A stretch of 64,000 bases of DNA from Candidatus Kapaibacterium sp. (lineage in GTDB: Bacteria > Bacteroidota > Ignavibacteria > Kapaibacteriales > HRBIN21), in the NCBI GenBank assembly GCA_025059875.1, contig JANXCT010000004.1, positions 1 through 64,000 on the forward strand, given 5' to 3'. Below are positions 1 to 64,000 of this stretch, piece by piece (position 1 is the first letter of the stretch; each line of letters opens with the position of its first letter). A program made the translations under genes and the position numbers. The notes under the pieces are model-generated. The model did not search any database. It saw only the letters and a program-made list of their open reading frames with translations, and was not told the origin of the DNA.

Positions 1-1
1 T

Positions 2-529
2 GAGGTAGTGAGCCTGCCGCGGATTGTGCAGGATGTTCCGGCGACGGTGCAGGTGGCAATAGGGCAGCCACTGGTGTTGCAGATCCAGGCCAGTGGGGAT
101 GGGTTGGAGTATCAGTGGTACAAGGACGGGCAGGCGATCGCGGGGGCGAGGGGGGCTCGGTATGAGAAGGCAGCAGCGGAGCAAGGGGACGCTGGGGTGT
201 ACTGGTGTGTGGTGCGCAATGGATGTGATTCGGTGCGCAGTAGTCAGGTGCGGGTACAGGTTGTGGTTGGGGTTGCGGAGGCTGACGAGGGGGTGGAGAT
301 AGAGGTGAATCCGCAGCCGGTGGTAGGGAAGGCGATGGAGGTGCGGTATGGGGTGAGTGGGGAGGGGGTGTTGGTGGTGCGGGATGCGTCGGGGCGGGAG
401 GTTGGTCGGTGGCGGGTTGTTGGGGAGGGGAAGGTGACGGTGGAGGTTGGGGGTAGTGGGGTGTATGTGGTACAGGTGGAGCGACAGGGGAGGGTTGTCG
501 GGCAGCGGGTAGTGGTAGTGGTACGGTAA
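2..529 (+). CDS. Ig-like domain surface protein with T9SS-type C-terminal domain (5' truncated)
   Basis: The reading frame is open to the window edge, so the true start lies upstream and only the last ~175 residues are seen. One Ig-like domain is visible (residues ~5-85), with the hallmarks EYQWYKDG, DAGVYWC and a following NGCD. The last ~75 residues read like a T9SS type A sorting domain: NPQPVVG opening, then DASGREVGRW and GVYVVQVE before a short basic end. Such domains direct export and surface attachment in Bacteroidota; that role is inferred here. It is a paralogue of the next gene. Codon use is odd: third positions are almost all G or T and C is nearly absent after ~240, unlike every neighbour. 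It ends at a strong terminator. Confidence 0.85.
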   Translation, partial: EVVSLPRIVQDVPATVQVAIGQPLVLQIQASGDGLEYQWYKDGQAIAGARGARYEKAAAEQGDAGVYWCVVRNGCDSVRSSQVRVQVVVGVAEADEGVEIEVNPQPVVGKAMEVRYGVSGEGVLVVRDASGREVGRWRVVGEGKVTVEVGGSGVYVVQVERQGRVVGQRVVVVVR

Positions 530-534
530 GGAGT

Positions 535-577
535 AGCCGGCAGGGGAAAGCTCTTCCCCTGCCGGCTCTGTATTTTT
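535..577 (+). terminator. Rho-independent terminator after the first Ig-like gene
   Basis: A perfect 14-bp stem (535-548 with 554-567) has a 5-base loop and is followed after four bases by a run of five T (573-577). It starts 5 bases after the stop codon. Confidence 0.9.
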
Positions 578-578
578 G
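571..578 (+). promoter_or_regulatory. Bacteroidota-type -7 box TATTTTTG
   Basis: Matches TAnnTTTG exactly and is followed by TGGC. It lies 43 bases before the ATG at 622 and overlaps the T-run of the preceding terminator. No matching -33 TTTG element is seen, since the terminator stem occupies that region. Confidence 0.5.
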
Positions 579-621
579 TGGCGACGACGGTTTTTGTATC
601 CTCAACGTGGAGGGTTGACCT

Positions 622-2031
622 ATGCGGTTGGTGCTTCCCAGGCAAGTGGTGCTGTGTGGTCTGATAGCCGTCAGCACTGGAATCGCGAACAAGATCATCA
701 CAACCCCTCTGCCCGAGACTGTGGAAGTATGTGTCGGGCAGGACACGACGATTTGCGTCTATGCAATCCCATTGGTTGCCGGTGACCAACTGCGCTACCG
801 ATGGTACAAGGACGGAACACAGATTCCGGGCGAGGATCAATCTTGCCTTACAATCCGCAATCCACAGTTTGTGGACGACCAGAGCCTCTACGAGGTGGAG
901 GTAGAATCGTACTACGTCACCGGTAACAACCAGGTCGTCGTTACTGCACGGGAACGCTCAGCGACAACCTTGCGCGTCTACGAGCCCGCTACCATCATTT
1001 CTCAGGCGCAGAACTGGAGTGGCTGCGAAGGGCGTCTGCTCACTCTGAGCGTAACGGTCAGCGGCAGTGGCCTGAGCTTTCAGTGGTACAGAGAGGGTCA
1101 GCCTGTACCCGGAGCCAATAGCTCGACGTACAGCGCCATCGCTTCACCCCAGCAACACAACGGAACCTGGTGGTGTGTGATTACTAATCCCTGTGGCTCT
1201 ATAACGACCGACCGAGTACGAGTGGAAGTCCGGGAGCTTCCACAGATCACTCGCCAACCGAGCTCGATCGCAGAATGCGTAGGACGACAGGTAACGTTGA
1301 ACGTAGAGGCTACAGGTGCTTCTCCGCTCAACTACCAGTGGTACCGCAACGGTGTACCCGTGGGGACAGGACAGTCCTACACCTTCACTGTTGACCGAAC
1401 TACGGAAGGAGAGTACTGGGTAGTCGTCAGCAACCAGTGTGGACAGACTCAGTCACGTCGCGTCGTAGTCACAGCCTACCTACCACCGCAGATCACGCTC
1501 CAGCCTCAGAGTGTGCGGGCATCCCAGGGACAGCGCATCGTCCTACGTGTAGAAGCCGCAGGCAAGCTCCCCTTGCGCTACCAATGGCAGAAGAACGGGC
1601 AAGATATCCCAGGAGCCACCAGCAACACCTATGTAATTGATCGTGCACAGAAGGCTGACGAAGGTCGGTATCGCTGTAGGGTTCAGAATGATTGTGGCGA
1701 GGCTTCGTCAAATGAAGCAGAAGTAGTGGTAGAGGCTGTCTCGGTTTCCTCGGGCACTGAAGCTAGCGGATACCGGCTCTATCCTGTTACCCCGTCCCCC
1801 GTAGTAGGGACTGCGCTAGTGCGCTTTATTGCCCCAGGAATGAACCCCATGCGCCTTGCCCTCTACGATGCATATGGCCGGAGAGTGACAATCGTAGCAG
1901 AGGGGAACTTTGAGAGTGAGCATGCTCTATGGCTCCGCCCAGAAGAGTTTGGACTTGCTCCGGGTGTCTACATGCTCCGGTTAGAAACCCGGGACATGGT
2001 GCTGCAGCAACCTTTCATTGTCGTCCGCTAG
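622..2031 (+). CDS. Secreted protein with four Ig-like domains and T9SS-type sorting domain
   Basis: 469 aa. A hydrophobic N-terminus (about residues 1-22) looks like a signal peptide, and GGAGGG lies 8 bases before the ATG. Four Ig-like modules follow. Three carry the core (Q/R)WY(K/R)(D/E/N)G, the fourth QWQKNG; modules two to four also have a late NPCG/NQCG/NDCG turn. The last ~85 residues resemble a T9SS type A sorting domain (YPVTPSPVVG, DAYGRRV, APGVYMLRLE). The role is unknown; adhesion or surface display is a reasonable guess from architecture only. It is a paralogue of the truncated gene upstream, but with ordinary codon use. It is flanked by terminators on both sides, so it is probably monocistronic. 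Confidence 0.85.
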   Translation: MRLVLPRQVVLCGLIAVSTGIANKIITTPLPETVEVCVGQDTTICVYAIPLVAGDQLRYRWYKDGTQIPGEDQSCLTIRNPQFVDDQSLYEVEVESYYVTGNNQVVVTARERSATTLRVYEPATIISQAQNWSGCEGRLLTLSVTVSGSGLSFQWYREGQPVPGANSSTYSAIASPQQHNGTWWCVITNPCGSITTDRVRVEVRELPQITRQPSSIAECVGRQVTLNVEATGASPLNYQWYRNGVPVGTGQSYTFTVDRTTEGEYWVVVSNQCGQTQSRRVVVTAYLPPQITLQPQSVRASQGQRIVLRVEAAGKLPLRYQWQKNGQDIPGATSNTYVIDRAQKADEGRYRCRVQNDCGEASSNEAEVVVEAVSVSSGTEASGYRLYPVTPSPVVGTALVRFIAPGMNPMRLALYDAYGRRVTIVAEGNFESEHALWLRPEEFGLAPGVYMLRLETRDMVLQQPFIVVR

Positions 2032-2056
2032 TAGGTCTTCAAGACAACTACTACTG

Positions 2057-2089
2057 CAGGGGGCGGCCAACGCCGCCCCCTGTTTTTTT
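2057..2089 (+). terminator. Rho-independent terminator
   Basis: An 11-bp GC-rich stem (2057-2067 with 2072-2082), a 4-base loop and seven T (2083-2089). It begins 25 bases after the stop of the Ig-like gene. Confidence 0.93.
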
Positions 2090-2176
2090 GAGCAGCATAG
2101 TCCATGACGAGTTCTGCCCTCCGTCTACGTCTATACCACCACAGCAGACAGGGCGAAAGCCCTTGCTCCTCCGACT

Positions 2177-2944
2177 ATGGTAGCAGAGAGTGCGGCAATT
2201 GCCCTCCGTACGCAACGCCATGGGGACACAAGCCTCGTGGCAACCGTTTACACTCAGCAGTTTGGAAAGTGCTCCGTGCTAGCGAAGGGAGCCCGAAGTG
2301 TCGGGTCACCGCACAGAGCAGCTTTTGAAGTACCCAACCACATTTGGCTGGTCTTCTACCGTACCCCACGTCGTGAGCTATACTATGTGCGCTCCGCCGA
2401 CGTAGTAGAGCACTTCCCTCGGCTACGGTCTTCGTTGGACCACACGGCGGTGGCACTCTCTATCGCTGAAAGTGTGTACCTTACGCAACGCCCGGAGGAG
2501 CCTAACCCCGTGCTTTTCAGCTTGCTCCTGCAGGCCTTACGGAGCGTTGACCGCAGTCCAACACCACCTTTCAGCGTTGCTGTTGCCTTCATGCTACGGC
2601 TCCTCCACTTGTTGGGCTTTGCTCCTTCGCTGCAAGTAGCCACCTTGCGGGAACCCACCACTCAGTACTCTCTGAGCCTCGAGGATGGGCGTTTCGTTCC
2701 TTACAGTTCGCCGCAGCATACTACCTTCACAGGCACTATGCTCACTCTCGAAGATGTGCAGACCCTCCAGAGTCTGCGGGAGCTACCTCTGGAGGTAGCC
2801 TCCAGCATCTCGCTACCTGCTGAGCGGGCTGCCAACCTACTGCGCAGCTTCGTTGCCTACCTAGAGCACCACCTCGAGCATCCACTCCCATTGCAAAGCT
2901 TAGTACTGTGGAATGTCCCATCTCCACCATTGGCAACCCGCTGA
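2177..2944 (+). CDS. recO: DNA repair protein RecO
   Basis: 255 aa, the usual RecO length. RecO works in recombinational repair with RecR and RecF, loading RecA on SSB-coated DNA. The N-terminal OB-fold region is recognisable from ALRTQRHGDTSLVATVYT and the FGKCSVLAKGAR stretch. The helical C-terminal part contains the LRLLHLLGFAPSL segment typical of the family. The four-Cys zinc site found in many RecO proteins is not visible, which is common in parts of the family. It heads a run of same-strand genes. The ATG at 2177 was chosen because family similarity begins there; no strong ribosome site is seen. The downstream gene begins within or just after its end. Confidence 0.88.
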   Translation: MVAESAAIALRTQRHGDTSLVATVYTQQFGKCSVLAKGARSVGSPHRAAFEVPNHIWLVFYRTPRRELYYVRSADVVEHFPRLRSSLDHTAVALSIAESVYLTQRPEEPNPVLFSLLLQALRSVDRSPTPPFSVAVAFMLRLLHLLGFAPSLQVATLREPTTQYSLSLEDGRFVPYSSPQHTTFTGTMLTLEDVQTLQSLRELPLEVASSISLPAERAANLLRSFVAYLEHHLEHPLPLQSLVLWNVPSPPLATR

Positions 2945-2949
2945 AGGGA

Positions 2950-4257
2950 ATGCTCGGGGGGATCCTACTGACAGCTGCTTTAGTGCTCCTCAATGCCTTC
3001 TTCGTCGCGGCTGAGTTCGCTCTCGTCAAGGTAAGGGAAGCACAGCTCCAGCTAGAGCTGCAGCGGTGGCGCTCCTTAACGCGCTTAGCTCTCCATATGC
3101 GCCGGAACTTAGATGCTTACCTATCGGCAACGCAACTTGGCATCACCTTCGCCAGCTTGGGCCTTGGATGGATTGGGGAACCCGTGGTTGCACGGATGCT
3201 GATGTCTTTGTTCTCCTTCCTCGGCCTCCCCTTGAGTCCTGATGCAGCCCGTGGCATCGCTCTCCCAAGCGCTTTCCTACTGATTACGACACTTCACATT
3301 GTCCTGGGAGAATTAGCTCCGAAGTCCATCGCTATTCAATACCCTCGTACCGTAAGTCTTGCCCTTGCCCCAGTCCTGCAGGGCTTCTTCTTCCTGTTCC
3401 GCCCGCTCATCAGCTTCCTCAACGGCCTCTCGTGGCTCCTCCTGCACGCTCTTGGACTGCGCCCTACCAGAGACGTAGAACTCCACAGCGCTGAGGAACT
3501 CCAGTACGTTGTCCGCGAGCAGCTAGAATTAGAGCCCCAGCAGCGCGAACTCCTGGAGAACGTTCTCCGCTTCCCACAGGTGACAGCACGCCAGATCATG
3601 GTGCCGCGGACAGAGATCGTAGCCATCGAGCGCTCCATGAGCAGTGAGCAAATCGTAGAGCTCTTCCTGGAGGAGGGATACTCCCGGATGCCCGTCTACG
3701 AAGGGACCTTGGACACGATTGTTGGGATCGTCTATGCACGCGACGTCCTACGCCTTCTCTGGCACCGGAACCTCATCATCCTCGATGACATCATCCGGCC
3801 TGCATACTTCGTCCCAGAAGAAGAGCCGATTGAGCGCATCCTCCGCACCATGCAGCAACGCCACATTCACATGGCAATTGTCGTGGATGAGTTCGGAGGT
3901 ACGGCAGGACTCGTTACACTGGAGGACGTACTGGAAGAGCTTGTAGGAGAGATCCAGGACGAGTACGACGAAGAATCACCACCCGTCCAACCCCTTGCTG
4001 CCAATCGTTTCCTAGTCCGCGCAACAGCCACAGTCGCAGACGTCAACGAGTTACTGCCTGTTCCGCTGCCCCAGTCCGAGGAGTATGGGACCGTCGGCGG
4101 CCTCATCACAATGCACATCGGAGGTATCCCAGCTGAGCAGACGAAGTGCCAGCTCGGCGAATACACGTGCCGTATCCTCAAAACGTCCAAGCGGCGGATA
4201 GAAATGGTGGAACTGGAATTGCCATCGACAGTCCCTCATGGGGATTCGACGGCGTAG
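2950..4257 (+). CDS. CNNM/CorC-HlyC family membrane protein (DUF21-CBS-CBS-CorC)
   Basis: About 435 aa from the ATG at 2950; an in-frame ATG at 2908 would add 14 residues and overlap recO by 37 bases. The order is: DUF21 transmembrane domain with NAFFVAAEFALVKVR and several helices to about residue 190, two CBS domains (including VPRTEIVAIE and DEFGGTAGLVTLEDV), and a C-terminal CorC_HlyC domain. Family members are linked to magnesium or cobalt efflux, and are often misnamed hemolysins. Ion specificity cannot be read from the sequence. The next gene starts 20 bases before its stop, so the two are probably translated together. Confidence 0.9.
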   Translation: MLGGILLTAALVLLNAFFVAAEFALVKVREAQLQLELQRWRSLTRLALHMRRNLDAYLSATQLGITFASLGLGWIGEPVVARMLMSLFSFLGLPLSPDAARGIALPSAFLLITTLHIVLGELAPKSIAIQYPRTVSLALAPVLQGFFFLFRPLISFLNGLSWLLLHALGLRPTRDVELHSAEELQYVVREQLELEPQQRELLENVLRFPQVTARQIMVPRTEIVAIERSMSSEQIVELFLEEGYSRMPVYEGTLDTIVGIVYARDVLRLLWHRNLIILDDIIRPAYFVPEEEPIERILRTMQQRHIHMAIVVDEFGGTAGLVTLEDVLEELVGEIQDEYDEESPPVQPLAANRFLVRATATVADVNELLPVPLPQSEEYGTVGGLITMHIGGIPAEQTKCQLGEYTCRILKTSKRRIEMVELELPSTVPHGDSTA

Positions 4258-5524
4258 TGCACTGCCACCTCGGTTACCGGTTGAACGAGCCTACGCTCTT
4301 TGGTGTCTGCCAAATGGCATTACAGTGCTGAGTGAGCAGATTCCGTCTGCGTACTCCGTAGTGCTCGGCATCTGGGTTCTCGCCGGCAGTCGGGATGAAA
4401 ACCCCTCGTACAACGGTGTCGCCCACCTCTTAGAGCACCTGGTAGCTGGCTCTTCACAGCGCTACTCTGCCTATCAGTTAGCGATTGCCTTTGAGAAGCT
4501 CGGTGCAGAGATCAACGCATACACGACCAAGGAGCTAACATGCTACTATGTGCAGACGCTCCGTACCTCTTTCCATCGCGTTCTGGAGCTGTTAGTCGAG
4601 CAGCTCCTTCATCCTCGGTATAGTCCGCGGCTCCTAGAGCGAGAACGCCGGATTATCAGCGAAGAGCTTCTCAGCTACGCCGACGACCCTGAGGAGACGC
4701 TCTACGAGCATGCCGAACGCTTACTCTTCGGCGACCATCCCCTCAGCTTACCGATTACGGGCACACGCGAGACCTTGGAGCGAATATCGCCAGAAGTCGT
4801 CGCCGATTTCCATTCCCGCTTCTACGTCGGGGAACGAATTCTCGTCGGCGTTACTGGGAATATCTCGCCTGAGGAGGTCTTCACAGCCATCTCCTCAGCA
4901 CTCGCCTCGATTCCATCAATCCGGGTCCCTCTTCCCCGGCGCACCCCACCGAGGCTGCAGTCTGGCGGCGAACTAACCCTTTACTGCCCATTCCATCAGG
5001 GCTATATCACGGCTGCCCGTTTGCTTCCGAAGCTTTCGTCACAGGAGCGAGCTGCTCTGGCACTTCTGAACTTCCTCTTGGCTGAAGGATGGAGCTCGAG
5101 ACTCTACCAGCGCATCCGCGAGCGTTACGGGTTAGCCTACCACATCACTTCCGAGCTAGAGTGGTTCTCTGACTGCGGGATGTGGAGCATTACCGCTAGC
5201 GGTAGCCCTTCGGGACTCGCTCGAATCGAGCAGCTTATCTCCTCCGAACTCCAGCACCTCGTCCAGGAAGGTATCCGGCCGAGTGAATTCTCCCGCGGGC
5301 GCAATTTTCTCCGAGCCAGGCTTGCGATGCTCCTCGACAACCCCGCCGACTCGCTCGCTGCCCTGGCGCGGGCCATTCTGCTAGACGATGGTCACGAACC
5401 ATTCCCCCATGTCTTCCAGTCCCTAGAATCCCTCTCCCACGAGCATGTCAACCTCCTAGCCGCCCGTTACTGTAGCCCAGAGCAGTGGAGTACCATCCGA
5501 CTCCTCCCAAAAGGCCATGCGTAG
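4238..5524 (+). CDS. M16 family zinc metallopeptidase (processing-protease like)
   Basis: 428 aa. The zinc-binding HxxEH motif is at residues 63-67 (HLLEH), and the third ligand Glu is expected about 76 residues later, where EE at 142-143 lies. GLAYHITSE near residue 300 matches the C-terminal half of the single-chain bacterial M16B enzymes (YmxG/PqqL-like, about 410-430 aa). No signal peptide is seen, so it is probably cytoplasmic, degrading or processing peptides. The start overlaps the preceding gene by 20 bases and the end overlaps the next by 8, which indicates an operon. Its particular substrate is not indicated. Confidence 0.9.
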   Translation: MGIRRRSALPPRLPVERAYALWCLPNGITVLSEQIPSAYSVVLGIWVLAGSRDENPSYNGVAHLLEHLVAGSSQRYSAYQLAIAFEKLGAEINAYTTKELTCYYVQTLRTSFHRVLELLVEQLLHPRYSPRLLERERRIISEELLSYADDPEETLYEHAERLLFGDHPLSLPITGTRETLERISPEVVADFHSRFYVGERILVGVTGNISPEEVFTAISSALASIPSIRVPLPRRTPPRLQSGGELTLYCPFHQGYITAARLLPKLSSQERAALALLNFLLAEGWSSRLYQRIRERYGLAYHITSELEWFSDCGMWSITASGSPSGLARIEQLISSELQHLVQEGIRPSEFSRGRNFLRARLAMLLDNPADSLAALARAILLDDGHEPFPHVFQSLESLSHEHVNLLAARYCSPEQWSTIRLLPKGHA

Positions 5525-6869
5525 CACTGCACTGCTTCTCGTCTTCATCGCCTGTAGCGCAGTTCCCATCCTACGGGCTCAGCATCCCATACTCCACGCT
5601 GGCCCCATGCTAGGCAGCTCTACCATGCGGGAGGTCTGCATCTGGGTCCAAACTCGACAAGAAGCCTCCGTTGAGATCGCCTACTGGGATACAGCAACTC
5701 CACAGGTGCGTCACCGGACCCATCCTGCTCCGACTACCTGGTGGTTCGGCAGCCATATAGCCCGCATCCAAGTCAGCGGCCTCTTGCCGGGACGGGTTTA
5801 CGAGTACGAACTCTACCTCAACGGCGAGCGTGTCACATTTCCATACCGGCTCACGTTTCGCACGCCCCCTCTCTGGCAGTGGCGCAGCGATCCGCCAACC
5901 TTTCGCGTCGCTGCTGGCAGTTGTGCCTTCATTAACGACACCCTGTTTGATCGACCGGGTCCACCCTACGGTGGAGACTACGAAATCTTTGAGAGCATCG
6001 CAAACTTGCAACCAGAGCTGATGCTCTGGCTCGGCGATAACGTCTACTTCCGCGAGGCAGACTGGGACTCCCACTACGGAATGGTGGCTCGGTACACTCA
6101 TGACCGAGCCCTCCCCCAACTGCAGCGACTCTTAGCAACGGTCCACCATTATGCCATCTGGGACGACCACGACTACGGACCAAACGACAGCGACCGCAGC
6201 TTCATGCACAAGCACATTGCCCGTCAAACCTTCGCGAACTTCTGGTGCAACCCTGCGTATGCACACGGGATTGATGGCACCGGCACAGGCGGAATCACCA
6301 CCAGCTTCAGCTGGGGAGATGTGGACTTCTTCCTGCTAGACAATCGCTTCTGGCGCACTCCCAATCGTCTCCGCTCCGAACCTCGCACTATCTTGGGGGA
6401 AGAGCAGTTCCGCTGGCTGCGGGAAGCACTGGTCAGCAGCCGGGCAACCTTTAAAGTGGTCGCCATTGGTGGACAAGTGCTCAATCCCACGCCCGTCTTC
6501 GAGACCTACGCCAACTGTGCTCCAGAGGAGCGAGAAAAGCTGCTGAACTTCCTGTACCAGGAGCGCATCCCTGGTGTGATCTTCCTCAGTGGTGACCGGC
6601 ACTTCACGGAACTCTCGCGTCTAGAACGACCAGGCCTCTATCCCCTCTACGAGCTGACGGTATCACCTCTCACGGCCTCTCCCTTCCAGCGTGCTGCCCA
6701 GGAGCCTAACCCTCTTCGTGTCCCTGGGACGCTCGTTACAGAACGGAACTTTGCCGTCTTGGAGTTCGCTGGAGAGAGTAGCAACCGTCGGCTCCAAATT
6801 CGGGTCTACAACAGCAAAGGCAAACTACTGTGGGAACGGATTATCCGAGCAGCGGAACTGCAGCCGTAG
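5517..6869 (+). CDS. PhoD-like alkaline phosphatase/phosphodiesterase, exported
   Basis: 450 aa with an N-terminal signal peptide (hydrophobic residues ~4-20, likely cleavage near RAQ). An N-terminal PhoD Ig-like domain (MREVCIWVQTRQEASVEIAY) precedes the metallophosphatase core: LWLGDNVYFRE, YAIWDDHDYGPNDSD, SGDRHFTELS. These residues are the metal ligands of the PhoD family, which hydrolyses phosphomono- or diesters outside the cytoplasm. The C-terminal 40 residues are a beta-rich tail without a clear T9SS motif. The start overlaps the peptidase gene by 8 bases. No Pho box was recognised. Confidence 0.9.
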   Translation: MRSTALLLVFIACSAVPILRAQHPILHAGPMLGSSTMREVCIWVQTRQEASVEIAYWDTATPQVRHRTHPAPTTWWFGSHIARIQVSGLLPGRVYEYELYLNGERVTFPYRLTFRTPPLWQWRSDPPTFRVAAGSCAFINDTLFDRPGPPYGGDYEIFESIANLQPELMLWLGDNVYFREADWDSHYGMVARYTHDRALPQLQRLLATVHHYAIWDDHDYGPNDSDRSFMHKHIARQTFANFWCNPAYAHGIDGTGTGGITTSFSWGDVDFFLLDNRFWRTPNRLRSEPRTILGEEQFRWLREALVSSRATFKVVAIGGQVLNPTPVFETYANCAPEEREKLLNFLYQERIPGVIFLSGDRHFTELSRLERPGLYPLYELTVSPLTASPFQRAAQEPNPLRVPGTLVTERNFAVLEFAGESSNRRLQIRVYNSKGKLLWERIIRAAELQP

Positions 6870-6934
6870 CGGTGCGGCTGTAATGAAAGCTCTAAATTGC
6901 TCACTACTGTGACACAGTTTGCTGCTCACCACCC

Positions 6935-8482
6935 ATGGCGTACGCACAGGTCTGGTCTGCAGCCATCTTTGGGATCGAGGCGCTCCGGATTGAGATTGAA
7001 GTCCACTTGGAAAATGCCTTTCCAGGTGTCAGCATCGTAGGGCTGCCGGACTCTGCCGTCAAAGAGGCGCGCGAACGTGTCTGGGCGGCGCTGAAGAGCT
7101 CCGGTTTCAGCTTTCCAAACAAGCGAATCACGATCAACCTGGCACCAGCGGACATCCGAAAAGAGGGTAGTGCATTTGATCTCCCAATAGCCATCGGCAT
7201 CCTCACAGCAACAGGGCTCATTCCACACGAGCGCCTGGATGGACTCATGGTTTTGGGCGAATTGGCGCTAGATGGCGAAGTCCGGTCCATTCGCGGAGCC
7301 TTACCAATCGCGCTTCACGCGCTCCGCGAAAGGATCCCTCGGCTTCTGCTTCCAGTTGCCAACGCCGCTGAGGCCGCCCTGGTGGAAGGCATAGAAGTAC
7401 TCCCTGTGAAGACGCTCCAGCAGGCCGTACGGTACCTCTGCGGTGAAGTAGCTATCCAGCCCTTTCGAGTCAACGTGCAAGAGCTCTTCGAGCAGGAGCA
7501 GCATACCATCCTCCTCGACTTCTCCGATGTCCGGGGCCAAGAGAATGCAAAGCGGGCATTGGAGATTGCAGCCGCAGGGGGTCATAATGTGCTCATGTTG
7601 GGGCCACCGGGCTCGGGAAAGACAATGCTGGCGAAGCGGCTGCCCGGTATCCTCCCTCCGATGACGCTGGAAGAGGCATTGGAGACAACTAAAATCCACT
7701 CCGTGGCGGGCCTGCTGGCGCCTGGCCAAGCGCTCGTCACGACTCGGCCGTTCCGCGCTCCTCACCACACCATTTCTGACACTGCCCTCGTCGGAGGCGG
7801 GGTTGGGACCATACGGCCCGGAGAGATCTCGTTGGCCCATCATGGAGTCCTCTTCCTGGACGAGCTGCCGGAGTTCCCTCGTAACGTCTTAGAGGTCCTC
7901 CGGCAGCCCTTAGAGGAGCGGCGCATCACAATCTCCCGAACGAAGATGACAGTTGAATACCCTTGCAACGTCATGCTCGTCTGCGCCATGAACCCTTGTC
8001 CCTGTGGCAACTTCGGCAACCCCAACCAGACATGCACTTGTACACCCCACCAGATTCAGCGCTACTTGGCAAAGATTTCTGCGCCACTCCTCGACCGGAT
8101 TGACATCCACGTAGAAGTGCCAGCCGTCAAATACCACGAACTTAGCATCGAGCGCTCTGGAGAACCTTCTGCCACCATCCGAGAGCGTGTCATCCGAGCG
8201 CGGCAGCGCCAGGCTGAGCGTTTCCAAGGTCTTCCGGGGATTTACAAGAATGCCGACATGGGGACACAGGAAATCCGGCGCTTCTGCCGCCTCGATGCCC
8301 GCGGGCAAGAACTACTCCGAACGGCAATGAGCCGCTTGGGGCTCTCAGCCCGCGCCTATGACCGAATCCTCAAAGTTGCTCGCACAATTGCCGACTTGGA
8401 AGGCAGCGAGGCTATTCTGCCTCACCACTTGGCCGAAGCCATCCAGTACCGCACTCTGGACCGCCAGTACTGGTGTCGATGA
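6935..8482 (+). CDS. comM: ComM/YifB family Mg-chelatase-like AAA+ ATPase
   Basis: 515 aa. The order is: N-terminal ChlI-like domain (residues 1-170, with [20 protein letters not shown]), AAA+ domain with Walker A GPPGSGKT (223-230) and Walker B FLDELPEF, a Cys-rich CPCGN...CTC segment, and the C-terminal Mg-chelatase-type lid. In transformable bacteria ComM is a helicase that promotes branch migration of incoming DNA; in others it is called YifB. No competence genes are in the window, so its job here is inferred. The stop codon overlaps the pdxB start (ATGA at 8479-8482). Confidence 0.93.
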
Positions 8483-9615
8483 GACGCCTCGTGTGCTGCT
8501 TCGACCCTAAAATCCCCCTGCTAGCAGAGGTCCTAGGCTCCCACGTAGACCTTCGCCCAATTGAGGGACCGAAGCTCAGTCGGGAAGTGCTCCGTCAACT
8601 TCGCTGCGACGCCCTCTTCGTACGGGCCCACACCCGGGTTGACGCTTCCCTCATAGAAGGGACCCCCGTTCGTTTTGTCGGCACTCCCAGCTCCGGTATA
8701 GACCACATCGCTGTGGAGGAGCTTCAAGAGCTTGGCATCACGGTTGCCCATGCACCCGGCTGTAATGCTAACGCCGTTGCAGAGTATGTCGTCGTTGCAC
8801 TGCTCCTTTGGGAGGCATTACTGCCAAAGCAACTCTCGGAAGAGCGCCTAGGGATTATCGGCTTTGGACATATCGGACGCAGAGTTGCTCGTTATGCCCG
8901 CCAGCTTGGTATGGACATATGGGTGTACGACCCACCTCTAGCTCGCCAAGGGTTTGAGTTCCCAGAGTGGGTGCGCTGTGTCCCTACCCTCCAGGAGCTT
9001 TGCAGGAACTGCTCTGCCATCACTTTGCATGTCCCCCTAACCCGGGATGGTCCGGACGCTACGTGGCACTTACTGGATTCAGAGCTTCTCGCCGAAATTC
9101 CAAGCGGCGCGCTCCTTGTCCAGACATCGCGAGGCGGGGTCGTCGCTGAATTAGCTTTGGAAATCGCGATAGCGGAGAGGCAACTCTCGACTGCGATTGA
9201 CGTATGGGAGCAAGAGCCTCAGTGCAATTGGCGCTTGGCAGAGAACGCTCTACTGGCGACTCCCCACATTGCTGGCTACACATGGCAGGCGCGAGTCCGT
9301 TGTACATACACACTCGTCCGGCATTTCGCCGCCTGGGCACAGCTCCCCGTATCAGAAGCCCCTTTACAGTCGGCATTGGAGGAGTCCATTGCACCTCCTC
9401 CTGCTACAATCCCTTGGGAAGATCGGCTCAGCTTACTCCGGCTCCTCCTCCAGCGCCGCAAGGTAGATGTGGACTCCCATACCCTCCGCTCATGGCGACA
9501 TCTCTCTCCCAGCTGCCAAGAGCAGGCGTTCCGCTCTTACCGGGACAACTACCCACGCCGGCCAGAAACTCTCTGGCTTCCTGAGGACTCACCCATGCCC
9601 TGTCAGCGAACGTAG
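8479..9615 (+). CDS. pdxB: Erythronate-4-phosphate dehydrogenase
   Basis: 378 aa from the ATG that overlaps the comM stop; a GTG six bases earlier is also in frame. It is a D-2-hydroxyacid dehydrogenase fold with the PdxB signature: [27 protein letters not shown] and the NAD-binding [12 protein letters not shown]. Long dimerisation-type C-terminal residues set it apart from phosphoglycerate dehydrogenase. It oxidises 4-phosphoerythronate in the deoxyxylulose-5-phosphate-dependent route to pyridoxal phosphate. Dxs, which makes the other precursor of that route, is encoded elsewhere in the window. The gene's 3' end overlaps the end of a broken MFS gene on the other strand by 27 bases. Confidence 0.9.
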
Positions 9616-10695
9616 TAGCAGACGCAGTCCCCAGCGCCCTTGAGAGTTCACCAATGAGACTACCCCCATGAGAGCTGCCGAAGCGGCAAACACCCACTCT
9701 ATTCCCACCGATGCTGCAAGCATGCTGCCAAGTAGAGGACCGAGGAGATTGCCCACCAGGGTCGCAACTGCTACCGATCCCGATGATGCTGCTTCGTAGG
9801 GATACCGGCGCCGAATGGCCTAGCAGAGTATACAGTAGAGGCACAATCCCTGCCACAGTCACGCCAGTGAGCGCCCGCAGAAAGATGACGAGCTCGTAGT
9901 GTGGTGCCATTGCCTGCGCCGCATACACGACAGCAGCCAACGCAGTGCAGAGGAGGAGAATCCTCCGATAGCCATACTGCTCAGCGCAGCGTGCCCACAG
10001 CGGAGAAGCCGCTGCCATCAGAGCCCCGGCAATCCCAACCGAAAGACCCGTGAACGTTGACAGCAACCATCGCGGGGCTCCGAGGTGCTCAAGGTATAGC
10101 GGGAAAACCGGGGCTGGCAGCATCATCGCTGCTTGTACGGCCACAATTCCTGCTATGAGACTCACCATCGCAGGTGTTTTCATGACATGGCGCAGCGGCA
10201 CCACCAACGAGAAATCTCCCTGTGCTGTTGGTCGGCGATGTTCCCGCAGAAAGCCCCAGACCAATCCCCCGCTGGTAACACAGAGAATACTAACAGCGAA
10301 GAAGGTCCATCGCATCCCTACAGCGTCAGAGATGATCCCGCCCACCAGAGGTCCGATGACGCTCCCGCCAGCCGCGGCACTCTGAAGTACCCCCAAAGCA
10401 TATCCAACCCGTTGCGGAGGAGTCTCAGTAGCTACGAACCCCGTGGTTGCGGCAACGAAGCCGCTGAGGATCCCCTGCAGCAGCCGTAAGGCAAACAGGG
10501 TCTCGACTGACTCCGCTAAACCCATTAGGAACACTGTCACTCCCAGCCCAAAAGCAGCACGAACAACAACACGTATAGTGGCAGGAAGGGCAAGAAGGCG
10601 TTCATGCCCACCATCGCGATTAGCTGAGCTACCCAGAGGATTCGGAGATTCCAACGCCAGTGGGGGAAAGCTACACCGTCCGAGCTCACGTCCAT
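9589..10695 (-). pseudogene. MFS transporter with two reading-frame lesions
   Basis: The N-terminus begins at an ATG at 10695 and reads RILWVAQLIAMVGM and FLPFLPLYV before running out of frame near 10571. MFS similarity resumes in another frame at VVRAAFGLGVTVFLMG. About 40-45 residues normally found between these parts, including the DRxGRRP loop, are missing. This frame continues through LLQGILSGF and on to SSIIGIG. A one-base shift near 9772 then moves the transmembrane end (LVGNLLGPLLGSMLAAS onward) to the first frame, stopping at 9589. So there is an out-of-frame internal deletion plus a single-base insertion. It is the last gene of the long minus-strand operon. It could instead be an assembly error, though two independent lesions favour a true pseudogene. 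Confidence 0.8.
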
Positions 10696-10699
10696 CCCC

Positions 10700-11440
10700 T
10701 CAGCCGCACGAACGAGCGCAATCACAGTGTAAACGACGAATACGCCACACTTCTATGAGCATTCGCAGCGGGTCACGCAGAAGATGGACGCGTGATCGTG
10801 GATCGTTCCGCCACCGGACTGGGATTTGAACGATACGGTAACCGGAGCGAGCCGCTAAGTAGAGAACCTCAACATCAAACGCAAAGCCCCTCAATCGGGT
10901 CCGTCGGAACAGTGCTTCTGCTACCTCAGCCCGAAAACCCTTGAAGCCGCATTGTGTGTCCTCAATCTGACGCAGGGCTGGAAGATCGCTGAAGACGACC
11001 CATTGAACGAATCGGCGGAAGAGCCGTCCCATCCAGCGCCGATATGCCGGCTGCGCACGGAGAAGCCGACGCGGGTCAAGTTCTCGGCTACCAATGCAGA
11101 CATCCGCTCCCGCGGCTAAGCGAGCAAGCATCGGCTCCAATTCCTCTATCGGCGTAGAGAGGTCGGCGTCAGTAAACACGCGGTACCGCCCACGCGCTTG
11201 GAGCATACCGACTCGTACAGCCTCCCCTTTCCCTCGGTTTGCAGGCAGCTGTATCAACGTCACTGCTGGTGCATACCGAGCAACGACTGCGGAGGTCTCG
11301 TCTCGAGAACCGTCGTCTACCACCAGGACTTCCCAGGTGTAGGGCTGCTGGCGAAGGTAGGCAAGAACCTGCTCCAGCGAGCTGCTGATGCGTTCAGCTT
11401 CATTGTACGCTGGGATAATCAGCGATAGGTACGGCACCAT
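10700..11440 (-). CDS. Family 2 glycosyltransferase, dolichyl/polyprenyl-phosphate sugar synthase-like
   Basis: 246 aa. The GT-A fold is clear: LIIPAYNEAERI at the start, VVDDGSRDET, NRGKGEAVRVGM and the DxD region FTDADLSTP. GSRELDPRR and QCGFKGFRAEVAE match the DPM1/DPG-synthase group, which transfers a sugar from a nucleotide donor to a polyprenyl phosphate at the inner face of the membrane. No membrane anchor domain follows. It lies 13 bases after the DUF2723 gene. GT-C enzymes use polyprenyl-phosphate sugars, so this protein could supply the donor; that link is inferred. The sugar cannot be told from sequence. Confidence 0.88.
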   Translation of the reverse strand: MVPYLSLIIPAYNEAERISSSLEQVLAYLRQQPYTWEVLVVDDGSRDETSAVVARYAPAVTLIQLPANRGKGEAVRVGMLQARGRYRVFTDADLSTPIEELEPMLARLAAGADVCIGSRELDPRRLLRAQPAYRRWMGRLFRRFVQWVVFSDLPALRQIEDTQCGFKGFRAEVAEALFRRTRLRGFAFDVEVLYLAARSGYRIVQIPVRWRNDPRSRVHLLRDPLRMLIEVWRIRRLHCDCARSCG

Positions 11441-11453
11441 GGAGTCCTACGGC

Positions 11454-14400
11454 TTAGAACCGTGGGGTAGTATCCCCCACCGCCGTATCGCCAAGCTTCT
11501 GCCTGAGTCGGTCTATGTGAGCTCGCACCTGCGGAACCAACGAGCGCAGGGTCTCATCTGTAGAGCCCTCGTAGCGAGCAAGAATAGCCTGAGCTGTGTC
11601 GAGAGCCTCCTGGTACCTACCGTGAGCCTCCAGTGCAGCCAGCGTGACCTCGTTGAGCCGTGCCTGCACCGTCGCGTCGTTCGGATACTCCAGTAGAAGC
11701 TGCTGAAGATGGAGCCGTGCCTGCTCGTAGTTACCCATCAGTTGGTAGGCTTCCGCGGCCATCCAGCGAGGATTGTAGTACTGCACGGCTGACTCCCGCT
11801 CCTGGATGGCAGGTGTTGTGGCCACGAGCTCCGCAGCCTTTGCAGCGAGAGAGGCGAAGTAGCGTGCCTTCTCGCGAGCGCCTGCACGCTGATAGAGCTG
11901 AGCGATGTTGTACGCTAGCCAGTATGAAGGCGGGAATTGCTCAACGGAGATGTAATGGTTCATCGTATCCAGAGCCGCTATCGCCCGAGCTGAGTCCTGA
12001 CGCTCCAAGACATGGGCAGCATACCGCACGTAGAGCATGCGGTAGTTCGTGATCAGCCGCCGATGGACCTCGTCGTAGAAGACACTCGGGTTATTCAGGT
12101 TGCGAAACTTGAAGCCGTAGCGTGGCTCTGTATGGTAGTTGTCGCTATTGTCAACATTGAAGAGGCATGCCTCCATGACACGCGGCTCAATTGCCTCTCC
12201 TACTTGTCCAGCCCCTTGCGGTACAGGGCAGACACGGTAGACCATACCCTCCAAGCGGAGATATCGGTCTAAACCCGCATAGGCATCCGAGCCTACCGTG
12301 ATGGAGAAGTAGACGGGGCGCTCGAAGCGGGTCTGCTGGAGGATGTCCAAAATGAGCTTGTCCTGCACACGGAAGAGGTACAACATTCGCCCCCGCTCCT
12401 GCCGCCACTGCATACCGATAAACGTGAAACGCATGTGGCCATCGCGAAGGAGGGCTGAGTCTTGAGTGAAGCGCTCTAGAATCTCGCGGCGTACGGGAAT
12501 AGCAATATTACGAGCCTCCCCTACCTCCGGCTGGAGTGCCCGCGGCGAATCCTCCGATTCTAAAGCCTCGTCGGGGAAACTCAAGGGGATCCTCTTGGCC
12601 CCGTGCGGCTCTCTATGCTTCAATTGGCGAATGTACCAGAGCGTATTGCCGAGCGAGAGGTTGACCACCCGAATGTCGCGCCGGACTCCAGCTACATCCT
12701 GCAGGTACCATAGCGGGAAGGTGTCGTTGTCCCCGTTCGTGAAGAGGATTGCGTCCCGCTCACAGCTCTGCAGGATGTTGTACGAGTGATCAAACGGCAG
12801 GTAGTTGCCCGAGCGGTCGTGGAGTTCCCAACCTCCGACCGCCATGTTGACCGGAGCTGCCAGTAATGCAGCCACAGTGCCACCTGCAGCGGCCACAGCA
12901 GGAAGCCGCTTCAAGAGGCGCTGACGTAAGAGCTCCGTTACCCTGTAGGCTCCCAGCCCAATCCAGAAGCAGAAGACCAGGAAGGAGCCCACATAGAAGT
13001 AATCCCGCTCTCGCGGCTGTGGAAGTTGCTGGTTCTGGGCAATTGCCGCCAGCACCCCCATCAGGAGGAACGACACCAACATCACCCAGCCCGTCCGACG
13101 GTCACGATTGAAGTGGTAGAAGAGCCCGAGCAACCCGAGAAGGAACGGGAGAGCGAAGAAGCGTACAGGGAAGACACCGGCGTATCCAGAGTCGTAGTTG
13201 TAGGGCAGCGCATCCTTCTTCGTTGCTAGCGGACCAGCGGCCGGGGCATCCTGGACATCGCTCATCCGCCCCACGTAGTTCCACAGGAAGTAGCGGATGT
13301 ACATGTGCTGGACCTGATACTCCCAGAGGTAGCGCAGCTCCCCTCCCAGGTTGATACGCCGCCATCGTGGAACAGGGACTACAGAGCCATCCCGCCGTTG
13401 AACTCGCTCAATCTGGGGGGGATACCAGGGGCCATACTTGGAGTAATGCTGCGAGTAGTAGGGGTCATTGTACCGGTACCGCCGTGGCCACCATGGCGTC
13501 TCTCCGTACTGTTCCCGCCCCAAGTAGCTGATGAGCTGCGCCAGCGTCGTTGGCTCGTTCTCGTTCATCGGGGGATGAGAGTTCGAGCGAATCAGGACAT
13601 GTGCGTACGTCGTGAAGCCCAGCACTACGGCCAGCAGCGAGCTCAAAACGAGCACCGTCAACGCTTTCTGGCGGCGATACGCTTGGTACAGTTGCCACCC
13701 CAGAACTCCAAGGAAGGCCAACGTCAACAGTGTAACGATTGGACTGTCCTCCACGAGATGCTCCCGTGCTTCTGTACGGAAGGGTAGGTCGCCAGCCAAA
13801 AGGGCCGGCAACCATTGAGCGATCCCCCAGTACACGATAGCGAATCCCCCAAGCGGTATGCCGAGCCATAGCAGCAAGTAGCGTGGATTCCGCAGACGGG
13901 CCTCTGCTGGATCCGTCCCGTACTTGCGGAAGACCACTAAGTACAGAATCCCAGGAACCGCTAGGATGCTGAGTAGGTGGACGCCAATCGAGAGCCCTAC
14001 CAGGTAGGCTGCCAGCAACAGGAAGCGTTCGCTGCCCGGTTCATCAGCCCGGACATACCAGAGGAAGCCCAGGTAGAGGACTATCGCCACGAACAGCAGT
14101 GAGAGGGCGTAGACCTCAGACTCGACAGCGTTGAACCACACCGTATCACTGAAGGTCAACGCCAAAGCTCCGACCGTTGCAGCCCCGTAGACCTGCATCG
14201 CATCGGTAAGGGATGCCACCGAGGTCTTCCACACCCGCTCCAGCACCAGCACGAGCAACAGGTACAGGAAGACCGAAGCCATGGCACTAGCGAGGGCAGA
14301 CATGAGGTTGATCCGCCATCCAGGGTCCCCGAACGGCAAGAGATGGAAGAGCTTGCCAAGCATCAGGAACAGCGGTGCACCTGGGGGGTGGGGAACTTGT

Positions 14401-14534
14401 TGGAGGGCGATAGCTGCAGCAAACTCCCCACAGTCCCAGAAAGGGACCGAAGGTTGCAGCGTAGCAATGTAGGTCACGGCCGAAACCATAAACACAAAAA
14501 CTGCGGCACCACGCCGCACCGCCGTCGAGCTCAT
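11454..14534 (-). CDS. DUF2723 GT-C-type membrane protein with C-terminal TPR-like region
   Basis: 1026 aa. GGAGG lies 7 bases before the ATG at 14534, which I prefer over an upstream in-frame start at 14573. The N-terminal ~270 residues are polytopic, with the DUF2723 hallmark FWDCGEFAAA and PHPPGAPLF. More membrane segments follow to about residue 560. The remaining ~450 residues are soluble and end in a helical TPR-like region (QLMGNYEQARLHL and similar). DUF2723 proteins are relatives of protein O-mannosyltransferases, common in Bacteroidota and thought to transfer a sugar from a lipid carrier outside the cytoplasm. Acceptor and sugar are unknown. It sits between PBP2 and the polyprenyl-phosphate glycosyltransferase in a minus-strand operon. 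Confidence 0.85.
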   Translation of the reverse strand: MSSTAVRRGAAVFVFMVSAVTYIATLQPSVPFWDCGEFAAAIALQQVPHPPGAPLFLMLGKLFHLLPFGDPGWRINLMSALASAMASVFLYLLLVLVLERVWKTSVASLTDAMQVYGAATVGALALTFSDTVWFNAVESEVYALSLLFVAIVLYLGFLWYVRADEPGSERFLLLAAYLVGLSIGVHLLSILAVPGILYLVVFRKYGTDPAEARLRNPRYLLLWLGIPLGGFAIVYWGIAQWLPALLAGDLPFRTEAREHLVEDSPIVTLLTLAFLGVLGWQLYQAYRRQKALTVLVLSSLLAVVLGFTTYAHVLIRSNSHPPMNENEPTTLAQLISYLGREQYGETPWWPRRYRYNDPYYSQHYSKYGPWYPPQIERVQRRDGSVVPVPRWRRINLGGELRYLWEYQVQHMYIRYFLWNYVGRMSDVQDAPAAGPLATKKDALPYNYDSGYAGVFPVRFFALPFLLGLLGLFYHFNRDRRTGWVMLVSFLLMGVLAAIAQNQQLPQPRERDYFYVGSFLVFCFWIGLGAYRVTELLRQRLLKRLPAVAAAGGTVAALLAAPVNMAVGGWELHDRSGNYLPFDHSYNILQSCERDAILFTNGDNDTFPLWYLQDVAGVRRDIRVVNLSLGNTLWYIRQLKHREPHGAKRIPLSFPDEALESEDSPRALQPEVGEARNIAIPVRREILERFTQDSALLRDGHMRFTFIGMQWRQERGRMLYLFRVQDKLILDILQQTRFERPVYFSITVGSDAYAGLDRYLRLEGMVYRVCPVPQGAGQVGEAIEPRVMEACLFNVDNSDNYHTEPRYGFKFRNLNNPSVFYDEVHRRLITNYRMLYVRYAAHVLERQDSARAIAALDTMNHYISVEQFPPSYWLAYNIAQLYQRAGAREKARYFASLAAKAAELVATTPAIQERESAVQYYNPRWMAAEAYQLMGNYEQARLHLQQLLLEYPNDATVQARLNEVTLAALEAHGRYQEALDTAQAILARYEGSTDETLRSLVPQVRAHIDRLRQKLGDTAVGDTTPRF

Positions 14535-14600
14535 TGCACAGCCTCCACAACCGACCACCTTCCTAAGCCGCAAAGCTACGAAGCACTGCAGAAAGCTCTC

Positions 14601-16415
14601 CTACTGGAGTGCTGCCGTCACCCCGGTAACTGGACGGCTTTGCACCGAGTCTGGCTGCGCCCCGAAGAAGAAAGCCTCCAGCAGCTGCCGAGCCATTGGG
14701 GCTGCGACAGCGCCTCCGAACCCTGCGTTCTCTACCATCACGCAGAAGGCAATCCGAGGATGCTGCCGGGGTGCAAATCCGATGAACCAGGCATGATCAT
14801 TCCCATGGGGATTCTGGGCCGTGCCAGTCTTGCCGCACACCACAACTCCAGGAAGACGTGCTGCAAGGGCTGTCCCCCCTACTGCATTGACGGCCTCCTC
14901 CATGCCCTGCCGGACGAGCTCTAGAGCCTCTGGGCACAGCGGAAGAGGGCGCTCGGCGTACGCCAAAGGCTGGAGCTGTCGAGTGTACTTGTTGTAGACC
15001 GCCCGAACGAGATGGGGCTGGCGCACGACGCCCGTGGCAAGCGCCGCAGCATATACAGCCATCTGCAGGGGAGTGACACTAAGCTCCCCTTGCCCAATCC
15101 CAAGGTTCACCAACTTCCCCCCTTCGCTCCAGCCACGCCGACCATAACGACGGTCGTAGAACTCGCGCGACGGCAGAATCCCCCTGTACTCGCCAGGGAT
15201 ATCAATCCCCGTCGGACGCCCAAACCCAAACAGCGCCGCAACCTGATGCAGCCGCTCCAGCCCCACCCGCAGTCCGAGCTGGTAGAAGAAGACGTTACAC
15301 GAAACCCTCAGAGCTTCCACGAGTGTCAGTGCGCCATGGGCATGGTGGCACCGATAGAGCCGACCACCGTAGAAGAAGCCACCAGAGCACACAATCCGTG
15401 TCTGCTCAGTAATGAGGCTGTCCTGGAGTGCGGCCAGACCGACGAGTGGTTTCCACGTAGAGCCTGGAGGATACTGCGACTGGATAGCACGGTTGAAGAG
15501 GGGACGCTCAGGGTTTGCCAAGAGCTCAGCGTAGTAGGTCCCTGCATGCCGACGGTTGAGGGGCTCGGGATCATAGTCTGGCGCACTTGCCATCGCTAGC
15601 ACTTCTCCCGTCTGAGGATCAAGAGCCACTATGGCTCCACGGCGCCCCTCCAGCAGCCGCTCTGCAACTGCCTGCAGACGTGTGTCTACGCTCAACGTAA
15701 CATCGAACCCCTCGCGCGCAGGGACATCGTACCGCTGTTCGCGAAAGGCCGAGACCGGCTGCCCCAGGGCGTTGACGACGACGAAGCGGTATCCCTTCTC
15801 CCCTCGCAGGAATGGCTCAAAGCTGGCCTCTATCCCCGTATACCCGATTGGGTCCCCAGGCCGATAGTAATCCCCCATCCGCTCCAAGTGTTGGGGAGAG
15901 ACTTGGCGGACGTAGCCCAAAACATGTGCCAGGCGCGCTGGCCCGCGGTACGTACGCCTAGTCTCCACTTCAACGCTAACCCCGGGCAAGTTGGTGAGGT
16001 GCTCCTCTACTGCAGCGACGACATCAAAATCCGCGTCCTGAACGAGCCGCAGCGGAGCAAACCGAGTAGCCAGATGCCGCCGCGCTGAGTCAAGCTGTAG
16101 ACGGAGCTGGAGGCTGTCTGCCCCTATCAAACTGGCCAAGAGCGGGGTTCGCTCCAGTGGGAACTCCCCTGGGATGACTACTACGGAGAAGGCTGGCACG
16201 TTCTCCACCAGAGGTACTCCCGAACGGTCGTAGATGATACCCCGCGGAGGATGGACAATGACCTTCCTAATAGCCTGTGCTTCTGCCCGTTCACGGTACT
16301 CCTGGCCGCGGAAGAGCTGTAGCTGCGCCAGTCGCAGCACGAAGATTCCCGCCACCGCCAACAACAGGCCACGAACAACGTTCAGCCGTACGAGGCTTGA
16401 ACGCTCAGGTTGCAT
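14601..16415 (-). CDS. mrdA: Penicillin-binding protein 2 (peptidoglycan D,D-transpeptidase)
   Basis: 604 aa. One N-terminal membrane helix (residues ~10-33) is followed by the PBP dimerisation domain, starting at PPRGIIYDRSG, and the transpeptidase domain. Active-site motifs are complete: STWK at about 319-322 (nucleophile Ser), SCN at about 372-374 and KTG at about 529-531. The enzyme cross-links peptidoglycan during cell elongation. The ATG at 16415 is preferred over a TTG two codons upstream. It overlaps the end of the O-antigen ligase-like gene by 11 bases. The usual partner RodA and the mre genes are not in the window, which is unusual for mrdA. Confidence 0.93.
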   Translation of the reverse strand: MQPERSSLVRLNVVRGLLLAVAGIFVLRLAQLQLFRGQEYRERAEAQAIRKVIVHPPRGIIYDRSGVPLVENVPAFSVVVIPGEFPLERTPLLASLIGADSLQLRLQLDSARRHLATRFAPLRLVQDADFDVVAAVEEHLTNLPGVSVEVETRRTYRGPARLAHVLGYVRQVSPQHLERMGDYYRPGDPIGYTGIEASFEPFLRGEKGYRFVVVNALGQPVSAFREQRYDVPAREGFDVTLSVDTRLQAVAERLLEGRRGAIVALDPQTGEVLAMASAPDYDPEPLNRRHAGTYYAELLANPERPLFNRAIQSQYPPGSTWKPLVGLAALQDSLITEQTRIVCSGGFFYGGRLYRCHHAHGALTLVEALRVSCNVFFYQLGLRVGLERLHQVAALFGFGRPTGIDIPGEYRGILPSREFYDRRYGRRGWSEGGKLVNLGIGQGELSVTPLQMAVYAAALATGVVRQPHLVRAVYNKYTRQLQPLAYAERPLPLCPEALELVRQGMEEAVNAVGGTALAARLPGVVVCGKTGTAQNPHGNDHAWFIGFAPRQHPRIAFCVMVENAGFGGAVAAPMARQLLEAFFFGAQPDSVQSRPVTGVTAALQ

Positions 16416-17811
16416 CCGCAAGAGGCTGCCGAAGGTTCAACAACGCCAGCGTCCACAGGAGGACCATCGTCGTTGCACGCATGTCCAGCGGATTCTCCAT
16501 CATCATAAGCGAGAGCATCGCGCTCAGCATTCCAGCAACCCCAAGCAAAGTGACCATGCGGGCAACCGAATCCGGAGCCAACCTCCGGAGTTGCCGAATG
16601 CCATACCACAGATGTCCTACCAACGCTGCAATCAGCAGCAGTGCCATTGGCACGCCGTACCGGTAGGCCGTCGCTACGTAACCGTTGTGGATGTACTCGT
16701 AGTGGATGTGGCGGAAGACTGCCGGCTCGTAGTACGGGAAGGCCTTGCCGATGCCTTGCCCACCCAGCGGGAAACGGACTACCTCCTCCAGAGCTCTGCC
16801 GAGCTGCTCTAGTCTGCCACGTATAGCCAAATCGCGCTGCCCCTGACCGATCGAGAGGAAGCGTTGTTCAGCTAGGCGCAGAAGTACCGAAGAGAGTGCG
16901 GGGAATGCTACTGCAACCACCGCTATGCTGATCCCTATGAGCGCACCCCCAGCGATCACTGCCCGCAGCCGCTGACGCCACGACAACCACAACCATGCAG
17001 CCAGAAGGCCAATCGCTACTGACATCCAGGCCGTCCGGGAGAACGTCACCACGACTGCAGCCCCCATGACGATGGCACACACCAGGAGCAAGACGCGCCA
17101 GAGGAGGGACCGCAGGAAGGCTGCTCCAACGATGCACCCGAGGATGGCGAAAGCCAGGAAGTGCTCGGCTTGTGTCCGAGCGTACTTCCCGCGGAGCTGG
17201 TATGCGTACTCTGCCAGCATAGCCCCTGCGCGGTACCGCTGGAGCGAGAAGAGGGCAACGACTAGGCCAGCAATTAACAGGGCTGCCAGCAGAACCAGCA
17301 ACTGGCGCGGCGTCCGAATGTAGTAACGCACAGGGAAGTAGTAGAGCAGGAGCCACATCGGCAGCCACCGCCGCAGCCACTCCTCTATCGGCACATCGTT
17401 GAGGAGCGCAATCGGCAAATTCAAGGTGGAGAGCCCCAAGAAGAGCAGCAGCAGCTTGTCGCCCCAGTGCTCCACGAGCTGCCGACGCTGGATGAGGACG
17501 TGCCAGCCAATCCACCCGACCACCCCAGCAAGCAGCCAGAGCACCAGCACTACTTCCTCCGGCTGGACTGTTGGACCCTGCAACAGGGTCAACGGTGCCA
17601 GGGAGAGAGCAACCACAAAGAGCCACAGGAGCGGTCTATGGAAGAGCAGCACCGTCAGTCCAAGCCCTGCTACTGCGAAGGCAGCCACTAACTCTTCACG
17701 AAGCGCTACAGCAAGTCCAGCTAACCCCGCTGGCACTGAGAGGAGTGCTACAACGAACCCCAGCGGGAGTTCATCTCCTATCGGCCGTTCCCGACGCCCC
17801 GTCCCCTGCAT
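16405..17811 (-). CDS. O-antigen ligase/polymerase-like membrane protein (WaaL/Wzy type)
   Basis: About 468 aa from the ATG at 17811, with at least ten hydrophobic segments. The conserved Wzy_C-type core is visible: VTFSRTAWMS in one helix, then a periplasmic loop with GQGIGKAFPYYE, and a YIHNGYVATAYRYG segment before the last helices. Such proteins polymerise O-units or join a glycan to lipid A core at the outer face of the inner membrane. It overlaps the Wzz-like gene upstream by 41 bases and mrdA downstream by 11. It is not RodA: the SEDS family signatures are absent. The exact substrate is unknown. Confidence 0.82.
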   Translation of the reverse strand: MQGTGRRERPIGDELPLGFVVALLSVPAGLAGLAVALREELVAAFAVAGLGLTVLLFHRPLLWLFVVALSLAPLTLLQGPTVQPEEVVLVLWLLAGVVGWIGWHVLIQRRQLVEHWGDKLLLLFLGLSTLNLPIALLNDVPIEEWLRRWLPMWLLLYYFPVRYYIRTPRQLLVLLAALLIAGLVVALFSLQRYRAGAMLAEYAYQLRGKYARTQAEHFLAFAILGCIVGAAFLRSLLWRVLLLVCAIVMGAAVVVTFSRTAWMSVAIGLLAAWLWLSWRQRLRAVIAGGALIGISIAVVAVAFPALSSVLLRLAEQRFLSIGQGQRDLAIRGRLEQLGRALEEVVRFPLGGQGIGKAFPYYEPAVFRHIHYEYIHNGYVATAYRYGVPMALLLIAALVGHLWYGIRQLRRLAPDSVARMVTLLGVAGMLSAMLSLMMMENPLDMRATTMVLLWTLALLNLRQPLADAT

Positions 17812-19000
17812 AGGAAGCCTGCCGACGCCACTCCTGCCACCGTTGCCACAGGAGGAGGGCCAATAACGACAGCACAAGCGAGCCCACAGCTGCTCCAACC
17901 GCGATGAGGGCTCGCTTGGGATACGCCTTCAACTGCGGCGGAACGGCCGGATCCACTACGTAGAGTACCGGCCGTGAGCGCTGCTCGTCTATGCGCACCT
18001 GCTCCAAGGTTGGCAAGAGTAGGCTGCGAACACGTTGGTATGCTTCCAGCTCAGCGTAGAGCCGCAGGAACCGCAGACCAACCGTAGCAGCGTTGCGTAA
18101 AGGGAAGTCCCCGATGAGCCCTGGCCGTAGCTCTGCCTGACGGAGCTGCTGCTGCACTTCTCTGACGAGTTGTTCTTGGGCCAGCACAGCGGGATCGCCC
18201 GGTCCGTAGGCATACCGCAGCCCCTCCAGGAGAATCGTCTGGTACATCGCCTGTGCTTTGAGTTCCGCCAGGGCCTTCGCCGCTGCTTGCGCCTGGTCAA
18301 GTGGAGAGAAGACAAGTGTCTGTCGCGAAAACAAGCGGAGCGAATCGGCAATAAGGGTGGCTGCGCTATCCAAGCGAGCAAGGCGCTGCTCCAAGTATTG
18401 CCGAAGCTGGCCACTCTCTTGCTGCCCAACATCGGCTGCTATGGCGTTGGCAATCTCAAAGGCGGCATTGGCCATCGCTGCCGCTGTCTTTGGGTCTGTG
18501 TGACGCGCCGTAACGGTATAGTTGCCGTTGAGCTCGTAGGTCACCTCCAGGTCCCTCTCCAGCTTCCGGTACAGCCGATGGATCGCCGTATCTGGCAGCC
18601 CGTAAAGCTCCCAGAGTCGGAAACGGTGGATAAGCGAATCCTTCAAGCGACGACTCTCCAGGATGGCCAGGAAGTTATAGCCCTGCTGCCCCAATGTCCC
18701 GAGGCGTAGTGCGCCAATATCCCGCAACACACCCGCAGCAGCTCCCAGCATCCCTTCCAATCCCATGATGTTCCGGGAGGAGGGAACGGCGCTGGCCGTT
18801 GCTTCATACCAATTCGGCACCAAGAAGCTCACACCAACGGCAACTCCCGTGGTGAGCCCAACGCTCGCCAGCAGCACCTTCCAGTGGCGAAGCACTAAAG
18901 CGAAGAACGTCGCTCCTGGCGACAGGGTCACAGCCGCTGCCGTGCGATTCGGCACTGGCTGGTTCGACAGTTCCTCTCGTTCCAGTTGCGGTGTTGCCAT
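17771..19000 (-). CDS. Wzz/GumC-like polysaccharide chain-length determinant
   Basis: 409 aa. One membrane helix lies near residues 40-60 (VLLASVGLTTGVAVGVSFLV). A long helical periplasmic part follows (DPKTAAAMANAAFEIANAI, then coiled-coil-rich stretches with LRQYLEQRLARLDS). The proline-rich VVDPAVPPQLKAYPKRA precedes a second helix near the C-terminus. This is the polysaccharide co-polymerase layout, but without a fused tyrosine kinase. It probably controls chain length or export together with the adjacent Wzy/WaaL-like protein, whose gene overlaps its end. It begins 3 bases after dxs. Confidence 0.85.
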   Translation of the reverse strand: MATPQLEREELSNQPVPNRTAAAVTLSPGATFFALVLRHWKVLLASVGLTTGVAVGVSFLVPNWYEATASAVPSSRNIMGLEGMLGAAAGVLRDIGALRLGTLGQQGYNFLAILESRRLKDSLIHRFRLWELYGLPDTAIHRLYRKLERDLEVTYELNGNYTVTARHTDPKTAAAMANAAFEIANAIAADVGQQESGQLRQYLEQRLARLDSAATLIADSLRLFSRQTLVFSPLDQAQAAAKALAELKAQAMYQTILLEGLRYAYGPGDPAVLAQEQLVREVQQQLRQAELRPGLIGDFPLRNAATVGLRFLRLYAELEAYQRVRSLLLPTLEQVRIDEQRSRPVLYVVDPAVPPQLKAYPKRALIAVGAAVGSLVLSLLALLLWQRWQEWRRQASYAGDGASGTADRR

Positions 19001-19003
19001 TCC

Positions 19004-20956
19004 TTAGCGCTGGAAGGCAAAGAAGCGGCGTGTCCACCGCCGTTTCGGACTGTGACGCTTCAAGGCTTCACAGACGACCTGGGCAATCCCCTGTGCATCC
19101 AAACGGAGCTCTCGGTACTGCTCCTCTGGGGTTGCATGCTCCACGAAGCAGTCCGGAATCCCGTGGAGCATCACATCCACACGGCGGTTGTACCGCTGCC
19201 CGACATACTCCAGGACGGCGGAACCAAACCCACCCAGGACTTGCCCATCCTCGACGGTAACGAGGAGCGAGTGCCGCTCACAGAGCTCGTCTAGCAAGTC
19301 TGTGTCCAAGGGCTTAGCAAAACGAGCATTGACTACTTCCGCTTGGATCCCCTGCTCCTTTAGGAGCTCTGCTGCTCGAAGTGCCTCCATGACAGGCTTA
19401 CCGATAGCTACGATTGCCACATCCTCCCCCTGCCGTAGGACCTCCGCCTTCCCCAGCGGAAGAGGGACCATTGGCCCGAGTGGTACCCCCACTCCGTGCC
19501 CGCGAGGATAACGCAGCGCTACTGGCCCGTCCGTATAGCAGTAGAGCGCGGAGTAGAGCATATTGCGGAGCTCCTGCTCGTCCTTCGGGGCCATGACGAC
19601 CATGCCCGGGATGATCCGCAAGTACGCCAAGTCCAGCATCCCGTGGTGTGTAGGGCCGTCCTGCCCAACTACGCCAGCGCGGTCTAATGCAAAGACGACG
19701 TGGAGGCGCTGAATGGCGACGTCGTGGACAATCTGGTCGAAGGCCCGTTGCAGAAAGGTGGAGTAGATCGCGCACACAGGGAGCATTCCTTCTGTTGCCA
19801 ACCCTGCCGCAAACGTGACGGCATGGGCCTCAGCGATCCCAACATCGAACACGCGGTCTGGGAAACGCTCCTGGAGGATGCTGAGCCCCGTCCCATCAGG
19901 CATTGCAGCAGTGATCCCGACAATGCGCCGATCCCGCTCACAGAGCTCTACCATTGCCTGCCCAAACACGGTCTGGTAGAGCGGTGGCTTGGGCTTGTCC
20001 GATGGAGCAGAGAAAGGCTTGCCGGTGATCTTGTCTATCTTGCCGATAGCGTGCAAGTTCTGCCTGTCCTGCTCTGCTGGTGCATACCCTTTGCCTTTTT
20101 GGGTGATGACGTGCAGGAGGACCGGGCCGCGCATCTCTCGCAGGGAGCGGAGCAAGCGAACCAAGAGGTGAACGTTGTGGCCATTGACTGGCCCAAAGTA
20201 CTTGAAGCCCAGCGCCTCAAAGAGCATGCCTGGCGTAATGATGGCCTTTACCCCGCTCTCCACCCGGGACAGCAACCGGCGGAGGCGGTCTCCAACCTCA
20301 TCCATCCGCTCCGTAAGTTCTCGCGCTGCCTTGCGGGCTTTCAGACCGAGCGGCGAGGCGAAGATTTGGGTGAAGTAGTTGGAAAGCGCCCACATGTTGG
20401 GGGCTATGGACATGCGGTTGTCGTTGAGGATGACGATGAGGTCGCGCTGCTGGAGTCCGCAGTTGTTCATTGCCTCGTAGGCCAGGCCTCCCGTCATCGC
20501 ACCATCGCCGATGATGGCGACGACCTTGAAGTCGCGACCCATCATGTCGCGAGCAGTGGCAATGCCAAGCGCGGCGGAGATGCTAGTGCTGGCATGCCCC
20601 GCTCCGAAGACGTCGTAGGGACTTTCACTGCGCTTGAGGAATCCCGAAATCCCGCCGCGTTGCCGAATCGTCCACAACTCGTCACGGCGCCCTGTGAGGA
20701 TCTTGTGAGGGTACCCCTGGTGGCCTGTGTCCCAGACGAGCTTATCCTTCGGGGTGTTGAAGACGTAGTGGAGCGCGACTGTTAGCTCCACCACCCCCAG
20801 TCCGGCCCCGAAATGCCCCCCAACTTGCGTGATGACGTCAATCAAGTAGCGGCGCACTTCCGCGCAGACATCTCGAAGGGCGCTCTCGGGTAGCTTCCGA
20901 AGGTCCTCCGGCGAGTTGATGAGGGGAAGGTAACGGTATCCAGTCCAGTCGGTCAT
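19004..20956 (-). CDS. dxs: 1-deoxy-D-xylulose-5-phosphate synthase
   Basis: 650 aa, slightly longer than the usual 620-640. It condenses pyruvate and glyceraldehyde-3-phosphate in a thiamine diphosphate-dependent reaction, the first step of the MEP isoprenoid pathway. Visible features are WDTGHQGYPHKILTGR, the diphosphate-binding motif GDGAMTGG with AMNN downstream, and the pyrimidine-domain DRAGVVGQDGPTHHG. The ATG overlaps the OmpA-type gene's stop by 4 bases, so the two are coupled. Its place in an operon with polysaccharide and peptidoglycan genes fits demand for undecaprenyl carrier, which is inference. Confidence 0.96.
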   Translation of the reverse strand: MTDWTGYRYLPLINSPEDLRKLPESALRDVCAEVRRYLIDVITQVGGHFGAGLGVVELTVALHYVFNTPKDKLVWDTGHQGYPHKILTGRRDELWTIRQRGGISGFLKRSESPYDVFGAGHASTSISAALGIATARDMMGRDFKVVAIIGDGAMTGGLAYEAMNNCGLQQRDLIVILNDNRMSIAPNMWALSNYFTQIFASPLGLKARKAARELTERMDEVGDRLRRLLSRVESGVKAIITPGMLFEALGFKYFGPVNGHNVHLLVRLLRSLREMRGPVLLHVITQKGKGYAPAEQDRQNLHAIGKIDKITGKPFSAPSDKPKPPLYQTVFGQAMVELCERDRRIVGITAAMPDGTGLSILQERFPDRVFDVGIAEAHAVTFAAGLATEGMLPVCAIYSTFLQRAFDQIVHDVAIQRLHVVFALDRAGVVGQDGPTHHGMLDLAYLRIIPGMVVMAPKDEQELRNMLYSALYCYTDGPVALRYPRGHGVGVPLGPMVPLPLGKAEVLRQGEDVAIVAIGKPVMEALRAAELLKEQGIQAEVVNARFAKPLDTDLLDELCERHSLLVTVEDGQVLGGFGSAVLEYVGQRYNRRVDVMLHGIPDCFVEHATPEEQYRELRLDAQGIAQVVCEALKRHSPKRRWTRRFFAFQR

Positions 20957-22797
20957 GGAGTTGTGCCGCCGGGGGTCTCAACCGTGATCTGGACGGTCCG
21001 GCAGAGCTGGCGTCCAATTGGGTCGTTGTTGTCGAAGAGGAGCAGACTCTCCCCGTAGCCCGCAACCTCATACTGCGCTCCTGGTACACGTGCAGACAGG
21101 AAATCGCGTACACGCTGGGCCCGGCGGAGGGATAGTTCCTGGTTGTACTGCTCCTCTCCAATGCGGTCTGTATACCCCACAATTCGCACCCGGGAAGTGG
21201 CTTGGATAGAGGGCAGCACCAACTGTTCTAGCACCTGCTGGTTCTCGGGCGTCAGGGCATCGCTGTCGAAGTCGAACAGGACCAAGCTAAAGCGTACCAC
21301 TGTGCGATCAGGGAGTCGCTCTGCTCGCTTCCGAAGGGTGGAGACGTAGTCCACCGGGATGGAGCCTACTGTCTCGGCTGTCCTCCCTCGAGCGTCAGTA
21401 ACACGAAAGACGTACTCCAGCGGTAGCTCTCCGGCCCGAAGCTTTGCAGCCGGAACGTGCCACACGAGCGGAGAGCTCGGCTGCCCTTGACCACGGATAC
21501 TGTCGATTGTCTGTCCCGCCTGGCTGAGCACCAGCTCCCACGACGCAATGGGGGTAGCCGCAGAGAGCTGAAGGTCCCAGGACACAACTTCAGGACGGAC
21601 GTAGCGCTGATTTTCCGCCGTTAGCGCAACAGGCGCTAGCACCTCTGGCACATTCGAGCTGACCTCAACCCGACGGTTCTCCGCGTCGGCATCTCGACGG
21701 TCCTCAGGAACAGTAGAGCGAGTAGCCGAAGGCTTCTGCGGGTATCGCCGTCCTTGAACAGCAATTCGATCAGGAGCAATTCCCCACGTCGTTACCAAGT
21801 ACTGCCTGATGGCCTCGGCACGGTTACGGGGCAGCTCAGCGTCCCAAGCCTCCTGGCGCCCATCAGTTGTCCCCGTGAGTGTCAAACGTGCCGTTGGATA
21901 CTCCGTGAGCCGCTTGCCGAGGACGTCCAGTATGGAGCGGTTAACCTCAAGCGCGTCCATCGGCAGTTGGGCTACGGAAAACTCTGCCTTAGATGCCGTC
22001 AACCGATATCCCGCGTTGGCTAGCGATGCCTGGCCCTGAGGGAAGAAGATGTACGGCAACAGTGGGAAGTATTCCGTCAGCCGCACCTCTTCGATCGTCA
22101 GGCGTCGAACCTGCGACGTAAGGGCGACTGTTGGAGCCAAAGGCTCAGGGGTTGGAGATCTCGGCTCTGTAGGGGCAATCCCAAAATGGAGACCGACGGT
22201 GAGCCGTAGCTGCGTCACTTTCCATGGACTCCATGCATCTGCACTGGAGACATCCGTCAACGGTACCCGAAGCCCAACTTCTGGGGCCAATGTCACCGAA
22301 CGGCTCAAGGGTAGCGCCCACCCAATCCCGGCCCCGAGAGCAAACCGAAGGGCTTGGTCGGGGATATCTTGCCACGTCGTCTGCCCTTGTCGCTGGTAAG
22401 AAGCCCCTGCACCAATTCCGAGCTCAACCCCTGCAGGGATGTAGAATCGCCCTAACCAGATCAAGGCGTGCGGAAAGAGCTCTACAGCGCCGATTCGAGT
22501 CCCCAGCGCAGTGTCGGTTGTGGACTTCAGCTCCGCACCCAATGCCTCATAGCCGACGCGCACTCCCAACCCCACTGCAGAACTCAGAGGGAAGGTCACC
22601 GAGCCTCCAATTCCCCATCCTACCCCTGTTGCACTCCGATTGTAGACCCCACCGCCCACCTGAAGGTCTGGCGCATGGAAGTTCGCCCCTACAGCCCCCC
22701 AGAGTCCGAGAGAGGTCCACTGCCGCAGAGCCGGCTGCTGCGCCGCCGCGACGGTGATTGCTGCTCCAACAGAGACGATCAGCACAGGTTTCCGCAT
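20953..22797 (-). CDS. Outer-membrane protein with N-terminal barrel-like domain and two OmpA domains
   Basis: 614 aa from the ATG at 22797, with a signal peptide (residues ~1-21, ending AAAQQ). Residues ~25-215 are Gly/aromatic-rich alternating strands, typical of an outer-membrane beta barrel. A first OmpA-like domain lies at ~265-395 (LTLTGTTDGRQEAWD, NRAEAIRQYL, ENRRVEV). An Ig-like linker follows, and a second, better conserved OmpA domain at ~505-605 (FDFDSDALTPEN, VRIVGYTDRIGEE, LSLRRAQRVRDFL). OmpA domains bind peptidoglycan, so the protein probably ties the outer membrane to the wall. It is the first gene of the long minus-strand operon and has a TAATTTTG box 32 bases upstream. Confidence 0.88.
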   Translation of the reverse strand: MRKPVLIVSVGAAITVAAAQQPALRQWTSLGLWGAVGANFHAPDLQVGGGVYNRSATGVGWGIGGSVTFPLSSAVGLGVRVGYEALGAELKSTTDTALGTRIGAVELFPHALIWLGRFYIPAGVELGIGAGASYQRQGQTTWQDIPDQALRFALGAGIGWALPLSRSVTLAPEVGLRVPLTDVSSADAWSPWKVTQLRLTVGLHFGIAPTEPRSPTPEPLAPTVALTSQVRRLTIEEVRLTEYFPLLPYIFFPQGQASLANAGYRLTASKAEFSVAQLPMDALEVNRSILDVLGKRLTEYPTARLTLTGTTDGRQEAWDAELPRNRAEAIRQYLVTTWGIAPDRIAVQGRRYPQKPSATRSTVPEDRRDADAENRRVEVSSNVPEVLAPVALTAENQRYVRPEVVSWDLQLSAATPIASWELVLSQAGQTIDSIRGQGQPSSPLVWHVPAAKLRAGELPLEYVFRVTDARGRTAETVGSIPVDYVSTLRKRAERLPDRTVVRFSLVLFDFDSDALTPENQQVLEQLVLPSIQATSRVRIVGYTDRIGEEQYNQELSLRRAQRVRDFLSARVPGAQYEVAGYGESLLLFDNNDPIGRQLCRTVQITVETPGGTTP

Positions 22798-22829
22798 CAC
22801 CTACACCTGCATGAGAAGCCAACATAGCA

Positions 22830-22837
22830 CAAAATTA
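22830..22837 (-). promoter_or_regulatory. Bacteroidota-type -7 box TAATTTTG for the envelope operon
   Basis: Exact TAnnTTTG on the minus strand, followed by TGCT. It lies 32 bases before the ATG of the OmpA-type gene. A small GCCGG/CCGGC hairpin lies just upstream. Confidence 0.6.
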
Positions 22838-22929
22838 CGGAGCCGGGCCTGGCCGGCCTGGGCTTAGGACCATTTGAGCAAAGTTGCGGAGTTTTGCAGC
22901 GTCCTCCCAGCACACGTCATTGTAGCCTG

Positions 22930-23970
22930 ATGGAAGGCTTTGGCGTCGCCGTCGTCGGAGTAGGACACATCGCCCAAACCGTGCATCTCCCTCTCTTGAC
23001 TCGCCTTCCGGGAGTTCGAGTTGTAGCCGTCTACGACCGGGTTCTCTCGAAAGCACGGTTTGTCGCTGAGCGCTTCGGCATCCCTTACGTTGCCAGTCGT
23101 TTAGACGAACTCTGGCAGTTGGACGGAGTTGACATCGTGGACATCTGCACGACCACTGATGCACACCCTGAGATCGCTTGTGCAGCCCTAGAACACGGTA
23201 AGCACGCCTTCGTTGAAAAGCCCCTTGCCCGCACACTTGCTGAAGCGCAAATGGTATCCCAGATAGCAGCCCGCAGCCGAGGCCAACTCATGGTAGGGAT
23301 GAACCATCGCTTCCGCCCAGATGTGATGTTGCTGCGGTCCTACGTCGGGCGCGGCGAGCTAGGCAGGATTTACTACATCAAAGCCGGATGGCTCCAGCCT
23401 CGGCAGAAGGAGCGGCGCTGGCTCACCCGCACGGACATCTCCGGCGGAGGCGTGCTCATAGACCTGGGCATCGTGCTGATAGACCTAGTGCTGTGGATGT
23501 ATGACTTCGCCCCCGTACGTTCTGTCCACGCAGCCCTCTTCCGCCAGCAGACGCGTGTAGTCGAGGACCTCGCAGTGGCGACCCTCTACTTCGCGAGTGG
23601 CAGTATCGCCACCATAGAGTGCTCTTGGTCCTTGATGCGGCCAGAGAACCTGTACTACTGTAACCTGTTCGGCACAAGGGGTAGCGGCTACATCAATCCA
23701 TTCCGTGTCGTCCGGCAGACCGAGGGCGGGGAGTTCCTGACCATCCATGCCGAAGGGCAGGCCTGTCTACCCTCGGCTCAGCAGTATACCCAGTCGTACG
23801 CTGCTGAGTGGCAGTACTTCCTCAACATGCTCCGCGGGCATGTTCCACCACTCTCTACAGCCCAAGAAGCCGTCCACCGAATGCGGGTCCTGGAAGCACT
23901 CTATCGCTCCGGTGAGGAGCAACGCGAGGTCCTTCTCAGCGCCGAAGCCTCCGCTGAGCCAACCTCATAG
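22930..23970 (+). CDS. Gfo/Idh/MocA family NAD(P)-dependent oxidoreductase
   Basis: 346 aa from the ATG at 22930; a TTG 12 codons upstream is in frame but less likely. The Rossmann dinucleotide motif GVGHIAQTVHLP opens the protein. The family motif EKPLA (in GKHAFVEKPLARTL) carries the catalytic-site Lys. The C-terminal GFO_IDH_MocA alpha/beta domain follows (DISGGGVLIDLGIVLIDL). Members oxidise or reduce sugars, cyclitols or similar substrates; the substrate is not evident. It is transcribed divergently from the envelope operon. A GAGTTTTG sequence at 22889-22896 is a weak -7 candidate. Confidence 0.88.
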   Translation: MEGFGVAVVGVGHIAQTVHLPLLTRLPGVRVVAVYDRVLSKARFVAERFGIPYVASRLDELWQLDGVDIVDICTTTDAHPEIACAALEHGKHAFVEKPLARTLAEAQMVSQIAARSRGQLMVGMNHRFRPDVMLLRSYVGRGELGRIYYIKAGWLQPRQKERRWLTRTDISGGGVLIDLGIVLIDLVLWMYDFAPVRSVHAALFRQQTRVVEDLAVATLYFASGSIATIECSWSLMRPENLYYCNLFGTRGSGYINPFRVVRQTEGGEFLTIHAEGQACLPSAQQYTQSYAAEWQYFLNMLRGHVPPLSTAQEAVHRMRVLEALYRSGEEQREVLLSAEASAEPTS

Positions 23971-24174
23971 CAGCAAATCGTGGGGGTAGCTCCGCGCAGG
24001 TAGGTACACAGTCTACCCACCAGGCTCGCAGGGCGCGTGCCACAAATCCGTAGGAAGCCCCCGGGCACTGTATGCCAGCATCATTAGGTGCTGCCCTACT
24101 ACCGCCGCCTACGTCGCTATTGGCAGGCTCCCTCGGCCCACACCAACGGCAACACACAGGGAGGACACAGTATC

Positions 24175-24747
24175 CTACCGCGTCCGCAGCGAAAACAGTA
24201 GCACTAAGATGACCCCACCAGCCGCAAGGGCAAGGGCTGGCTCCAAAAGGTCGCGCCAGAACGAACGGTGCTCGGGTACACGGGCAGTAGCGAAGGGATA
24301 GGCAGGCTGCTCAACAGCTGCGACGACGGCAATAGAGAGCGTGTCCGCGTGCACGGCCCGCCACGTAGGGAGTGCAACAAGCTGCCGATTGGATAAGCGG
24401 AGTGTCGGCACGACCCCCAAACGCACCGTCCTCCGGACATGTCCCTCGGAGAGCCGCTCGTAGATAACCCCAATGTCCGTGATCACCACCTTGAGACGAG
24501 TCACTGTATCAGCAGCCTCCAGGATCACTACACCACAGCGTGCAAGACCGGCTGCAAAGGCGTGCTCCAACAGCCACTGAGCAGGGTGGGGCTCCACTTC
24601 GAAGGCAACATACTTCCCCCCAGGCAAGTACTGACAGACAGCCTGGGCGCAGGAATCAGCCAGCTTCTGCAACTGCTCTACGTTGGTTGGGGGGAGGAGC
24701 TGTGCCGCTGCTACGAAGGTAGCGCCCACAAACCCGAGCAACTTCAT
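24175..24747 (-). CDS. Unrecognised exported protein with C-terminal membrane anchor
   Basis: 190 aa from the ATG at 24747, which overlaps the stop of the upstream gene (ATGA). Residues 1-16 form a signal peptide-like segment. The middle is a mixed alpha/beta region with four Cys (SCAQAVCQYLPG, LARCGVVILEA). It ends in a membrane helix (about 168-185) followed by a short basic tail, which suggests a periplasmic domain held in the inner membrane. I do not recognise the family; the layout loosely recalls small periplasmic lipoprotein-like activators, but no motif supports that. Its partner is the PH-like membrane protein upstream. The 200-bp convergent region after it (23971-24174) holds nothing I recognise. 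Confidence 0.7.
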   Translation of the reverse strand: MKLLGFVGATFVAAAQLLPPTNVEQLQKLADSCAQAVCQYLPGGKYVAFEVEPHPAQWLLEHAFAAGLARCGVVILEAADTVTRLKVVITDIGVIYERLSEGHVRRTVRLGVVPTLRLSNRQLVALPTWRAVHADTLSIAVVAAVEQPAYPFATARVPEHRSFWRDLLEPALALAAGGVILVLLFSLRTR

Positions 24748-25208
24748 ACCGTACCCCGCAGCATACGGCCCAGCCGAACGAACTCTTGCAGCAACTCCTG
24801 CGAGCGCTCGTAAGCAGCAGGACGCAGCAGGATCACTTTCCGGGGCTGACGCAGCCAGATCCGCACCAATCGTCCCCAGCCGCGCTGCCGCCGCGGCAGA
24901 ACGATTCGCTCTACCTCTCCTAACCGCACGACCTGCTCCCGGAAACGGGTGCTCAAGCGGATGTAGTCCTCTCCCACCCCAATCCAGGGCCTCCGATACC
25001 ACGCCCATACGAGCACCACCCCAGTCCATACCACGAAGAGCAACAGCAGCAGGACGACGGGGTCGAAAAGGGCTACTGTAAAGTGCCCGTTTGCTATCCC
25101 ACCTCGGACGAAGCCATAGCCGAGTAGCGCCAAGAGGTACAATGCCAGCGCCCGCCAGTAGATATCCAGGCGGTAGCGGTAAACCCTCTCAGCCGACTGC
25201 GAGCTCAT
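24744..25208 (-). CDS. Small membrane protein with PH-like cytoplasmic domain
   Basis: 154 aa. Two hydrophobic helices (about residues 20-40 and 47-70) are followed by a basic, beta-rich segment (WIGVGEDYIRLSTRFREQVVRLGEVERIVLP), in the style of bacterial PH-like (bPH) domains attached to two membrane helices. No catalytic motif is seen. It is translationally coupled to the downstream exported protein, and a TAATTTTG box lies 86 bases upstream, so the two form a small operon. Function is unknown; a membrane-scaffold role would fit but is a guess. Confidence 0.72.
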   Translation of the reverse strand: MSSQSAERVYRYRLDIYWRALALYLLALLGYGFVRGGIANGHFTVALFDPVVLLLLLFVVWTGVVLVWAWYRRPWIGVGEDYIRLSTRFREQVVRLGEVERIVLPRRQRGWGRLVRIWLRQPRKVILLRPAAYERSQELLQEFVRLGRMLRGTV

Positions 25209-25294
25209 GGAGAACCCAGCACAGCAGCATCATACAACCGTGGATGCCGCCTAGGCCAGCTGCTAACTCCACCAAAGTCTTGCTGACACAGGCA

Positions 25295-25302
25295 CAAAAT
25301 TA
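25295..25302 (-). promoter_or_regulatory. Bacteroidota-type -7 box TAATTTTG
   Basis: Exact TAnnTTTG on the minus strand followed by TGCC, in the 147-bp gap between murG and the PH-like membrane gene. It is 86 bases before that gene's ATG, the longest leader of the set. Confidence 0.5.
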
Positions 25303-25355
25303 GTCCCGGCTGTCCGAACCTCGTCTGCCCAACGCGGAAGGCATCTGGCTGTACT

Positions 25356-26462
25356 TCACTGTGGCTTCGCCCCCAAAGCCTTCCCATGGCTGCTGTGGAG
25401 CTCCCACAGCACTGCGGCTATTCGCTCGGCAGCATCGGGCCGCGCCAACCGACGTGCCCTTGCTGCCATCTGCTGGCGTGCGGCAGCGTTGCTGAGGAGC
25501 TGCTGAACAATTGCAGGGACTTCTTGCTCCGCTCGCATATCCGCCACACACATGGCTGCACCATTCCGTTCCATCCAGCGGGCATTCGCCTCCTGGTGTT
25601 GCTCTGCTGCCCCCGGATAGGGCACCAGCACGGCCGCACGGCCAATGCTACAGAGCTCAGCAACTGTCATTCCTCCTGCACGCGCAACGATACAATCAGC
25701 AGCGGCCATCACCACAGCAGGCTCCGAGAAAAACGGCCGCGCAACGACACCGGCCGGCAACTCCCCCGGAACTGTCCACCGTTCCCCGTACTGCCATATT
25801 AGCTGGAACTGTCCGCTCTCGACGGCCGGTAGCAGTCGCTGCGCAACAGCATTGAGACGGGCTGCCCCCAGACTCCCCCCGAGTACTGCTATGACTGGCC
25901 GTTCTGGCTCCAGCCCCAGACGGCGGCGCGCTTCCTCCGCTGACGGAGGATTCCTGAACTCCTGTCGAACTGGCACCCCATAGAGCCGAATCCGTGAATG
26001 CACCGACTTTGGCAGCCACTGCGCCGTCTCCTCATAAGCCGTCACGATAACCCGCGCTCCACGCGCTAGCAGTCGAATTGCCCTCCCCGGCAGGACGTTC
26101 ACCTCCACCAGAACCAAGGGAATGCGACGCAGCCCTGCAACGACACCAGCAGGCAGCCCAATGTAGGCCCCTGTCGCCAGTACAACATCAGGGCGTAGCT
26201 GTCGTACGAGCTGGGCCAGCAACCGTAGGCTCTTGGTCATCCCCGCCACAAAGCGAAGCGCATGATCCTTGCTGAACGGGGCAACAGGGAGTGCGACAAA
26301 TTTCCAGCTCAACATCGGCGCAAACCGGCCTTCAATCCGGTCCTGCCGGCCAGCGAAGTAGACCTCTACCGGTCCGATTCGCTCGGCCGCCTGGACGACC
26401 GCCACTGCGGGAAAGAAGTGTCCGCCCGTCCCTCCTGCAGCCACCAAGAGTCGCAGAGGCAT
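25356..26462 (-). CDS. murG: UDP-GlcNAc:lipid I N-acetylglucosaminyltransferase MurG
   Basis: 368 aa from the ATG at 26462; the much longer open frame upstream is not similar to MurG. The family's N-terminal GGTGGHFFPA glycine loop is at residues 10-19, with the conserved His15. GGSLGAARLN opens the C-terminal Rossmann domain, and ARAGGMTVAELCSIGRA plus PYPGAAEQHQEANAR form the UDP-GlcNAc site. MurG makes lipid II from lipid I on the inner face of the cytoplasmic membrane. It is separated from other mur genes, and no ftsW or murC is nearby. It is transcribed away from the divergent SPOR-protein gene. Confidence 0.95.
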   Translation of the reverse strand: MPLRLLVAAGGTGGHFFPAVAVVQAAERIGPVEVYFAGRQDRIEGRFAPMLSWKFVALPVAPFSKDHALRFVAGMTKSLRLLAQLVRQLRPDVVLATGAYIGLPAGVVAGLRRIPLVLVEVNVLPGRAIRLLARGARVIVTAYEETAQWLPKSVHSRIRLYGVPVRQEFRNPPSAEEARRRLGLEPERPVIAVLGGSLGAARLNAVAQRLLPAVESGQFQLIWQYGERWTVPGELPAGVVARPFFSEPAVVMAAADCIVARAGGMTVAELCSIGRAAVLVPYPGAAEQHQEANARWMERNGAAMCVADMRAEQEVPAIVQQLLSNAAARQQMAARARRLARPDAAERIAAVLWELHSSHGKALGAKPQ

Positions 26463-26512
26463 CCGTTCTCTGTTGGCCTGTCTCCCCTCCACCCTTGAGG
26501 TTCGTCGTGGCG

Positions 26513-26520
26513 TATTTTCG
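26513..26520 (+). promoter_or_regulatory. Probable -7 box TATTTTCG
   Basis: Seven of eight match to TAnnTTTG, followed by CGGA. It lies 35 bases before the SPOR-protein ATG. A TTG at 26495-26497 is 15 bases upstream. Confidence 0.4.
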
Positions 26521-26555
26521 CGGACGTTCCGGCTCCTATAGACGTAGCTACCCCC

Positions 26556-27251
26556 ATGTTCTATCGCTGCCTTGGAATTGCCTGTTGCCTGGTCTGGGCT
26601 GCTGGAGCACAGCAATCTCCGACAGAATATGCCCGCCAGGCCTTGCTCCGGATTGCCTATGGGAAGCTGGACTCCGTCCGTCGAGAGCTGCCCGAATGGC
26701 TCGCCCGGTATCCCAACAATCCCGCCATTCTCTTCCTCCATGCTGCAACGCTCTCCGACGCTCATCAGGCCGTTACCCTCTATGAGCGCATCGTCCGCGA
26801 GTTTCCAACGAGCGAATGGAGCGATGATGCTCTCTGTCGCCTGGTCCAGTACCATGCGCTCCGCCGCGACACCGCGCAGGCATGGCAGCTCTTCGAGCGG
26901 CTGCGAAAAGAGTATCCCACATCAGACTTCCTCCCGTATGCCTGGGAGACGCTGCGAGCAACCGTAGGACCTCCCCCTACCTCTGGCATTCCCTTTACAC
27001 CGACCCCACAGCCGACGCGGTACACCCTCCAAGTCGCGGTTTTCCGCACGCAGGAATTGGCCGAACAAGAAGTTGCCCGCTTGCGCCGCCTCCGCCTCCG
27101 AGCGACGATTACGGAGAGACCTCGCCAAGGACAATTGCACTACGTTGTCACTGTTGGAGACTACCCCACGCGCGAAGCTGCCGAGAAAGCCCGGAGTAGC
27201 GTTGCCGCACTGTGCCGGTGCCAACCGATAGTTGTTGGTAAATCTCCCTGA
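26556..27251 (+). CDS. Exported SPOR-domain protein with TPR-like repeats
   Basis: 231 aa. A signal peptide covers residues ~1-19 (ending AAGAQQ). Residues ~25-135 are helical TPR-like units with the YPNNPAI, EFPTSEWSDDALCRL and EYPTSDFLPYAW turns seen in YbgF/BamD-type repeats. A Pro/Thr linker leads to a SPOR domain (~152-225: YTLQVAVFRTQELAEQEVARL, VVTVGDYPTREAAEKA). SPOR domains bind denuded peptidoglycan at division sites, so a role in wall remodelling or envelope division is likely. It is transcribed divergently from murG and followed by a small hairpin before queF. Confidence 0.87.
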   Translation: MFYRCLGIACCLVWAAGAQQSPTEYARQALLRIAYGKLDSVRRELPEWLARYPNNPAILFLHAATLSDAHQAVTLYERIVREFPTSEWSDDALCRLVQYHALRRDTAQAWQLFERLRKEYPTSDFLPYAWETLRATVGPPPTSGIPFTPTPQPTRYTLQVAVFRTQELAEQEVARLRRLRLRATITERPRQGQLHYVVTVGDYPTREAAEKARSSVAALCRCQPIVVGKSP

Positions 27252-27294
27252 GGCCTGTGCTCCTTTGTACCCCCGCGTGATGGGGTAGCTCGAA

Positions 27295-27302
27295 TAATTT
27301 TG
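27295..27302 (+). promoter_or_regulatory. Bacteroidota-type -7 box TAATTTTG upstream of queF
   Basis: Exact TAnnTTTG followed by TGCA, 34 bases before the queF ATG. A 6-bp hairpin (27268-27273 with 27282-27287) lies 7 bases upstream. It could end the previous transcript; no T-run is present other than the box itself. Confidence 0.55.
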
Positions 27303-27336
27303 TGCAGTCCTTGCGCGCAACAACAGAACGTGGCCA

Positions 27337-27693
27337 ATGGCGGTATCAATCGAGACCTTTCCTAACCCGAAACCGGGACGGCGATATGTCATCACGCACA
27401 TCAATCCGGAGTTCACCTCTGTCTGTCCTCGGACTGGATTGCCCGACTTTGGGACCGTCACGGTGCGCTATGTCCCGGACCAGCTCTGTTTGGAGCTGAA
27501 GTCGCTGAAGTACTACTTCCTGCAGTACCGCAACCAGGGCATCTACTACGAGGACGTCACCAACCGCATCCTGGACGACTTGGTGGCAGCTTGCGATCCG
27601 CTGGAGATGGAGGTCATCACCGAGTGGAACACCCGCGGCGGTATGCGCTCAGTCATCCAAGCTCGGTACGAGCGCCCGAAGGAACGAGGATGA
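27337..27693 (+). CDS. queF: NADPH-dependent 7-cyano-7-deazaguanine reductase
   Basis: 118 aa, the short single-domain QueF type. It reduces preQ0 to preQ1 in queuosine synthesis. The nucleophile Cys30 lies in FTSVCP and the catalytic Asp37 follows seven residues later (GLPDFG). The substrate-binding ELKSLKYYF motif is at 53-61. The stop codon overlaps the queD start. There is little room for a preQ1 riboswitch: only ~30 bases lie between the likely transcription start and the ATG. Confidence 0.95.
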   Translation: MAVSIETFPNPKPGRRYVITHINPEFTSVCPRTGLPDFGTVTVRYVPDQLCLELKSLKYYFLQYRNQGIYYEDVTNRILDDLVAACDPLEMEVITEWNTRGGMRSVIQARYERPKERG

Positions 27694-28166
27694 GCATCCG
27701 GATCGCGAAAGAGTTTCGCTGGGAGATGGCCCACCGGCTCCCCTTCCACACCTGCGGCTGCCAGAATGTGCATGGGCACTCCTACCGTGCTGTTGTTACC
27801 CTGGAAGGGGAACCCGACGCCCGCGGAATGGTGCTGGACTATCTGGAGCTGGCTCGTCTGGTAGAGCCAATCCTCCAACGCCTCGACCACGCCTTCCTCT
27901 GCTCCGAGGACGATGAGCCGATGGTGCGCTTCTTCCAGCAGCACCCCGAGCTTAAGGTTGTCTTCGTTCCTTTCCTGACAACGGCGGAGAATATAGCCCA
28001 GTGGCTTCTGGAGCAGCTTGCTCCTGAACTCCGAAGCTATCCGAATCTGCACCGACTCAGCGTGCGCGTGCACGAAACCGAGCGCACGTTCGCCGAAGCC
28101 AGCCTCCAGCTCCACACCGATCCCGTCCCCCACCAGGAAGGTCTCACGCTCACCACTAGTCCATGA
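27690..28166 (+). CDS. queD: 6-carboxy-5,6,7,8-tetrahydropterin synthase
   Basis: 158 aa from the ATG at 27690, which overlaps the queF stop by 4 bases. It converts dihydroneopterin triphosphate to carboxytetrahydropterin, an early queuosine step. Zinc ligands are His15, His28 and His30 (in MAHRLPFH and NVHGHSY) and the catalytic Cys24 precedes them by four residues, as in E. coli QueD. The late HETERTFAE holds the substrate-binding Glu. The C-terminal extension after residue 140 is short and charged. QueE and QueC are not in the window. Confidence 0.93.
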   Translation: MSIRIAKEFRWEMAHRLPFHTCGCQNVHGHSYRAVVTLEGEPDARGMVLDYLELARLVEPILQRLDHAFLCSEDDEPMVRFFQQHPELKVVFVPFLTTAENIAQWLLEQLAPELRSYPNLHRLSVRVHETERTFAEASLQLHTDPVPHQEGLTLTTSP

Positions 28167-29644
28167 GCGTCCGGGTCCGCTTTGCTCCTTCACCGACAGG
28201 CTTTCTCCACATCGGCGGACTGCGCACGGCATTGTACAACTTCCTCTTTGCCCGCCACCACGGCGGTTCTTTCATCCTACGAATTGAAGACACCGACCAA
28301 GAGCGCACCGTCCCTGGCGCCGTAGAGAACATCATCGAAATGCTGCGGTGGGTGGGGCTGGAGTTCGACGAAGGCCCCCACGTTGGCGGGCCCTATGGAC
28401 CGTACGTGCAGTCCCAGCGGTTGGAGCTCTACCGACGACAAGTCCAGGTCCTCATTGAGCGCGGCGCTGCATACTACGCCTTCGACACCCCGGAAGAGCT
28501 CGAGCGCATGCGCGAACGGCAGCGCCGCGCTGGGGTCGCTCCGAAGTACGACCGCTTCTCGATGCGCAACGCCTTCACACTCCCACCAGATGAAGTCCAG
28601 CGCCTCCTGGCAGACGGAGCTCCTGTAGTCATCCGGCTTCTGGTGCCGCTGGATGAGGAGATTCGCTTCCACGACATTATCCGCGGAGACATTGTTGTCC
28701 ACAGCCGTGACATCGACGACCAGGTCCTACTCAAATCCGACGGCTTCCCCACTTACCACCTGGCCAACGTGGTCGACGACCACTTCATGCGAATCACCCA
28801 CGTCATCCGCGGCGAGGAGTGGATCCCTTCAACACCGAAGCACATCCTCCTCTACAGGGCCTTTGGATGGGAACCGCCACAGTTTGCCCACCTGCCGCTG
28901 CTCTTAAATCCCGACCGTAGCAAGCTCAGCAAGCGCCATGGCGACGTAGCAGTAGAGGATTTCCGTCAACAGGGCTACTTCCCAGAAGCCCTGCTCAACT
29001 TCGTTGCCCTCTTGGGCTGGAACCCTACGGCAGACCGGGAGATCTTCACCTTGGAAGAGCTCATCGCCAGCTTTGAGCTGAGCAAGGTCAATCGTGCCCC
29101 TGCAATCGTGGACCGTAAGAAGCTGGATTGGATGAATGCCCAGTACTTGAGGATGCTCCCTGTGGAGCGATTAGCTCTGGAGCTGCAGCCAATCCTGCGT
29201 TCGTTCAACTACCCAGAGTTCCCGCTGGAGTATGTTGTCCGTGTCGTTGCTCTCCTCCGCGAACGTGTCGACCGGCTACCTGAGATTGCAACGTTCGGGG
29301 ACTACATGTTCGTTCCGCCCCAGCAGTACGACTGGGCATACTTCCGCAAGTACTGGCGCGAGGAGCTCCCTGGCTGGCTGGAGGAACTCCTGGCGCTTTT
29401 GGAGGAGCTGGAGCCCTTCACTATGGAGCAGCTTCAGCAGCAAATCCGACAGTTCGTGGAAGAGCGTGGGCAGCCACTACGAGCCATCGTGCATCCTCTT
29501 CGACTCATTCTAACGGGGAAATCCGTTGGCGCTGGCATCTTCGAGACGATGGAAGTGCTGGGGAAGGCAGAGTGTATCCACCGAATCCGCTCATTCCTCG
29601 CAGAGCGGCTCCCCGCCGTTGCTGAGCAGATGCGGACAGCATGA
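28163..29644 (+). CDS. gltX: Glutamyl-tRNA synthetase
   Basis: 493 aa, full length including the C-terminal anticodon-binding cage, so it is a true GluRS and not the shortened GluQ-RS. The class I signatures are HIGG at residues 16-19 and LSKRHG at about 255. RFAPSPTG opens the protein. It charges tRNA with glutamate in the cytoplasm. It overlaps queD by 4 bases and the next gene by 4, placing translation and tRNA modification genes in one transcript. Confidence 0.96.
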
Positions 29645-30084
29645 AGTGGTGGGCGCTGGGACTCCTCGTCTGTTGGGCAGCCTGTCGCAGTCTCCCACCC
29701 TGCGTTACTCCAGCCCTGCAGGAGGTCCGCCTCCGATGGGGCGTGCAGGACAGTTTAGGCAAGACCATCCGCGGCTATGAACTGACAGCCCATGCCGAGC
29801 TATTCCAATATGAGGCTACAGAAGACTCCCTCCTCTGGCGACGCCGTCTCGGACGCATCGATGGCTCCCTCTACTGCCGACTCTTGCTCCAAACCCACCG
29901 AGCTTTCCAAGCGGTCCCAGCCTTCTATGTACCGGCTGATTCCCAGCACTTCGTTGAGTACCGAGCCCCTACTGCTTTCATGCGCGCTGTCTGGAACCCC
30001 CGCTACCGTACGCATGGCAACGAATCCTTGTGGGTCCTCTACGACTCTCTGGAGGCCGCCCGCCGAGCTCTCCGCAGGCCATAA
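29641..30084 (+). CDS. Small predicted lipoprotein
   Basis: 147 aa. A short signal ends in a lipobox-like CWAAC with Cys15 as the likely lipidation site. The rest has beta-strand character, with ELTAHAELFQYEATEDSLLWRRRL in the middle and an Ala/Arg-rich C-terminus. I do not recognise a family. It is coupled to gltX by a 4-base overlap, but a direct link to translation is unlikely given the export signal. Its stop codon is immediately followed by the next -7 box. Confidence 0.7.
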   Translation: MKWWALGLLVCWAACRSLPPCVTPALQEVRLRWGVQDSLGKTIRGYELTAHAELFQYEATEDSLLWRRRLGRIDGSLYCRLLLQTHRAFQAVPAFYVPADSQHFVEYRAPTAFMRAVWNPRYRTHGNESLWVLYDSLEAARRALRRP

Positions 30085-30092
30085 TAAATTTG
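30085..30092 (+). promoter_or_regulatory. Bacteroidota-type -7 box TAAATTTG
   Basis: Exact TAnnTTTG directly after the lipoprotein stop codon, 41 bases before the ATG of the response regulator. It is followed by CCTA, which departs from the yGC seen elsewhere. Confidence 0.5.
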
Positions 30093-30133
30093 CCTACTGA
30101 GCACTATGATCACCACACGGTCACCACACATCC

Positions 30134-31558
30134 ATGCTAGAGAAGCGCTACACGATCGTGATGATTGACGATGAGCACGAATGGCTCTCCGAAGCAGAGC
30201 GCCTGCTCAAGCAGCACGGCTACTCCTTCCGTGGCTACACCGACCCAGAGGAAGGCCTACGCTTTCTACAGCAATCTTCCGAGGACGTCCTTGCGGTTCT
30301 TTTGGACGTCATGTTTGACGGGGAGCCCAAGGGTCTGCAGCTACTGCCTAGGGTCCTGCAGCTCCGAAACGCACCGGTCATAATGCTTTCAAGCTACGAG
30401 CAGGCAGTGCTCGTGGAGAGGGCCATTAAGCAAGGGGCGGAGACGTATGTCCCCAAGAACCAACTAGAGACTCTGCCTGAGCGCCTTACCAGCTTCGCGC
30501 ACCAGCGTCAGCAAGTCCTCCAAAAACCGCTGGAATACCTCCGTTCCCTTGGCGTCCTGACTCAGAGCCAGAAAATGGCAGAGATTGCCCAAAAAGTCCA
30601 GCGTGTCGCCCCGACACGGCTATCGGTTCTCCTCTTAGGAGAGACAGGAACGGGCAAGACTCTCCTAGCAAAGGCTATCCACAATGAAAGCCCGCGCAGA
30701 GATAAGCCATTCGTCGTCGTAGATGTCCCCAACGTAGCCCGCTCTCAAGAGCTTTTCCCTTCAAGACTCTTCGGAACTGTGCCGGGAGCATTTACTGGGG
30801 CTTCCCCCAAACCTACGGATGGCTTCTTCCACAAGGCTGACGGCGGTACACTCTTCCTGGATGAAATCGGAGAACTTTCGCTTGAGCAACAGTCGGACCT
30901 CCTCAAACCGATCGAGGAGAGGCGCTTCTATCGCGTTGGCTCCACGAAGCCGGAAGAGGTAAACATTCGCTTCATCGCTGCTACCAACCGTGACCTCCCT
31001 CGCCTTGTGGATGCAGGGCTCTTCCGACGTGACCTCTTCGAGCGGCTACAGCAAGAGAGCATCTACCTTCCTCCCCTGCGAGAGCGCCTAGAGGATATTC
31101 CAGTCTTGGCCCGTCACTTTGCCGACGAGTTACCGAAAGAGATCTGGGATTGTCCCCCCGTGACAACCTTCGAATTCTCCAGTGCTTCCGTAGAAGCGCT
31201 CCAATCCTACGACTGGCCGGGAAACATTCGGGAACTCAAGAACGTGGTCCAGAGATGCCTGCTCATCGCACACGAAGAGGGTACTCACAGCATCACCCCT
31301 CGCATCGTTCGGAAGGCAATAGAAGAGACCAAACAGACCCAACGACAGAATTGGAAGCCTGACGGTAGCACGACAATCACACCAGTCCAGCAAGCAAGAG
31401 AACAGGCTGAGAAGGAGGAAATAGAGAAGGCCCTGAGGAAACATCGAGGAAATGTCACAAGGGCAGCACGGGAATTACGCTGCTCACGAGAGCACCTGCA
31501 CCGGAAACTCAAGCGCTACGGAATTGACCTCGACAGATTCCGCACCTCCGATGCTTAA
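30134..31558 (+). CDS. NtrC-family sigma-54-dependent response regulator (receiver-AAA+-HTH)
   Basis: 474 aa. Receiver domain at 1-120: acidic Asp12/Asp13, phospho-acceptor Asp58, Ser86/87 and Lys108. The AAA+ domain has Walker A GETGTGKT (169-176), the sigma-54 contact motif GAFTGA (218-223) and Walker B FLDEIG (241-246). A Fis-type helix-turn-helix lies at the C-terminus (GNVTRAARELRCSREHLHRKL). It should activate RpoN-dependent promoters after phosphorylation by a histidine kinase, but no kinase gene is nearby. The segment before GAFTGA (VVVDVPNVARSQELFPSRLFG) is more diverged than usual. It overlaps the cysS start by 8 bases. Target genes are unknown. Confidence 0.92.
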   Translation: MLEKRYTIVMIDDEHEWLSEAERLLKQHGYSFRGYTDPEEGLRFLQQSSEDVLAVLLDVMFDGEPKGLQLLPRVLQLRNAPVIMLSSYEQAVLVERAIKQGAETYVPKNQLETLPERLTSFAHQRQQVLQKPLEYLRSLGVLTQSQKMAEIAQKVQRVAPTRLSVLLLGETGTGKTLLAKAIHNESPRRDKPFVVVDVPNVARSQELFPSRLFGTVPGAFTGASPKPTDGFFHKADGGTLFLDEIGELSLEQQSDLLKPIEERRFYRVGSTKPEEVNIRFIAATNRDLPRLVDAGLFRRDLFERLQQESIYLPPLRERLEDIPVLARHFADELPKEIWDCPPVTTFEFSSASVEALQSYDWPGNIRELKNVVQRCLLIAHEEGTHSITPRIVRKAIEETKQTQRQNWKPDGSTTITPVQQAREQAEKEEIEKALRKHRGNVTRAARELRCSREHLHRKLKRYGIDLDRFRTSDA

Positions 31559-33008
31559 GATTGAGCTCTTCAACACCCTCTCCCGCCAGCTCGAGCCCTT
31601 TGAGCCACTCCAACCGGGCGTAGTGCGAATGTACACGTGTGGTCCTACAGTCTACGACTACGCCCACATTGGGAACATGCGGGCTTTCCTCTGCGCCGAC
31701 CTCCTCCAGCGGGTGCTGCGTGTCGTCGGAGGCTACGAAGTCCGGTGGGTGATGAACATCACCGACATCGACGACAAGACCATCCGCGGGAGCACCCCGG
31801 GCAGTCCCTCTTGGCTCCCGGAGATGGGAGAGCAGACAGACGACCCCCACGAGAACCTACGCCGATACACGAGCTTCTACGAACAGGCCTTCCTGGAGGA
31901 CATCGAGCGGCTTCGTATCCGACGCAGCGACCTCTTCGCCATGCCGAGAGCCACCGATTACATCGCTCCCATGCAGGACCTAGTGCGCCGCATCGTAGAG
32001 CATGGCTTCGGATATATCGCCGGCGGGAGCGTCTACTTCGACCTCTCGGCTTGGCGGCGAGTTGCTCAATACGGGCGCCTCTTCACTGTGGACCCTGAGG
32101 CCATCAAGCCTGGTGCGCGCATTGACGTAGACCAGTACGAGCGCGATGAGGTCAGCGACTTCGTGCTCTGGAAAGGCCGCAAGCCGGGAGAGCCATACTG
32201 GGAGTTTGGACTCCACGGCCATTCCCTCCCTGGGCGCCCCGGATGGCACTTAGAGTGCTCCGTCATGGAGCACGAGCTCTTGGGACTCCCGTTTGATATC
32301 CACACCGGCGGCATAGACCTACGCTTCCCCCACCACGAGAACGAAATTGCTCAAAGCATGGCCGGTTACGGTGTGGACCCCACCCGCTTCTGGGTCCACA
32401 ACGAGTTCTTGGAGGTAGAGGGCCAGAAGATGAGCAAATCGCTAGGCAACTTCTACACCCTCCGCGATCTGCTCTCTCGCGGGATCGATCCGCTGGACGT
32501 GCGCTTTGCGATGTTAGGAGCACACTACCGCTCCCCCTTCAACTTCACCTTCCCCGGCATAGAAGCCGCCCGCCGAGCTCGAGAGCGCGTCCAGGAGTAC
32601 ATCTACGCCTTGCACGACGAGCCAGCGGCTGCCGATGGGATGACGGTGAACACCGCCGCCGTCCGAGAGAGCGTCTTCTGCCACCTGGCCAACGACCTCC
32701 ATACTCCAAAAGCCTTCGCTGAGTTCTTCAGCTTCATCAATGCCACTCCACCCAGTGCCCTCTCTGCAGAGAGTCGTCGTGAGGTCCTGCATTTCCTCTC
32801 GGAGTTCAACCTGATCGTGGACGTCTGGGATATCGCGCCTCGACCGCAGGAGGAAATCCCAGAAGAGATCCGCCGGCTGGCAGAGCTGCGATGGCAGTTG
32901 CGGCTCCAGCGCCGGTACGCCGAGTCCGATGCCATCCGAGAGCAAATCCAGCGGGCTGGCTACACGATCAAAGACCTGCGCGACGGGTACGTGATTGAGC
33001 GGCGATGA
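31551..33008 (+). CDS. cysS: Cysteinyl-tRNA synthetase
   Basis: 485 aa from the ATG at 31551, which lies inside the end of the response-regulator gene. A longer in-frame start at 31452 lacks similarity. The zinc ligand Cys30 is in CGPTVYDYAHIGN, with the HIGH-like HIGN at 39-42; KMSKSLGN lies near 285. WHLECSVM and GIDLRFPHHENE supply the other zinc ligands and the active-site His. It charges tRNA-Cys. The stop overlaps the following DUF2520 gene by 4 bases. Confidence 0.95.
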   Translation: MLKIELFNTLSRQLEPFEPLQPGVVRMYTCGPTVYDYAHIGNMRAFLCADLLQRVLRVVGGYEVRWVMNITDIDDKTIRGSTPGSPSWLPEMGEQTDDPHENLRRYTSFYEQAFLEDIERLRIRRSDLFAMPRATDYIAPMQDLVRRIVEHGFGYIAGGSVYFDLSAWRRVAQYGRLFTVDPEAIKPGARIDVDQYERDEVSDFVLWKGRKPGEPYWEFGLHGHSLPGRPGWHLECSVMEHELLGLPFDIHTGGIDLRFPHHENEIAQSMAGYGVDPTRFWVHNEFLEVEGQKMSKSLGNFYTLRDLLSRGIDPLDVRFAMLGAHYRSPFNFTFPGIEAARRARERVQEYIYALHDEPAAADGMTVNTAAVRESVFCHLANDLHTPKAFAEFFSFINATPPSALSAESRREVLHFLSEFNLIVDVWDIAPRPQEEIPEEIRRLAELRWQLRLQRRYAESDAIREQIQRAGYTIKDLRDGYVIERR

Positions 33009-33874
33009 ACGAATTGCCTACCTGCGGCATCGTCGGCCCTGGGCGCCTAGGAACCACGTTGGCCTTAGCATTCCACCGACTCGGATGCCTCCGGTGGCTC
33101 AAGGGACGCTCTCCCCAACATGCTGTGTGGGCTCAAGCTCAAGGGATACCATACAGAGAGGGCTGGGACGACTTGCCTCCTGTGGACCTCGTTTGGTATA
33201 CCGTTCCCGACCAGGCTATCACGGCAGTCGTGGAGGAATCCATCCAAGCACTCGGCACGGAGCGTTTACAGCAGACCGCTCTCATCCACACCGCCGGCAG
33301 CTTCGGGGGAGAGGTCTTCAAAGGAGCGCCATCAGGTGTAGAATGGGGCTGCGCCCATCCCTTCCAGACCTTCCCTTGGCCGCCGCAGCCCTATCTCCTG
33401 CGCTGTGTTGGGTGGTTAGTGGAATCACCCTACCCTCGAGTGCGCCAACAGTTAACACTACTCATCCGTGTCCTGGAAGGTATCCCTGTCGTTGTTTCAT
33501 GCTTCCCCGCTGAGCATCGCACTCGCTACCACATTGCCGCTGTGGCTGCCTCCAATGTGCTCACAGCGCTCTTGCATTTCGCTTTCGACATAGCCTCCTC
33601 CGCAGGCATCCCAGCCTCTGTGTTCCTCCGCCCAATTGCGGAGGCAAGCGTCCGAAACACCTTCTCCGCGATTGGCTCCTTCCCGTTGACCGGCCCCATC
33701 ATACGCGCCGATTGGCCTACGCTCCAACGCCACCTGGAGTGCCTCCAAGGCAACGAACGGGCGGTCTACAGGAGCCTCCTCCTAGCCACTGCATCGGTGG
33801 CCCACTCCCGCGGGCTTCTCTCCGAGGAGCAATGGAACTACCTGCAGCAGCTACTTCCGCCAGAGTCCGTCTGA
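33005..33874 (+). CDS. Rossmann-like/DUF2520 domain protein
   Basis: 289 aa. The N-terminal ~150 residues form a Rossmann-type dinucleotide fold (CGIVGPGRLGTTLALAF, then LVWYTVPDQAI and ALIHTAGSFGG). The C-terminal half is the helical DUF2520 domain (SNVLTALLHFAFDIASSAGI). Family members resemble ketopantoate- or prephenate-dehydrogenase-type enzymes, but no reaction is established that I know of. It is translationally coupled to cysS. A bidirectional hairpin follows 4 bases after its stop. Confidence 0.85.
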   Translation: MNELPTCGIVGPGRLGTTLALAFHRLGCLRWLKGRSPQHAVWAQAQGIPYREGWDDLPPVDLVWYTVPDQAITAVVEESIQALGTERLQQTALIHTAGSFGGEVFKGAPSGVEWGCAHPFQTFPWPPQPYLLRCVGWLVESPYPRVRQQLTLLIRVLEGIPVVVSCFPAEHRTRYHIAAVAASNVLTALLHFAFDIASSAGIPASVFLRPIAEASVRNTFSAIGSFPLTGPIIRADWPTLQRHLECLQGNERAVYRSLLLATASVAHSRGLLSEEQWNYLQQLLPPESV

Positions 33875-33878
33875 AAAT

Positions 33879-33908
33879 CAGCACCCCACCGGCATCGGTG
33901 GGGTGCTG
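33879..33908 (-). terminator. Hairpin terminator between convergent genes
   Basis: A perfect 13-bp stem (33879-33891 with 33896-33908) with a GCAT loop. Read on the minus strand it is followed by ATTTTC, so it best ends the minus-strand repeat-protein gene. It can also serve the plus-strand DUF2520 gene. Confidence 0.8.
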
Positions 33909-33952
33909 TGCTGAATGATTCCTCCGCTTGTCTTAGCACACGGGCTCTACTA

Positions 33953-35704
33953 TCAGCGAACTACCCCGGGGGGACTGAGGGTGGGCTTATTCCGTTCCTC
34001 CCACCATTTTTTCAACCTCGCCCACCAGGAGCGGGGCCCTGTCTGCCTGGCGGTCGTCATCCAGGCGTATGTGACAGTGGTCTCATCATGAACTGGGGGA
34101 AGCTCGCAAACCGGCTCTTCCCCTTCACCAAGCTCCAGCACCAGTTCCGGCAGGGCGATGTGATCGGGAATCAGCACCCCTCCAAGTTGGACGCCATTCC
34201 CCTGTGGGAAGCAGCCAATGGGTCCCTCAGGCTCCACAACCACCGGTGGTGTAAAAGAAGGAGCCGAACGCAACCCAACAATATCTACAGGCTCGTTAAG
34301 TTTGATTCTGCCTCTCTCTATTCTCCCCCTCACCGGCGATTGACGAAGCCCCTGGCCACTCTCTCTGTCATCACGGCTGCGGGCGGAGATCTCCTTGCGG
34401 ACCTCATGGGCCCAGTTCTTCGCATAGTACCCCTGCAGCGTTATGGGCTGAGTTGTGTCCTGAGGGATGCTATAGACAAAGTAACCACTGAGGTATGGCC
34501 GACGGCGTTCCCACTCTTCCGTCCGGCTCGTGTCCTGTGGTCGTCCACCGAAGACGAAGTAGCCTCCACGGTACGGCTGACGACGCTCCCATTCCTCCGT
34601 CCGACTCGTGTCCTGTGGCCTGCCACCGTAGACAAAGTAGCCTCCACGGTAAACACCACTCACTCGGAGGGTATCGGCGGATGCACCCTGCCCAAGCAAC
34701 TGCTGGACCCTCTCCCAGCTCAACCGCTCGGGTATGCGAGCTCTCACTACATACGTCAACGTATCTGGAGCATTCTCAGGCAGTGTCACCTCGAGTTTAG
34801 CTACCCGGCCACTCAGTAGCTCTCCGTAATCCAACTCCCAGACTACCACCGGCCCTCCTGGCTTGACTGGATCGACGGCCATCGCTGGTACCGTAAACCA
34901 CTCAATCTGGCTCCGTCCCTGATTCCGTCCGTATGGCCGACCGTTCAGCAAGGCTTGCACTTGCCAGACATGCCCAGCGTAGTTCGGGTCAGTAGCGTCT
35001 ACCCCAAGCTGCTGATGGACCGGAATCTGGTAGCTCGTCGCCTGCACATCCACCTGCAGCCGAATCGGGTTACTCTGCATCGCCTGAGTTGGCGTTTGCC
35101 CTCGGTAGCGTACTTTCAGTGTTACGCGGTAGATCACACCTGGCCTTACCGGATTGCTTGGCGTCCATTGCAGCAGTGGCATCGGGAAGACCTGCGCCCC
35201 ACCAATCGGAGACAGCAACCGCGGCGGATCCGGAGACCGAACGGCAAAGTGGCGGCAGTCAGTGTTGCTCTCTACCCCAGGGCCGATCAGCTGAAGCGCC
35301 CTGATGCACAGTCGGTACTCCCCCTCAGGCAGCTCCCCAGTGGCCAGCGCCTGACTGGACAACCCCTCGTCATACTCCACTGCCTTCAGATGCACAACCT
35401 CCCGCCACTTCATCACCCGTCCCTCCCCAGGCCCTAGCGAAAACCGCGGCTGTGCCGGATGCCCATCCCGACTCCGCGCCACTACGCGGTCGTTGCGGAA
35501 GATCTGGAACGAGATCACCAAGTTGTCATACCCCCGCCGCTGGTCCGTGTTGCGCACAACGACCTGGATGAGCTGCTCGTTCTCTATCCACTCGCTCAGT
35601 CGCGGGGGCATGTTGTTGGCAAAAGGCAGCATGAGACCCACCTGAATCGTCTGCGCTGATGCTGCTGCCACCACCAGCGCCGCAAGCATCGCAACGTACC
35701 ACAT
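33953..35704 (-). CDS. Secreted protein with Fn3/Ig-like domains and 26-residue tandem repeats
   Basis: 583 aa from the ATG at 35704. The signal peptide (residues ~1-18) ends AAASAQT. Beta-rich domains follow, with a QVVVRNTDQRRGYDNLVISFQ-like region at ~45-65 and a Fn3-like RLLSPIGGAQVFPMPLLQW at ~155-175. The layout recalls TANFOR-type surface proteins of Bacteroidota, a loose comparison. Two tandem 26-residue repeats (RGGYFVYGGRPQDTSRTEEW and so on) plus a third partial copy lie near residues ~352-425. The tail is charged and ends without a clear T9SS domain; the Trp/Lys-rich RLKKWWEERN precedes the stop. Function is unknown. Its product is probably in the envelope or at the surface. Confidence 0.78.
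   Translation of the reverse strand: MWYVAMLAALVVAAASAQTIQVGLMLPFANNMPPRLSEWIENEQLIQVVVRNTDQRRGYDNLVISFQIFRNDRVVARSRDGHPAQPRFSLGPGEGRVMKWREVVHLKAVEYDEGLSSQALATGELPEGEYRLCIRALQLIGPGVESNTDCRHFAVRSPDPPRLLSPIGGAQVFPMPLLQWTPSNPVRPGVIYRVTLKVRYRGQTPTQAMQSNPIRLQVDVQATSYQIPVHQQLGVDATDPNYAGHVWQVQALLNGRPYGRNQGRSQIEWFTVPAMAVDPVKPGGPVVVWELDYGELLSGRVAKLEVTLPENAPDTLTYVVRARIPERLSWERVQQLLGQGASADTLRVSGVYRGGYFVYGGRPQDTSRTEEWERRQPYRGGYFVFGGRPQDTSRTEEWERRRPYLSGYFVYSIPQDTTQPITLQGYYAKNWAHEVRKEISARSRDDRESGQGLRQSPVRGRIERGRIKLNEPVDIVGLRSAPSFTPPVVVEPEGPIGCFPQGNGVQLGGVLIPDHIALPELVLELGEGEEPVCELPPVHDETTVTYAWMTTARQTGPRSWWARLKKWWEERNKPTLSPPGVVR
34493..34648 (-). repeat. Two 78-bp tandem repeats within the secreted-protein gene
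   Basis: Units at 34571-34648 and 34493-34570 differ at 12 of 78 positions, of which 10 are silent and 2 change a residue (Tyr to Phe, Gln to Arg). A degenerate third start (SGYFVY) continues below 34492. Confidence 0.85.
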
Positions 35705-36020
35705 CACAACTCCACCACTGATGGTTCAACATACCGACCACACTTCCAGCCGCCTTATACTGCCGTCCCCACCACAAGGTTCCCACCTCACCCCCAGCAA
35801 GCGTCACAGGTAGCACACGGAGCTAGCATCCTGCCTAGTTTACCCTTGAGAGGCCGCCCCGCTTGCCTCGGCGTGAACTGATGCTAACCAGCCACAGCTG
35901 AACCAGGCCATCCTATAGCGAAGCAGAGCTATGCACCTGCACCAACACGCTTGATGCCCTCTCTGGCATCGCCTCTCAGTATTTTCGCTCGTGTTTCGTA
36001 ACACCATCGGAGCACCTCTC
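35705..36020 (+). other. Divergent intergenic region before dnaB
   Basis: This 316-bp gap separates the minus-strand repeat protein from dnaB. It holds a GATGCC/GGCATC inverted repeat (35953-35970) and the -7-like box at 35980. I saw no gene, RNA or further repeat in the rest. A GTG at 35991 would extend DnaB by ten residues. Confidence 0.6.
35980..35987 (+). promoter_or_regulatory. Probable -7 box TATTTTCG upstream of dnaB
   Basis: Seven of eight match to TAnnTTTG, 33 bases before the preferred dnaB ATG. A 6-bp inverted repeat with a 6-base spacer ends 9 bases upstream and could be an operator. Confidence 0.45.
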
Positions 36021-37502
36021 ATGCCACTGCAAGGTACAGAGGGGGCTGCGGATTACCCGTTGGAGAAATTCCTGCAGGCAGGGCATCGTCGGACGGCAGA
36101 GGTCATCCCGCTAGAGCGGCTCACCGAACGTGTGCCGCCGCATTCTGTGGAGGCAGAGATGGCAGTGCTGGGTGCTATGCTGCTAGACCGCTCTGCCCTT
36201 GCCAAAGGTGTAGAGTTGCTCCAGCCTGACTGCTTTTATCGAGAGGCCCATCAACTCTTGTTTGCCGCTATGGTGTCGCTGTTCGAACGTGGGGCTACCG
36301 TTGACGCCCTAACAGTAGCGGAAGAACTGCGTCGGCGAGGCCTGCTGGAACGAGTTGGAGGAACAGCCTACATCGCGGAGCTCACCCTACGGGTCCCCTC
36401 AGTGAGCGCTGTAGAGTACTACGCCCGGATTGTGCTGGAGCACTACATCAAGCGGAGCCTCATCCGCGCTGCAGCCGAAATCCTCTATGCCTGCTACGAC
36501 GACTCCACCGACGCCCTCGAAGAATTGGATCGGGCAGAGAGCGCCATTTTCGAGATTGCTGAGAAGCGGCTGCAACAGACTGCTATCCCCATGCGCTCGC
36601 TAGCCCGCACAACGTTTGAGGTGATTTCGCACCTCATGGAGCGGGGTTCGCGGCATGGTGTCACGGGTATCCCCACGGGCTACGTCCGGCTGGACGAACT
36701 CCTTGGAGGCCTGCAGCGGTCGGATTTCATCGTCATTGCAGGCCGTCCTTCGATGGGCAAGACAGCGCTAGCGCTCTCGATTGCCCGCAACGTAGCCGTG
36801 GAGTATCGGGTCCCAGTGGCCATCTTTTCACTGGAGATGTCCGCCCAGCAGCTCGCGCTGCGCCTCTTGGCGGCCGAAGCCCAGATAGACCTCCACCGGC
36901 TCCGCACCGGCCGCATTAGTCCCGAGCAGCTCTCCAAGATCGTCCAAGCCACTGGGCGCTTAGCCGATGCTCCGATCTTTGTTGACGACACCCCGATGCT
37001 GTCGCTCCTGGAGTTACGGGCGAAGTCGCGCCGGCTGAGAGCCGAGCACAACGTGCAGCTGGTGATCGTAGACTACCTCCAGCTAGTCCACCCGCCGAAG
37101 GCAGAGAGCCGCGAGCGCGAAGTGGCGCTGATTTCCCGCTCGCTGAAGATGATGGCAAAAGAGCTCAATATCCCCGTGGTAGCGCTGGCGCAGCTCAACC
37201 GTGCTGTGGAGTCACGGGCAGACAAACGCCCAATGCTGGCAGACCTACGAGAATCCGGCTCCTTGGAGCAGGATGCTGATGTCGTCATCTTCATCCACCG
37301 TCCAGAGATGTACGGCATCACGACGTACGACGACGGCACTCCAACGGAAGGCACTGCCGAGATCATCGTCGGCAAGCAGCGCAATGGCCCGGTTGGCGAG
37401 GTTCGGCTAGCCTATCTCCGAGACTTCGCCCGGTTCGAGAACCTGGCGCTCCACTACCCCGAACCGCCACCACCGCCGTACGACGCAGACACCCCGTTCT
37501 AA
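36021..37502 (+). CDS. dnaB: Replicative DNA helicase DnaB
   Basis: 493 aa from the ATG at 36021, which has GGAG 8 bases upstream. The N-terminal DnaB domain starts at PPHSVEAEMAVLGAMLLD. The RecA-like C-terminal domain carries Walker A RPSMGKTALALSIARN, and VIVDYLQL is the Walker B region. LNRAVESRADKRP and DLRESGSLEQDADVV complete the family signature. No intein is present. It unwinds DNA at the replication fork. The VWA-protein gene begins 65 bases downstream on the same strand and may be co-transcribed. Confidence 0.96.
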   Translation: MPLQGTEGAADYPLEKFLQAGHRRTAEVIPLERLTERVPPHSVEAEMAVLGAMLLDRSALAKGVELLQPDCFYREAHQLLFAAMVSLFERGATVDALTVAEELRRRGLLERVGGTAYIAELTLRVPSVSAVEYYARIVLEHYIKRSLIRAAAEILYACYDDSTDALEELDRAESAIFEIAEKRLQQTAIPMRSLARTTFEVISHLMERGSRHGVTGIPTGYVRLDELLGGLQRSDFIVIAGRPSMGKTALALSIARNVAVEYRVPVAIFSLEMSAQQLALRLLAAEAQIDLHRLRTGRISPEQLSKIVQATGRLADAPIFVDDTPMLSLLELRAKSRRLRAEHNVQLVIVDYLQLVHPPKAESREREVALISRSLKMMAKELNIPVVALAQLNRAVESRADKRPMLADLRESGSLEQDADVVIFIHRPEMYGITTYDDGTPTEGTAEIIVGKQRNGPVGEVRLAYLRDFARFENLALHYPEPPPPPYDADTPF

Positions 37503-37567
37503 GCTAGTGCACGCCCCGACAGAGGGCTTCGTCTATCTACGCCACAGGCGAAGCCGCCAAGAGCAGG

Positions 37568-39658
37568 ATGCACTTCTTGAACCCGCTCGTACTCGTTGGG
37601 CTGGTCGCAGCCCTTATCCCGTTAGTCCTGCACCTGCTAACGCTGCGCCGGCCCCGTCCTTTTGAGTTCAGCTCTGTGCGTTTCCTCAAAGAGCTGCAGC
37701 GGAGCACAGTCCACCGCCTTCGGCTGCAACAGCTCCTCCTACTGGCCGTGCGCATGGCGCTCATTGCAGCCGTCGTCTTAGCCTTCGCACGCCCGGTCAT
37801 CCCAGGAAAACTGCCACTCCTGAGCACGCAAGCACCTGCAAGCATCGTGCTCATCGTCGACAACTCCGCCAGCATGGGGATTACGGATGCTCAAGGAGAG
37901 CGCTTCCGACGGCTCCAACAGTATGCCGAGCGCCTACTCCGCTCGCTGGGGTACGAAGACGAGGTTGCCCTCCTACCGACTGTCCCTCCAGTCCAATGGC
38001 AAATGGCCGAGTGGGGAAATGCTCGGGGAGCTCTCATCGAGGCGCTCAACTCTCTCTCACCACGCCCCGAAGCTGGTGACTTGTCGGCTGCGCTCCAGCG
38101 AGCCGAGGAGCTGCTCCGCACAGCACGCCATCTGCAGCGGTTCGTCATCATCCTCAGCGACTTCCAGCGGAACCTCTTCGCAGAGCAGTCCTCCACAAGG
38201 AGGTTGCTAGAAGCCGGCATCACTGTCTACGCTGTCAATGTCGCCGCCGAGGAGGAACTTGAGCTGGGGCTCGTCGTGGACTCTGTAAGCTTAGAGACCC
38301 AGCTCCGAGCTGTTGGTGAACCAGTAGCTATCACAGCGCGGGTCTCCAATGTTGGGGCTCAACCCGCTAACGGGCTGGTCTCCCTGTTCTGGAACGGGGA
38401 GCGCGTGGCCCAGCGTCGAGTTGTCCTTCAGCCCGGGCAGTCGCAGACGGTGGTGCTCACCGGCACCCCCACTGCACCAGGCTTCGTCCATACTGCCGTT
38501 GTCGCCGAAGGTGACGTCGTCTCCGTTGGGGAACGCCGTTTCGTCGGCTTCGTGGTTCCGGAGCCGATTCGCGTCGGGCTGCTGGCCGATGGAGCAGCTT
38601 CTACCTTCCTTGAGGCAGCCCTCTCAGCCTACCCTGCCCAATCGTCGCCACTTCGGCTAGAGACGCTGTCAGCGGCCGAGCTCGCAAGTAGCGATCTAAC
38701 CCGCTTCCGAGTACTCGTCATCGCCTCCACAGCCCTGACGCCAGCCCATCTGAGCCGGCTGGAGGCTTTCATGCGAGGTGGTGGCGGGGTCGTACTCTTC
38801 GCCGCCGATGGCGGCTGGATGCAGGCTGTGGCCCCTTGGCTTGCGCAACAAGGGATGACCAAGCTTGCTCGTCGTGACTTCCTCCCAGCGCAGCCCGCAA
38901 CGATTGTGTGGGCCGACAAGCACCACCCATTTTTCAGCGGAGTCTTCGCTGGCGAAACCCGCGGGGAATTGCTCCCGGAAACCCCGAAGTTGTACCGCCT
39001 CGTCAGCACCGATGGAGGAGTTCCGCTCCTCCGCAGCTCTGCTGGAACTATCCTCGCTGAGCAACGCCTTGGTGAAGGTCATCTCATCTTCTGCGGTGTT
39101 GCTCCAGACTTAGAATGGGGCGACTTCCCGCGCAGCGGGCTCTTCCCTATGGTCGTGGTGCGCTCCGTCCTGTTAGCGGGGAGCACAGCCGTTCCGGCCT
39201 TCTTCCGCGAGACCGGGGAAAGTGTTACGCTGACACTCCCTGCCGCCCAAGGCACCGTCGCTCTCCAGGAGCCCTCGGGGACTCGCCGCTTACTGTCACC
39301 ACTCCAGCTCAGCACGGGAACTCGCCTTGAGCTTGGAGTCTTGCGGGAACCTGGGGTGTACGATCTGACAACCGACGCTACACCGCTGACCACGGTAACC
39401 GTCAACATTCCGACAGCCGAGCTCCGGTTAGAGTACGCCACCCCAGAGCAGATCCAATCCTGGTTTGAACGCCTCTTGAGCCCGGGGGTTTCCTTCCGAT
39501 ACCTGTCGTCAGCAGACGAGCTCGTGGCAGCGGGCATCCAGGGCTCAGACGCGACGGAGTTGTGGCGTTACTTCCTGGTGATAGCGCTACTTCTGGCCGC
39601 GCTGGAGCTTGTCCTCAGCTATCGGCTCACGCGCAGGAATGCTGTGCCAGAGCAGTAG
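37568..39658 (+). CDS. BatA-like N-terminal membrane protein with von Willebrand A domain
   Basis: 696 aa. The N-terminal BatA-type segment has two membrane helices (HFLNPLVLVGLVAALIPLVLH, and a second near 55-75) around RRPRPFEFSSVRFLKEL. A VWA domain begins at ~92, with the metal-binding DNSAS at 98-102. The long periplasmic part contains Ig-like strands and a glutamine-amidotransferase-like region at ~330-500 (AFMRGGGGVVLFAADGGW, HPFFSGVFAGE). A last helix (about 668-688) ends the protein. Bat proteins are poorly understood envelope or aerotolerance factors. It is not in a batBCDE set here, but overlaps a secreted WD40 gene by 20 bases. Confidence 0.87.
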   Translation: MHFLNPLVLVGLVAALIPLVLHLLTLRRPRPFEFSSVRFLKELQRSTVHRLRLQQLLLLAVRMALIAAVVLAFARPVIPGKLPLLSTQAPASIVLIVDNSASMGITDAQGERFRRLQQYAERLLRSLGYEDEVALLPTVPPVQWQMAEWGNARGALIEALNSLSPRPEAGDLSAALQRAEELLRTARHLQRFVIILSDFQRNLFAEQSSTRRLLEAGITVYAVNVAAEEELELGLVVDSVSLETQLRAVGEPVAITARVSNVGAQPANGLVSLFWNGERVAQRRVVLQPGQSQTVVLTGTPTAPGFVHTAVVAEGDVVSVGERRFVGFVVPEPIRVGLLADGAASTFLEAALSAYPAQSSPLRLETLSAAELASSDLTRFRVLVIASTALTPAHLSRLEAFMRGGGGVVLFAADGGWMQAVAPWLAQQGMTKLARRDFLPAQPATIVWADKHHPFFSGVFAGETRGELLPETPKLYRLVSTDGGVPLLRSSAGTILAEQRLGEGHLIFCGVAPDLEWGDFPRSGLFPMVVVRSVLLAGSTAVPAFFRETGESVTLTLPAAQGTVALQEPSGTRRLLSPLQLSTGTRLELGVLREPGVYDLTTDATPLTTVTVNIPTAELRLEYATPEQIQSWFERLLSPGVSFRYLSSADELVAAGIQGSDATELWRYFLVIALLLAALELVLSYRLTRRNAVPEQ

Positions 39659-41549
39659 GTGGCTCCTCGTCTTCGGGCTCGCCCTGAGTGCCGCCAGTTC
39701 TGCGGTGCCCCATGGACCACTGTGGCTGTCACCACGCCCCGGAGATACGGTCCTGATGGGACGACCTCTCGTGCTGCGATGGAACACTCGAGGCCTAGCC
39801 AACATCAGCGTATGGTACTCGCTCGACACAGGCCGCACATGGCAGCGCCTCTTTGCGGACCTACCCGCGGACAGCGTGGTCTGGCATGTACCAGCGCTGG
39901 ATACCATAGCTCTCCTCCTGCGAGCACGGGCAGAGTATGGAGCCAGTCCCACCCCAATCCGCGAGCGGCGTCAAGCGCACCAGGCTCCTATCCGCCGCCT
40001 CCGCTTCTCTCCGGATGGGACGCACTTGTTGACTACCGCTGAAGAGGGGATCGTCAAGTTGTGGAACGTTGCCACGCTGGAAGCAGCCGATGTCTTGGTA
40101 GTTGGCACCCGCACCACGGCCCTCTATGCCGCTGAATTCGTTGGTGACTCCAACCGCGTGCTCATTGCCGTTGACTCCCTCCTGCTGTTCTACAACCGAC
40201 CCACGCGAGAGCGGATTACCTTCGGTCTCGGTGGGCACCGGAAGTTCATTCGGGACCTTGCTGTCCATCCTTCAGGGCGCTATGCTGCTACGGCAGCAGA
40301 CGACTCTACGGTATGCCTCTGGGACCTCACGACGCTGCAACGCCTCGCCTGCTGGGGCGAGCCTGGGGTTCGGTCATGGTACAGCGTCGCATTCTCCCCT
40401 GACGGAAGGCTGCTGGCTTACGGCGGTGATAACGGCATCATCTACGTACGCCCGTGGCAGCAACTATGGCAACCACCACTGCTCCTACGACAACATGGGG
40501 ACTCTGGAACCAATGCAGTCATCTGGGCCCTCTGCTTCGGCACAGAAGAAAGGCTGCTCATCTCGGGTGGGGTTGATCGGACAGTCCGCTTTTGGAACCC
40601 CCACACTGGCCAAGAGTTGGCCCGCGGTAGCACACACACTTTCCACGTCCGTTCCGTGCGTTCACTCCCCTGGGGTCGGCGCGTTGCCTCCGGCTCGCTA
40701 GACAGTACCCTCCGCCAATGGACGCCTACAGGAACCCAGCTTGGCCGCCCACTCTTCCACGGTGGACAAGTCCTCTCGGTGGACTACTCCCCGGACGGTC
40801 GGCTGCTGGCTTCTGCAGGGAGGGATTCCGCCATCCGAATCTGGGAAAGTGGGACCGCTCAGAGCCGAGAGGACACCATCAAGGTGGTGCTCAAATACCC
40901 CGTCCGGCTTCGGATCGCTCCAGTCGTTGGCACTCCAGGTTCTCTTGCGACGCTTGCAGTCCTCCACGAAGACTATGCGTGGTTGCCGCCACTCCGCAGC
41001 GATAGCTTCTCCTGCCGACTCGTGTTACGACTGCCAGCGTGGTTGGTAGAGCTCACCGGCAGAAGAGTCAGCCCCACAGCATGGGACACGGTGACTGCAG
41101 ACCTGTGGCTCCATGCTGCCGATACGCTTGCACGCCTACCTGTGCGACTCTTGCAGGGGATGCCGCCAACCGGCCCTGTCGAGCCCCTGTGGGTGGAATG
41201 GCGCGGGACCCGAGCCTTCGATGCAGAACTACACGCCGGCTTGGTGGAGGTCACAGGGCATTGCCCTGGAGCGACACCATCCCTGACCATCGCAAGACCG
41301 CTGCAGGTGCGCGTACGGTGGCAATCAGAGCGAGAACTCTCCGTTTCCATCGTAGCGGACGAAGACGGCCCCTACCACTTACATCTCATTGACGGCTTAG
41401 GGCGCGCAGTCCTCCGGCAGTCGCTGGCCCTCCGACACGGCGAACACTCTCTGAAGCTCGCCCTCCCTTCGGCAGCGCAGGGCCTCTATTGGCTCCAGCT
41501 CTCCACGCCGAGCCGCCGCTTCGTGCAACCACTGTGGGTTGGCCAATGA
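39639..41549 (+). CDS. Secreted WD40-repeat protein with T9SS-like C-terminus
   Basis: 636 aa from the ATG at 39639; a TTG ten codons upstream is less likely. A signal peptide (residues ~8-24) precedes an Ig-like lead (LSPRPGDTVLMGRPLVLRW). At least six WD40 units follow: HQAPIRRLRFSPDGTHL, HRKFIRDLAVHPSGRYA, SWYSVAFSPDGRLLA, AVIWALCFGTEERLL, HVRSVRSLPWGRRVA and GQVLSVDYSPDGRLLASAGR. Several units end in W-(N/D/E). The last ~90 residues have the shape of a T9SS type A domain (LIDGLGRAVLRQSL, AQGLYWLQLSTP). It probably displays a propeller outside the cell. The 4-base overlap with the next, cytosolic-type gene is notable. Confidence 0.85.
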   Translation: MLCQSSRWLLVFGLALSAASSAVPHGPLWLSPRPGDTVLMGRPLVLRWNTRGLANISVWYSLDTGRTWQRLFADLPADSVVWHVPALDTIALLLRARAEYGASPTPIRERRQAHQAPIRRLRFSPDGTHLLTTAEEGIVKLWNVATLEAADVLVVGTRTTALYAAEFVGDSNRVLIAVDSLLLFYNRPTRERITFGLGGHRKFIRDLAVHPSGRYAATAADDSTVCLWDLTTLQRLACWGEPGVRSWYSVAFSPDGRLLAYGGDNGIIYVRPWQQLWQPPLLLRQHGDSGTNAVIWALCFGTEERLLISGGVDRTVRFWNPHTGQELARGSTHTFHVRSVRSLPWGRRVASGSLDSTLRQWTPTGTQLGRPLFHGGQVLSVDYSPDGRLLASAGRDSAIRIWESGTAQSREDTIKVVLKYPVRLRIAPVVGTPGSLATLAVLHEDYAWLPPLRSDSFSCRLVLRLPAWLVELTGRRVSPTAWDTVTADLWLHAADTLARLPVRLLQGMPPTGPVEPLWVEWRGTRAFDAELHAGLVEVTGHCPGATPSLTIARPLQVRVRWQSERELSVSIVADEDGPYHLHLIDGLGRAVLRQSLALRHGEHSLKLALPSAAQGLYWLQLSTPSRRFVQPLWVGQ

Positions 41550-41929
41550 GTACCCTGTGGCAGGAATTCCGACGTCGCCGTACCCGGCAGAACGTAGCCG
41601 TTTTAGACACTGGTTTCATCGGCTACCGGCGCTTCCTCGCCCTCGACGGCACTGCCTACGAAGACGGAGCACTCCCTCGCACGGTCAAAGAGCTCATGGG
41701 GCTGGTTGCTTCGCTCGTCCTTCGGTGCAACGACTGCATCCTCTACCACCTGGACCAAGCGCTGCGGTGTGGTGCGACGCGGCAACAGGTCTATGAAGCG
41801 CTCAACATTGGGCTGATCGTAGGCGGGTCCATCGTCATCCCCCACCTCCGCTACGCCCTTGAAGCCTTGGAAGAATGGCAACCGGAAGAAGAGCCCACCG
41901 ATGCAGCCCATCCCTCACCCGGAAGTTGA
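41546..41929 (+). CDS. AhpD/carboxymuconolactone decarboxylase-like protein with CxxC
   Basis: 127 aa from the ATG that overlaps the WD40 gene's stop. The small all-helical fold is recognisable from ALPRTVKELMGLVASLVLRC and the active-site CNDC at 61-64 with His68. This is the CxxC...H arrangement of AhpD-like peroxidase partners. No signal peptide is seen, so it is presumably cytoplasmic with disulfide-reductase or hydroperoxide-related activity. GATRQQVYEALNIGLIVGGS is the usual following helix. No AhpC or Prx gene is nearby. It overlaps the next gene by 29 bases. Confidence 0.87.
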   Translation: MSTLWQEFRRRRTRQNVAVLDTGFIGYRRFLALDGTAYEDGALPRTVKELMGLVASLVLRCNDCILYHLDQALRCGATRQQVYEALNIGLIVGGSIVIPHLRYALEALEEWQPEEEPTDAAHPSPGS

Positions 41930-42749
41930 GCACTTGCGACGCCGCTGCCAAGAGCTCCGACAGGCTCTCCAGCAGACCTTGCACGAGTGGTTCCACCTCC
42001 GACATGAGCTCTACCCCAAGCTGCTTGCTGACTACGAGCGTCTCTTCCGTGACCTGGAACTGCAACTGCAGCACACCTCGCTGAAAGCCGCCCAAATGCG
42101 GCGCCGTGCTGAGCTTCTAATCGTCAAGCTTCAAAGAGGGGAGGCCATCACGGAGCAGACGTTTGCTCTCGTGGAGCGCATTGTCGAGCGGGAGTTCGCC
42201 CAGCTATGGGAGCACCTCCAGTCGGCTACAAGTCCACAGCCCAGTCCTCCTTCAACAGAGCCCGACGACTTCCCGAAGCTCTACCGCATCTTGGCCAAGC
42301 GCCTCCATCCGGACGCGGTGGGGGGAGAGACCGAAGAGTTTCGCCGCTACTGGAACATCCTTCAGCGCGCCTACCAAGAACGCAACGTCCAGCAGCTCCA
42401 GCAGCTCTACTCCCTCCTCTGTGGCGAAAGCGAAGCGGACTCTATCCCCGACGACGACATAGACGCTCTGCGCTGTCTCGTACGCCAGTTGGAGCAGCGA
42501 CTTGCAGCCGAGCAACGTCGCTTGGAGCGCCTCCGCAACGACGAGCCCTTCTGCCTGCCTCTCTACGACCCTACTTGGGTCGCGCGGCGCCGACGGGAAC
42601 TTGAGGAAGAAATCCGCCAACGCCAGCGACAGATTGACTACTACGCTGGCCTCATCAACCGCATCCGCTCACGCACCCTCACCGCCGAAGACCTCCAAGA
42701 CCCCGAACTGCTGGAGCACATTGCCGAGCAGACCTACAGGCGGCGTTAA
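41901..42749 (+). CDS. Coiled-coil protein with J-domain-like HPD motif
   Basis: 282 aa from the ATG at 41901. Long N-terminal helices (residues ~10-100, heptad-like, e.g. HLRRRCQELRQALQQTLHEW) lead to a J-domain-like core: FPKLYRILAKRLHPDAVGG, with HPD at about residues 139-141, then EEFRRYWNILQRAYQ. A second coiled coil rich in Arg, Gln and Glu fills the C-terminus. J domains stimulate Hsp70; here the usual first J helix is not obvious, so the domain may be partial. No dnaK is nearby. It ends 4 bases inside the convergent oxidoreductase gene. Confidence 0.75.
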   Translation: MQPIPHPEVEHLRRRCQELRQALQQTLHEWFHLRHELYPKLLADYERLFRDLELQLQHTSLKAAQMRRRAELLIVKLQRGEAITEQTFALVERIVEREFAQLWEHLQSATSPQPSPPSTEPDDFPKLYRILAKRLHPDAVGGETEEFRRYWNILQRAYQERNVQQLQQLYSLLCGESEADSIPDDDIDALRCLVRQLEQRLAAEQRRLERLRNDEPFCLPLYDPTWVARRRRELEEEIRQRQRQIDYYAGLINRIRSRTLTAEDLQDPELLEHIAEQTYRRR

Positions 42750-43747
42750 GCCTCGGCAATCTGCACGACAACCTTGCCCATATGCTCTTCTGACCGCAGC
42801 CGGTCAAAAGCCTGCAGTACCTGCTCGAACGGGAAGACGGTGTCCACCACCGGAACAATGCGGTACTCCTCCACGAACCGAAGCATTGCTGCAAACTCCT
42901 CATCTGTCCCCATCGTGCTCCCCACGATATGAAGCTGGCGCCAGAAGAGGCGGTGCAAATTGAACTCTGGCACCGCACCAAGCGTAGCACCGTAGACGAC
43001 AATCCTACCGCCAGGAGCCGCCAGGCCAAGCAGAGCGTTGAATGGGGCCCCTCCCGCACTGTCTACGATGAGGTCAAACTCACCATCAGCCAGCTCACGA
43101 AGGAGGCGCTCCCACTCAGGATGGGCATAACACACTCCCCCGACAGCACCGAGTACCTGTGCACGCTCAACCTTCTCCGACCGCCCCGAAGTCACGAATA
43201 CGCGGGCTCCGGCTGCCACAGCGAACTGAAGCGCTATGACCGCAACCCCGCCGCCGACCCCAGTGATGAGCACCTTCTGCCCACTCTGGAGCTGTCCCTG
43301 CGTGAAGAGTGCACGATACGCTGTCAGACCTGCTAACGGCAGGGCAGCGGCCTCAATCGGGGAAAGATGGGCTGGCTTCTCATGGAGCCGATCTACTGGC
43401 ACACAGACGCACTCCGCCAACGTCCCGGCCCGTGGCATGCCCAAAATCTGGTAGTCCCGTCCCTGCGCTCGCGGGTCCGAACCCCAGCCTAGGCTGGGAT
43501 TGATGACGACAGTCTTGCCTACCCAACTGCGGTGCTCCTCCGAGCCCACGGCTTCCACCACGCCGCAGCCGTCTGAGCCCAAGATTGCGGGATACTGAAT
43601 CCGAGCGTAGCGCCCCTGCCGGATCCACTCATCACGGCGATTCAGAGCTGCAGCCAGTAGCCGCACCCGCGCCTCCCCTGGGGTTACAGCGGGATCTTCT
43701 ACCTGCTCCACCTCAAAGCTGTCCTCACGGAGGACAAGCGCTCGCAT
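42746..43747 (-). CDS. Zinc-type alcohol dehydrogenase/quinone oxidoreductase family protein
   Basis: 333 aa, an MDR-superfamily enzyme. The N-terminal GroES-like domain has NRRDEWIRQGRY and the conserved ILGSDGCGVVEAVG. The nucleotide-binding domain shows ITGVGGGVAVIALQFA and EKVERAQVLGA. The usual catalytic Cys/His zinc pair is not clearly present and no structural four-Cys zinc loop is seen, which points to the quinone-oxidoreductase side of the family. It probably uses NADPH. The substrate is unknown. It is convergent with, and overlaps by 4 bases, the J-domain gene. Confidence 0.85.
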   Translation of the reverse strand: MRALVLREDSFEVEQVEDPAVTPGEARVRLLAAALNRRDEWIRQGRYARIQYPAILGSDGCGVVEAVGSEEHRSWVGKTVVINPSLGWGSDPRAQGRDYQILGMPRAGTLAECVCVPVDRLHEKPAHLSPIEAAALPLAGLTAYRALFTQGQLQSGQKVLITGVGGGVAVIALQFAVAAGARVFVTSGRSEKVERAQVLGAVGGVCYAHPEWERLLRELADGEFDLIVDSAGGAPFNALLGLAAPGGRIVVYGATLGAVPEFNLHRLFWRQLHIVGSTMGTDEEFAAMLRFVEEYRIVPVVDTVFPFEQVLQAFDRLRSEEHMGKVVVQIAEA

Positions 43748-43778
43748 TCTGCCCTACTGCTCTTCTAGACTAGCGGCG

Positions 43779-43786
43779 CGAAATTA
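43779..43786 (-). promoter_or_regulatory. Probable -7 box TAATTTCG
   Basis: Seven of eight match to TAnnTTTG on the minus strand, followed by CGCC. It lies 31 bases before the oxidoreductase ATG and is back to back with the plus-strand box at 43842. Confidence 0.45.
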
Positions 43787-43841
43787 GAAAAGCCCGCTGT
43801 GGCAACCCCCGACCCTGCGTAGTCTATCCGTCCCACCCTCC

Positions 43842-43849
43842 TAATTTTG
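43842..43849 (+). promoter_or_regulatory. Bacteroidota-type -7 box TAATTTTG
   Basis: Exact TAnnTTTG followed by CGCC, 39 bases before the ATG of a 55-residue ORF. It should also drive the PLP-enzyme gene that follows. Confidence 0.5.
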
Positions 43850-43888
43850 CGCCCAGTTACCACATCCCCTACGCAGTCTCTGAAAGCG

Positions 43889-44056
43889 ATGAATCAGCGT
43901 ACTGTGCGGCTACTGAACGCCTATGCTCGCTTGACTGGTCAGAGCAATCGCCAGGTCCGGCGCTGGTGGTCTCAGCTCAACTGGCGTGAGCGCACCCTCC
44001 AGCGACAATTGATCGAACGCCAGCTCCAACGAGCTGAGCGTTCGGAGCAGCGGTAG
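43889..44056 (+). CDS. Small basic protein, 55 aa, unrecognised
   Basis: The ATG at 43889 gives MNQRTVRLLNAYARLTGQSN followed by a Trp-Trp/Arg-rich middle (RRWWSQLNWRERTLQRQ) and a helical Arg/Gln-rich tail. It is strongly basic and probably all-helical. It has a promoter box at the same distance as other genes here and ends 4 bases before the next gene, so I take it as real. It could bind nucleic acid or a ribosomal partner, but no motif shows this. Confidence 0.6.
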   Translation: MNQRTVRLLNAYARLTGQSNRQVRRWWSQLNWRERTLQRQLIERQLQRAERSEQR

Positions 44057-44060
44057 CGAG

Positions 44061-45200
44061 ATGCGCTGTGAGGAGCTCCCAACGCCAGCACTCCTCCTTG
44101 ATTACTCGCGCCTCTTGCAGAACCTCCAGCGGATGCAGGAACGAGCCCGGCAGTGGGGAGTTGCTCTGCGGCCCCACGCCAAGACCCATAAGTGCGCCGA
44201 GATTGCTCAGCTCCAATGCCAACTCGGTGCCTGTGGCATTACGGTTGCGACACTCGCAGAGGCACGTTTCTTCGCAGATGCCGGCATAGAGGACATCACC
44301 TGGGCCTTTCCACTACCACTCTGGGCTATAGAGCCAGCGCTTGAGCTGGCCTCCCGCTGCTGCCTCCGCCTCCTGGTAGATAGCAAAGCAGTAGCTGAAG
44401 CACTGGCTAGTGCCTGTATGCGCCGAGGCCAGCGCATCCACGCCTGGTTGGAGATCGACTGCGGTGGACGCCGCTCTGGCTTCCTTCCAAACTCCCCAGC
44501 GCTAATGGAGACTGCTAGATTCGTGGTTGACTCGCCATGGCTCATCTTCGACGGACTCCTCACCCATGCCGGACATGCTTACCGGGCTAGCTCCGCCGAA
44601 GAGCTCCGACGGATCGCTCTGCAAGAGCAAGAGACCATGGCTGAAGTTGCCAACTGGCTTCGCACCGCCGGCATCGAAGTGCCCGGGCTCAGCATCGGCT
44701 CTACGCCAACCGTGATGGCTGCTACAAGCCTCCTTCCGGACATCACAGAGATCCGGCCCGGCAACTACGTCTTCTACGACTACACCCAGGTCCTGCTGGG
44801 GAGCTGCACGCTGCAGGATTGCGCGCTGACAGTACTAGCAACGGTCGTCTCACACCAAACTGGTGCCACCCACTTCGTGATCGACGCCGGCGCATTAGCT
44901 CTATCGTTGGACCCCGGCCCCCAACACCTCATGCCTTCACCCTCCTACGGACTCATCGTGCACGAACTGGATGGCACCCTCATACCTGAACCCCAGCTTT
45001 GCATCGCCCGGCTAAGCCAAGAACATGGAGTCGTTGTCGCTAAGCATCCCAACTACCTCCATGAGCGCTACCCGGTTGGGAGCCGTGTGCGGATTGTGGA
45101 GAATCATTCGTGCCTGACAGCAGCCCTCCACGACCACTATTGGATTTGCGACGCCGGTTCTGTCGTCGCGCAGTGGAAGATTGCTCGCCAGCGCAGTTGA
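44061..45200 (+). CDS. D-threonine aldolase/D-serine dehydratase-like PLP enzyme
   Basis: 379 aa. It has an alanine-racemase-like N-terminal barrel, with the PLP Lys41 in PHAKTHKC, and the C-terminal D-serine dehydratase-like domain. In that domain NHSCLTAALHDHYWIC holds the expected metal-binding His and the conserved aromatic end. This fold III family contains D-threonine aldolases and DSD1-type D-serine ammonia-lyases; the two cannot be told apart here. It acts on D-3-hydroxy amino acids in the cytoplasm. The gene follows the small ORF by 4 bases and ends just before a 9-bp inverted repeat. Confidence 0.87.
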   Translation: MRCEELPTPALLLDYSRLLQNLQRMQERARQWGVALRPHAKTHKCAEIAQLQCQLGACGITVATLAEARFFADAGIEDITWAFPLPLWAIEPALELASRCCLRLLVDSKAVAEALASACMRRGQRIHAWLEIDCGGRRSGFLPNSPALMETARFVVDSPWLIFDGLLTHAGHAYRASSAEELRRIALQEQETMAEVANWLRTAGIEVPGLSIGSTPTVMAATSLLPDITEIRPGNYVFYDYTQVLLGSCTLQDCALTVLATVVSHQTGATHFVIDAGALALSLDPGPQHLMPSPSYGLIVHELDGTLIPEPQLCIARLSQEHGVVVAKHPNYLHERYPVGSRVRIVENHSCLTAALHDHYWICDAGSVVAQWKIARQRS

Positions 45201-45205
45201 ATCAC

Positions 45206-45247
45206 GGCACTTGTCCGCTTCCATACTAACTGTTGCGCACAAGTGCC
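45206..45247. terminator. Inverted repeat between convergent genes
   Basis: A perfect 9-bp stem (45206-45214 with 45239-45247) with a 24-base loop lies between two convergent stop codons. No T-run follows on either strand, so it is at best a weak bidirectional terminator. Confidence 0.4.
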
Positions 45248-45278
45248 AGCAGATGCTTAACTGTTCGGCCCTTCCAGA

Positions 45279-46157
45279 CTAGTTGCTCGGTGCTAGGACT
45301 CCCGGAACAGTTTCTCCGCTAGCCAGCTGAAGCTCTAAGAGCGTTCGTTCCGTCAAGCGACGGGCCCCAATGAAGCGCTTGCTATAGTAAGTGCTCCGCA
45401 GCGATGAGATCGTCACCCCATACCGCGAGCTAGCATGAGCAAAGAGGTCGTCTCCGAGGTAGATCCCAACGTGGGAGACATACACATGCCGCCGGGTATG
45501 GAAGAAGACCAGATCGCCGAACTGTAACTCTTCGCGCTTGACGGGCATGCCTAGCGTAAACTGAGCTGCCGCTGTCCGCGGCAGCGTCACAGAAGCAACC
45601 TCAGCGAATAGCCGGCGGATGAAGGCAGAGCAGTCTATCCCCTGCGGGGTTACTCCACCGAAGCGATACGGAGTACCCAGCCAGTCCTGAATGAAGTCCA
45701 GGATTCGGCGGACTTCTATACCGGCAGCCGTCCGCTCGCTGGCAGCCTCGCCCTCCATGTAGGCATGCCAGAGGCGATAGAAGGTCTCCATGTCCACGGG
45801 AATATCATCCTCCTGCTCCAGCTCGACAGGGTCTTCGCCCTCCAAGGGCTCATCGGCAGCCATCGCCCCTTCCGGAACCGACGTCCCTCCTTGGACTGCC
45901 GGCCCCGGCTGCGGAGCCTCGTTCATCATCTGCCAGAGGGCTGGGGAGTGCTCTCGGACAAACTCCAACGTCTGCTGACGCACAAGCTCGCGACGGACTG
46001 AGGAGGCAGGACGGCCAAACTGCTTGCGCTTCTTGGCCTTGTTGACCCATTGGCTGGCTTTCTTCAACTGCTGTATAGCGAATGCTGCAGGGGCTTTCCA
46101 GAAATCAACGGCAACGAAGGCAACAGCAGCGCAGAGGACATGGATGAGTGCCTTCAT
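45279..46157 (-). CDS. NlpC/P60 family cell-wall peptidase, exported
   Basis: 292 aa from the ATG at 46157, which has GGGAGGG 8 bases upstream. A hydrophobic N-terminus (about residues 4-28) is followed by a basic stretch (KKASQWVNKAKKRKQFGR) and an acidic linker (~100-125). The C-terminal NlpC/P60 domain has the catalytic triad Cys176 (GIDCSAF), His229 (SHVGIYLG) and His241 (AHASS). Such enzymes cut peptide cross-links in peptidoglycan, usually gamma-D-Glu-diamino acid bonds. It follows two substrate-binding lipoprotein genes by 29 bases, so uptake of cell-wall peptides is an attractive but unproven link. Confidence 0.88.
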   Translation of the reverse strand: MKALIHVLCAAVAFVAVDFWKAPAAFAIQQLKKASQWVNKAKKRKQFGRPASSVRRELVRQQTLEFVREHSPALWQMMNEAPQPGPAVQGGTSVPEGAMAADEPLEGEDPVELEQEDDIPVDMETFYRLWHAYMEGEAASERTAAGIEVRRILDFIQDWLGTPYRFGGVTPQGIDCSAFIRRLFAEVASVTLPRTAAAQFTLGMPVKREELQFGDLVFFHTRRHVYVSHVGIYLGDDLFAHASSRYGVTISSLRSTYYSKRFIGARRLTERTLLELQLASGETVPGVLAPSN

Positions 46158-46186
46158 GGCTTCACCCTCCCTGAATTGGTGGAACT

Positions 46187-47929
46187 TCACTCCTTGGAGA
46201 CCCACTCCAGCAGGAGGCGATCACTTCCGTCCAGCCGCATTCCCCTTACTGCAGGCTGGACGAGCCGAACGAGGCGTGGGTAGTAGAGGAAGACCCACGG
46301 TGCTTCCTCGAGGACGATGCGCTCCATCCGGCGATAGAGCTGGAAGCGCCGAGCTGTATCGGCTTCCGACAGTGCCCGCTCGTAGAGAGAATCTACCTCT
46401 GGTGAGCGGAAGCGCGTCGTGTTAGGCCCTTGCGGGGCTCGATAGGGCGAGTAGAACAGCGACAGGAAGTTCTCGGGATCCGGGTAGTCTGCAATCCAGT
46501 TCGTCCGCCAGAACATACTTCTGCCTTCCCGAACCATCGACAGATGTTGCGGGAAGTTTAGCTGGCGGAGCTCCACCCGAACTCCAAGCTCTCTGAGTTG
46601 CTGCTGGACTGCCTCGGCAACCGAGAGCGTTCGTGGATGCATCCCGAGTTGCAGTACCAGCGGCGGCAACCCTTTACCCCCCGGGTACCCAGCCGCCGCC
46701 AAGAGCTGACGAGCCCGCTCGGGATCGTACCGATAGCCAACCGTCTGCGGGGAAAAGCCTGGGAACCCTGGAGGTATCACGCCATAGTGGGCCGGCTCAG
46801 CTAAGCCGTGGAGCACGTGCCGGATGATACGCTCGCGATCTATCCCGTAGTTAAGCGCTTGGCGCAAGAGGCGAGAGCGTGCCAGTGGCGAGGTACGCCC
46901 ACCCTCTGTGGTAGTGTCGAGCATGATACCGTAGTACTCTACTGCATAGGCCGGGGCAGTCAAGAGCCGATACCGCGAGAACTCCGGCCGCAGCGTTCCT
47001 TCCGGCGTCAGTACGGCCGGCACAAGGCTCGGATCCAGGCCAGAGACCATGTCTAAGCGGCCCTGCTGGAACTCCCAGAAGGCCGTCTTCTGGTCCCGGA
47101 GGAAGCGCACCACAACGGAATCCAAGTACGGCAGCGGCCGACCTCGGTGGTCGCGCTTGAAGTAGCGCCGGTTGCGCACTAAGACGAGTCGAACATCCGG
47201 CCTCCACTCCTGCAACCGAAAGGGTCCCGTGCCCACCGGGTGGCGAAAGAAGTCCTCACCGTAGAAGCGTACAGCCTCCTCCGGTACAATCCAGCAGTAT
47301 GGAGTCGTAAGGAGTGCGAGGAAAGGCGCAAACGGGCGTTGGAGCTCAATGGAGACCGTGCTGTCGTCCAACACTCGGATACCGCGGACCCCTTCGGCAG
47401 GAACCTCTCCACGCGCAGTCTTAGCGTGGAATTCCTCTACGCCGACCACCTTTCCCCAGAAGACCCACAGTCCCGGGGAACGCGTCCGCGCATCGCAAAT
47501 TCGCTCAAACGAGAACTTCACATCCGCCGCCCGTAACCGGCGTGGCTGACCGCGAAAGCAGGGATCGTCGTGGAAGAAGACATCCGTCCGCAGAACGAAA
47601 CGCCACCGCCGTCCACTGGCATCAACGCTCCAGGAACGCGCCAGGCACGGAACAATCCGAAGAGCCGTATCCAGCTCCACCAGCCCATTGTAGAGCTGTG
47701 TCCCCACCCAGATTGCCGCCATATAGCTCATATGGGCGGGGTCCAAGGTCGTAATCCCCTCGGCCTCGTTGTAGACGAAGCTCCCCTTTCCTGGGCGCTC
47801 TGACGGACCACCACAACCCGTCAGCAGCCATCCCACCACCCAGCATGTCAAAGAACCCCCCACCCTACTGGCCATCTTCAGGGAGCGCAAAAAACGAAAT
47901 TCCTCGCACATACGAGGCCTAGTGCTCAC
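46187..47929 (-). CDS. Family 5 extracellular solute-binding lipoprotein (oligopeptide type), copy 2
   Basis: 580 aa from a GTG that overlaps the upstream stop (GTGA). ATGs at 47911 and 47875 are alternative starts; the last gives a more ordinary signal peptide. The lipobox LLTGC places the lipidated Cys at residue 39 of the long form. SBP_bac_5 hallmarks are TTLDPAHMSYMAAIWVGTQLYNGL, then FSFERI, a VGTGPFRLQEW core, and ALNYGIDRERIIRHVL. It should bind peptides or nickel-type ligands in the periplasm. The neighbouring paralogue is of equal length. No ABC permease or ATPase gene is in the window. Confidence 0.9.
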   Translation of the reverse strand: MSTRPRMCEEFRFLRSLKMASRVGGSLTCWVVGWLLTGCGGPSERPGKGSFVYNEAEGITTLDPAHMSYMAAIWVGTQLYNGLVELDTALRIVPCLARSWSVDASGRRWRFVLRTDVFFHDDPCFRGQPRRLRAADVKFSFERICDARTRSPGLWVFWGKVVGVEEFHAKTARGEVPAEGVRGIRVLDDSTVSIELQRPFAPFLALLTTPYCWIVPEEAVRFYGEDFFRHPVGTGPFRLQEWRPDVRLVLVRNRRYFKRDHRGRPLPYLDSVVVRFLRDQKTAFWEFQQGRLDMVSGLDPSLVPAVLTPEGTLRPEFSRYRLLTAPAYAVEYYGIMLDTTTEGGRTSPLARSRLLRQALNYGIDRERIIRHVLHGLAEPAHYGVIPPGFPGFSPQTVGYRYDPERARQLLAAAGYPGGKGLPPLVLQLGMHPRTLSVAEAVQQQLRELGVRVELRQLNFPQHLSMVREGRSMFWRTNWIADYPDPENFLSLFYSPYRAPQGPNTTRFRSPEVDSLYERALSEADTARRFQLYRRMERIVLEEAPWVFLYYPRLVRLVQPAVRGMRLDGSDRLLLEWVSKE

Positions 47930-49668
47930 CGAGGCTGTAGCCAGACGTACTTGTAGAACCGCCGGTCCATCGCATTGTTGCGGTAGCCCGCAACATAGGG
48001 CTGGAGCAGACGGTAGTCCTCGTCGTAGAAGAGGATGATCATCGGGGCATCGTCAATGGCAAGCTGCTCTGCCTGGCGATAGAGCTCCATGCGGCGTTGT
48101 CGGTCTTGTGTGGATAGAGCCCGCTCCAGAAGCGCATCAAAGGAAGGGTTACGGTACCGCGTGGAGTTGATAGGGCTAATGTCCGTCCCTTTGGCCGGGA
48201 CTAGCTTGCCGTAGAATAGGTTCAGGAAGTTCTCCGGGTCAGGATAGTCGGCGACCCACCCGAGCCGGAAGAAGGGAACGCGCCCCGCATCGATCTCCTT
48301 CAAATGCTGGGCAAACTCTACCTGCCGCAGCTCCACTGTGATCCCCAGATTCTCTCGGAGCATTGCTTGGACGGCTTCAGCGATCTGGACATTCCGTCCA
48401 CCGCCTGCATTGAGCTGGAGTGTAATTGTGGGGAAGCCACGTCCTCCCGGATACCCAGCCTCTGCTAACAGCTGGCGCGCACGCTCTGGGTCGTAGCGGT
48501 AGCCCCGAATGCTACGAGCTGGATAGTCGGGCATAGAAGGCGGAATGAGCCCATAATGTCCCGGCTCCGCTGCTTGCCCCTTGAGGACATAGCGGACAAT
48601 GCGCTCACGATCGATTGCGTACGCCAAGGCCTGCCGCACGCGCTTATCCCGGAAGAGAGGGTGTGTGGTCAGCATCCCGTAGTACTGCGTCGCTAGTGCT
48701 GGGACGCGGAGGAGCTGATACTGCCGCCATTCACCTCGCGGCTGCCCCCGTTCGTCGACTACCTGTGGGAAGAACTCCACCGGAATCCGGTAACACTCCT
48801 CCAAGTTCCCTCGGCGAAACTCCAAGAACTGCGTCTTGTCGTCCTTGATGAAGCTAAAGCGGATGGCATCCAGGTAGGGCAGTTGGTTCCCATGTTCGTC
48901 CCGCTGCCAGTAGTTCGGGTTGCGCCGAAGGATGAGCTCACGATCTGGTACCCAGGAGACAAACACGAAGGGGCCCGATCCTACGGGGCTCCGGAAGAAG
49001 TCGGCACCGTAGTACTCTACCGCCTCTCGTGGCACAATCGCGAACGTCACAAGAGAGACGTAGTACTCAAACGGAGCAAACGGCCGGGTCAGATGGATTT
49101 CAAACGTATATCGGTCTCGCACGACGAAGCCTTCTACTTCCGAAACGTCCGGCGAACCACCCTGCTGAGCAGCGCGCCGCGTAGCTTCAAAGTACGCATC
49201 CGCGCCCTTCACCTTTCCCCGGAAGTAGTCGTATCCCAACGTCCCTGTTCGGAAGTCACAAGCCCGCGTGAGGGAGTATTTGACATCCTCCGCAGTGAGT
49301 TCACGCCCTTTGCCACCGGGGAAGCAGGGATTGTCGTGGAACAGCACGCCACGGCGAAGGAAGTACCGGTAGACTAGTCCATCGGGAGAGACTTCCCACC
49401 GCTCTGCTAACTCAGGCTGGAGGCGTAGGTTCTCGTCAAGCGTCAGCAGCTTGTCGTAGAGCTGCTCGGCAACGTGTGCCGACGTGACGTCGTTGATCTG
49501 CACTGGGTCCAGCGACCGGACTTCACCGACCTCGTTGACACGATACGTCCCCCCGTAGAACTTCCCACCTGCCGCAGGACGTAGTCCCTCGGGCTGGCGA
49601 CGTTCTGGAGCACACCCAAGTGCCACACCCACGAGGAGAATGAGCACGAAACGCTTCCAACTCCCCAT
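47926..49668 (-). CDS. Family 5 extracellular solute-binding lipoprotein (oligopeptide type), copy 1
   Basis: 580 aa. The signal ends in the lipobox ALGC (Cys19). SBP_bac_5 features run in order: RSLDPVQINDVTSAHVAEQLYDKL, VKYSLTRACD, SPVGSGPFVFVSW, ALAYAIDRERIVRYVL and RLGWVADYPDPENF. It is a clear paralogue of the following gene; both share PENFL(N/S)LFY and a YPGG(K/R)G region. Its likely role is capture of oligopeptides, possibly murein peptides given the nearby NlpC/P60 gene. GGGAAGGGA sits directly against the ATG. A CDF-like gene precedes it by 27 bases on the same strand. Confidence 0.92.
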   Translation of the reverse strand: MGSWKRFVLILLVGVALGCAPERRQPEGLRPAAGGKFYGGTYRVNEVGEVRSLDPVQINDVTSAHVAEQLYDKLLTLDENLRLQPELAERWEVSPDGLVYRYFLRRGVLFHDNPCFPGGKGRELTAEDVKYSLTRACDFRTGTLGYDYFRGKVKGADAYFEATRRAAQQGGSPDVSEVEGFVVRDRYTFEIHLTRPFAPFEYYVSLVTFAIVPREAVEYYGADFFRSPVGSGPFVFVSWVPDRELILRRNPNYWQRDEHGNQLPYLDAIRFSFIKDDKTQFLEFRRGNLEECYRIPVEFFPQVVDERGQPRGEWRQYQLLRVPALATQYYGMLTTHPLFRDKRVRQALAYAIDRERIVRYVLKGQAAEPGHYGLIPPSMPDYPARSIRGYRYDPERARQLLAEAGYPGGRGFPTITLQLNAGGGRNVQIAEAVQAMLRENLGITVELRQVEFAQHLKEIDAGRVPFFRLGWVADYPDPENFLNLFYGKLVPAKGTDISPINSTRYRNPSFDALLERALSTQDRQRRMELYRQAEQLAIDDAPMIILFYDEDYRLLQPYVAGYRNNAMDRRFYKYVWLQPR

Positions 49669-49695
49669 TCCCTTCCCGCGCCGTTGAGGAACCGC

Positions 49696-50340
49696 TCAGC
49701 AGCAGAGGATATGCCGGTGACAGAGAGTACGGACGCCCTCACGAACAAGAGCAGCGGCAATACCAAGAGCCAGTAAGGCATCTGCCCACCATACTCCCCA
49801 CCACCGTTGGGCCGTTAGCCCAACCAGCAGAATGAGCGATAGGGCTGCGCACGCTAACGTCTGCTTCGCATCAGCCTGGAGCGCCGTACTCTGCAGCACT
49901 CTACTCAGTTGCCACTTCACCCAAAAGAGGCTCGGCTTAACGACGAGGGAGACAACCGCCAGCCCGAAGGCGAGTTCGTGGACGTGGGGATGGACGCCCC
50001 AAAAGAGCCGCTGGACGGCTTCCAGAGCAATAACTGCTGCCAGGAGGAGGAAAGCAACTCCAATGATGCCTGCTGCCTGCTGCTCTCGCCGGGCATGCTG
50101 TACACGCTCTGCCGAGCTTAGGCTAGGAGCGAAGCGCCAGAGGATGGCAAGGCCAGAGAGGGACTCAGCAACTGCCTCTATCCCGAAGCTGAGGATTCCC
50201 CAGCTATTGCCAACGTGTCCGACCCAGAGCGAAACTGCGGCCTCGCCGAGGGTATAGAGCACTGCCACCAGTGCCAGACTCCACGCCCATCCACCGAGTC
50301 TCTGGACGCTGCCTACGGAGACGGCACTACCTGCCCACAT
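49696..50340 (-). CDS. Cation-diffusion-facilitator-like membrane protein
   Basis: 214 aa from the ATG at 50340, with GGTGGGG just upstream; a TTG at 50355 would begin 4 bases after the tRNA. Five or six hydrophobic segments are seen. The arrangement FGIEAVAESLSGLAILWRF in one helix and LQADAKQTLACAALSL later matches a CDF subgroup. In it the second helix normally reads FGLDSxxES. Here that Asp is Glu/Ala-like, while the later ADAKQT Asp is kept, so metal binding may be altered. The C-terminal cytoplasmic CDF domain is missing, and the end is the short Cys/His-bearing CHRHILCC. Confidence 0.75.
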   Translation of the reverse strand: MWAGSAVSVGSVQRLGGWAWSLALVAVLYTLGEAAVSLWVGHVGNSWGILSFGIEAVAESLSGLAILWRFAPSLSSAERVQHARREQQAAGIIGVAFLLLAAVIALEAVQRLFWGVHPHVHELAFGLAVVSLVVKPSLFWVKWQLSRVLQSTALQADAKQTLACAALSLILLVGLTAQRWWGVWWADALLALGIAAALVREGVRTLCHRHILCC

Positions 50341-50358
50341 CCCCCACCGATTCAACAG

Positions 50359-50431
50359 CTGCCCCGCCAGGACTCGAACCTGGACTCTCCTGATCCAGAG
50401 TCAGGCGTGTTGCCAGTTACACCACGGGGCA
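50359..50431 (-). tRNA. tRNA-Gln (anticodon CTG)
   Basis: A complete 73-base cloverleaf on the minus strand: 7-bp acceptor (TGCCCCG/CGGGGCA), discriminator G, anticodon stem CCTGA/TCAGG with loop CTCTGGA giving anticodon CTG, and T-arm with TTCGAGT. U1-A72 is typical of tRNA-Gln. CCA is not encoded. It follows tRNA-Ala by 9 bases, so both are likely cut from one transcript. Confidence 0.95.
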
Positions 50432-50440
50432 ATGACCAAG

Positions 50441-50513
50441 TGGACCGGAGGAGATTCGAACTCCCGACCTCCAGAGTGCGATTCTGGCGCTCTCCCAACT
50501 GAGCTACCGGCCC
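50441..50513 (-). tRNA. tRNA-Ala (anticodon CGC)
   Basis: A complete 73-base cloverleaf on the minus strand, beginning GGGCCGGTAGCTCAG. The anticodon stem CCAGA/TCTGG encloses ATCGCAC, giving anticodon CGC. The acceptor has the G3-U70 pair that identifies tRNA-Ala, and the discriminator is A. CCA is not encoded. A -7 box lies 9 bases upstream. Confidence 0.95.
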
Positions 50514-50522
50514 AGCCGAGCG

Positions 50523-50530
50523 CAAAAATA
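50523..50530 (-). promoter_or_regulatory. Bacteroidota-type -7 box TATTTTTG upstream of the tRNAs
   Basis: Exact TAnnTTTG followed by CGCT. The position predicts a transcription start only two or three bases before the mature tRNA-Ala 5' end. No -33 TTTG is seen. Confidence 0.65.
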
Positions 50531-51211
50531 GGAAAAAACCCTGCTCCACTCGCCCGCCCATGCAGCCCAACAAGCCGGCAGCTCAGCAACAACGTGTGCG
50601 GACAGGCATCAAAGCAGCGTCCCGCTGTCATCGAGCAATCCCATGATCGCGTGACCGTTGCCTCAGCTTCTGTCGCTGTGTGGACGAGGTAGAGCGTCCA
50701 CAGCGGCAACTCTACGGCAACCTGAGCCGCTCCAGGAACACTTCCGGCGGACGCCCTTACATCGACTGTCGACGGGTAGGTCACACAGCCTCCGCCTCTC
50801 GCCCGGAGACCTGCGTCACGCACGGCTGGGCAAGCTCTTGTGACCATCAGCCTGAGGCTCGTCTGGAGGCAGAGCTTCTAACACCGCTGAGGATATCGCT
50901 TTCGCCCAACCCAGACAGCAAGCACGCCTCTCTGTTGTCGGTGTACCGTTGGGAGAGCGGGGGTCCCTTAGGGACGAGTTGAGAGCAGCGCAGAGGACAT
51001 CTTTCAGCCGAAGGCACCGCTTTAGTCTACTGTGTCCGCGCAGTGCTAGATGCTACCGTGCTCCGGTACCCTCAGTAGCCGCGTCGGTCCAGATACAGCT
51101 ATGCAAGGGGCCACCGATACGGGCGACCATTTCCGTCGGTCGCAAGCCTTTCACTGCATGGCTCTACGATTGCTCGCGCTACCTCTGGCACTCCATGGCA
51201 CCGTGAAAGGG
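50531..51211. other. Gene-poor intergenic region, 0.7 kb
   Basis: No convincing coding frame, tRNA, tmRNA, RNase P or SRP RNA motif was seen on either strand. The only structure noted is the 13-base palindrome GTCCC-TTA-GGGAC near 50966. This is the longest stretch without a gene in an otherwise tightly packed window. Confidence 0.5.
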
Positions 51212-52675
51212 CTAAGGGACTGAGCGTGTCTGTCGCTGGAGAATGACCAGCGCAGAAGCAACCGGAAAACGATTGCCAATGCTACCGCCTCCTGCAAGGT
51301 ACATTCCCGATGAGGAACCGCCATCCAGATTGAGGGCCTGGTAGGCTCCCAAAGAACGCATCCATGCAGCCAACTCCGGCACCGTTGCGCCAGCAGAGTG
51401 GCCGTTGTGCTCAACGACAACGAGCAATAGCTCGCCCTGCCGAGTTACTCCTATCGCTGTGCGGGCACGGCGACGGTAGAGGAAGCGCTCCGATGTTGTG
51501 CCCTCCTGTGCTGCCTCCACTCGAACACGGCCGTCCCGAACCAACCGCGGAGTCCCGCTCCAGACATGCCGAACCCGGAGGCCTACTCGAGGCCTCAGGC
51601 GAGTCTCCAACCAGACTGTGTCCCCTGGCACAGGTAAGAGCGAGTCCGGAAAGTCCTGCCCTAGGGAGAGAACGCATCCCCGCAGTGGCATAGCCGTAGC
51701 GCCAGAATCCACGCTGAGCACTTGGCACGGTACCGCCCCACCCACGAACGGCATCCGCAAGTACCGCAGGCGCAGCTTCTTCAGGGGTAGCTCGACCGTA
51801 TCTGTCGGAACACTGACGAGAAGGACACTATCGGGCTGCTCTTCAATCGGGACGGCAACGACACTCGCACCCTGCCGAGGCACTGTATCCCCAGCAAACC
51901 GCGTATAGAGCACAACTCCCTGTGAGTGATCCCGACGATTAACATTGGCAAGTTCCACTCGTTCCCCACCTGGCAGTCGTATCCATGCTTCCAAGAGGAA
52001 GGTATCCAGCACCGAAGTGCCCCGTGCGTCCACTACGAAGGAACTCCAGCGCTTATAGCGGTGAAGTTGGAGGAGCTCGCCATCGGTTGCAGCTAGACCA
52101 ACTGGTAGCATCCCTGACCGACTCCAGAAGTAGCCATTGACCGCCGCCACTACCTGGAATGGACTGAGGGTGTCGTAACGCTGAACAATCTCCGCCAAAG
52201 TCTCCTGCTGTCCCGGAATGGCCGGTACGAGCTTGACCTCGACAGACGGATCCCGCAGATTGACCCTGAGCACATGCACTGAGCGTTCCGCCGTTCCAAG
52301 CACGCGATACCGCTGGTAGCGAACAGCCCGGCTAAGAGTAGAATCAGCCACCAACTGCCACTGGAAGGTCGGCTCTTGACGCCGCTGCACTCGGTAGGCC
52401 TGCCTCCTTGAAGTAGGTCTCTTGCGAAGTAGGGCCTTCTGACGAGCACGACGCTGAGGCTTTCGGAGCTCTCGGTGCTGCTTCCTGGTGGCCATACTAA
52501 CCCTAGGCCGGGCTCTCGATCGCTGCCGCTGTATCGAGTGGTGCTTCCTGCTCACCGAAGCCACTCCTATACTGTGCTCTACCCCCGACAGGGGGAATGC
52601 GCTATACGACACCACTTGCACTTCGGGCCCCCCTAAAAGCAGTGCAAGTACTGGGACCAGCACCGGCAGAGTCAT
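51212..52675 (-). CDS. Exported phosphodiester glycosidase (NAGPA/DUF2233)-like protein
   Basis: 487 aa. A hydrophobic N-terminus (~1-16) suggests export. Residues ~40-100 are extremely Arg/Lys/Gln-rich (for example KPQRRARQKALLRKRPTSRR). The C-terminal ~380 residues hold the NAGPA-type domain: VVAAVNGYFWSRSGMLPVGL, RTAIGVTRQGELLLVVVE and the signature LNLDGGSSSGMYL. Relatives remove GlcNAc from phosphodiesters or act in exopolysaccharide metabolism. The basic stretch could bind an anionic polymer such as LPS or wall material, which is inference. It lies 3 bases after the upstream membrane gene. Confidence 0.85.
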   Translation of the reverse strand: MTLPVLVPVLALLLGGPEVQVVSYSAFPLSGVEHSIGVASVSRKHHSIQRQRSRARPRVSMATRKQHRELRKPQRRARQKALLRKRPTSRRQAYRVQRRQEPTFQWQLVADSTLSRAVRYQRYRVLGTAERSVHVLRVNLRDPSVEVKLVPAIPGQQETLAEIVQRYDTLSPFQVVAAVNGYFWSRSGMLPVGLAATDGELLQLHRYKRWSSFVVDARGTSVLDTFLLEAWIRLPGGERVELANVNRRDHSQGVVLYTRFAGDTVPRQGASVVAVPIEEQPDSVLLVSVPTDTVELPLKKLRLRYLRMPFVGGAVPCQVLSVDSGATAMPLRGCVLSLGQDFPDSLLPVPGDTVWLETRLRPRVGLRVRHVWSGTPRLVRDGRVRVEAAQEGTTSERFLYRRRARTAIGVTRQGELLLVVVEHNGHSAGATVPELAAWMRSLGAYQALNLDGGSSSGMYLAGGGSIGNRFPVASALVILQRQTRSVP

Positions 52676-52678
52676 AGT

Positions 52679-53263
52679 TCACTGCTGCCCGCGCTGCCAA
52701 GCCCGCCAGAGCCGCCGCAAGTGCTGCCAAGTGTACGGAAAGAGGAGCGACGGCGAGAGGTTCTGGACGTACCGATACTGCTGCTCGATCGGCAAATGAC
52801 CAAACACCTTATACCGCCAGCTCTGCTCCCCCAGCCACGATCCGAGGACGTATCCAAAGAGCACGTAGCTCAGATGTGCCTGATAGAACACCAACGAGAG
52901 CTGCAGCCAGTGCGCTACCAATCCTGAAAGCCCCAGTGCTCCTAACAGTAGGCACATCTCCCATCCCTCGATGGCGAGGCGGTAATACGAGTTCCTTAGC
53001 AATCGCCGCTGCTCTCGCAGCCACGCTAGCGTAATGCCACAGCCTAAGCCTAAGAGTCCGATTGGGATGGCCAGGGCTAGCTCTACACTTGAGGCAAACA
53101 GTCCCACCACGGTCCCCTGTAGCACCAACACGGCAACATACTTTCCCGTCCGCTGCCGAACCTTGTGCTCAAGGACCGCGGCGATGACTTGCTGAGAGAG
53201 CATCACAGAGACTTCGCTGGCGGCTGGCAAATTACATAGCTTCGAGGCTATCCTGTCCGTCAT
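52679..53263 (-). CDS. Unrecognised membrane protein
   Basis: 194 aa from the ATG at 53263, or 174 aa from a second ATG at 53203; neither has a good ribosome site. Two hydrophobic helices lie near residues 43-80 (VLVLQGTVVGLFASSVELALAIPIGLLG in two parts) and two more near 105-145. A soluble Tyr/Arg/Trp-rich tail follows (IEQQYRYVQ and YTWQHLRRLWRAW). It is divergent from waaA, with only 9 bases between the first ATG and that of waaA. It probably forms an operon with the glycosidase-like gene. Confidence 0.65.
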   Translation of the reverse strand: MTDRIASKLCNLPAASEVSVMLSQQVIAAVLEHKVRQRTGKYVAVLVLQGTVVGLFASSVELALAIPIGLLGLGCGITLAWLREQRRLLRNSYYRLAIEGWEMCLLLGALGLSGLVAHWLQLSLVFYQAHLSYVLFGYVLGSWLGEQSWRYKVFGHLPIEQQYRYVQNLSPSLLFPYTWQHLRRLWRAWQRGQQ

Positions 53264-53272
53264 CGGAAGACA

Positions 53273-54562
53273 ATGCCTACTGCACTGTGGTTCTACGAAA
53301 TTGTGCTCCGCCAGGCCACGAGCCTCGCCCGCCTCTCTCCGCAGCTACGCCTCAAGGCCAAGGCGCGAGAAGAATGGCACCGGCACCTTCGAGAGTTGCA
53401 GGATTGGAGCCGTACTGCCCCGCATCCCCGCCTTTGGGTCCATTCTGCGTCTGCAGGCGAGTTCGAGCACGTCCGCCCTGTGCTACAACTACTACGGGCA
53501 CGTCTCCCTCGGCTGCCGGTCGTCCTAACTTTCTTCTCTCCCTCTGGCTACGAAGCCCACAGAGCAACCCCCTTAGCCGACAAAGTCCTCCTACTTCCCC
53601 CAGACCTCCCTGACAGCAGGTACAGCTTCCTAGCGGCCTTGCAGCCAACGGCTGCTGTCTTCGTGCGATATGAGCTGTGGTTGGGCTACTTAGCTACTCT
53701 CCATCAGCAGCGAGTCCCTACGTTCCTCGTAGCCGCTACCTTCCCTCAGAGCCCGCTCTGGAGGCTACCTGCGGCACAGTGGCTGCTGAGACAAGCTCTC
53801 AGCAGCTTCCAGAGAATCTGGGCGTTGAACGACCAAGAGGCCGCAGCATTCCGGCGCCTCGTTCCTGAAGTTCCGGTGAGGGTAGTCCCAGACCCGCGGT
53901 ATGACCGCATCTGGCAGGCTGCCCACCAAGAGCCCCGCGTATGGCTGCCGGAGGCCTTCCGCCATCCAGGTTCATTCTGCCTAATTGCTGGCAGCACCTG
54001 GGAGGAGGATCACCGCCTCCTGGCAGGGATGCTCCGCTACCTACCGAACGACCTTCGCCAACGGCTTGTGCTCATCATCGTGCCCCATGAACCCAACCCA
54101 GCCAGGGTTACGGCGCTGCTCCGCCTCTTCCGCGGAGCACACCGCTGGACGGAAGTGTCCGACACCAGCCCAGGAGTGGTTGAGCAAGGCCCCCAGGTTC
54201 TTATCGTTGACCGTTTCGGGCTCCTACTCCATCTCTACCGCTTTGCTGACGTGGCGTATGTCGGCGGTGGCTTCGGCCACGGCGTCCACAACCTCGCGGA
54301 GCCGGCAGCATACGGCATCCCGCTCGTCTGCGGGCCAAGGGTTCGGAAGTCCCCTGATGCCCACGCGCTCTTGTGCACTGGGGCCTTGACGATCGTTCGC
54401 ACCGAACAGCAGCTTGCAGATTGGCTCTATGCCGTGTTCAGCAATCCTGAGGAGCGCCAGCGGTTGGGGACCGCAGCTCAGAGACTCTTGCAGCAGCGCG
54501 GTGGGGCCGAGTCTATCGCTACCTCCTTAGCAACAGTGCTCAGCGGACTCTCAGAAGCGTAA
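53273..54562 (+). CDS. waaA: 3-deoxy-D-manno-octulosonic acid (Kdo) transferase
   Basis: 429 aa, the usual length. The enzyme moves Kdo from CMP-Kdo to lipid A precursor at the inner membrane, showing that the cell makes Kdo-bearing lipopolysaccharide. An N-terminal hydrophobic segment is followed by the GT-B fold; WVHSASAGEFEHVRP contains the expected catalytic Glu63. SGYEAHRA, YELWLGYL, STWEEDH and the C-terminal YVGGGFGHGVHNLAEPAAYGIP (CMP-Kdo binding) are family signatures. The stop overlaps the end of the convergent dehydrogenase gene by 12 bases. Confidence 0.94.
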   Translation: MPTALWFYEIVLRQATSLARLSPQLRLKAKAREEWHRHLRELQDWSRTAPHPRLWVHSASAGEFEHVRPVLQLLRARLPRLPVVLTFFSPSGYEAHRATPLADKVLLLPPDLPDSRYSFLAALQPTAAVFVRYELWLGYLATLHQQRVPTFLVAATFPQSPLWRLPAAQWLLRQALSSFQRIWALNDQEAAAFRRLVPEVPVRVVPDPRYDRIWQAAHQEPRVWLPEAFRHPGSFCLIAGSTWEEDHRLLAGMLRYLPNDLRQRLVLIIVPHEPNPARVTALLRLFRGAHRWTEVSDTSPGVVEQGPQVLIVDRFGLLLHLYRFADVAYVGGGFGHGVHNLAEPAAYGIPLVCGPRVRKSPDAHALLCTGALTIVRTEQQLADWLYAVFSNPEERQRLGTAAQRLLQQRGGAESIATSLATVLSGLSEA

Positions 54563-56647
54563 GAGCTGCTCCAATGCAGCAGCAATTCGCTGCACGGTCG
54601 GCACCACAGCGTCCATGAGCCGCCGATTGTACGGGATCGGACAGTCCGGCGAGGCTACTCGCTCCACAGGGGCATCCAGCCACTGGAACGCCTCCCGCCC
54701 GACAGTAGCGGCAATCTCCGCACCGAAACCGCACGTGAGCGTATCCTCGTGGACGATGAGGCAACGGTTCGTCTTCCGCACCGACGCTAACACCATCTCC
54801 ACGTCCCATGGGACAATCGTCCGCAGGTCTATCACTTCGGCATCCACCTGGAGCTGCTCCACCGCCTCCAGGACCCGGTAGAGCATTGCCCCCCACGTAA
54901 CGACCGTGATGTGGCGTCCACTTCTGACAATCGCAGCACGGCCGAACGGCACAATGAACCCATCCCCCGGGTATGGGCGCCGTGCCATGGGCGTATCGTA
55001 CAGGGCTCGGTGTTCTAAAAAGAGGGTTGGGTCGTGGCCACGGAGCGCCGAGCGCAGCAACCCTACGGCATCTTCGGCATTGGAAGGGAAAGCAATACGC
55101 CAGCCCGGCGCGTGAGCGAAGACCGCCTCGCCACAGACGCTATGCCACGGATCCCCGGTGACCTTGCTAAACCCCACGGGGATGCGCACCACCATCGGGG
55201 CCGCATACCGCCCGTTTGTCCTCCACCGTATAGTGCCGCAGTCGTTGAGCTGCTCCGTGGCAGGATCAGCATACTTGCGAAACTGAATCTCCGCCACCGG
55301 CACCAAGCCCGCTAGCGCCATGCCGACGGCACGTCCAATGATGCCCTCCTCCGAAAGCGCAGTATCAAATACTCGGTCGGCACCGAACTTCCGCTGCAAA
55401 TCCATTGTAGCCCCGTGAACACCCCCCTTGACGCCAACGTCCTCGCCGAAGACAACCACCCTCGGGTTGAGCTCTAACTCCCGCTCTAAGGTCCGGCGAA
55501 TGGCCTCCACCATGTTGATTCGCGGACCAGTCGGTCGTGCCTGCGTCGTACCAGTTGGCAGATGCTGCCCTTCGGGCAGTATACCACCCACCTGCTGAGG
55601 AGCATCGGGGTCGAAGAAGAGGAAGCGACACACCGAGCTTGGCTCCGGCTCAGGCTGCGCCAGTGCTGCAGCCAAAGCTGCCGCGACCTCTGCCTCTACT
55701 TCCTGCTGGAGCCGCTCCCACTCAGACTTCGTCAGCAGTCGCTTGCGGAGTAGGTAGCGCTGGAGGCGTATGATGGGGTCCCGCTTCTGCTCTTCCTGAC
55801 GCTCCTCGGCCGTCTTATAATAAGCCTGATTGTCGGCGCTAGAATGGCCGCAGAGCCGCGGGACGTAGACCTCCACGAGCGCAGGACCAGCCGCAGAGCG
55901 AACGAAAGTGACTGCTTCCGCAATGCCCTGTAGCGCAGCCTCTGGATCGGTACCATCCAGCTCCCACAGACGGAGCTCACCGAATGAACGGAGATTGGGA
56001 GCGATCCGCCCACCCGGCGTCTGGAAGCGAGAAGGGACCGAGATGCCGTAGCCGTTGTTCTCAACGAAGAAGAGCATCGGCAGACGGAGCGTCGTCGCCA
56101 TCGTCAAGGCCGACCAGAAGCCGTTGGTGGCAACGGAACCGTCTCCCCCCAGAGCAACTGCGATGGCCCCTTCCCACTCCGATTCCCGCAAGACTCGGCT
56201 CCGGTAGAGAATCGCCTGCGCCCACCCAGCAGCCGGTGTATACTGTGCCCCCACGTCTCCGCTGGCAGGGAGAACAGTGACGCCACGCCGCGGAGGCATG
56301 TTGAACACTACCCCAATGTCCCGCCCCCCATTTGGACTCCCGGTGCGCCCAAGGGAGCCAGCAAACGCCTCTTCTGCCGTCAGTCCAGCAGCCAGTAGAA
56401 ATGGACGCGAGCGATAGTACACCGTTGCCCCATCGTGAGGATGGCGGAGATGCAGTCCAAGAAGGACCTGTGCCAGCTCGTGCCCCTTTGCGGAAAACTG
56501 ATATGTAATCTTGCCAGCCGGCAGGAGCTCCTGCTCTTCCCGTTCGTCAATGCGACGCGATAGGAGGACCAATCGAGCCACCTCTTTCCACAAGGCCGCA
56601 TGGCTGCTTCGGACTTGAGGGAACGCTATGGCTGTCTGGCTGTCCAT
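54551..56647 (-). CDS. Fused E1 alpha-beta subunit of a 2-oxoacid dehydrogenase complex
   Basis: 698 aa from the ATG at 56647, chosen because the promoter box lies just upstream. The N-terminal half is the E1 alpha-type ThDP domain: LLSRRIDEREE, YYRSRPFLLAAGL and the ThDP motif GDGSVATNGFWSALTMATTL, ending near ENNGYGIS. A ~90-residue linker leads to the E1 beta half (INMVEAIRRTLERELELNP, VFGEDVGVKGGV, EEGIIGRAVGMALAG). Substrate may be a branched-chain 2-oxoacid, or pyruvate; the fusion resembles Bacteroidota branched-chain-type enzymes. The E2 and E3 genes are not in the window. Confidence 0.9.
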   Translation of the reverse strand: MDSQTAIAFPQVRSSHAALWKEVARLVLLSRRIDEREEQELLPAGKITYQFSAKGHELAQVLLGLHLRHPHDGATVYYRSRPFLLAAGLTAEEAFAGSLGRTGSPNGGRDIGVVFNMPPRRGVTVLPASGDVGAQYTPAAGWAQAILYRSRVLRESEWEGAIAVALGGDGSVATNGFWSALTMATTLRLPMLFFVENNGYGISVPSRFQTPGGRIAPNLRSFGELRLWELDGTDPEAALQGIAEAVTFVRSAAGPALVEVYVPRLCGHSSADNQAYYKTAEERQEEQKRDPIIRLQRYLLRKRLLTKSEWERLQQEVEAEVAAALAAALAQPEPEPSSVCRFLFFDPDAPQQVGGILPEGQHLPTGTTQARPTGPRINMVEAIRRTLERELELNPRVVVFGEDVGVKGGVHGATMDLQRKFGADRVFDTALSEEGIIGRAVGMALAGLVPVAEIQFRKYADPATEQLNDCGTIRWRTNGRYAAPMVVRIPVGFSKVTGDPWHSVCGEAVFAHAPGWRIAFPSNAEDAVGLLRSALRGHDPTLFLEHRALYDTPMARRPYPGDGFIVPFGRAAIVRSGRHITVVTWGAMLYRVLEAVEQLQVDAEVIDLRTIVPWDVEMVLASVRKTNRCLIVHEDTLTCGFGAEIAATVGREAFQWLDAPVERVASPDCPIPYNRRLMDAVVPTVQRIAAALEQLLRF

Positions 56648-56683
56648 GGCACGTTGCTGGACGCTCCTGGTGCTTGCATAGCA

Positions 56684-56691
56684 CAAACTTA
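56684..56691 (-). promoter_or_regulatory. Bacteroidota-type -7 box TAAGTTTG
   Basis: Exact TAnnTTTG followed by TGCT on the minus strand, 36 bases before the E1 ATG and between it and the adenine deaminase stop. Confidence 0.55.
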
Positions 56692-56730
56692 GGGCTTCCA
56701 CCCTGCAAGCAATGCTGAGCTACACGCTCC

Positions 56731-58371
56731 CTACGACTCTGGGCATAGTGAGGTGAACTGGAACGCCCTACCGTCGAACAACCCCCGGTCGCTAAGCTTC
56801 AGCGCTGGGATGACGAGGAGTGCCATGAACGACAGCGTCATGAACGGTGCCCGAAGCGAAGAGCCCAACCGCTTAGCGGCAGCCTCCAGCATTGTGTAGC
56901 GCTGCGCCACCGTCGTGCCCTCCTCTGAGCTCATGAGCCCAGCGATATCCAACGGCAAGACGTCTACGCGCTCCCCTTCGGCAACCGCCAAGCCGCCTTG
57001 GTGTCCAATAACCGCGTTGAGAGCTCGGCAAAGCTCAGCGTCACTTGCTCCGACGGCGATGAGATTGTGCGAGTCATGGGCAACACTCGAAGCGATCGCC
57101 CCACGGCGGAGTCCAAAGCCTCGGACGAAGGCTACCGCCAGCGGAGCTTCCTTGTAGCGATTGACCACCACCAGCTTCAAGATATCACGCTCCACATCGG
57201 GCACGATCTCCCCATCCCGCAATGGGGCAGGGAGCAGCAGCTCGCCCGTGACGAGCTGACCATCATACGCCTCAATGACCCGGAGAGTCTCTCCACAAGC
57301 AGACACCCGAAGCTCTCCTTCTCGCACTCGCCGTTGGACGAACCGATTGACAACCGGTGCCCTACGGAACGGTAGGAGACTCTCCCCCTCTCGTGCCACG
57401 CAACGCCCACGCACGTACGTTGCCAACACCCGAAAGTTCCGGAGGTCCTCCACCACGATGAAATCAGCCGAATCCCCTGGCCGCAGGAGTCCGATAGGCA
57501 ACCCGTAGTGCTGGACTGGATGCAAGCAAGCTGCTCTCAAGACATCAAAGAGGTCGTACCCGAGTTCGACCGCCCGTCGAACTAGCACGTTGATGTGTCC
57601 CGCCGCAAGGGCATCGGGATGAAGGTCATCGGTGCAGAACATACACCGATCTGGATGCAAGCGCAGTAGCGGGTGGAGGGCATCGAAGTTCCGTGCTGCC
57701 GAGCCTTCGCGGATGAGGATCTTCATACCCGCTTCGACCTTGTCCAGCGCCTCCTCCAGCGTGAAGCACTCGTGATCGGTCGTAATGCCGGCCGCAGCAT
57801 ATCGGCGGGCCTCATTCCCCCGCAATCCCGGAGCGTGCCCATCAATCGGGCGTCGGTAAGCGCGTGCAAGCTCCAGCTTTGCTATCACTTCAGGGTCTTG
57901 CGCTAGAACGCCTGGGAAGTTCATCATCTCACTGAGGTACGGCATACCCTCCTCAAACAGTATTCGCAGCTCCTCCACGCTGATCTCGGCCCCGGCTGTC
58001 TCAAAGCGTGTTGCCGGCACACACGATGGGGCCCCGAACCAGAAGACGAAGGGTACCTCTGCTGCTGTCCGGAGCATGTACCGTACCCCTTCTATCCCCA
58101 GAACGTTGGCGATCTCGTGCGGATCGGAGACCGTCGCCACCGTCCCATGGATGACCGCCAAGCGCGCAAACTCTGGTGGCGGCAAAAGCGAGCTCTCTAC
58201 GTGGACGTGGGCATCCACAAAGCCTGGTAGGATGTACACCGACGGCACTTCTGAGGCAGAGCGGTACGTTACAGAGGCAATCTTCCCCTCCTCCACCACC
58301 ACCTCTGCTGGTACGATTCGCCGTTCTACGACGTCAACGACAAGCCCGGCTATTTGAACGGCCTCTTCCAT
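56731..58371 (-). CDS. ade: Adenine deaminase
   Basis: 546 aa, slightly short of the ~570-600 usual for the Ade family. It converts adenine to hypoxanthine in purine salvage. The amidohydrolase metal site opens with PGFVDAHVHVESSLLPP. GITTDHECFTLEEALDKVEAG and MFCTDDLHPDAL follow, the last with the catalytic Asp. The C-terminal Ade-specific domain has VAHDSHNLIAVGASD and HQGGLAVAEG. It is followed by the E1 gene's own promoter. Upstream lies the terminator of the BNR gene, which contains a TCAGTTTG sequence that may drive it. Confidence 0.94.
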   Translation of the reverse strand: MEEAVQIAGLVVDVVERRIVPAEVVVEEGKIASVTYRSASEVPSVYILPGFVDAHVHVESSLLPPPEFARLAVIHGTVATVSDPHEIANVLGIEGVRYMLRTAAEVPFVFWFGAPSCVPATRFETAGAEISVEELRILFEEGMPYLSEMMNFPGVLAQDPEVIAKLELARAYRRPIDGHAPGLRGNEARRYAAAGITTDHECFTLEEALDKVEAGMKILIREGSAARNFDALHPLLRLHPDRCMFCTDDLHPDALAAGHINVLVRRAVELGYDLFDVLRAACLHPVQHYGLPIGLLRPGDSADFIVVEDLRNFRVLATYVRGRCVAREGESLLPFRRAPVVNRFVQRRVREGELRVSACGETLRVIEAYDGQLVTGELLLPAPLRDGEIVPDVERDILKLVVVNRYKEAPLAVAFVRGFGLRRGAIASSVAHDSHNLIAVGASDAELCRALNAVIGHQGGLAVAEGERVDVLPLDIAGLMSSEEGTTVAQRYTMLEAAAKRLGSSLRAPFMTLSFMALLVIPALKLSDRGLFDGRAFQFTSLCPES

Positions 58372-58425
58372 CTCAACTCGCTGTCCCCTGCTGCATCATC
58401 GTAGCAACCGAACCTAGACAAACTG

Positions 58426-58461
58426 AGCGGGCGCCACCCCGTTCTAGAGACGGCGCCCGCT
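58426..58461 (-). terminator. Hairpin after the BNR/T9SS gene
   Basis: A perfect 10-bp GC-rich stem (58426-58435 with 58452-58461) with a 16-base loop begins 19 bases after the stop codon. Only a short T-run (TTTG) follows, so termination may be partial. Confidence 0.6.
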
Positions 58462-58480
58462 GCCAGACTGCTTTGTCCAC

Positions 58481-60481
58481 TCAAGGTAGCACTACCACCG
58501 GCTGTATGGCGACCGCACTCCCGTTGCGGACGCGCAGCACGTAGGTACCTGCAGCGACCTCGGAGACTGGCAGAATCACCATCTGTGACCCTGGTGCCAG
58601 CACGAGCTCCCGTGTCCAGAGCCGCTCCCCACTTGCTGCATAGAGCTCCACGGAAGCATGACCCCCAGGAGCGTCGCTGACGAACAAACGTAACTCCCTG
58701 CCCACCGGATGCGGCGAGACACGGACCTGAAGCTGCCGATGAATGGTTGCTGAGGGTTCCTGGACCGAGACAACCCCGGAGAAGGTTGCAATCGTGACGT
58801 ACTGCTTCTCCAGCAGCTGTTGCTGGCTGTTGACTAGACGCTCCAAGAGCGTCGGGTAGACAAACGTGTCAATCGCCGTTTTGACCATCAACAGTGGAAC
58901 TTGCCGGAGGTCATTCGGCACAATCGGGGGAATCCATGCCAACTTGTCCCAGATTGGGGTCTGGGTGATATTCACCGGATCCGACCACTGTCCATTGGGC
59001 AGCTGGCGGGTCGAAATGTAGACGTCCGTCGTCAAGAAGGTATCCGGCGCAGCACCATCACCGTCAATGTCTACTTGGGCAACATAGACAGTGCCCTCTA
59101 TCCACTTGGCTAGTAGCTTGGTACCGTCGGCTGTTCGGCTGAGCTGCAGCTCGTTGCCGACTTGGGTTGAAGCGGGAGAGTTGGGGTCAGCAATGAGCGC
59201 CAGGGAGAGCCATGAGCGGTCTGCAATCTTCCGTAGCGTCCAGTTGCCGTTGTCGTAGGTGGCTTCAACCATCTGAGCTGCCCGCTCCTCCAAGGGTTTG
59301 CTGCCGTCGAACTCGAATATCTGGAACGCGATGCTGACTTTGCCGTTCCCGTAAGCAGCGAAGGCCTTCGGAATAGCAATTGCACCCCCTTGCCCGGTCT
59401 GCAGTCCGAAAGGAACTACCACCGAATCCGGCATTGCCCCCTGCTGGAAGGCGTACTCCCGAATCGCAGAAGGCTGAAGGAAGGTCGGCCCCCGCCAGCT
59501 CTCCCCACCGTCTGTGGAGAGGAAGAAGCCTACTGTAGGCAAACCAGGGTCATCGGCATCCACAAAGCGCCCGAAGACAGCATAGACGAGGTTACCGACG
59601 TCATCTCGGGCAATCCCAATAGGGACGTTTGCCCGGTAGCCCGGCTGTCCAGGATCACCGAACAAAGTACTCCGCCATTCTTCCGGAACGAAGCCGAATG
59701 CTGGAGCAGCAAAGTCTTGGAGCCGCAGTCCCACGTAGTTCTGTTCAGCTGTAGGCACCCCATCTGGGGCAACGAGCGCACTTAGAGTCAACGCCACATC
59801 TCCAGCGCGCGTCGCTGTGATTCTGGAGTCCGTGCCCCATGTGTAGCGGTACTGCCGTCCCTGGATAGTCACATCCACGCCATCGTTGAACCAGCTCTGC
59901 ACATCGTTAGAACCAAGGTACGTGAAGCCATCCCGAAAGCCCCTCCAGGCCGTCCCATCCGTCACCGGGCTAGCGAAGACCAGTATCAAGTCCTGTGGAG
60001 AGGTGACGGTGTTGTTAGGGTTAACCAAGTACCCACTAGGGTAGCGCGGCAGCTGGTTGGTTGGAGCATTCCCGTCAAAAAGCCGGATGGGCTCTGACCA
60101 TGACTGCCCTCGGTTGGTGGAGTAACGGTAGTAGAGCCGATTGCCATCACCTTGGGCAGCAGCCCCTACTCCACCACGCTTAACCGTAACGAGCACATCG
60201 CTGGTAGGATCCCACCACACGGGTTGCTGCTGCCAGGAGTAGTAGGAAAAGGCGTTGACGAGCGAGTCAAAGATGAACTCTTGGATTGCTGCTGGCGTCT
60301 GCCCATTCCGGAAACTCAGTGGGAGCGAAGGGACCTTCCACGCTATTGCCCGTGAGGCACCTAACTGCTCCGGCTCTTGGGCCCTCGTTTCCTTCTGAGA
60401 AGGTCCAGGCACGACGATGAGCTGTTGGGCTACGGTGCTCATTATCCCTAACAGGAAGCCGATCGCAACGCTCGTCTGCAT
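58481..60481 (-). CDS. Secreted BNR/sialidase-fold-like protein with T9SS sorting domain
   Basis: 666 aa from the ATG at 60481; a longer frame overlaps the upstream gene. The signal peptide has hydrophobic residues ~4-18 (MQTSVAIGFLLGIMSTVAQQ). The main body is propeller-like, with Asp-box motifs STNRGQSWSEPI and STDGGESWRGPTF, and a third looser one later. No sialidase catalytic Arg triad could be assigned, so I do not call an enzyme. The last ~85 residues are a T9SS type A domain (VSPHPVGRELRLFVSD, AASGERLWTRELVL, AAGTYVLRV). It follows the hydroxyacyl-CoA dehydrogenase gene by 25 bases, an odd metabolic partner. Confidence 0.85.
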   Translation of the reverse strand: MQTSVAIGFLLGIMSTVAQQLIVVPGPSQKETRAQEPEQLGASRAIAWKVPSLPLSFRNGQTPAAIQEFIFDSLVNAFSYYSWQQQPVWWDPTSDVLVTVKRGGVGAAAQGDGNRLYYRYSTNRGQSWSEPIRLFDGNAPTNQLPRYPSGYLVNPNNTVTSPQDLILVFASPVTDGTAWRGFRDGFTYLGSNDVQSWFNDGVDVTIQGRQYRYTWGTDSRITATRAGDVALTLSALVAPDGVPTAEQNYVGLRLQDFAAPAFGFVPEEWRSTLFGDPGQPGYRANVPIGIARDDVGNLVYAVFGRFVDADDPGLPTVGFFLSTDGGESWRGPTFLQPSAIREYAFQQGAMPDSVVVPFGLQTGQGGAIAIPKAFAAYGNGKVSIAFQIFEFDGSKPLEERAAQMVEATYDNGNWTLRKIADRSWLSLALIADPNSPASTQVGNELQLSRTADGTKLLAKWIEGTVYVAQVDIDGDGAAPDTFLTTDVYISTRQLPNGQWSDPVNITQTPIWDKLAWIPPIVPNDLRQVPLLMVKTAIDTFVYPTLLERLVNSQQQLLEKQYVTIATFSGVVSVQEPSATIHRQLQVRVSPHPVGRELRLFVSDAPGGHASVELYAASGERLWTRELVLAPGSQMVILPVSEVAAGTYVLRVRNGSAVAIQPVVVLP

Positions 60482-60506
60482 CTGTGCTGCTCCTATATGT
60501 GGAACG

Positions 60507-61361
60507 TCACCCTTGGTCGTCGTACGAGTAAAAGCCATGCCGCACTTTACGGCCCAATAAGCCAGCGTCAACATACTGCTGCTGTAGCGGCGATGGTGCA
60601 AAGCGAGGCTCATGGAAATGCTGCTCGTAGATAGAGCGGGTCACCTCCAAGTTCACATCCACACCAATCAGATCCATGAGCTCAAACGGCCCCATTGGAA
60701 ATCCAGCACTCCGCATGAGCCGATCTACCTGCTCTACCGTCGCTGCTCCCTCGGCTACTATCCGAAGCGCCTCGTTATAGTAGTTGCGCGCCACCCGGTT
60801 GACGATGAATCCAGGGACATCCCGTACTACCACCGGCGTCTTTCCTAGTCCCTGGACAAAGGTCAATGCACGCTGCAGGGTCTCATCAGAAGTGCGAGCG
60901 CTACGGACGACCTCCACTAAACGCATCACATGCGCTGGATTGAAGAAGTGGAGTCCGATACAACGCTCGGGGTGGTGCAGGACTGAGGCTAGTGCTGCAA
61001 TGGAGATGGAGGAAGTATTGCTTGCGATGATGGTGTTTGGGCTGATTCCTAGGGATTCCAGTGCCCGGAACAGGTCTTGCTTTGCAGCCCGATTCTCCAC
61101 AATTGCCTCGATGATGATGTCACACCGAAACAGCTCCGCCAGCGTAGGAACCAGCTCGAGCCGACGGAGGACATCTTCCACAGGCTCGCGGAGCCGACCC
61201 TTTGCGTAGCCTTTCTCCAGCTGCTCCCGGATATCTTTCTCAGCATTTCGTAAGGCATCCGAGCGGATGTCGTAGAGGAGCACGCGGTGACCGGCTTGCA
61301 GGCAGGTCACCGTAATCCCCCGTCCCATCGTCCCAGCACCGCAAATCCCGACGGTATGCAT
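60507..61361 (-). CDS. 3-hydroxybutyryl-CoA dehydrogenase
   Basis: 284 aa, the single-domain-set length of Hbd/PaaH. It oxidises 3-hydroxyacyl-CoA, or reduces acetoacetyl-CoA, with NAD(P). The Rossmann motif GAGTMGRG is at residues 8-15. IIEAIVENRAAKQDLF is typical, and the catalytic His is in GLHFFNPAHVMRLVEVV. The C-terminal dimer domain starts at PGFIVNRVARNYYNEA. It begins 4 bases after kbl, implying one transcript. Whether it works in butyrate, amino-acid or phenylacetate metabolism is not indicated. Confidence 0.93.
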   Translation of the reverse strand: MHTVGICGAGTMGRGITVTCLQAGHRVLLYDIRSDALRNAEKDIREQLEKGYAKGRLREPVEDVLRRLELVPTLAELFRCDIIIEAIVENRAAKQDLFRALESLGISPNTIIASNTSSISIAALASVLHHPERCIGLHFFNPAHVMRLVEVVRSARTSDETLQRALTFVQGLGKTPVVVRDVPGFIVNRVARNYYNEALRIVAEGAATVEQVDRLMRSAGFPMGPFELMDLIGVDVNLEVTRSIYEQHFHEPRFAPSPLQQQYVDAGLLGRKVRHGFYSYDDQG

Positions 61362-61365
61362 CGGC

Positions 61366-62577
61366 TCAGTCCCTCAGCACCCCCATTTCCCGCCCAACCT
61401 TGACGAACGCTTCCACAGCGCGCTCCAACTGCTCCTGCGTGTGGGCTGCAGAAATCTGAACGCGGATCCGTGCCTGCCCTCGAGGCACAACAGGATAGGA
61501 GAAGCCCACCACGTATATTCCCTCCTCCAGCATCCGACGGGCGAAGCTATGCGCCAAAATCTCGTCGTAGAGCATAATGGGCACAATCGGATGATCGCCA
61601 GGCTTGATGTCGAAGCCAGCCTCCAGCATGTGCTGCCGGAAGAAGCGTGTGTTACGCTCTAAGCGATCCCTCAACTCCGTCGTCTCCGACAGTAAGTCGA
61701 ACACCGCAATCGCCGCCCCAACCACCATCGGAGGCAGAGAGTTACTGAATAAGTATGGCCGAGAGCGCTGCCGCAGCATTTCGATGATTTCACGCCGCCC
61801 TGTTGTGAAGCCCCCGATACCGCCTCCTAAGGCCTTGCCGAGCGTACCCGTGATGATATCCACCTTGCCGATAACCCCATAGTACTCGGTCACCCCACGG
61901 CCCCGCTTACCGACAAACCCCAAAGAGTGGCTCTCGTCCACCACTACTAAGGCACGGTAACGCTCAGCAAGCTCACAGATGCGGTCCAGCGGGGCCATGT
62001 TCCCATCCATAGAGAACACAGCATCCGTGGCTATCACCTTAAAGCGCGCTCCCTCGGCCTCTGCCTGCCGGAGCTTCGCTTCCAAGTCAGTCATGTCGCA
62101 GTTCTTGTACCGATAACGCTTCGCCTTCGTTAGGCGGATACCGTCAATGATGGAGGCATGGTTGAGCTCATCAGAAATGATAGCGTCCTGCTCCGTGAAG
62201 AAAGGCTCGAAGAATCCACCGTTTGCGTCAAAACAGGCAGCGTAGAGGATGGTGTCCTCTGTGCCGCAGAATTCCGCAATCTTACGCTCCAGCTCCCTGT
62301 GCAAATCCTGGGTGCCACAGATGAAGCGGACGCTGGACATTCCAAAGCCATGGGTGGCCATTGCCCGCTTTGCGGCTTCTATAATCCGGGGATCTGCCGA
62401 GAGTCCCAGGTAGTTGTTGGCACAAAAGTTCAGAAGCTCGCGTACTTGACCATTCCAGCGAACTCGGACTACCGGCCCTTGGGGACCTAGGATTTCTCGC
62501 TCCTCTTTGTAGAGCCCTGTCTCCCGAAGGACTGCTAACTCTCGCTGGAGGTGTTCCCGAAAGGCTGGGTCGTACAT
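61366..62577 (-). CDS. kbl: Glycine C-acetyltransferase (2-amino-3-ketobutyrate CoA ligase)
   Basis: 403 aa from the ATG at 62577, with AAAGGGA upstream. It is a PLP fold type I alpha-oxoamine synthase that splits 2-amino-3-ketobutyrate to glycine and acetyl-CoA in threonine breakdown. NFCANNYLGLS opens the core, DESHSLGFVGKRGRG contains the cofactor Asp/His, and the PLP Lys is in GTLGKALGG. HASIIDGIRLTKA is characteristic. The threonine dehydrogenase partner is not nearby. The gene's promoter box includes the stop codon of the upstream amidohydrolase. Confidence 0.94.
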   Translation of the reverse strand: MYDPAFREHLQRELAVLRETGLYKEEREILGPQGPVVRVRWNGQVRELLNFCANNYLGLSADPRIIEAAKRAMATHGFGMSSVRFICGTQDLHRELERKIAEFCGTEDTILYAACFDANGGFFEPFFTEQDAIISDELNHASIIDGIRLTKAKRYRYKNCDMTDLEAKLRQAEAEGARFKVIATDAVFSMDGNMAPLDRICELAERYRALVVVDESHSLGFVGKRGRGVTEYYGVIGKVDIITGTLGKALGGGIGGFTTGRREIIEMLRQRSRPYLFSNSLPPMVVGAAIAVFDLLSETTELRDRLERNTRFFRQHMLEAGFDIKPGDHPIVPIMLYDEILAHSFARRMLEEGIYVVGFSYPVVPRGQARIRVQISAAHTQEQLERAVEAFVKVGREMGVLRD

Positions 62578-62604
62578 TGGGCATCCCTTTATGCTCGGAG
62601 GCCA

Positions 62605-62612
62605 CAAATTTA
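62605..62612 (-). promoter_or_regulatory. Bacteroidota-type -7 box TAAATTTG overlapping a stop codon
   Basis: Exact TAnnTTTG followed by TGGC on the minus strand, 27 bases before the kbl ATG. Its first three bases are the TAA stop of the upstream amidohydrolase gene. Confidence 0.55.
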
Positions 62613-64000
62613 CATATGCCGCGACACCCAGCGTCGCTCCCCAGCCACGTAAACGGCAACGACGCCAATGGAGGCTATTTCTTCTGGCGGCATCTCTGCC
62701 GGATTTGCGTCCACAATGACGAAGTCGGCATCATACCCCGGAAGTAGCAACCCACGACGATCTTCCATCCCACTGGCATAGTGGGCCCACGTCGTGTAAG
62801 CTGCCAGGGCCTCGTCAACCCTCAGGCATTCTTCTGGCATCCACGGAGCGGCTTCGCTTGGCGGTCGGCGCGTGCAGAATGCCGAAATGCCGGCCAGAAC
62901 GTTCGGTGGCTCTACCGGGAAATCAGAACCAGCGGCAAGGGGAAGGCCAGCCTCGAGCAGACTACGCCACGGATACGGGATGCTCGCCCGCCCATACCCC
63001 AGCCGTCGCCGAGCCATGGGAGCGTCGTGGACACAATGCAGAGGCTGGACCGAAGCAATGCAGCCAGCCTCTACCATTACTGGAATGTCCTCCGGATGGA
63101 CGAGCTGGGCATGTTCTATTCTCAGTCGCTGTTCGAGCTCCCCAATACCTCGCTGACGGATTGCCGCGTAGACGTGAGCCACCTGTCGGTTCGCCGCATC
63201 CCCAATGGCGTGGATTGCCACGTGCCACCCCACCTCCATGGCCTTTGCAACTGCTAACTCCAAGCCCTCTGTGGTAAACAGGAGAAAGCCCTTGTGCGAC
63301 TCGAAGTCGGCATATGGTTCGAGTAATGCTGCTCCATACGATCCCAAAGCTCCGTCAGCGTAGAACTTGACCCCGCGGAGTTGAAAGAACTCCCCTGTTG
63401 CTGGAAGCAGCCCTGCTTGGGCCCACTCCCCTCGCTGAGCCCGTACGTAGCTCTGTACGCGGATGGACAGGTGTCCCGCTTGGGCCAACTCCTGGAAGAT
63501 CGGAACCCACGCTACGTCAACGTCCATGTCGTGCACTTCGGTGATGCCGTATTGAAGGAGCTGGGCAGTCGCTCGTAGGATAGCCTGCCGTACTTCTTCC
63601 GGGCTCGGGGGAGGAATACACCGTAGTACGAGCTCCATCGCAGTATCTACCAATACCCCCGTGGGCATACCCGAGGCATCTCGAACGATGAGCCCACCTG
63701 AGGGGTCTGGGGTTTCAGCGGTAATGCCCGCTCGGCGCAGTGCCTCGGAATTCACCCAGAGCGCATGTCCATCAGTCCGGGATAGAGCAACGGGTACGTC
63801 AGGGAAGAGTGTATCCAACACTGCCGCGGTCGGAAGGACTGCCGGCGCCCACTCTTCATGGTTCCAGCCGCGTCCTACCAGCCACTCCCCACGGTTCGGC
63901 TCCCAGCAGCGTAGCACTTCTAAGCATTCCTCCGCGCTACGGCACCCCTGTAGTCGGGGCTGGACAAGCTCCAGGCCGAAGTGGACGATGTGACCGTGAG
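62610..64000 (-). CDS. YtcJ-like amidohydrolase (5' truncated by window)
   Basis: The frame stays open to the edge, so about the last 463 residues are seen and the start is outside. The metal-binding HxH is just inside the edge (HGHIVHFGLELVQ). The YtcJ family marks follow: GRGWNHEEW, ALSRTDGHALWVNSEAL, GVKFYADGALGSYGAALLEPY and WHVAIHAIGDAANRQV. C-terminal GSDFPVEPPN holds the catalytic Asp. Members hydrolyse exocyclic amides or remain uncharacterised; the substrate is unknown. The protein ends WVSRHM. Confidence 0.9.
   Translation of the reverse strand, partial: HGHIVHFGLELVQPRLQGCRSAEECLEVLRCWEPNRGEWLVGRGWNHEEWAPAVLPTAAVLDTLFPDVPVALSRTDGHALWVNSEALRRAGITAETPDPSGGLIVRDASGMPTGVLVDTAMELVLRCIPPPSPEEVRQAILRATAQLLQYGITEVHDMDVDVAWVPIFQELAQAGHLSIRVQSYVRAQRGEWAQAGLLPATGEFFQLRGVKFYADGALGSYGAALLEPYADFESHKGFLLFTTEGLELAVAKAMEVGWHVAIHAIGDAANRQVAHVYAAIRQRGIGELEQRLRIEHAQLVHPEDIPVMVEAGCIASVQPLHCVHDAPMARRRLGYGRASIPYPWRSLLEAGLPLAAGSDFPVEPPNVLAGISAFCTRRPPSEAAPWMPEECLRVDEALAAYTTWAHYASGMEDRRGLLLPGYDADFVIVDANPAEMPPEEIASIGVVAVYVAGERRWVSRHM

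Follow-up and report, generated by a model that had tools for sequence, protein, structure and literature searches.

A four-gene string with a J-like coiled-coil protein and a BatA-type membrane VWA protein, and its variants across the Kapaibacteriales

The window considered here is a stretch of 64,000 nucleotides from Candidatus Kapaibacterium sp. (contig JANXCT010000004.1, positions 1 to 64,000), of the order Kapaibacteriales. Four frames with ATG starts, designated V, W, A and J, are all present on its plus strand between positions 37568 and 42749 (Table 1). The ATG starts chosen are the likely ones; alternative in-frame starts are also present. A sequence-only reading of the locus had described four genes overlapping by 20, 4 and 29 bases, which the frame coordinates confirm, and had judged their translation to be probably coupled. 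The overlaps recur in the window's genus. An in-frame ATG lies 17-23 bases before the V stop codon in six of six genomes, one of which (G120) has an additional in-frame ATG 8 bases before that stop; in the five genomes with A, the W-A overlap is always 4 bases and the A-J overlap always 29-32 bases. In G120, which has no A, W joins J directly with a 1-base overlap. Because the overlaps are conserved across the genus, translational coupling of V, W, A and J is supported at the level of gene arrangement. Two other parts of the window drew our attention. The minus strand carries, at 46187-49668, a tandem pair of 580-aa genes from one cluster, which overlap by 4 bases and look, by eye, like genes for extracellular solute-binding proteins; positions 33953-35707 encode a 584-aa protein in which a GGYFV-type repeat occurs twice in near-identical form and once more in part, and which gave no Pfam or NCBIfam family above cut-off.

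Table 1. Coordinates of the four-gene string, its overlaps and its flanking genes in the window
Feature	Position	Strand	Remark
dnaB replicative helicase	35991..37502	+	65 bases upstream of V; Pfam DnaB_C E 1.1e-104; used as control neighbour
V: BatA_N + VWA + CARDB membrane protein, 696 aa	37568..39658	+	Pfam/NCBIfam
V/W overlap, 20 bases	39639..39658	+	frame coordinates
W: WD40 propeller protein, 636 aa, probably exported	39639..41549	+	WD40 149.6 bits
W C-terminal Ig-like domain (predicted), residues 555-636, possible T9SS sorting domain	41301..41546	+	structure model
W/A overlap, 4 bases (ATGA)	41546..41549	+	frame coordinates
A: AhpD-like carboxymuconolactone decarboxylase family protein, 127 aa	41546..41929	+	CMD/ahpD_dom
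A/J overlap, 29 bases	41901..41929	+	frame coordinates
J: coiled-coil protein, J-like helix-HPD-helix core (predicted), 282 aa	41901..42749	+	model + HPD
zinc-type alcohol dehydrogenase-family gene, convergent	42746..43747	-	terminates string in window's genus

The view of V as a membrane protein of the VWA/BatA type is borne out by family searches: Pfam BatA scores 68.5 bits (cut-off 25.9) and VWA_2 45.1 (cut-off 27), and the NCBIfam model two_anch is above its cut-off. CARDB reaches 23.3 bits (cut-off 22.7) and a DUF4350 match is sub-threshold. The MIDAS motif reads DNSAS (37859-37873), and the DxSxS pattern is intact in 42 of 44 V proteins. Strong hydrophobic segments span residues 1-28, 51-82 and 664-688, with a weaker one at 524-546; 41 of the 44 proteins have three such segments. 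Residues 22-56 hold eight K/R against two D/E, and because this positive loop lies between the first two hydrophobic segments, the VWA part should, by the positive-inside rule, face the periplasm. A search of the PDB by sequence gave no relative of full-length V at E 0.01. Bat/MoxR aerotolerance operons exist in Bacteroidota, and V has in common with them a two-anchor BatA N-terminal domain and a VWA domain with an intact MIDAS. It is longer, however, by the CARDB and sub-threshold DUF4350 regions, and a scan of nine window genes (33005-45200) found no moxR, further bat or peroxiredoxin gene. VWA_2 also matches at six more places of the genome, so that a bat operon may lie elsewhere in it. TerY-P triads, which consist of VWA, kinase and phosphatase, likewise place a VWA protein among proteins of mixed kinds in one operon (PMC11090510); the same nine genes, however, include no kinase and no phosphatase, PP2C or other, and V is a membrane VWA protein of the BatA type.

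W had been taken for a secreted WD40 propeller of the T9SS type. The propeller part stands, with six stretches matching Pfam WD40, and W is probably exported, judging its leader by eye; a hydrophobicity scan found no strong TM segment in it. The T9SS part fared less well. No T9SS model matched the window protein (NCBIfam at E 0.1, including TIGR04183), and of five W homologues scanned, one exceeded the TIGR04183 cut-off (G142, 26.7 bits against 23), the other four not reaching it. The G142 protein is homologous to the window W across residues 41-629. The tail of the window protein is predicted to form a seven-strand sandwich (strands at 556-634, block pLDDT 63-88). A structure search with this tail gave many Ig-like matches, the top one being 2xwx (Z 10.9), in a fold that is common and not specific; 4g5a matched with Z 10.4 and rmsd 3.1 over 83 aligned residues. 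The W model was built without an alignment and its propeller is mostly below pLDDT 50, hence the tail alone is interpreted. In one homologue (G043, L083:9275-11230) an in-frame TGA interrupts the W frame; the W frames of four genomes from its genus (G144-G147) show no such interruption.

The description of A as a CxxC AhpD-like protein is upheld by Pfam CMD (54.6 bits, cut-off 23) and by NCBIfam ahpD_dom, also above cut-off. Residues E49, C61, C64 and H68 lie within 41690-41749, the E...CxxCxxxH motif is present in 14 of 14 A proteins, and the nearest solved structures are 1vke (E 7e-29) and 1p8c.

For J, the label "J-domain-like" holds in part. Its HPD (42306-42314, residues 136-138) is conserved in 91 of 92 J homologues of the order, and a profile of eight members finds DNAJB8 in the PDB at E 6.7e-8; Pfam DnaJ, on the other hand, scores 16.3 bits, below its cut-off of 27.8. 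The model of J (mean pLDDT 81.5) predicts long N-terminal helices (7-78 and 85-110), two short helices flanking the HPD (124-135 and 145-159) and long C-terminal helices (187-213 and 224-256). Foldseek returned no match to this model at E<=0.001, only coiled-coil noise. We liken J to class C (type III) J-domain co-chaperones, with which it appears to share an HPD set between two predicted helices in a coiled-coil protein; it differs in that its core falls under the Pfam cut-off, and Pfam gave no zinc-finger or DnaJ C-terminal domain match. A TYFG-R-like tail, possibly a docking peptide, closes 59 of the 92 J proteins of the order by a loose pattern; the tail of the window protein (42732-42746) is TYRRR only. 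A defence system was also considered and rejected: PADLOC found nothing for V, A or J, and for W a single match across the WD40 stretch (PDLC02919, HEAT-ARM_XIII).

How far the four genes travel together was examined in 123 genomes of the order, with adjacency defined as lying within 5 kb on the same strand; genomes within one genus are not independent. V matches occur in 119 of them, W in 57, a PorW-like gene in 118 and dnaB in 122. AhpD matches were present in 28 genomes, of which 25 were kept as A after three weak ones (27-29% identity) were dropped; J was found in 103 genomes at E<=1e-5 and kept in 92 at E<=1e-16, the rest being short generic HPD matches. The complete V-W-A-J set, which the sequence-only reading had proposed as a possible module, occurs in 5 of the 123 genomes, all of one genus, and the exact four-gene module is rejected beyond that genus; the reading itself had held that an order confined to close relatives would speak against it. 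Yet pairs of these genes keep their neighbourhood, strand and order across several families, and in this the module interpretation is partly supported. V, W and J without A form the string in 6 genomes (f1, f4), V and J with neither W nor A between them in 31 (f2, f3, f5), and A and J without V in 9 (f33, f5); there is one case each of V-A-J and W-J. V-W stands without J beside it in 5 genomes, and in three f5 genomes A and V are divergent, with no kept J. Two genomes look intermediate: G149, with V-A-J-PorW-like-kinase, and G148, where V-W and A-J-M61-PorW-like-kinase stand on separate contigs.

Measured pair by pair, V and J are adjacent in 43 of the 89 genomes with both (14/39 genera, 5 families) and not side by side on one strand in the other 46; in one genome (G209) they lie within 5 kb on opposite strands. 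The tightest association is that of A with J, adjacent in 15 of 16 genomes with both (9/10 genera, 3 families). The corresponding figures are 16 of 56 for V-W (6/28 genera, 4 families), 12 of 44 for W-J (3/24 genera, 2 families), 28 of 90 for J and the PorW-like gene (14/41 genera, 6 families) and 27 of 114 for V and the PorW-like gene (10/48 genera, 2 families). Random expectation for such adjacencies is 0.03-0.29, and 0.03-0.21 for V-J, A-J, V-W and W-J alone, calculated from rounded genome sizes in 39 cases and from a size of 3 Mb in the rest. A second J in G176, linked to HIRAN, was dropped from the adjacency counts, and the HIRAN-linked J of G163 was kept. Same-strand pairs always follow the order dnaB, V, W, A, J, PorW-like, with no reversal; the exceptions, all on opposite strands, are the three A/V pairs and the V/J pair of G209. 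The control gene dnaB has V as a neighbour at 5 kb or less in 6 of 118 genomes, and each of the six belongs to the window's genus.

The surroundings of J were also listed without bias in 92 genomes, with identities taken from representative proteins. V lies upstream of J in 43 of these (14 genera, 5 families), A at position -1 in 14 (8 genera, 3 families; a contig end truncates a fifteenth A), and W near J in 12. The commonest downstream neighbours are an M61 peptidase, at +1 in 28 genomes (13 genera, 6 families), and a PorW/SprE-like gene, near J in 26 (14 genera, 6 families) and at +2 in 24. Three of the latter proteins were scanned and match NF052312 at 71.7, 94.2 and 96.4 bits; one of them scores higher with the general TPR model TIGR02795 (79.9 bits, below its own cut-off). 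Because the NF052312 scores are far below the curated cut-off of 250 bits and one protein has a better TPR match, the sequence comparison justifies the label PorW/SprE-like only. The string has a consistent order, V-(W)-(A)-J-(M61 peptidase)-(PorW/SprE-like), in which A and W are optional members. V-W-A-J is better described as the genus-level form of an older, order-wide string with J as its hub. In a tree of 91 of the 92 J proteins (one short row was dropped), whose backbone is poorly supported and whose bootstrap is unsettled, the copies next to V are spread over several distinct clades (f1, f2, f3, f4 and parts of f5), a pattern that would suit an old V-J link with later losses.

These neighbours invite comparison with type IX secretion, in which PorW of Porphyromonas connects the PorK/N ring to the Sov translocon (PMC8754138). 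Points of likeness are the NF052312 matches of the J-adjacent TPR protein in other families and the TIGR04183 match of the G142 W; points of difference are that the PorW scores stay below cut-off, that the window W matches no T9SS model, and that the PorW-like gene and the string occupy different contigs in six of six genomes of the window's genus. The V-J pair stands beside M61 and PorW-like genes in family f3, and in one f3 genome (G059) a PorV/PorQ-family gene (166.5 bits, over cut-off) and a gene for a large protein with a weak T9SS-like tail lie a few genes upstream of V. In g78 and g97 genomes without a kept J, V borders directly on the PorW-like gene. The F6 gene of family f3 was considered as a PorU sortase and rejected, its only similarity being a weak one to the PorZ/PorU tail.

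The reading we favor, and hold tentatively at somewhat less than even chances, is that the string is a translationally coupled, chaperone-assisted operon supporting the envelope and type IX secretion, with J as its hub; the step from neighbourhood to mechanism is one that we infer. J would be a specialised co-chaperone, recruiting DnaK through its HPD and, on the cytosolic side, holding clients by means of its coiled coils. V, presumably an inner-membrane protein with a periplasmic VWA part, would provide a platform on the envelope side, and together the two might help envelope proteins and T9SS-bound precursors such as W to reach the outer membrane. A could act as a cytosolic thiol/peroxide partner in some lineages, and the overlapping frames would keep the products in step. 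Several observations weigh against such an operon. Adjacency alone is no proof of shared function, and V and J are separate or on opposite strands in the 46 genomes noted above. The window's own genus has its PorW-like gene elsewhere, and the PorW-like proteins scanned score far below 250 bits; a T9SS tail model fails to match the window W and four of five homologues; J has neither a Pfam-grade J domain nor a Foldseek match; and A is divergent beside V, with no kept J, in three f5 genomes.

Nearly as likely is a simple inheritance of synteny, in which an ancestral run of unrelated housekeeping genes, sharing promoters, has been eroding by loss, so that the genes share regulation and not a pathway. 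That the products belong to different compartments and that W (57/123) and A (25/123) are optional fits such a history, as does the finding that lineages keep different pieces in one order, which the erosion of an ancestral string predicts. The presence of dnaB upstream of J within 5 kb in 12 of 91 order genomes, from two genera in families f1 and f34, likewise resembles an unrelated gene caught in the string. However, the dnaB-V neighbourhood is lost outside the genus whereas V-J and A-J persist across families, and A stays next to J in 15 of 16 genomes even where V has moved away. In five f34 genomes (L154, L233, L234, L235, L240) dnaB is directly upstream of J, an arrangement that recalls the dnaB-V-W-A-J order of the window.

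It is also worth asking whether V, A and a chaperone J form an oxidative-stress or aerotolerance operon that repairs oxidised envelope proteins. The BatA N-terminal domain of V, the invariant motif of A and the tightness of the A-J pair speak for this, but the nine window genes scanned contain none of the MoxR, further bat or peroxiredoxin genes, and A is kept in only 25 of the 123 genomes; we think it distinctly unlikely.

Relatives of J outside the order keep other company. At E<=1e-8, J was found in 27 of 247 genomes of the phylum, 18 inside the order and 9 outside. In four of four loci (Tissierellia, Porphyromonas, Eggerthellaceae and Chitinophagales) J is followed by a small gene of one cluster; the Porphyromonas partner, the one scanned of the four, is a HIRAN protein (48 bits), and a profile of the four partners places such a gene beside J in 6 of 9 other phylum genomes from outside the order. 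In all, 10 of the 13 loci from outside the order (L142-L145, L197-L202) have a HIRAN-type gene after J, overlapping it or just downstream; the 13 include three low-scoring J matches without HIRAN (L203-L205). The HIRAN protein of L143 matches the PADLOC candidate models PDC-M03B (E 1e-9); a search for plasmid carriage of this J-HIRAN relative gave no match. In these pairs J comes first, and its match to the J family covers most of the profile (positions up to 4-277). The partners of J are different in the window's genus, namely V, W and A, and elsewhere in the order include M61 and PorW-like genes. HIRAN occurs in 6 of the 123 order genomes, following J in G163 (C34) and at the second J of G176 (C10); the window's genus, with six genomes, yielded none. 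Pairing with HIRAN is probably the ancestral condition of the J family, and one branch later acquired other partners. This pairing argues for a different old role of J and counts against the support operon. One could go further and imagine J as a DNA-transaction chaperone acting with DnaB, with V, W and A as bystanders. The 10 HIRAN loci and the 12 genomes with dnaB upstream of J would agree with that; the scarcity of HIRAN in the order and its absence from six of six genomes of the genus would not, and dnaB-J is confined to two genera while M61, PorW-like genes and V are commoner partners of J. We consider a role of this kind very unlikely. V has other neighbours as well: of 11 V loci fetched outside the order (L089-L099), 8 have an HflX-type GTPase gene next to V or at a distance of one gene (L089, L091-L095, L097 and L099). 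Given these HflX-neighbour loci and the scarcity of J outside the order, a V-J module spanning the phylum is not supported.

Returning to the envelope-support reading, its boldest form can be put as follows. An unnamed family of J-like co-chaperones, tied elsewhere to HIRAN, would have switched partners in one order and taken the place of hub in an envelope operon; there, J and a membrane VWA protein would jointly pass precursors bound for Sec and T9SS, the W propeller for example, on to the type IX machinery, providing a dedicated DnaK-J entry point for T9SS export. We regard this as unlikely as things stand. Whatever the role of the string may be, it defines testable sets (V-J, A-J and J-M61-PorW-like) for proteins of unknown role. 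Among the matches listed in a literature search there was no description of the V-W-A-J set or of the J-HIRAN pair, and the latter, in other phyla, deserves attention independently of the role inferred here. Should that role prove true, it would mean a dedicated chaperone step in the cytosol of T9SS bacteria and a partner for the phylum's membrane VWA proteins.
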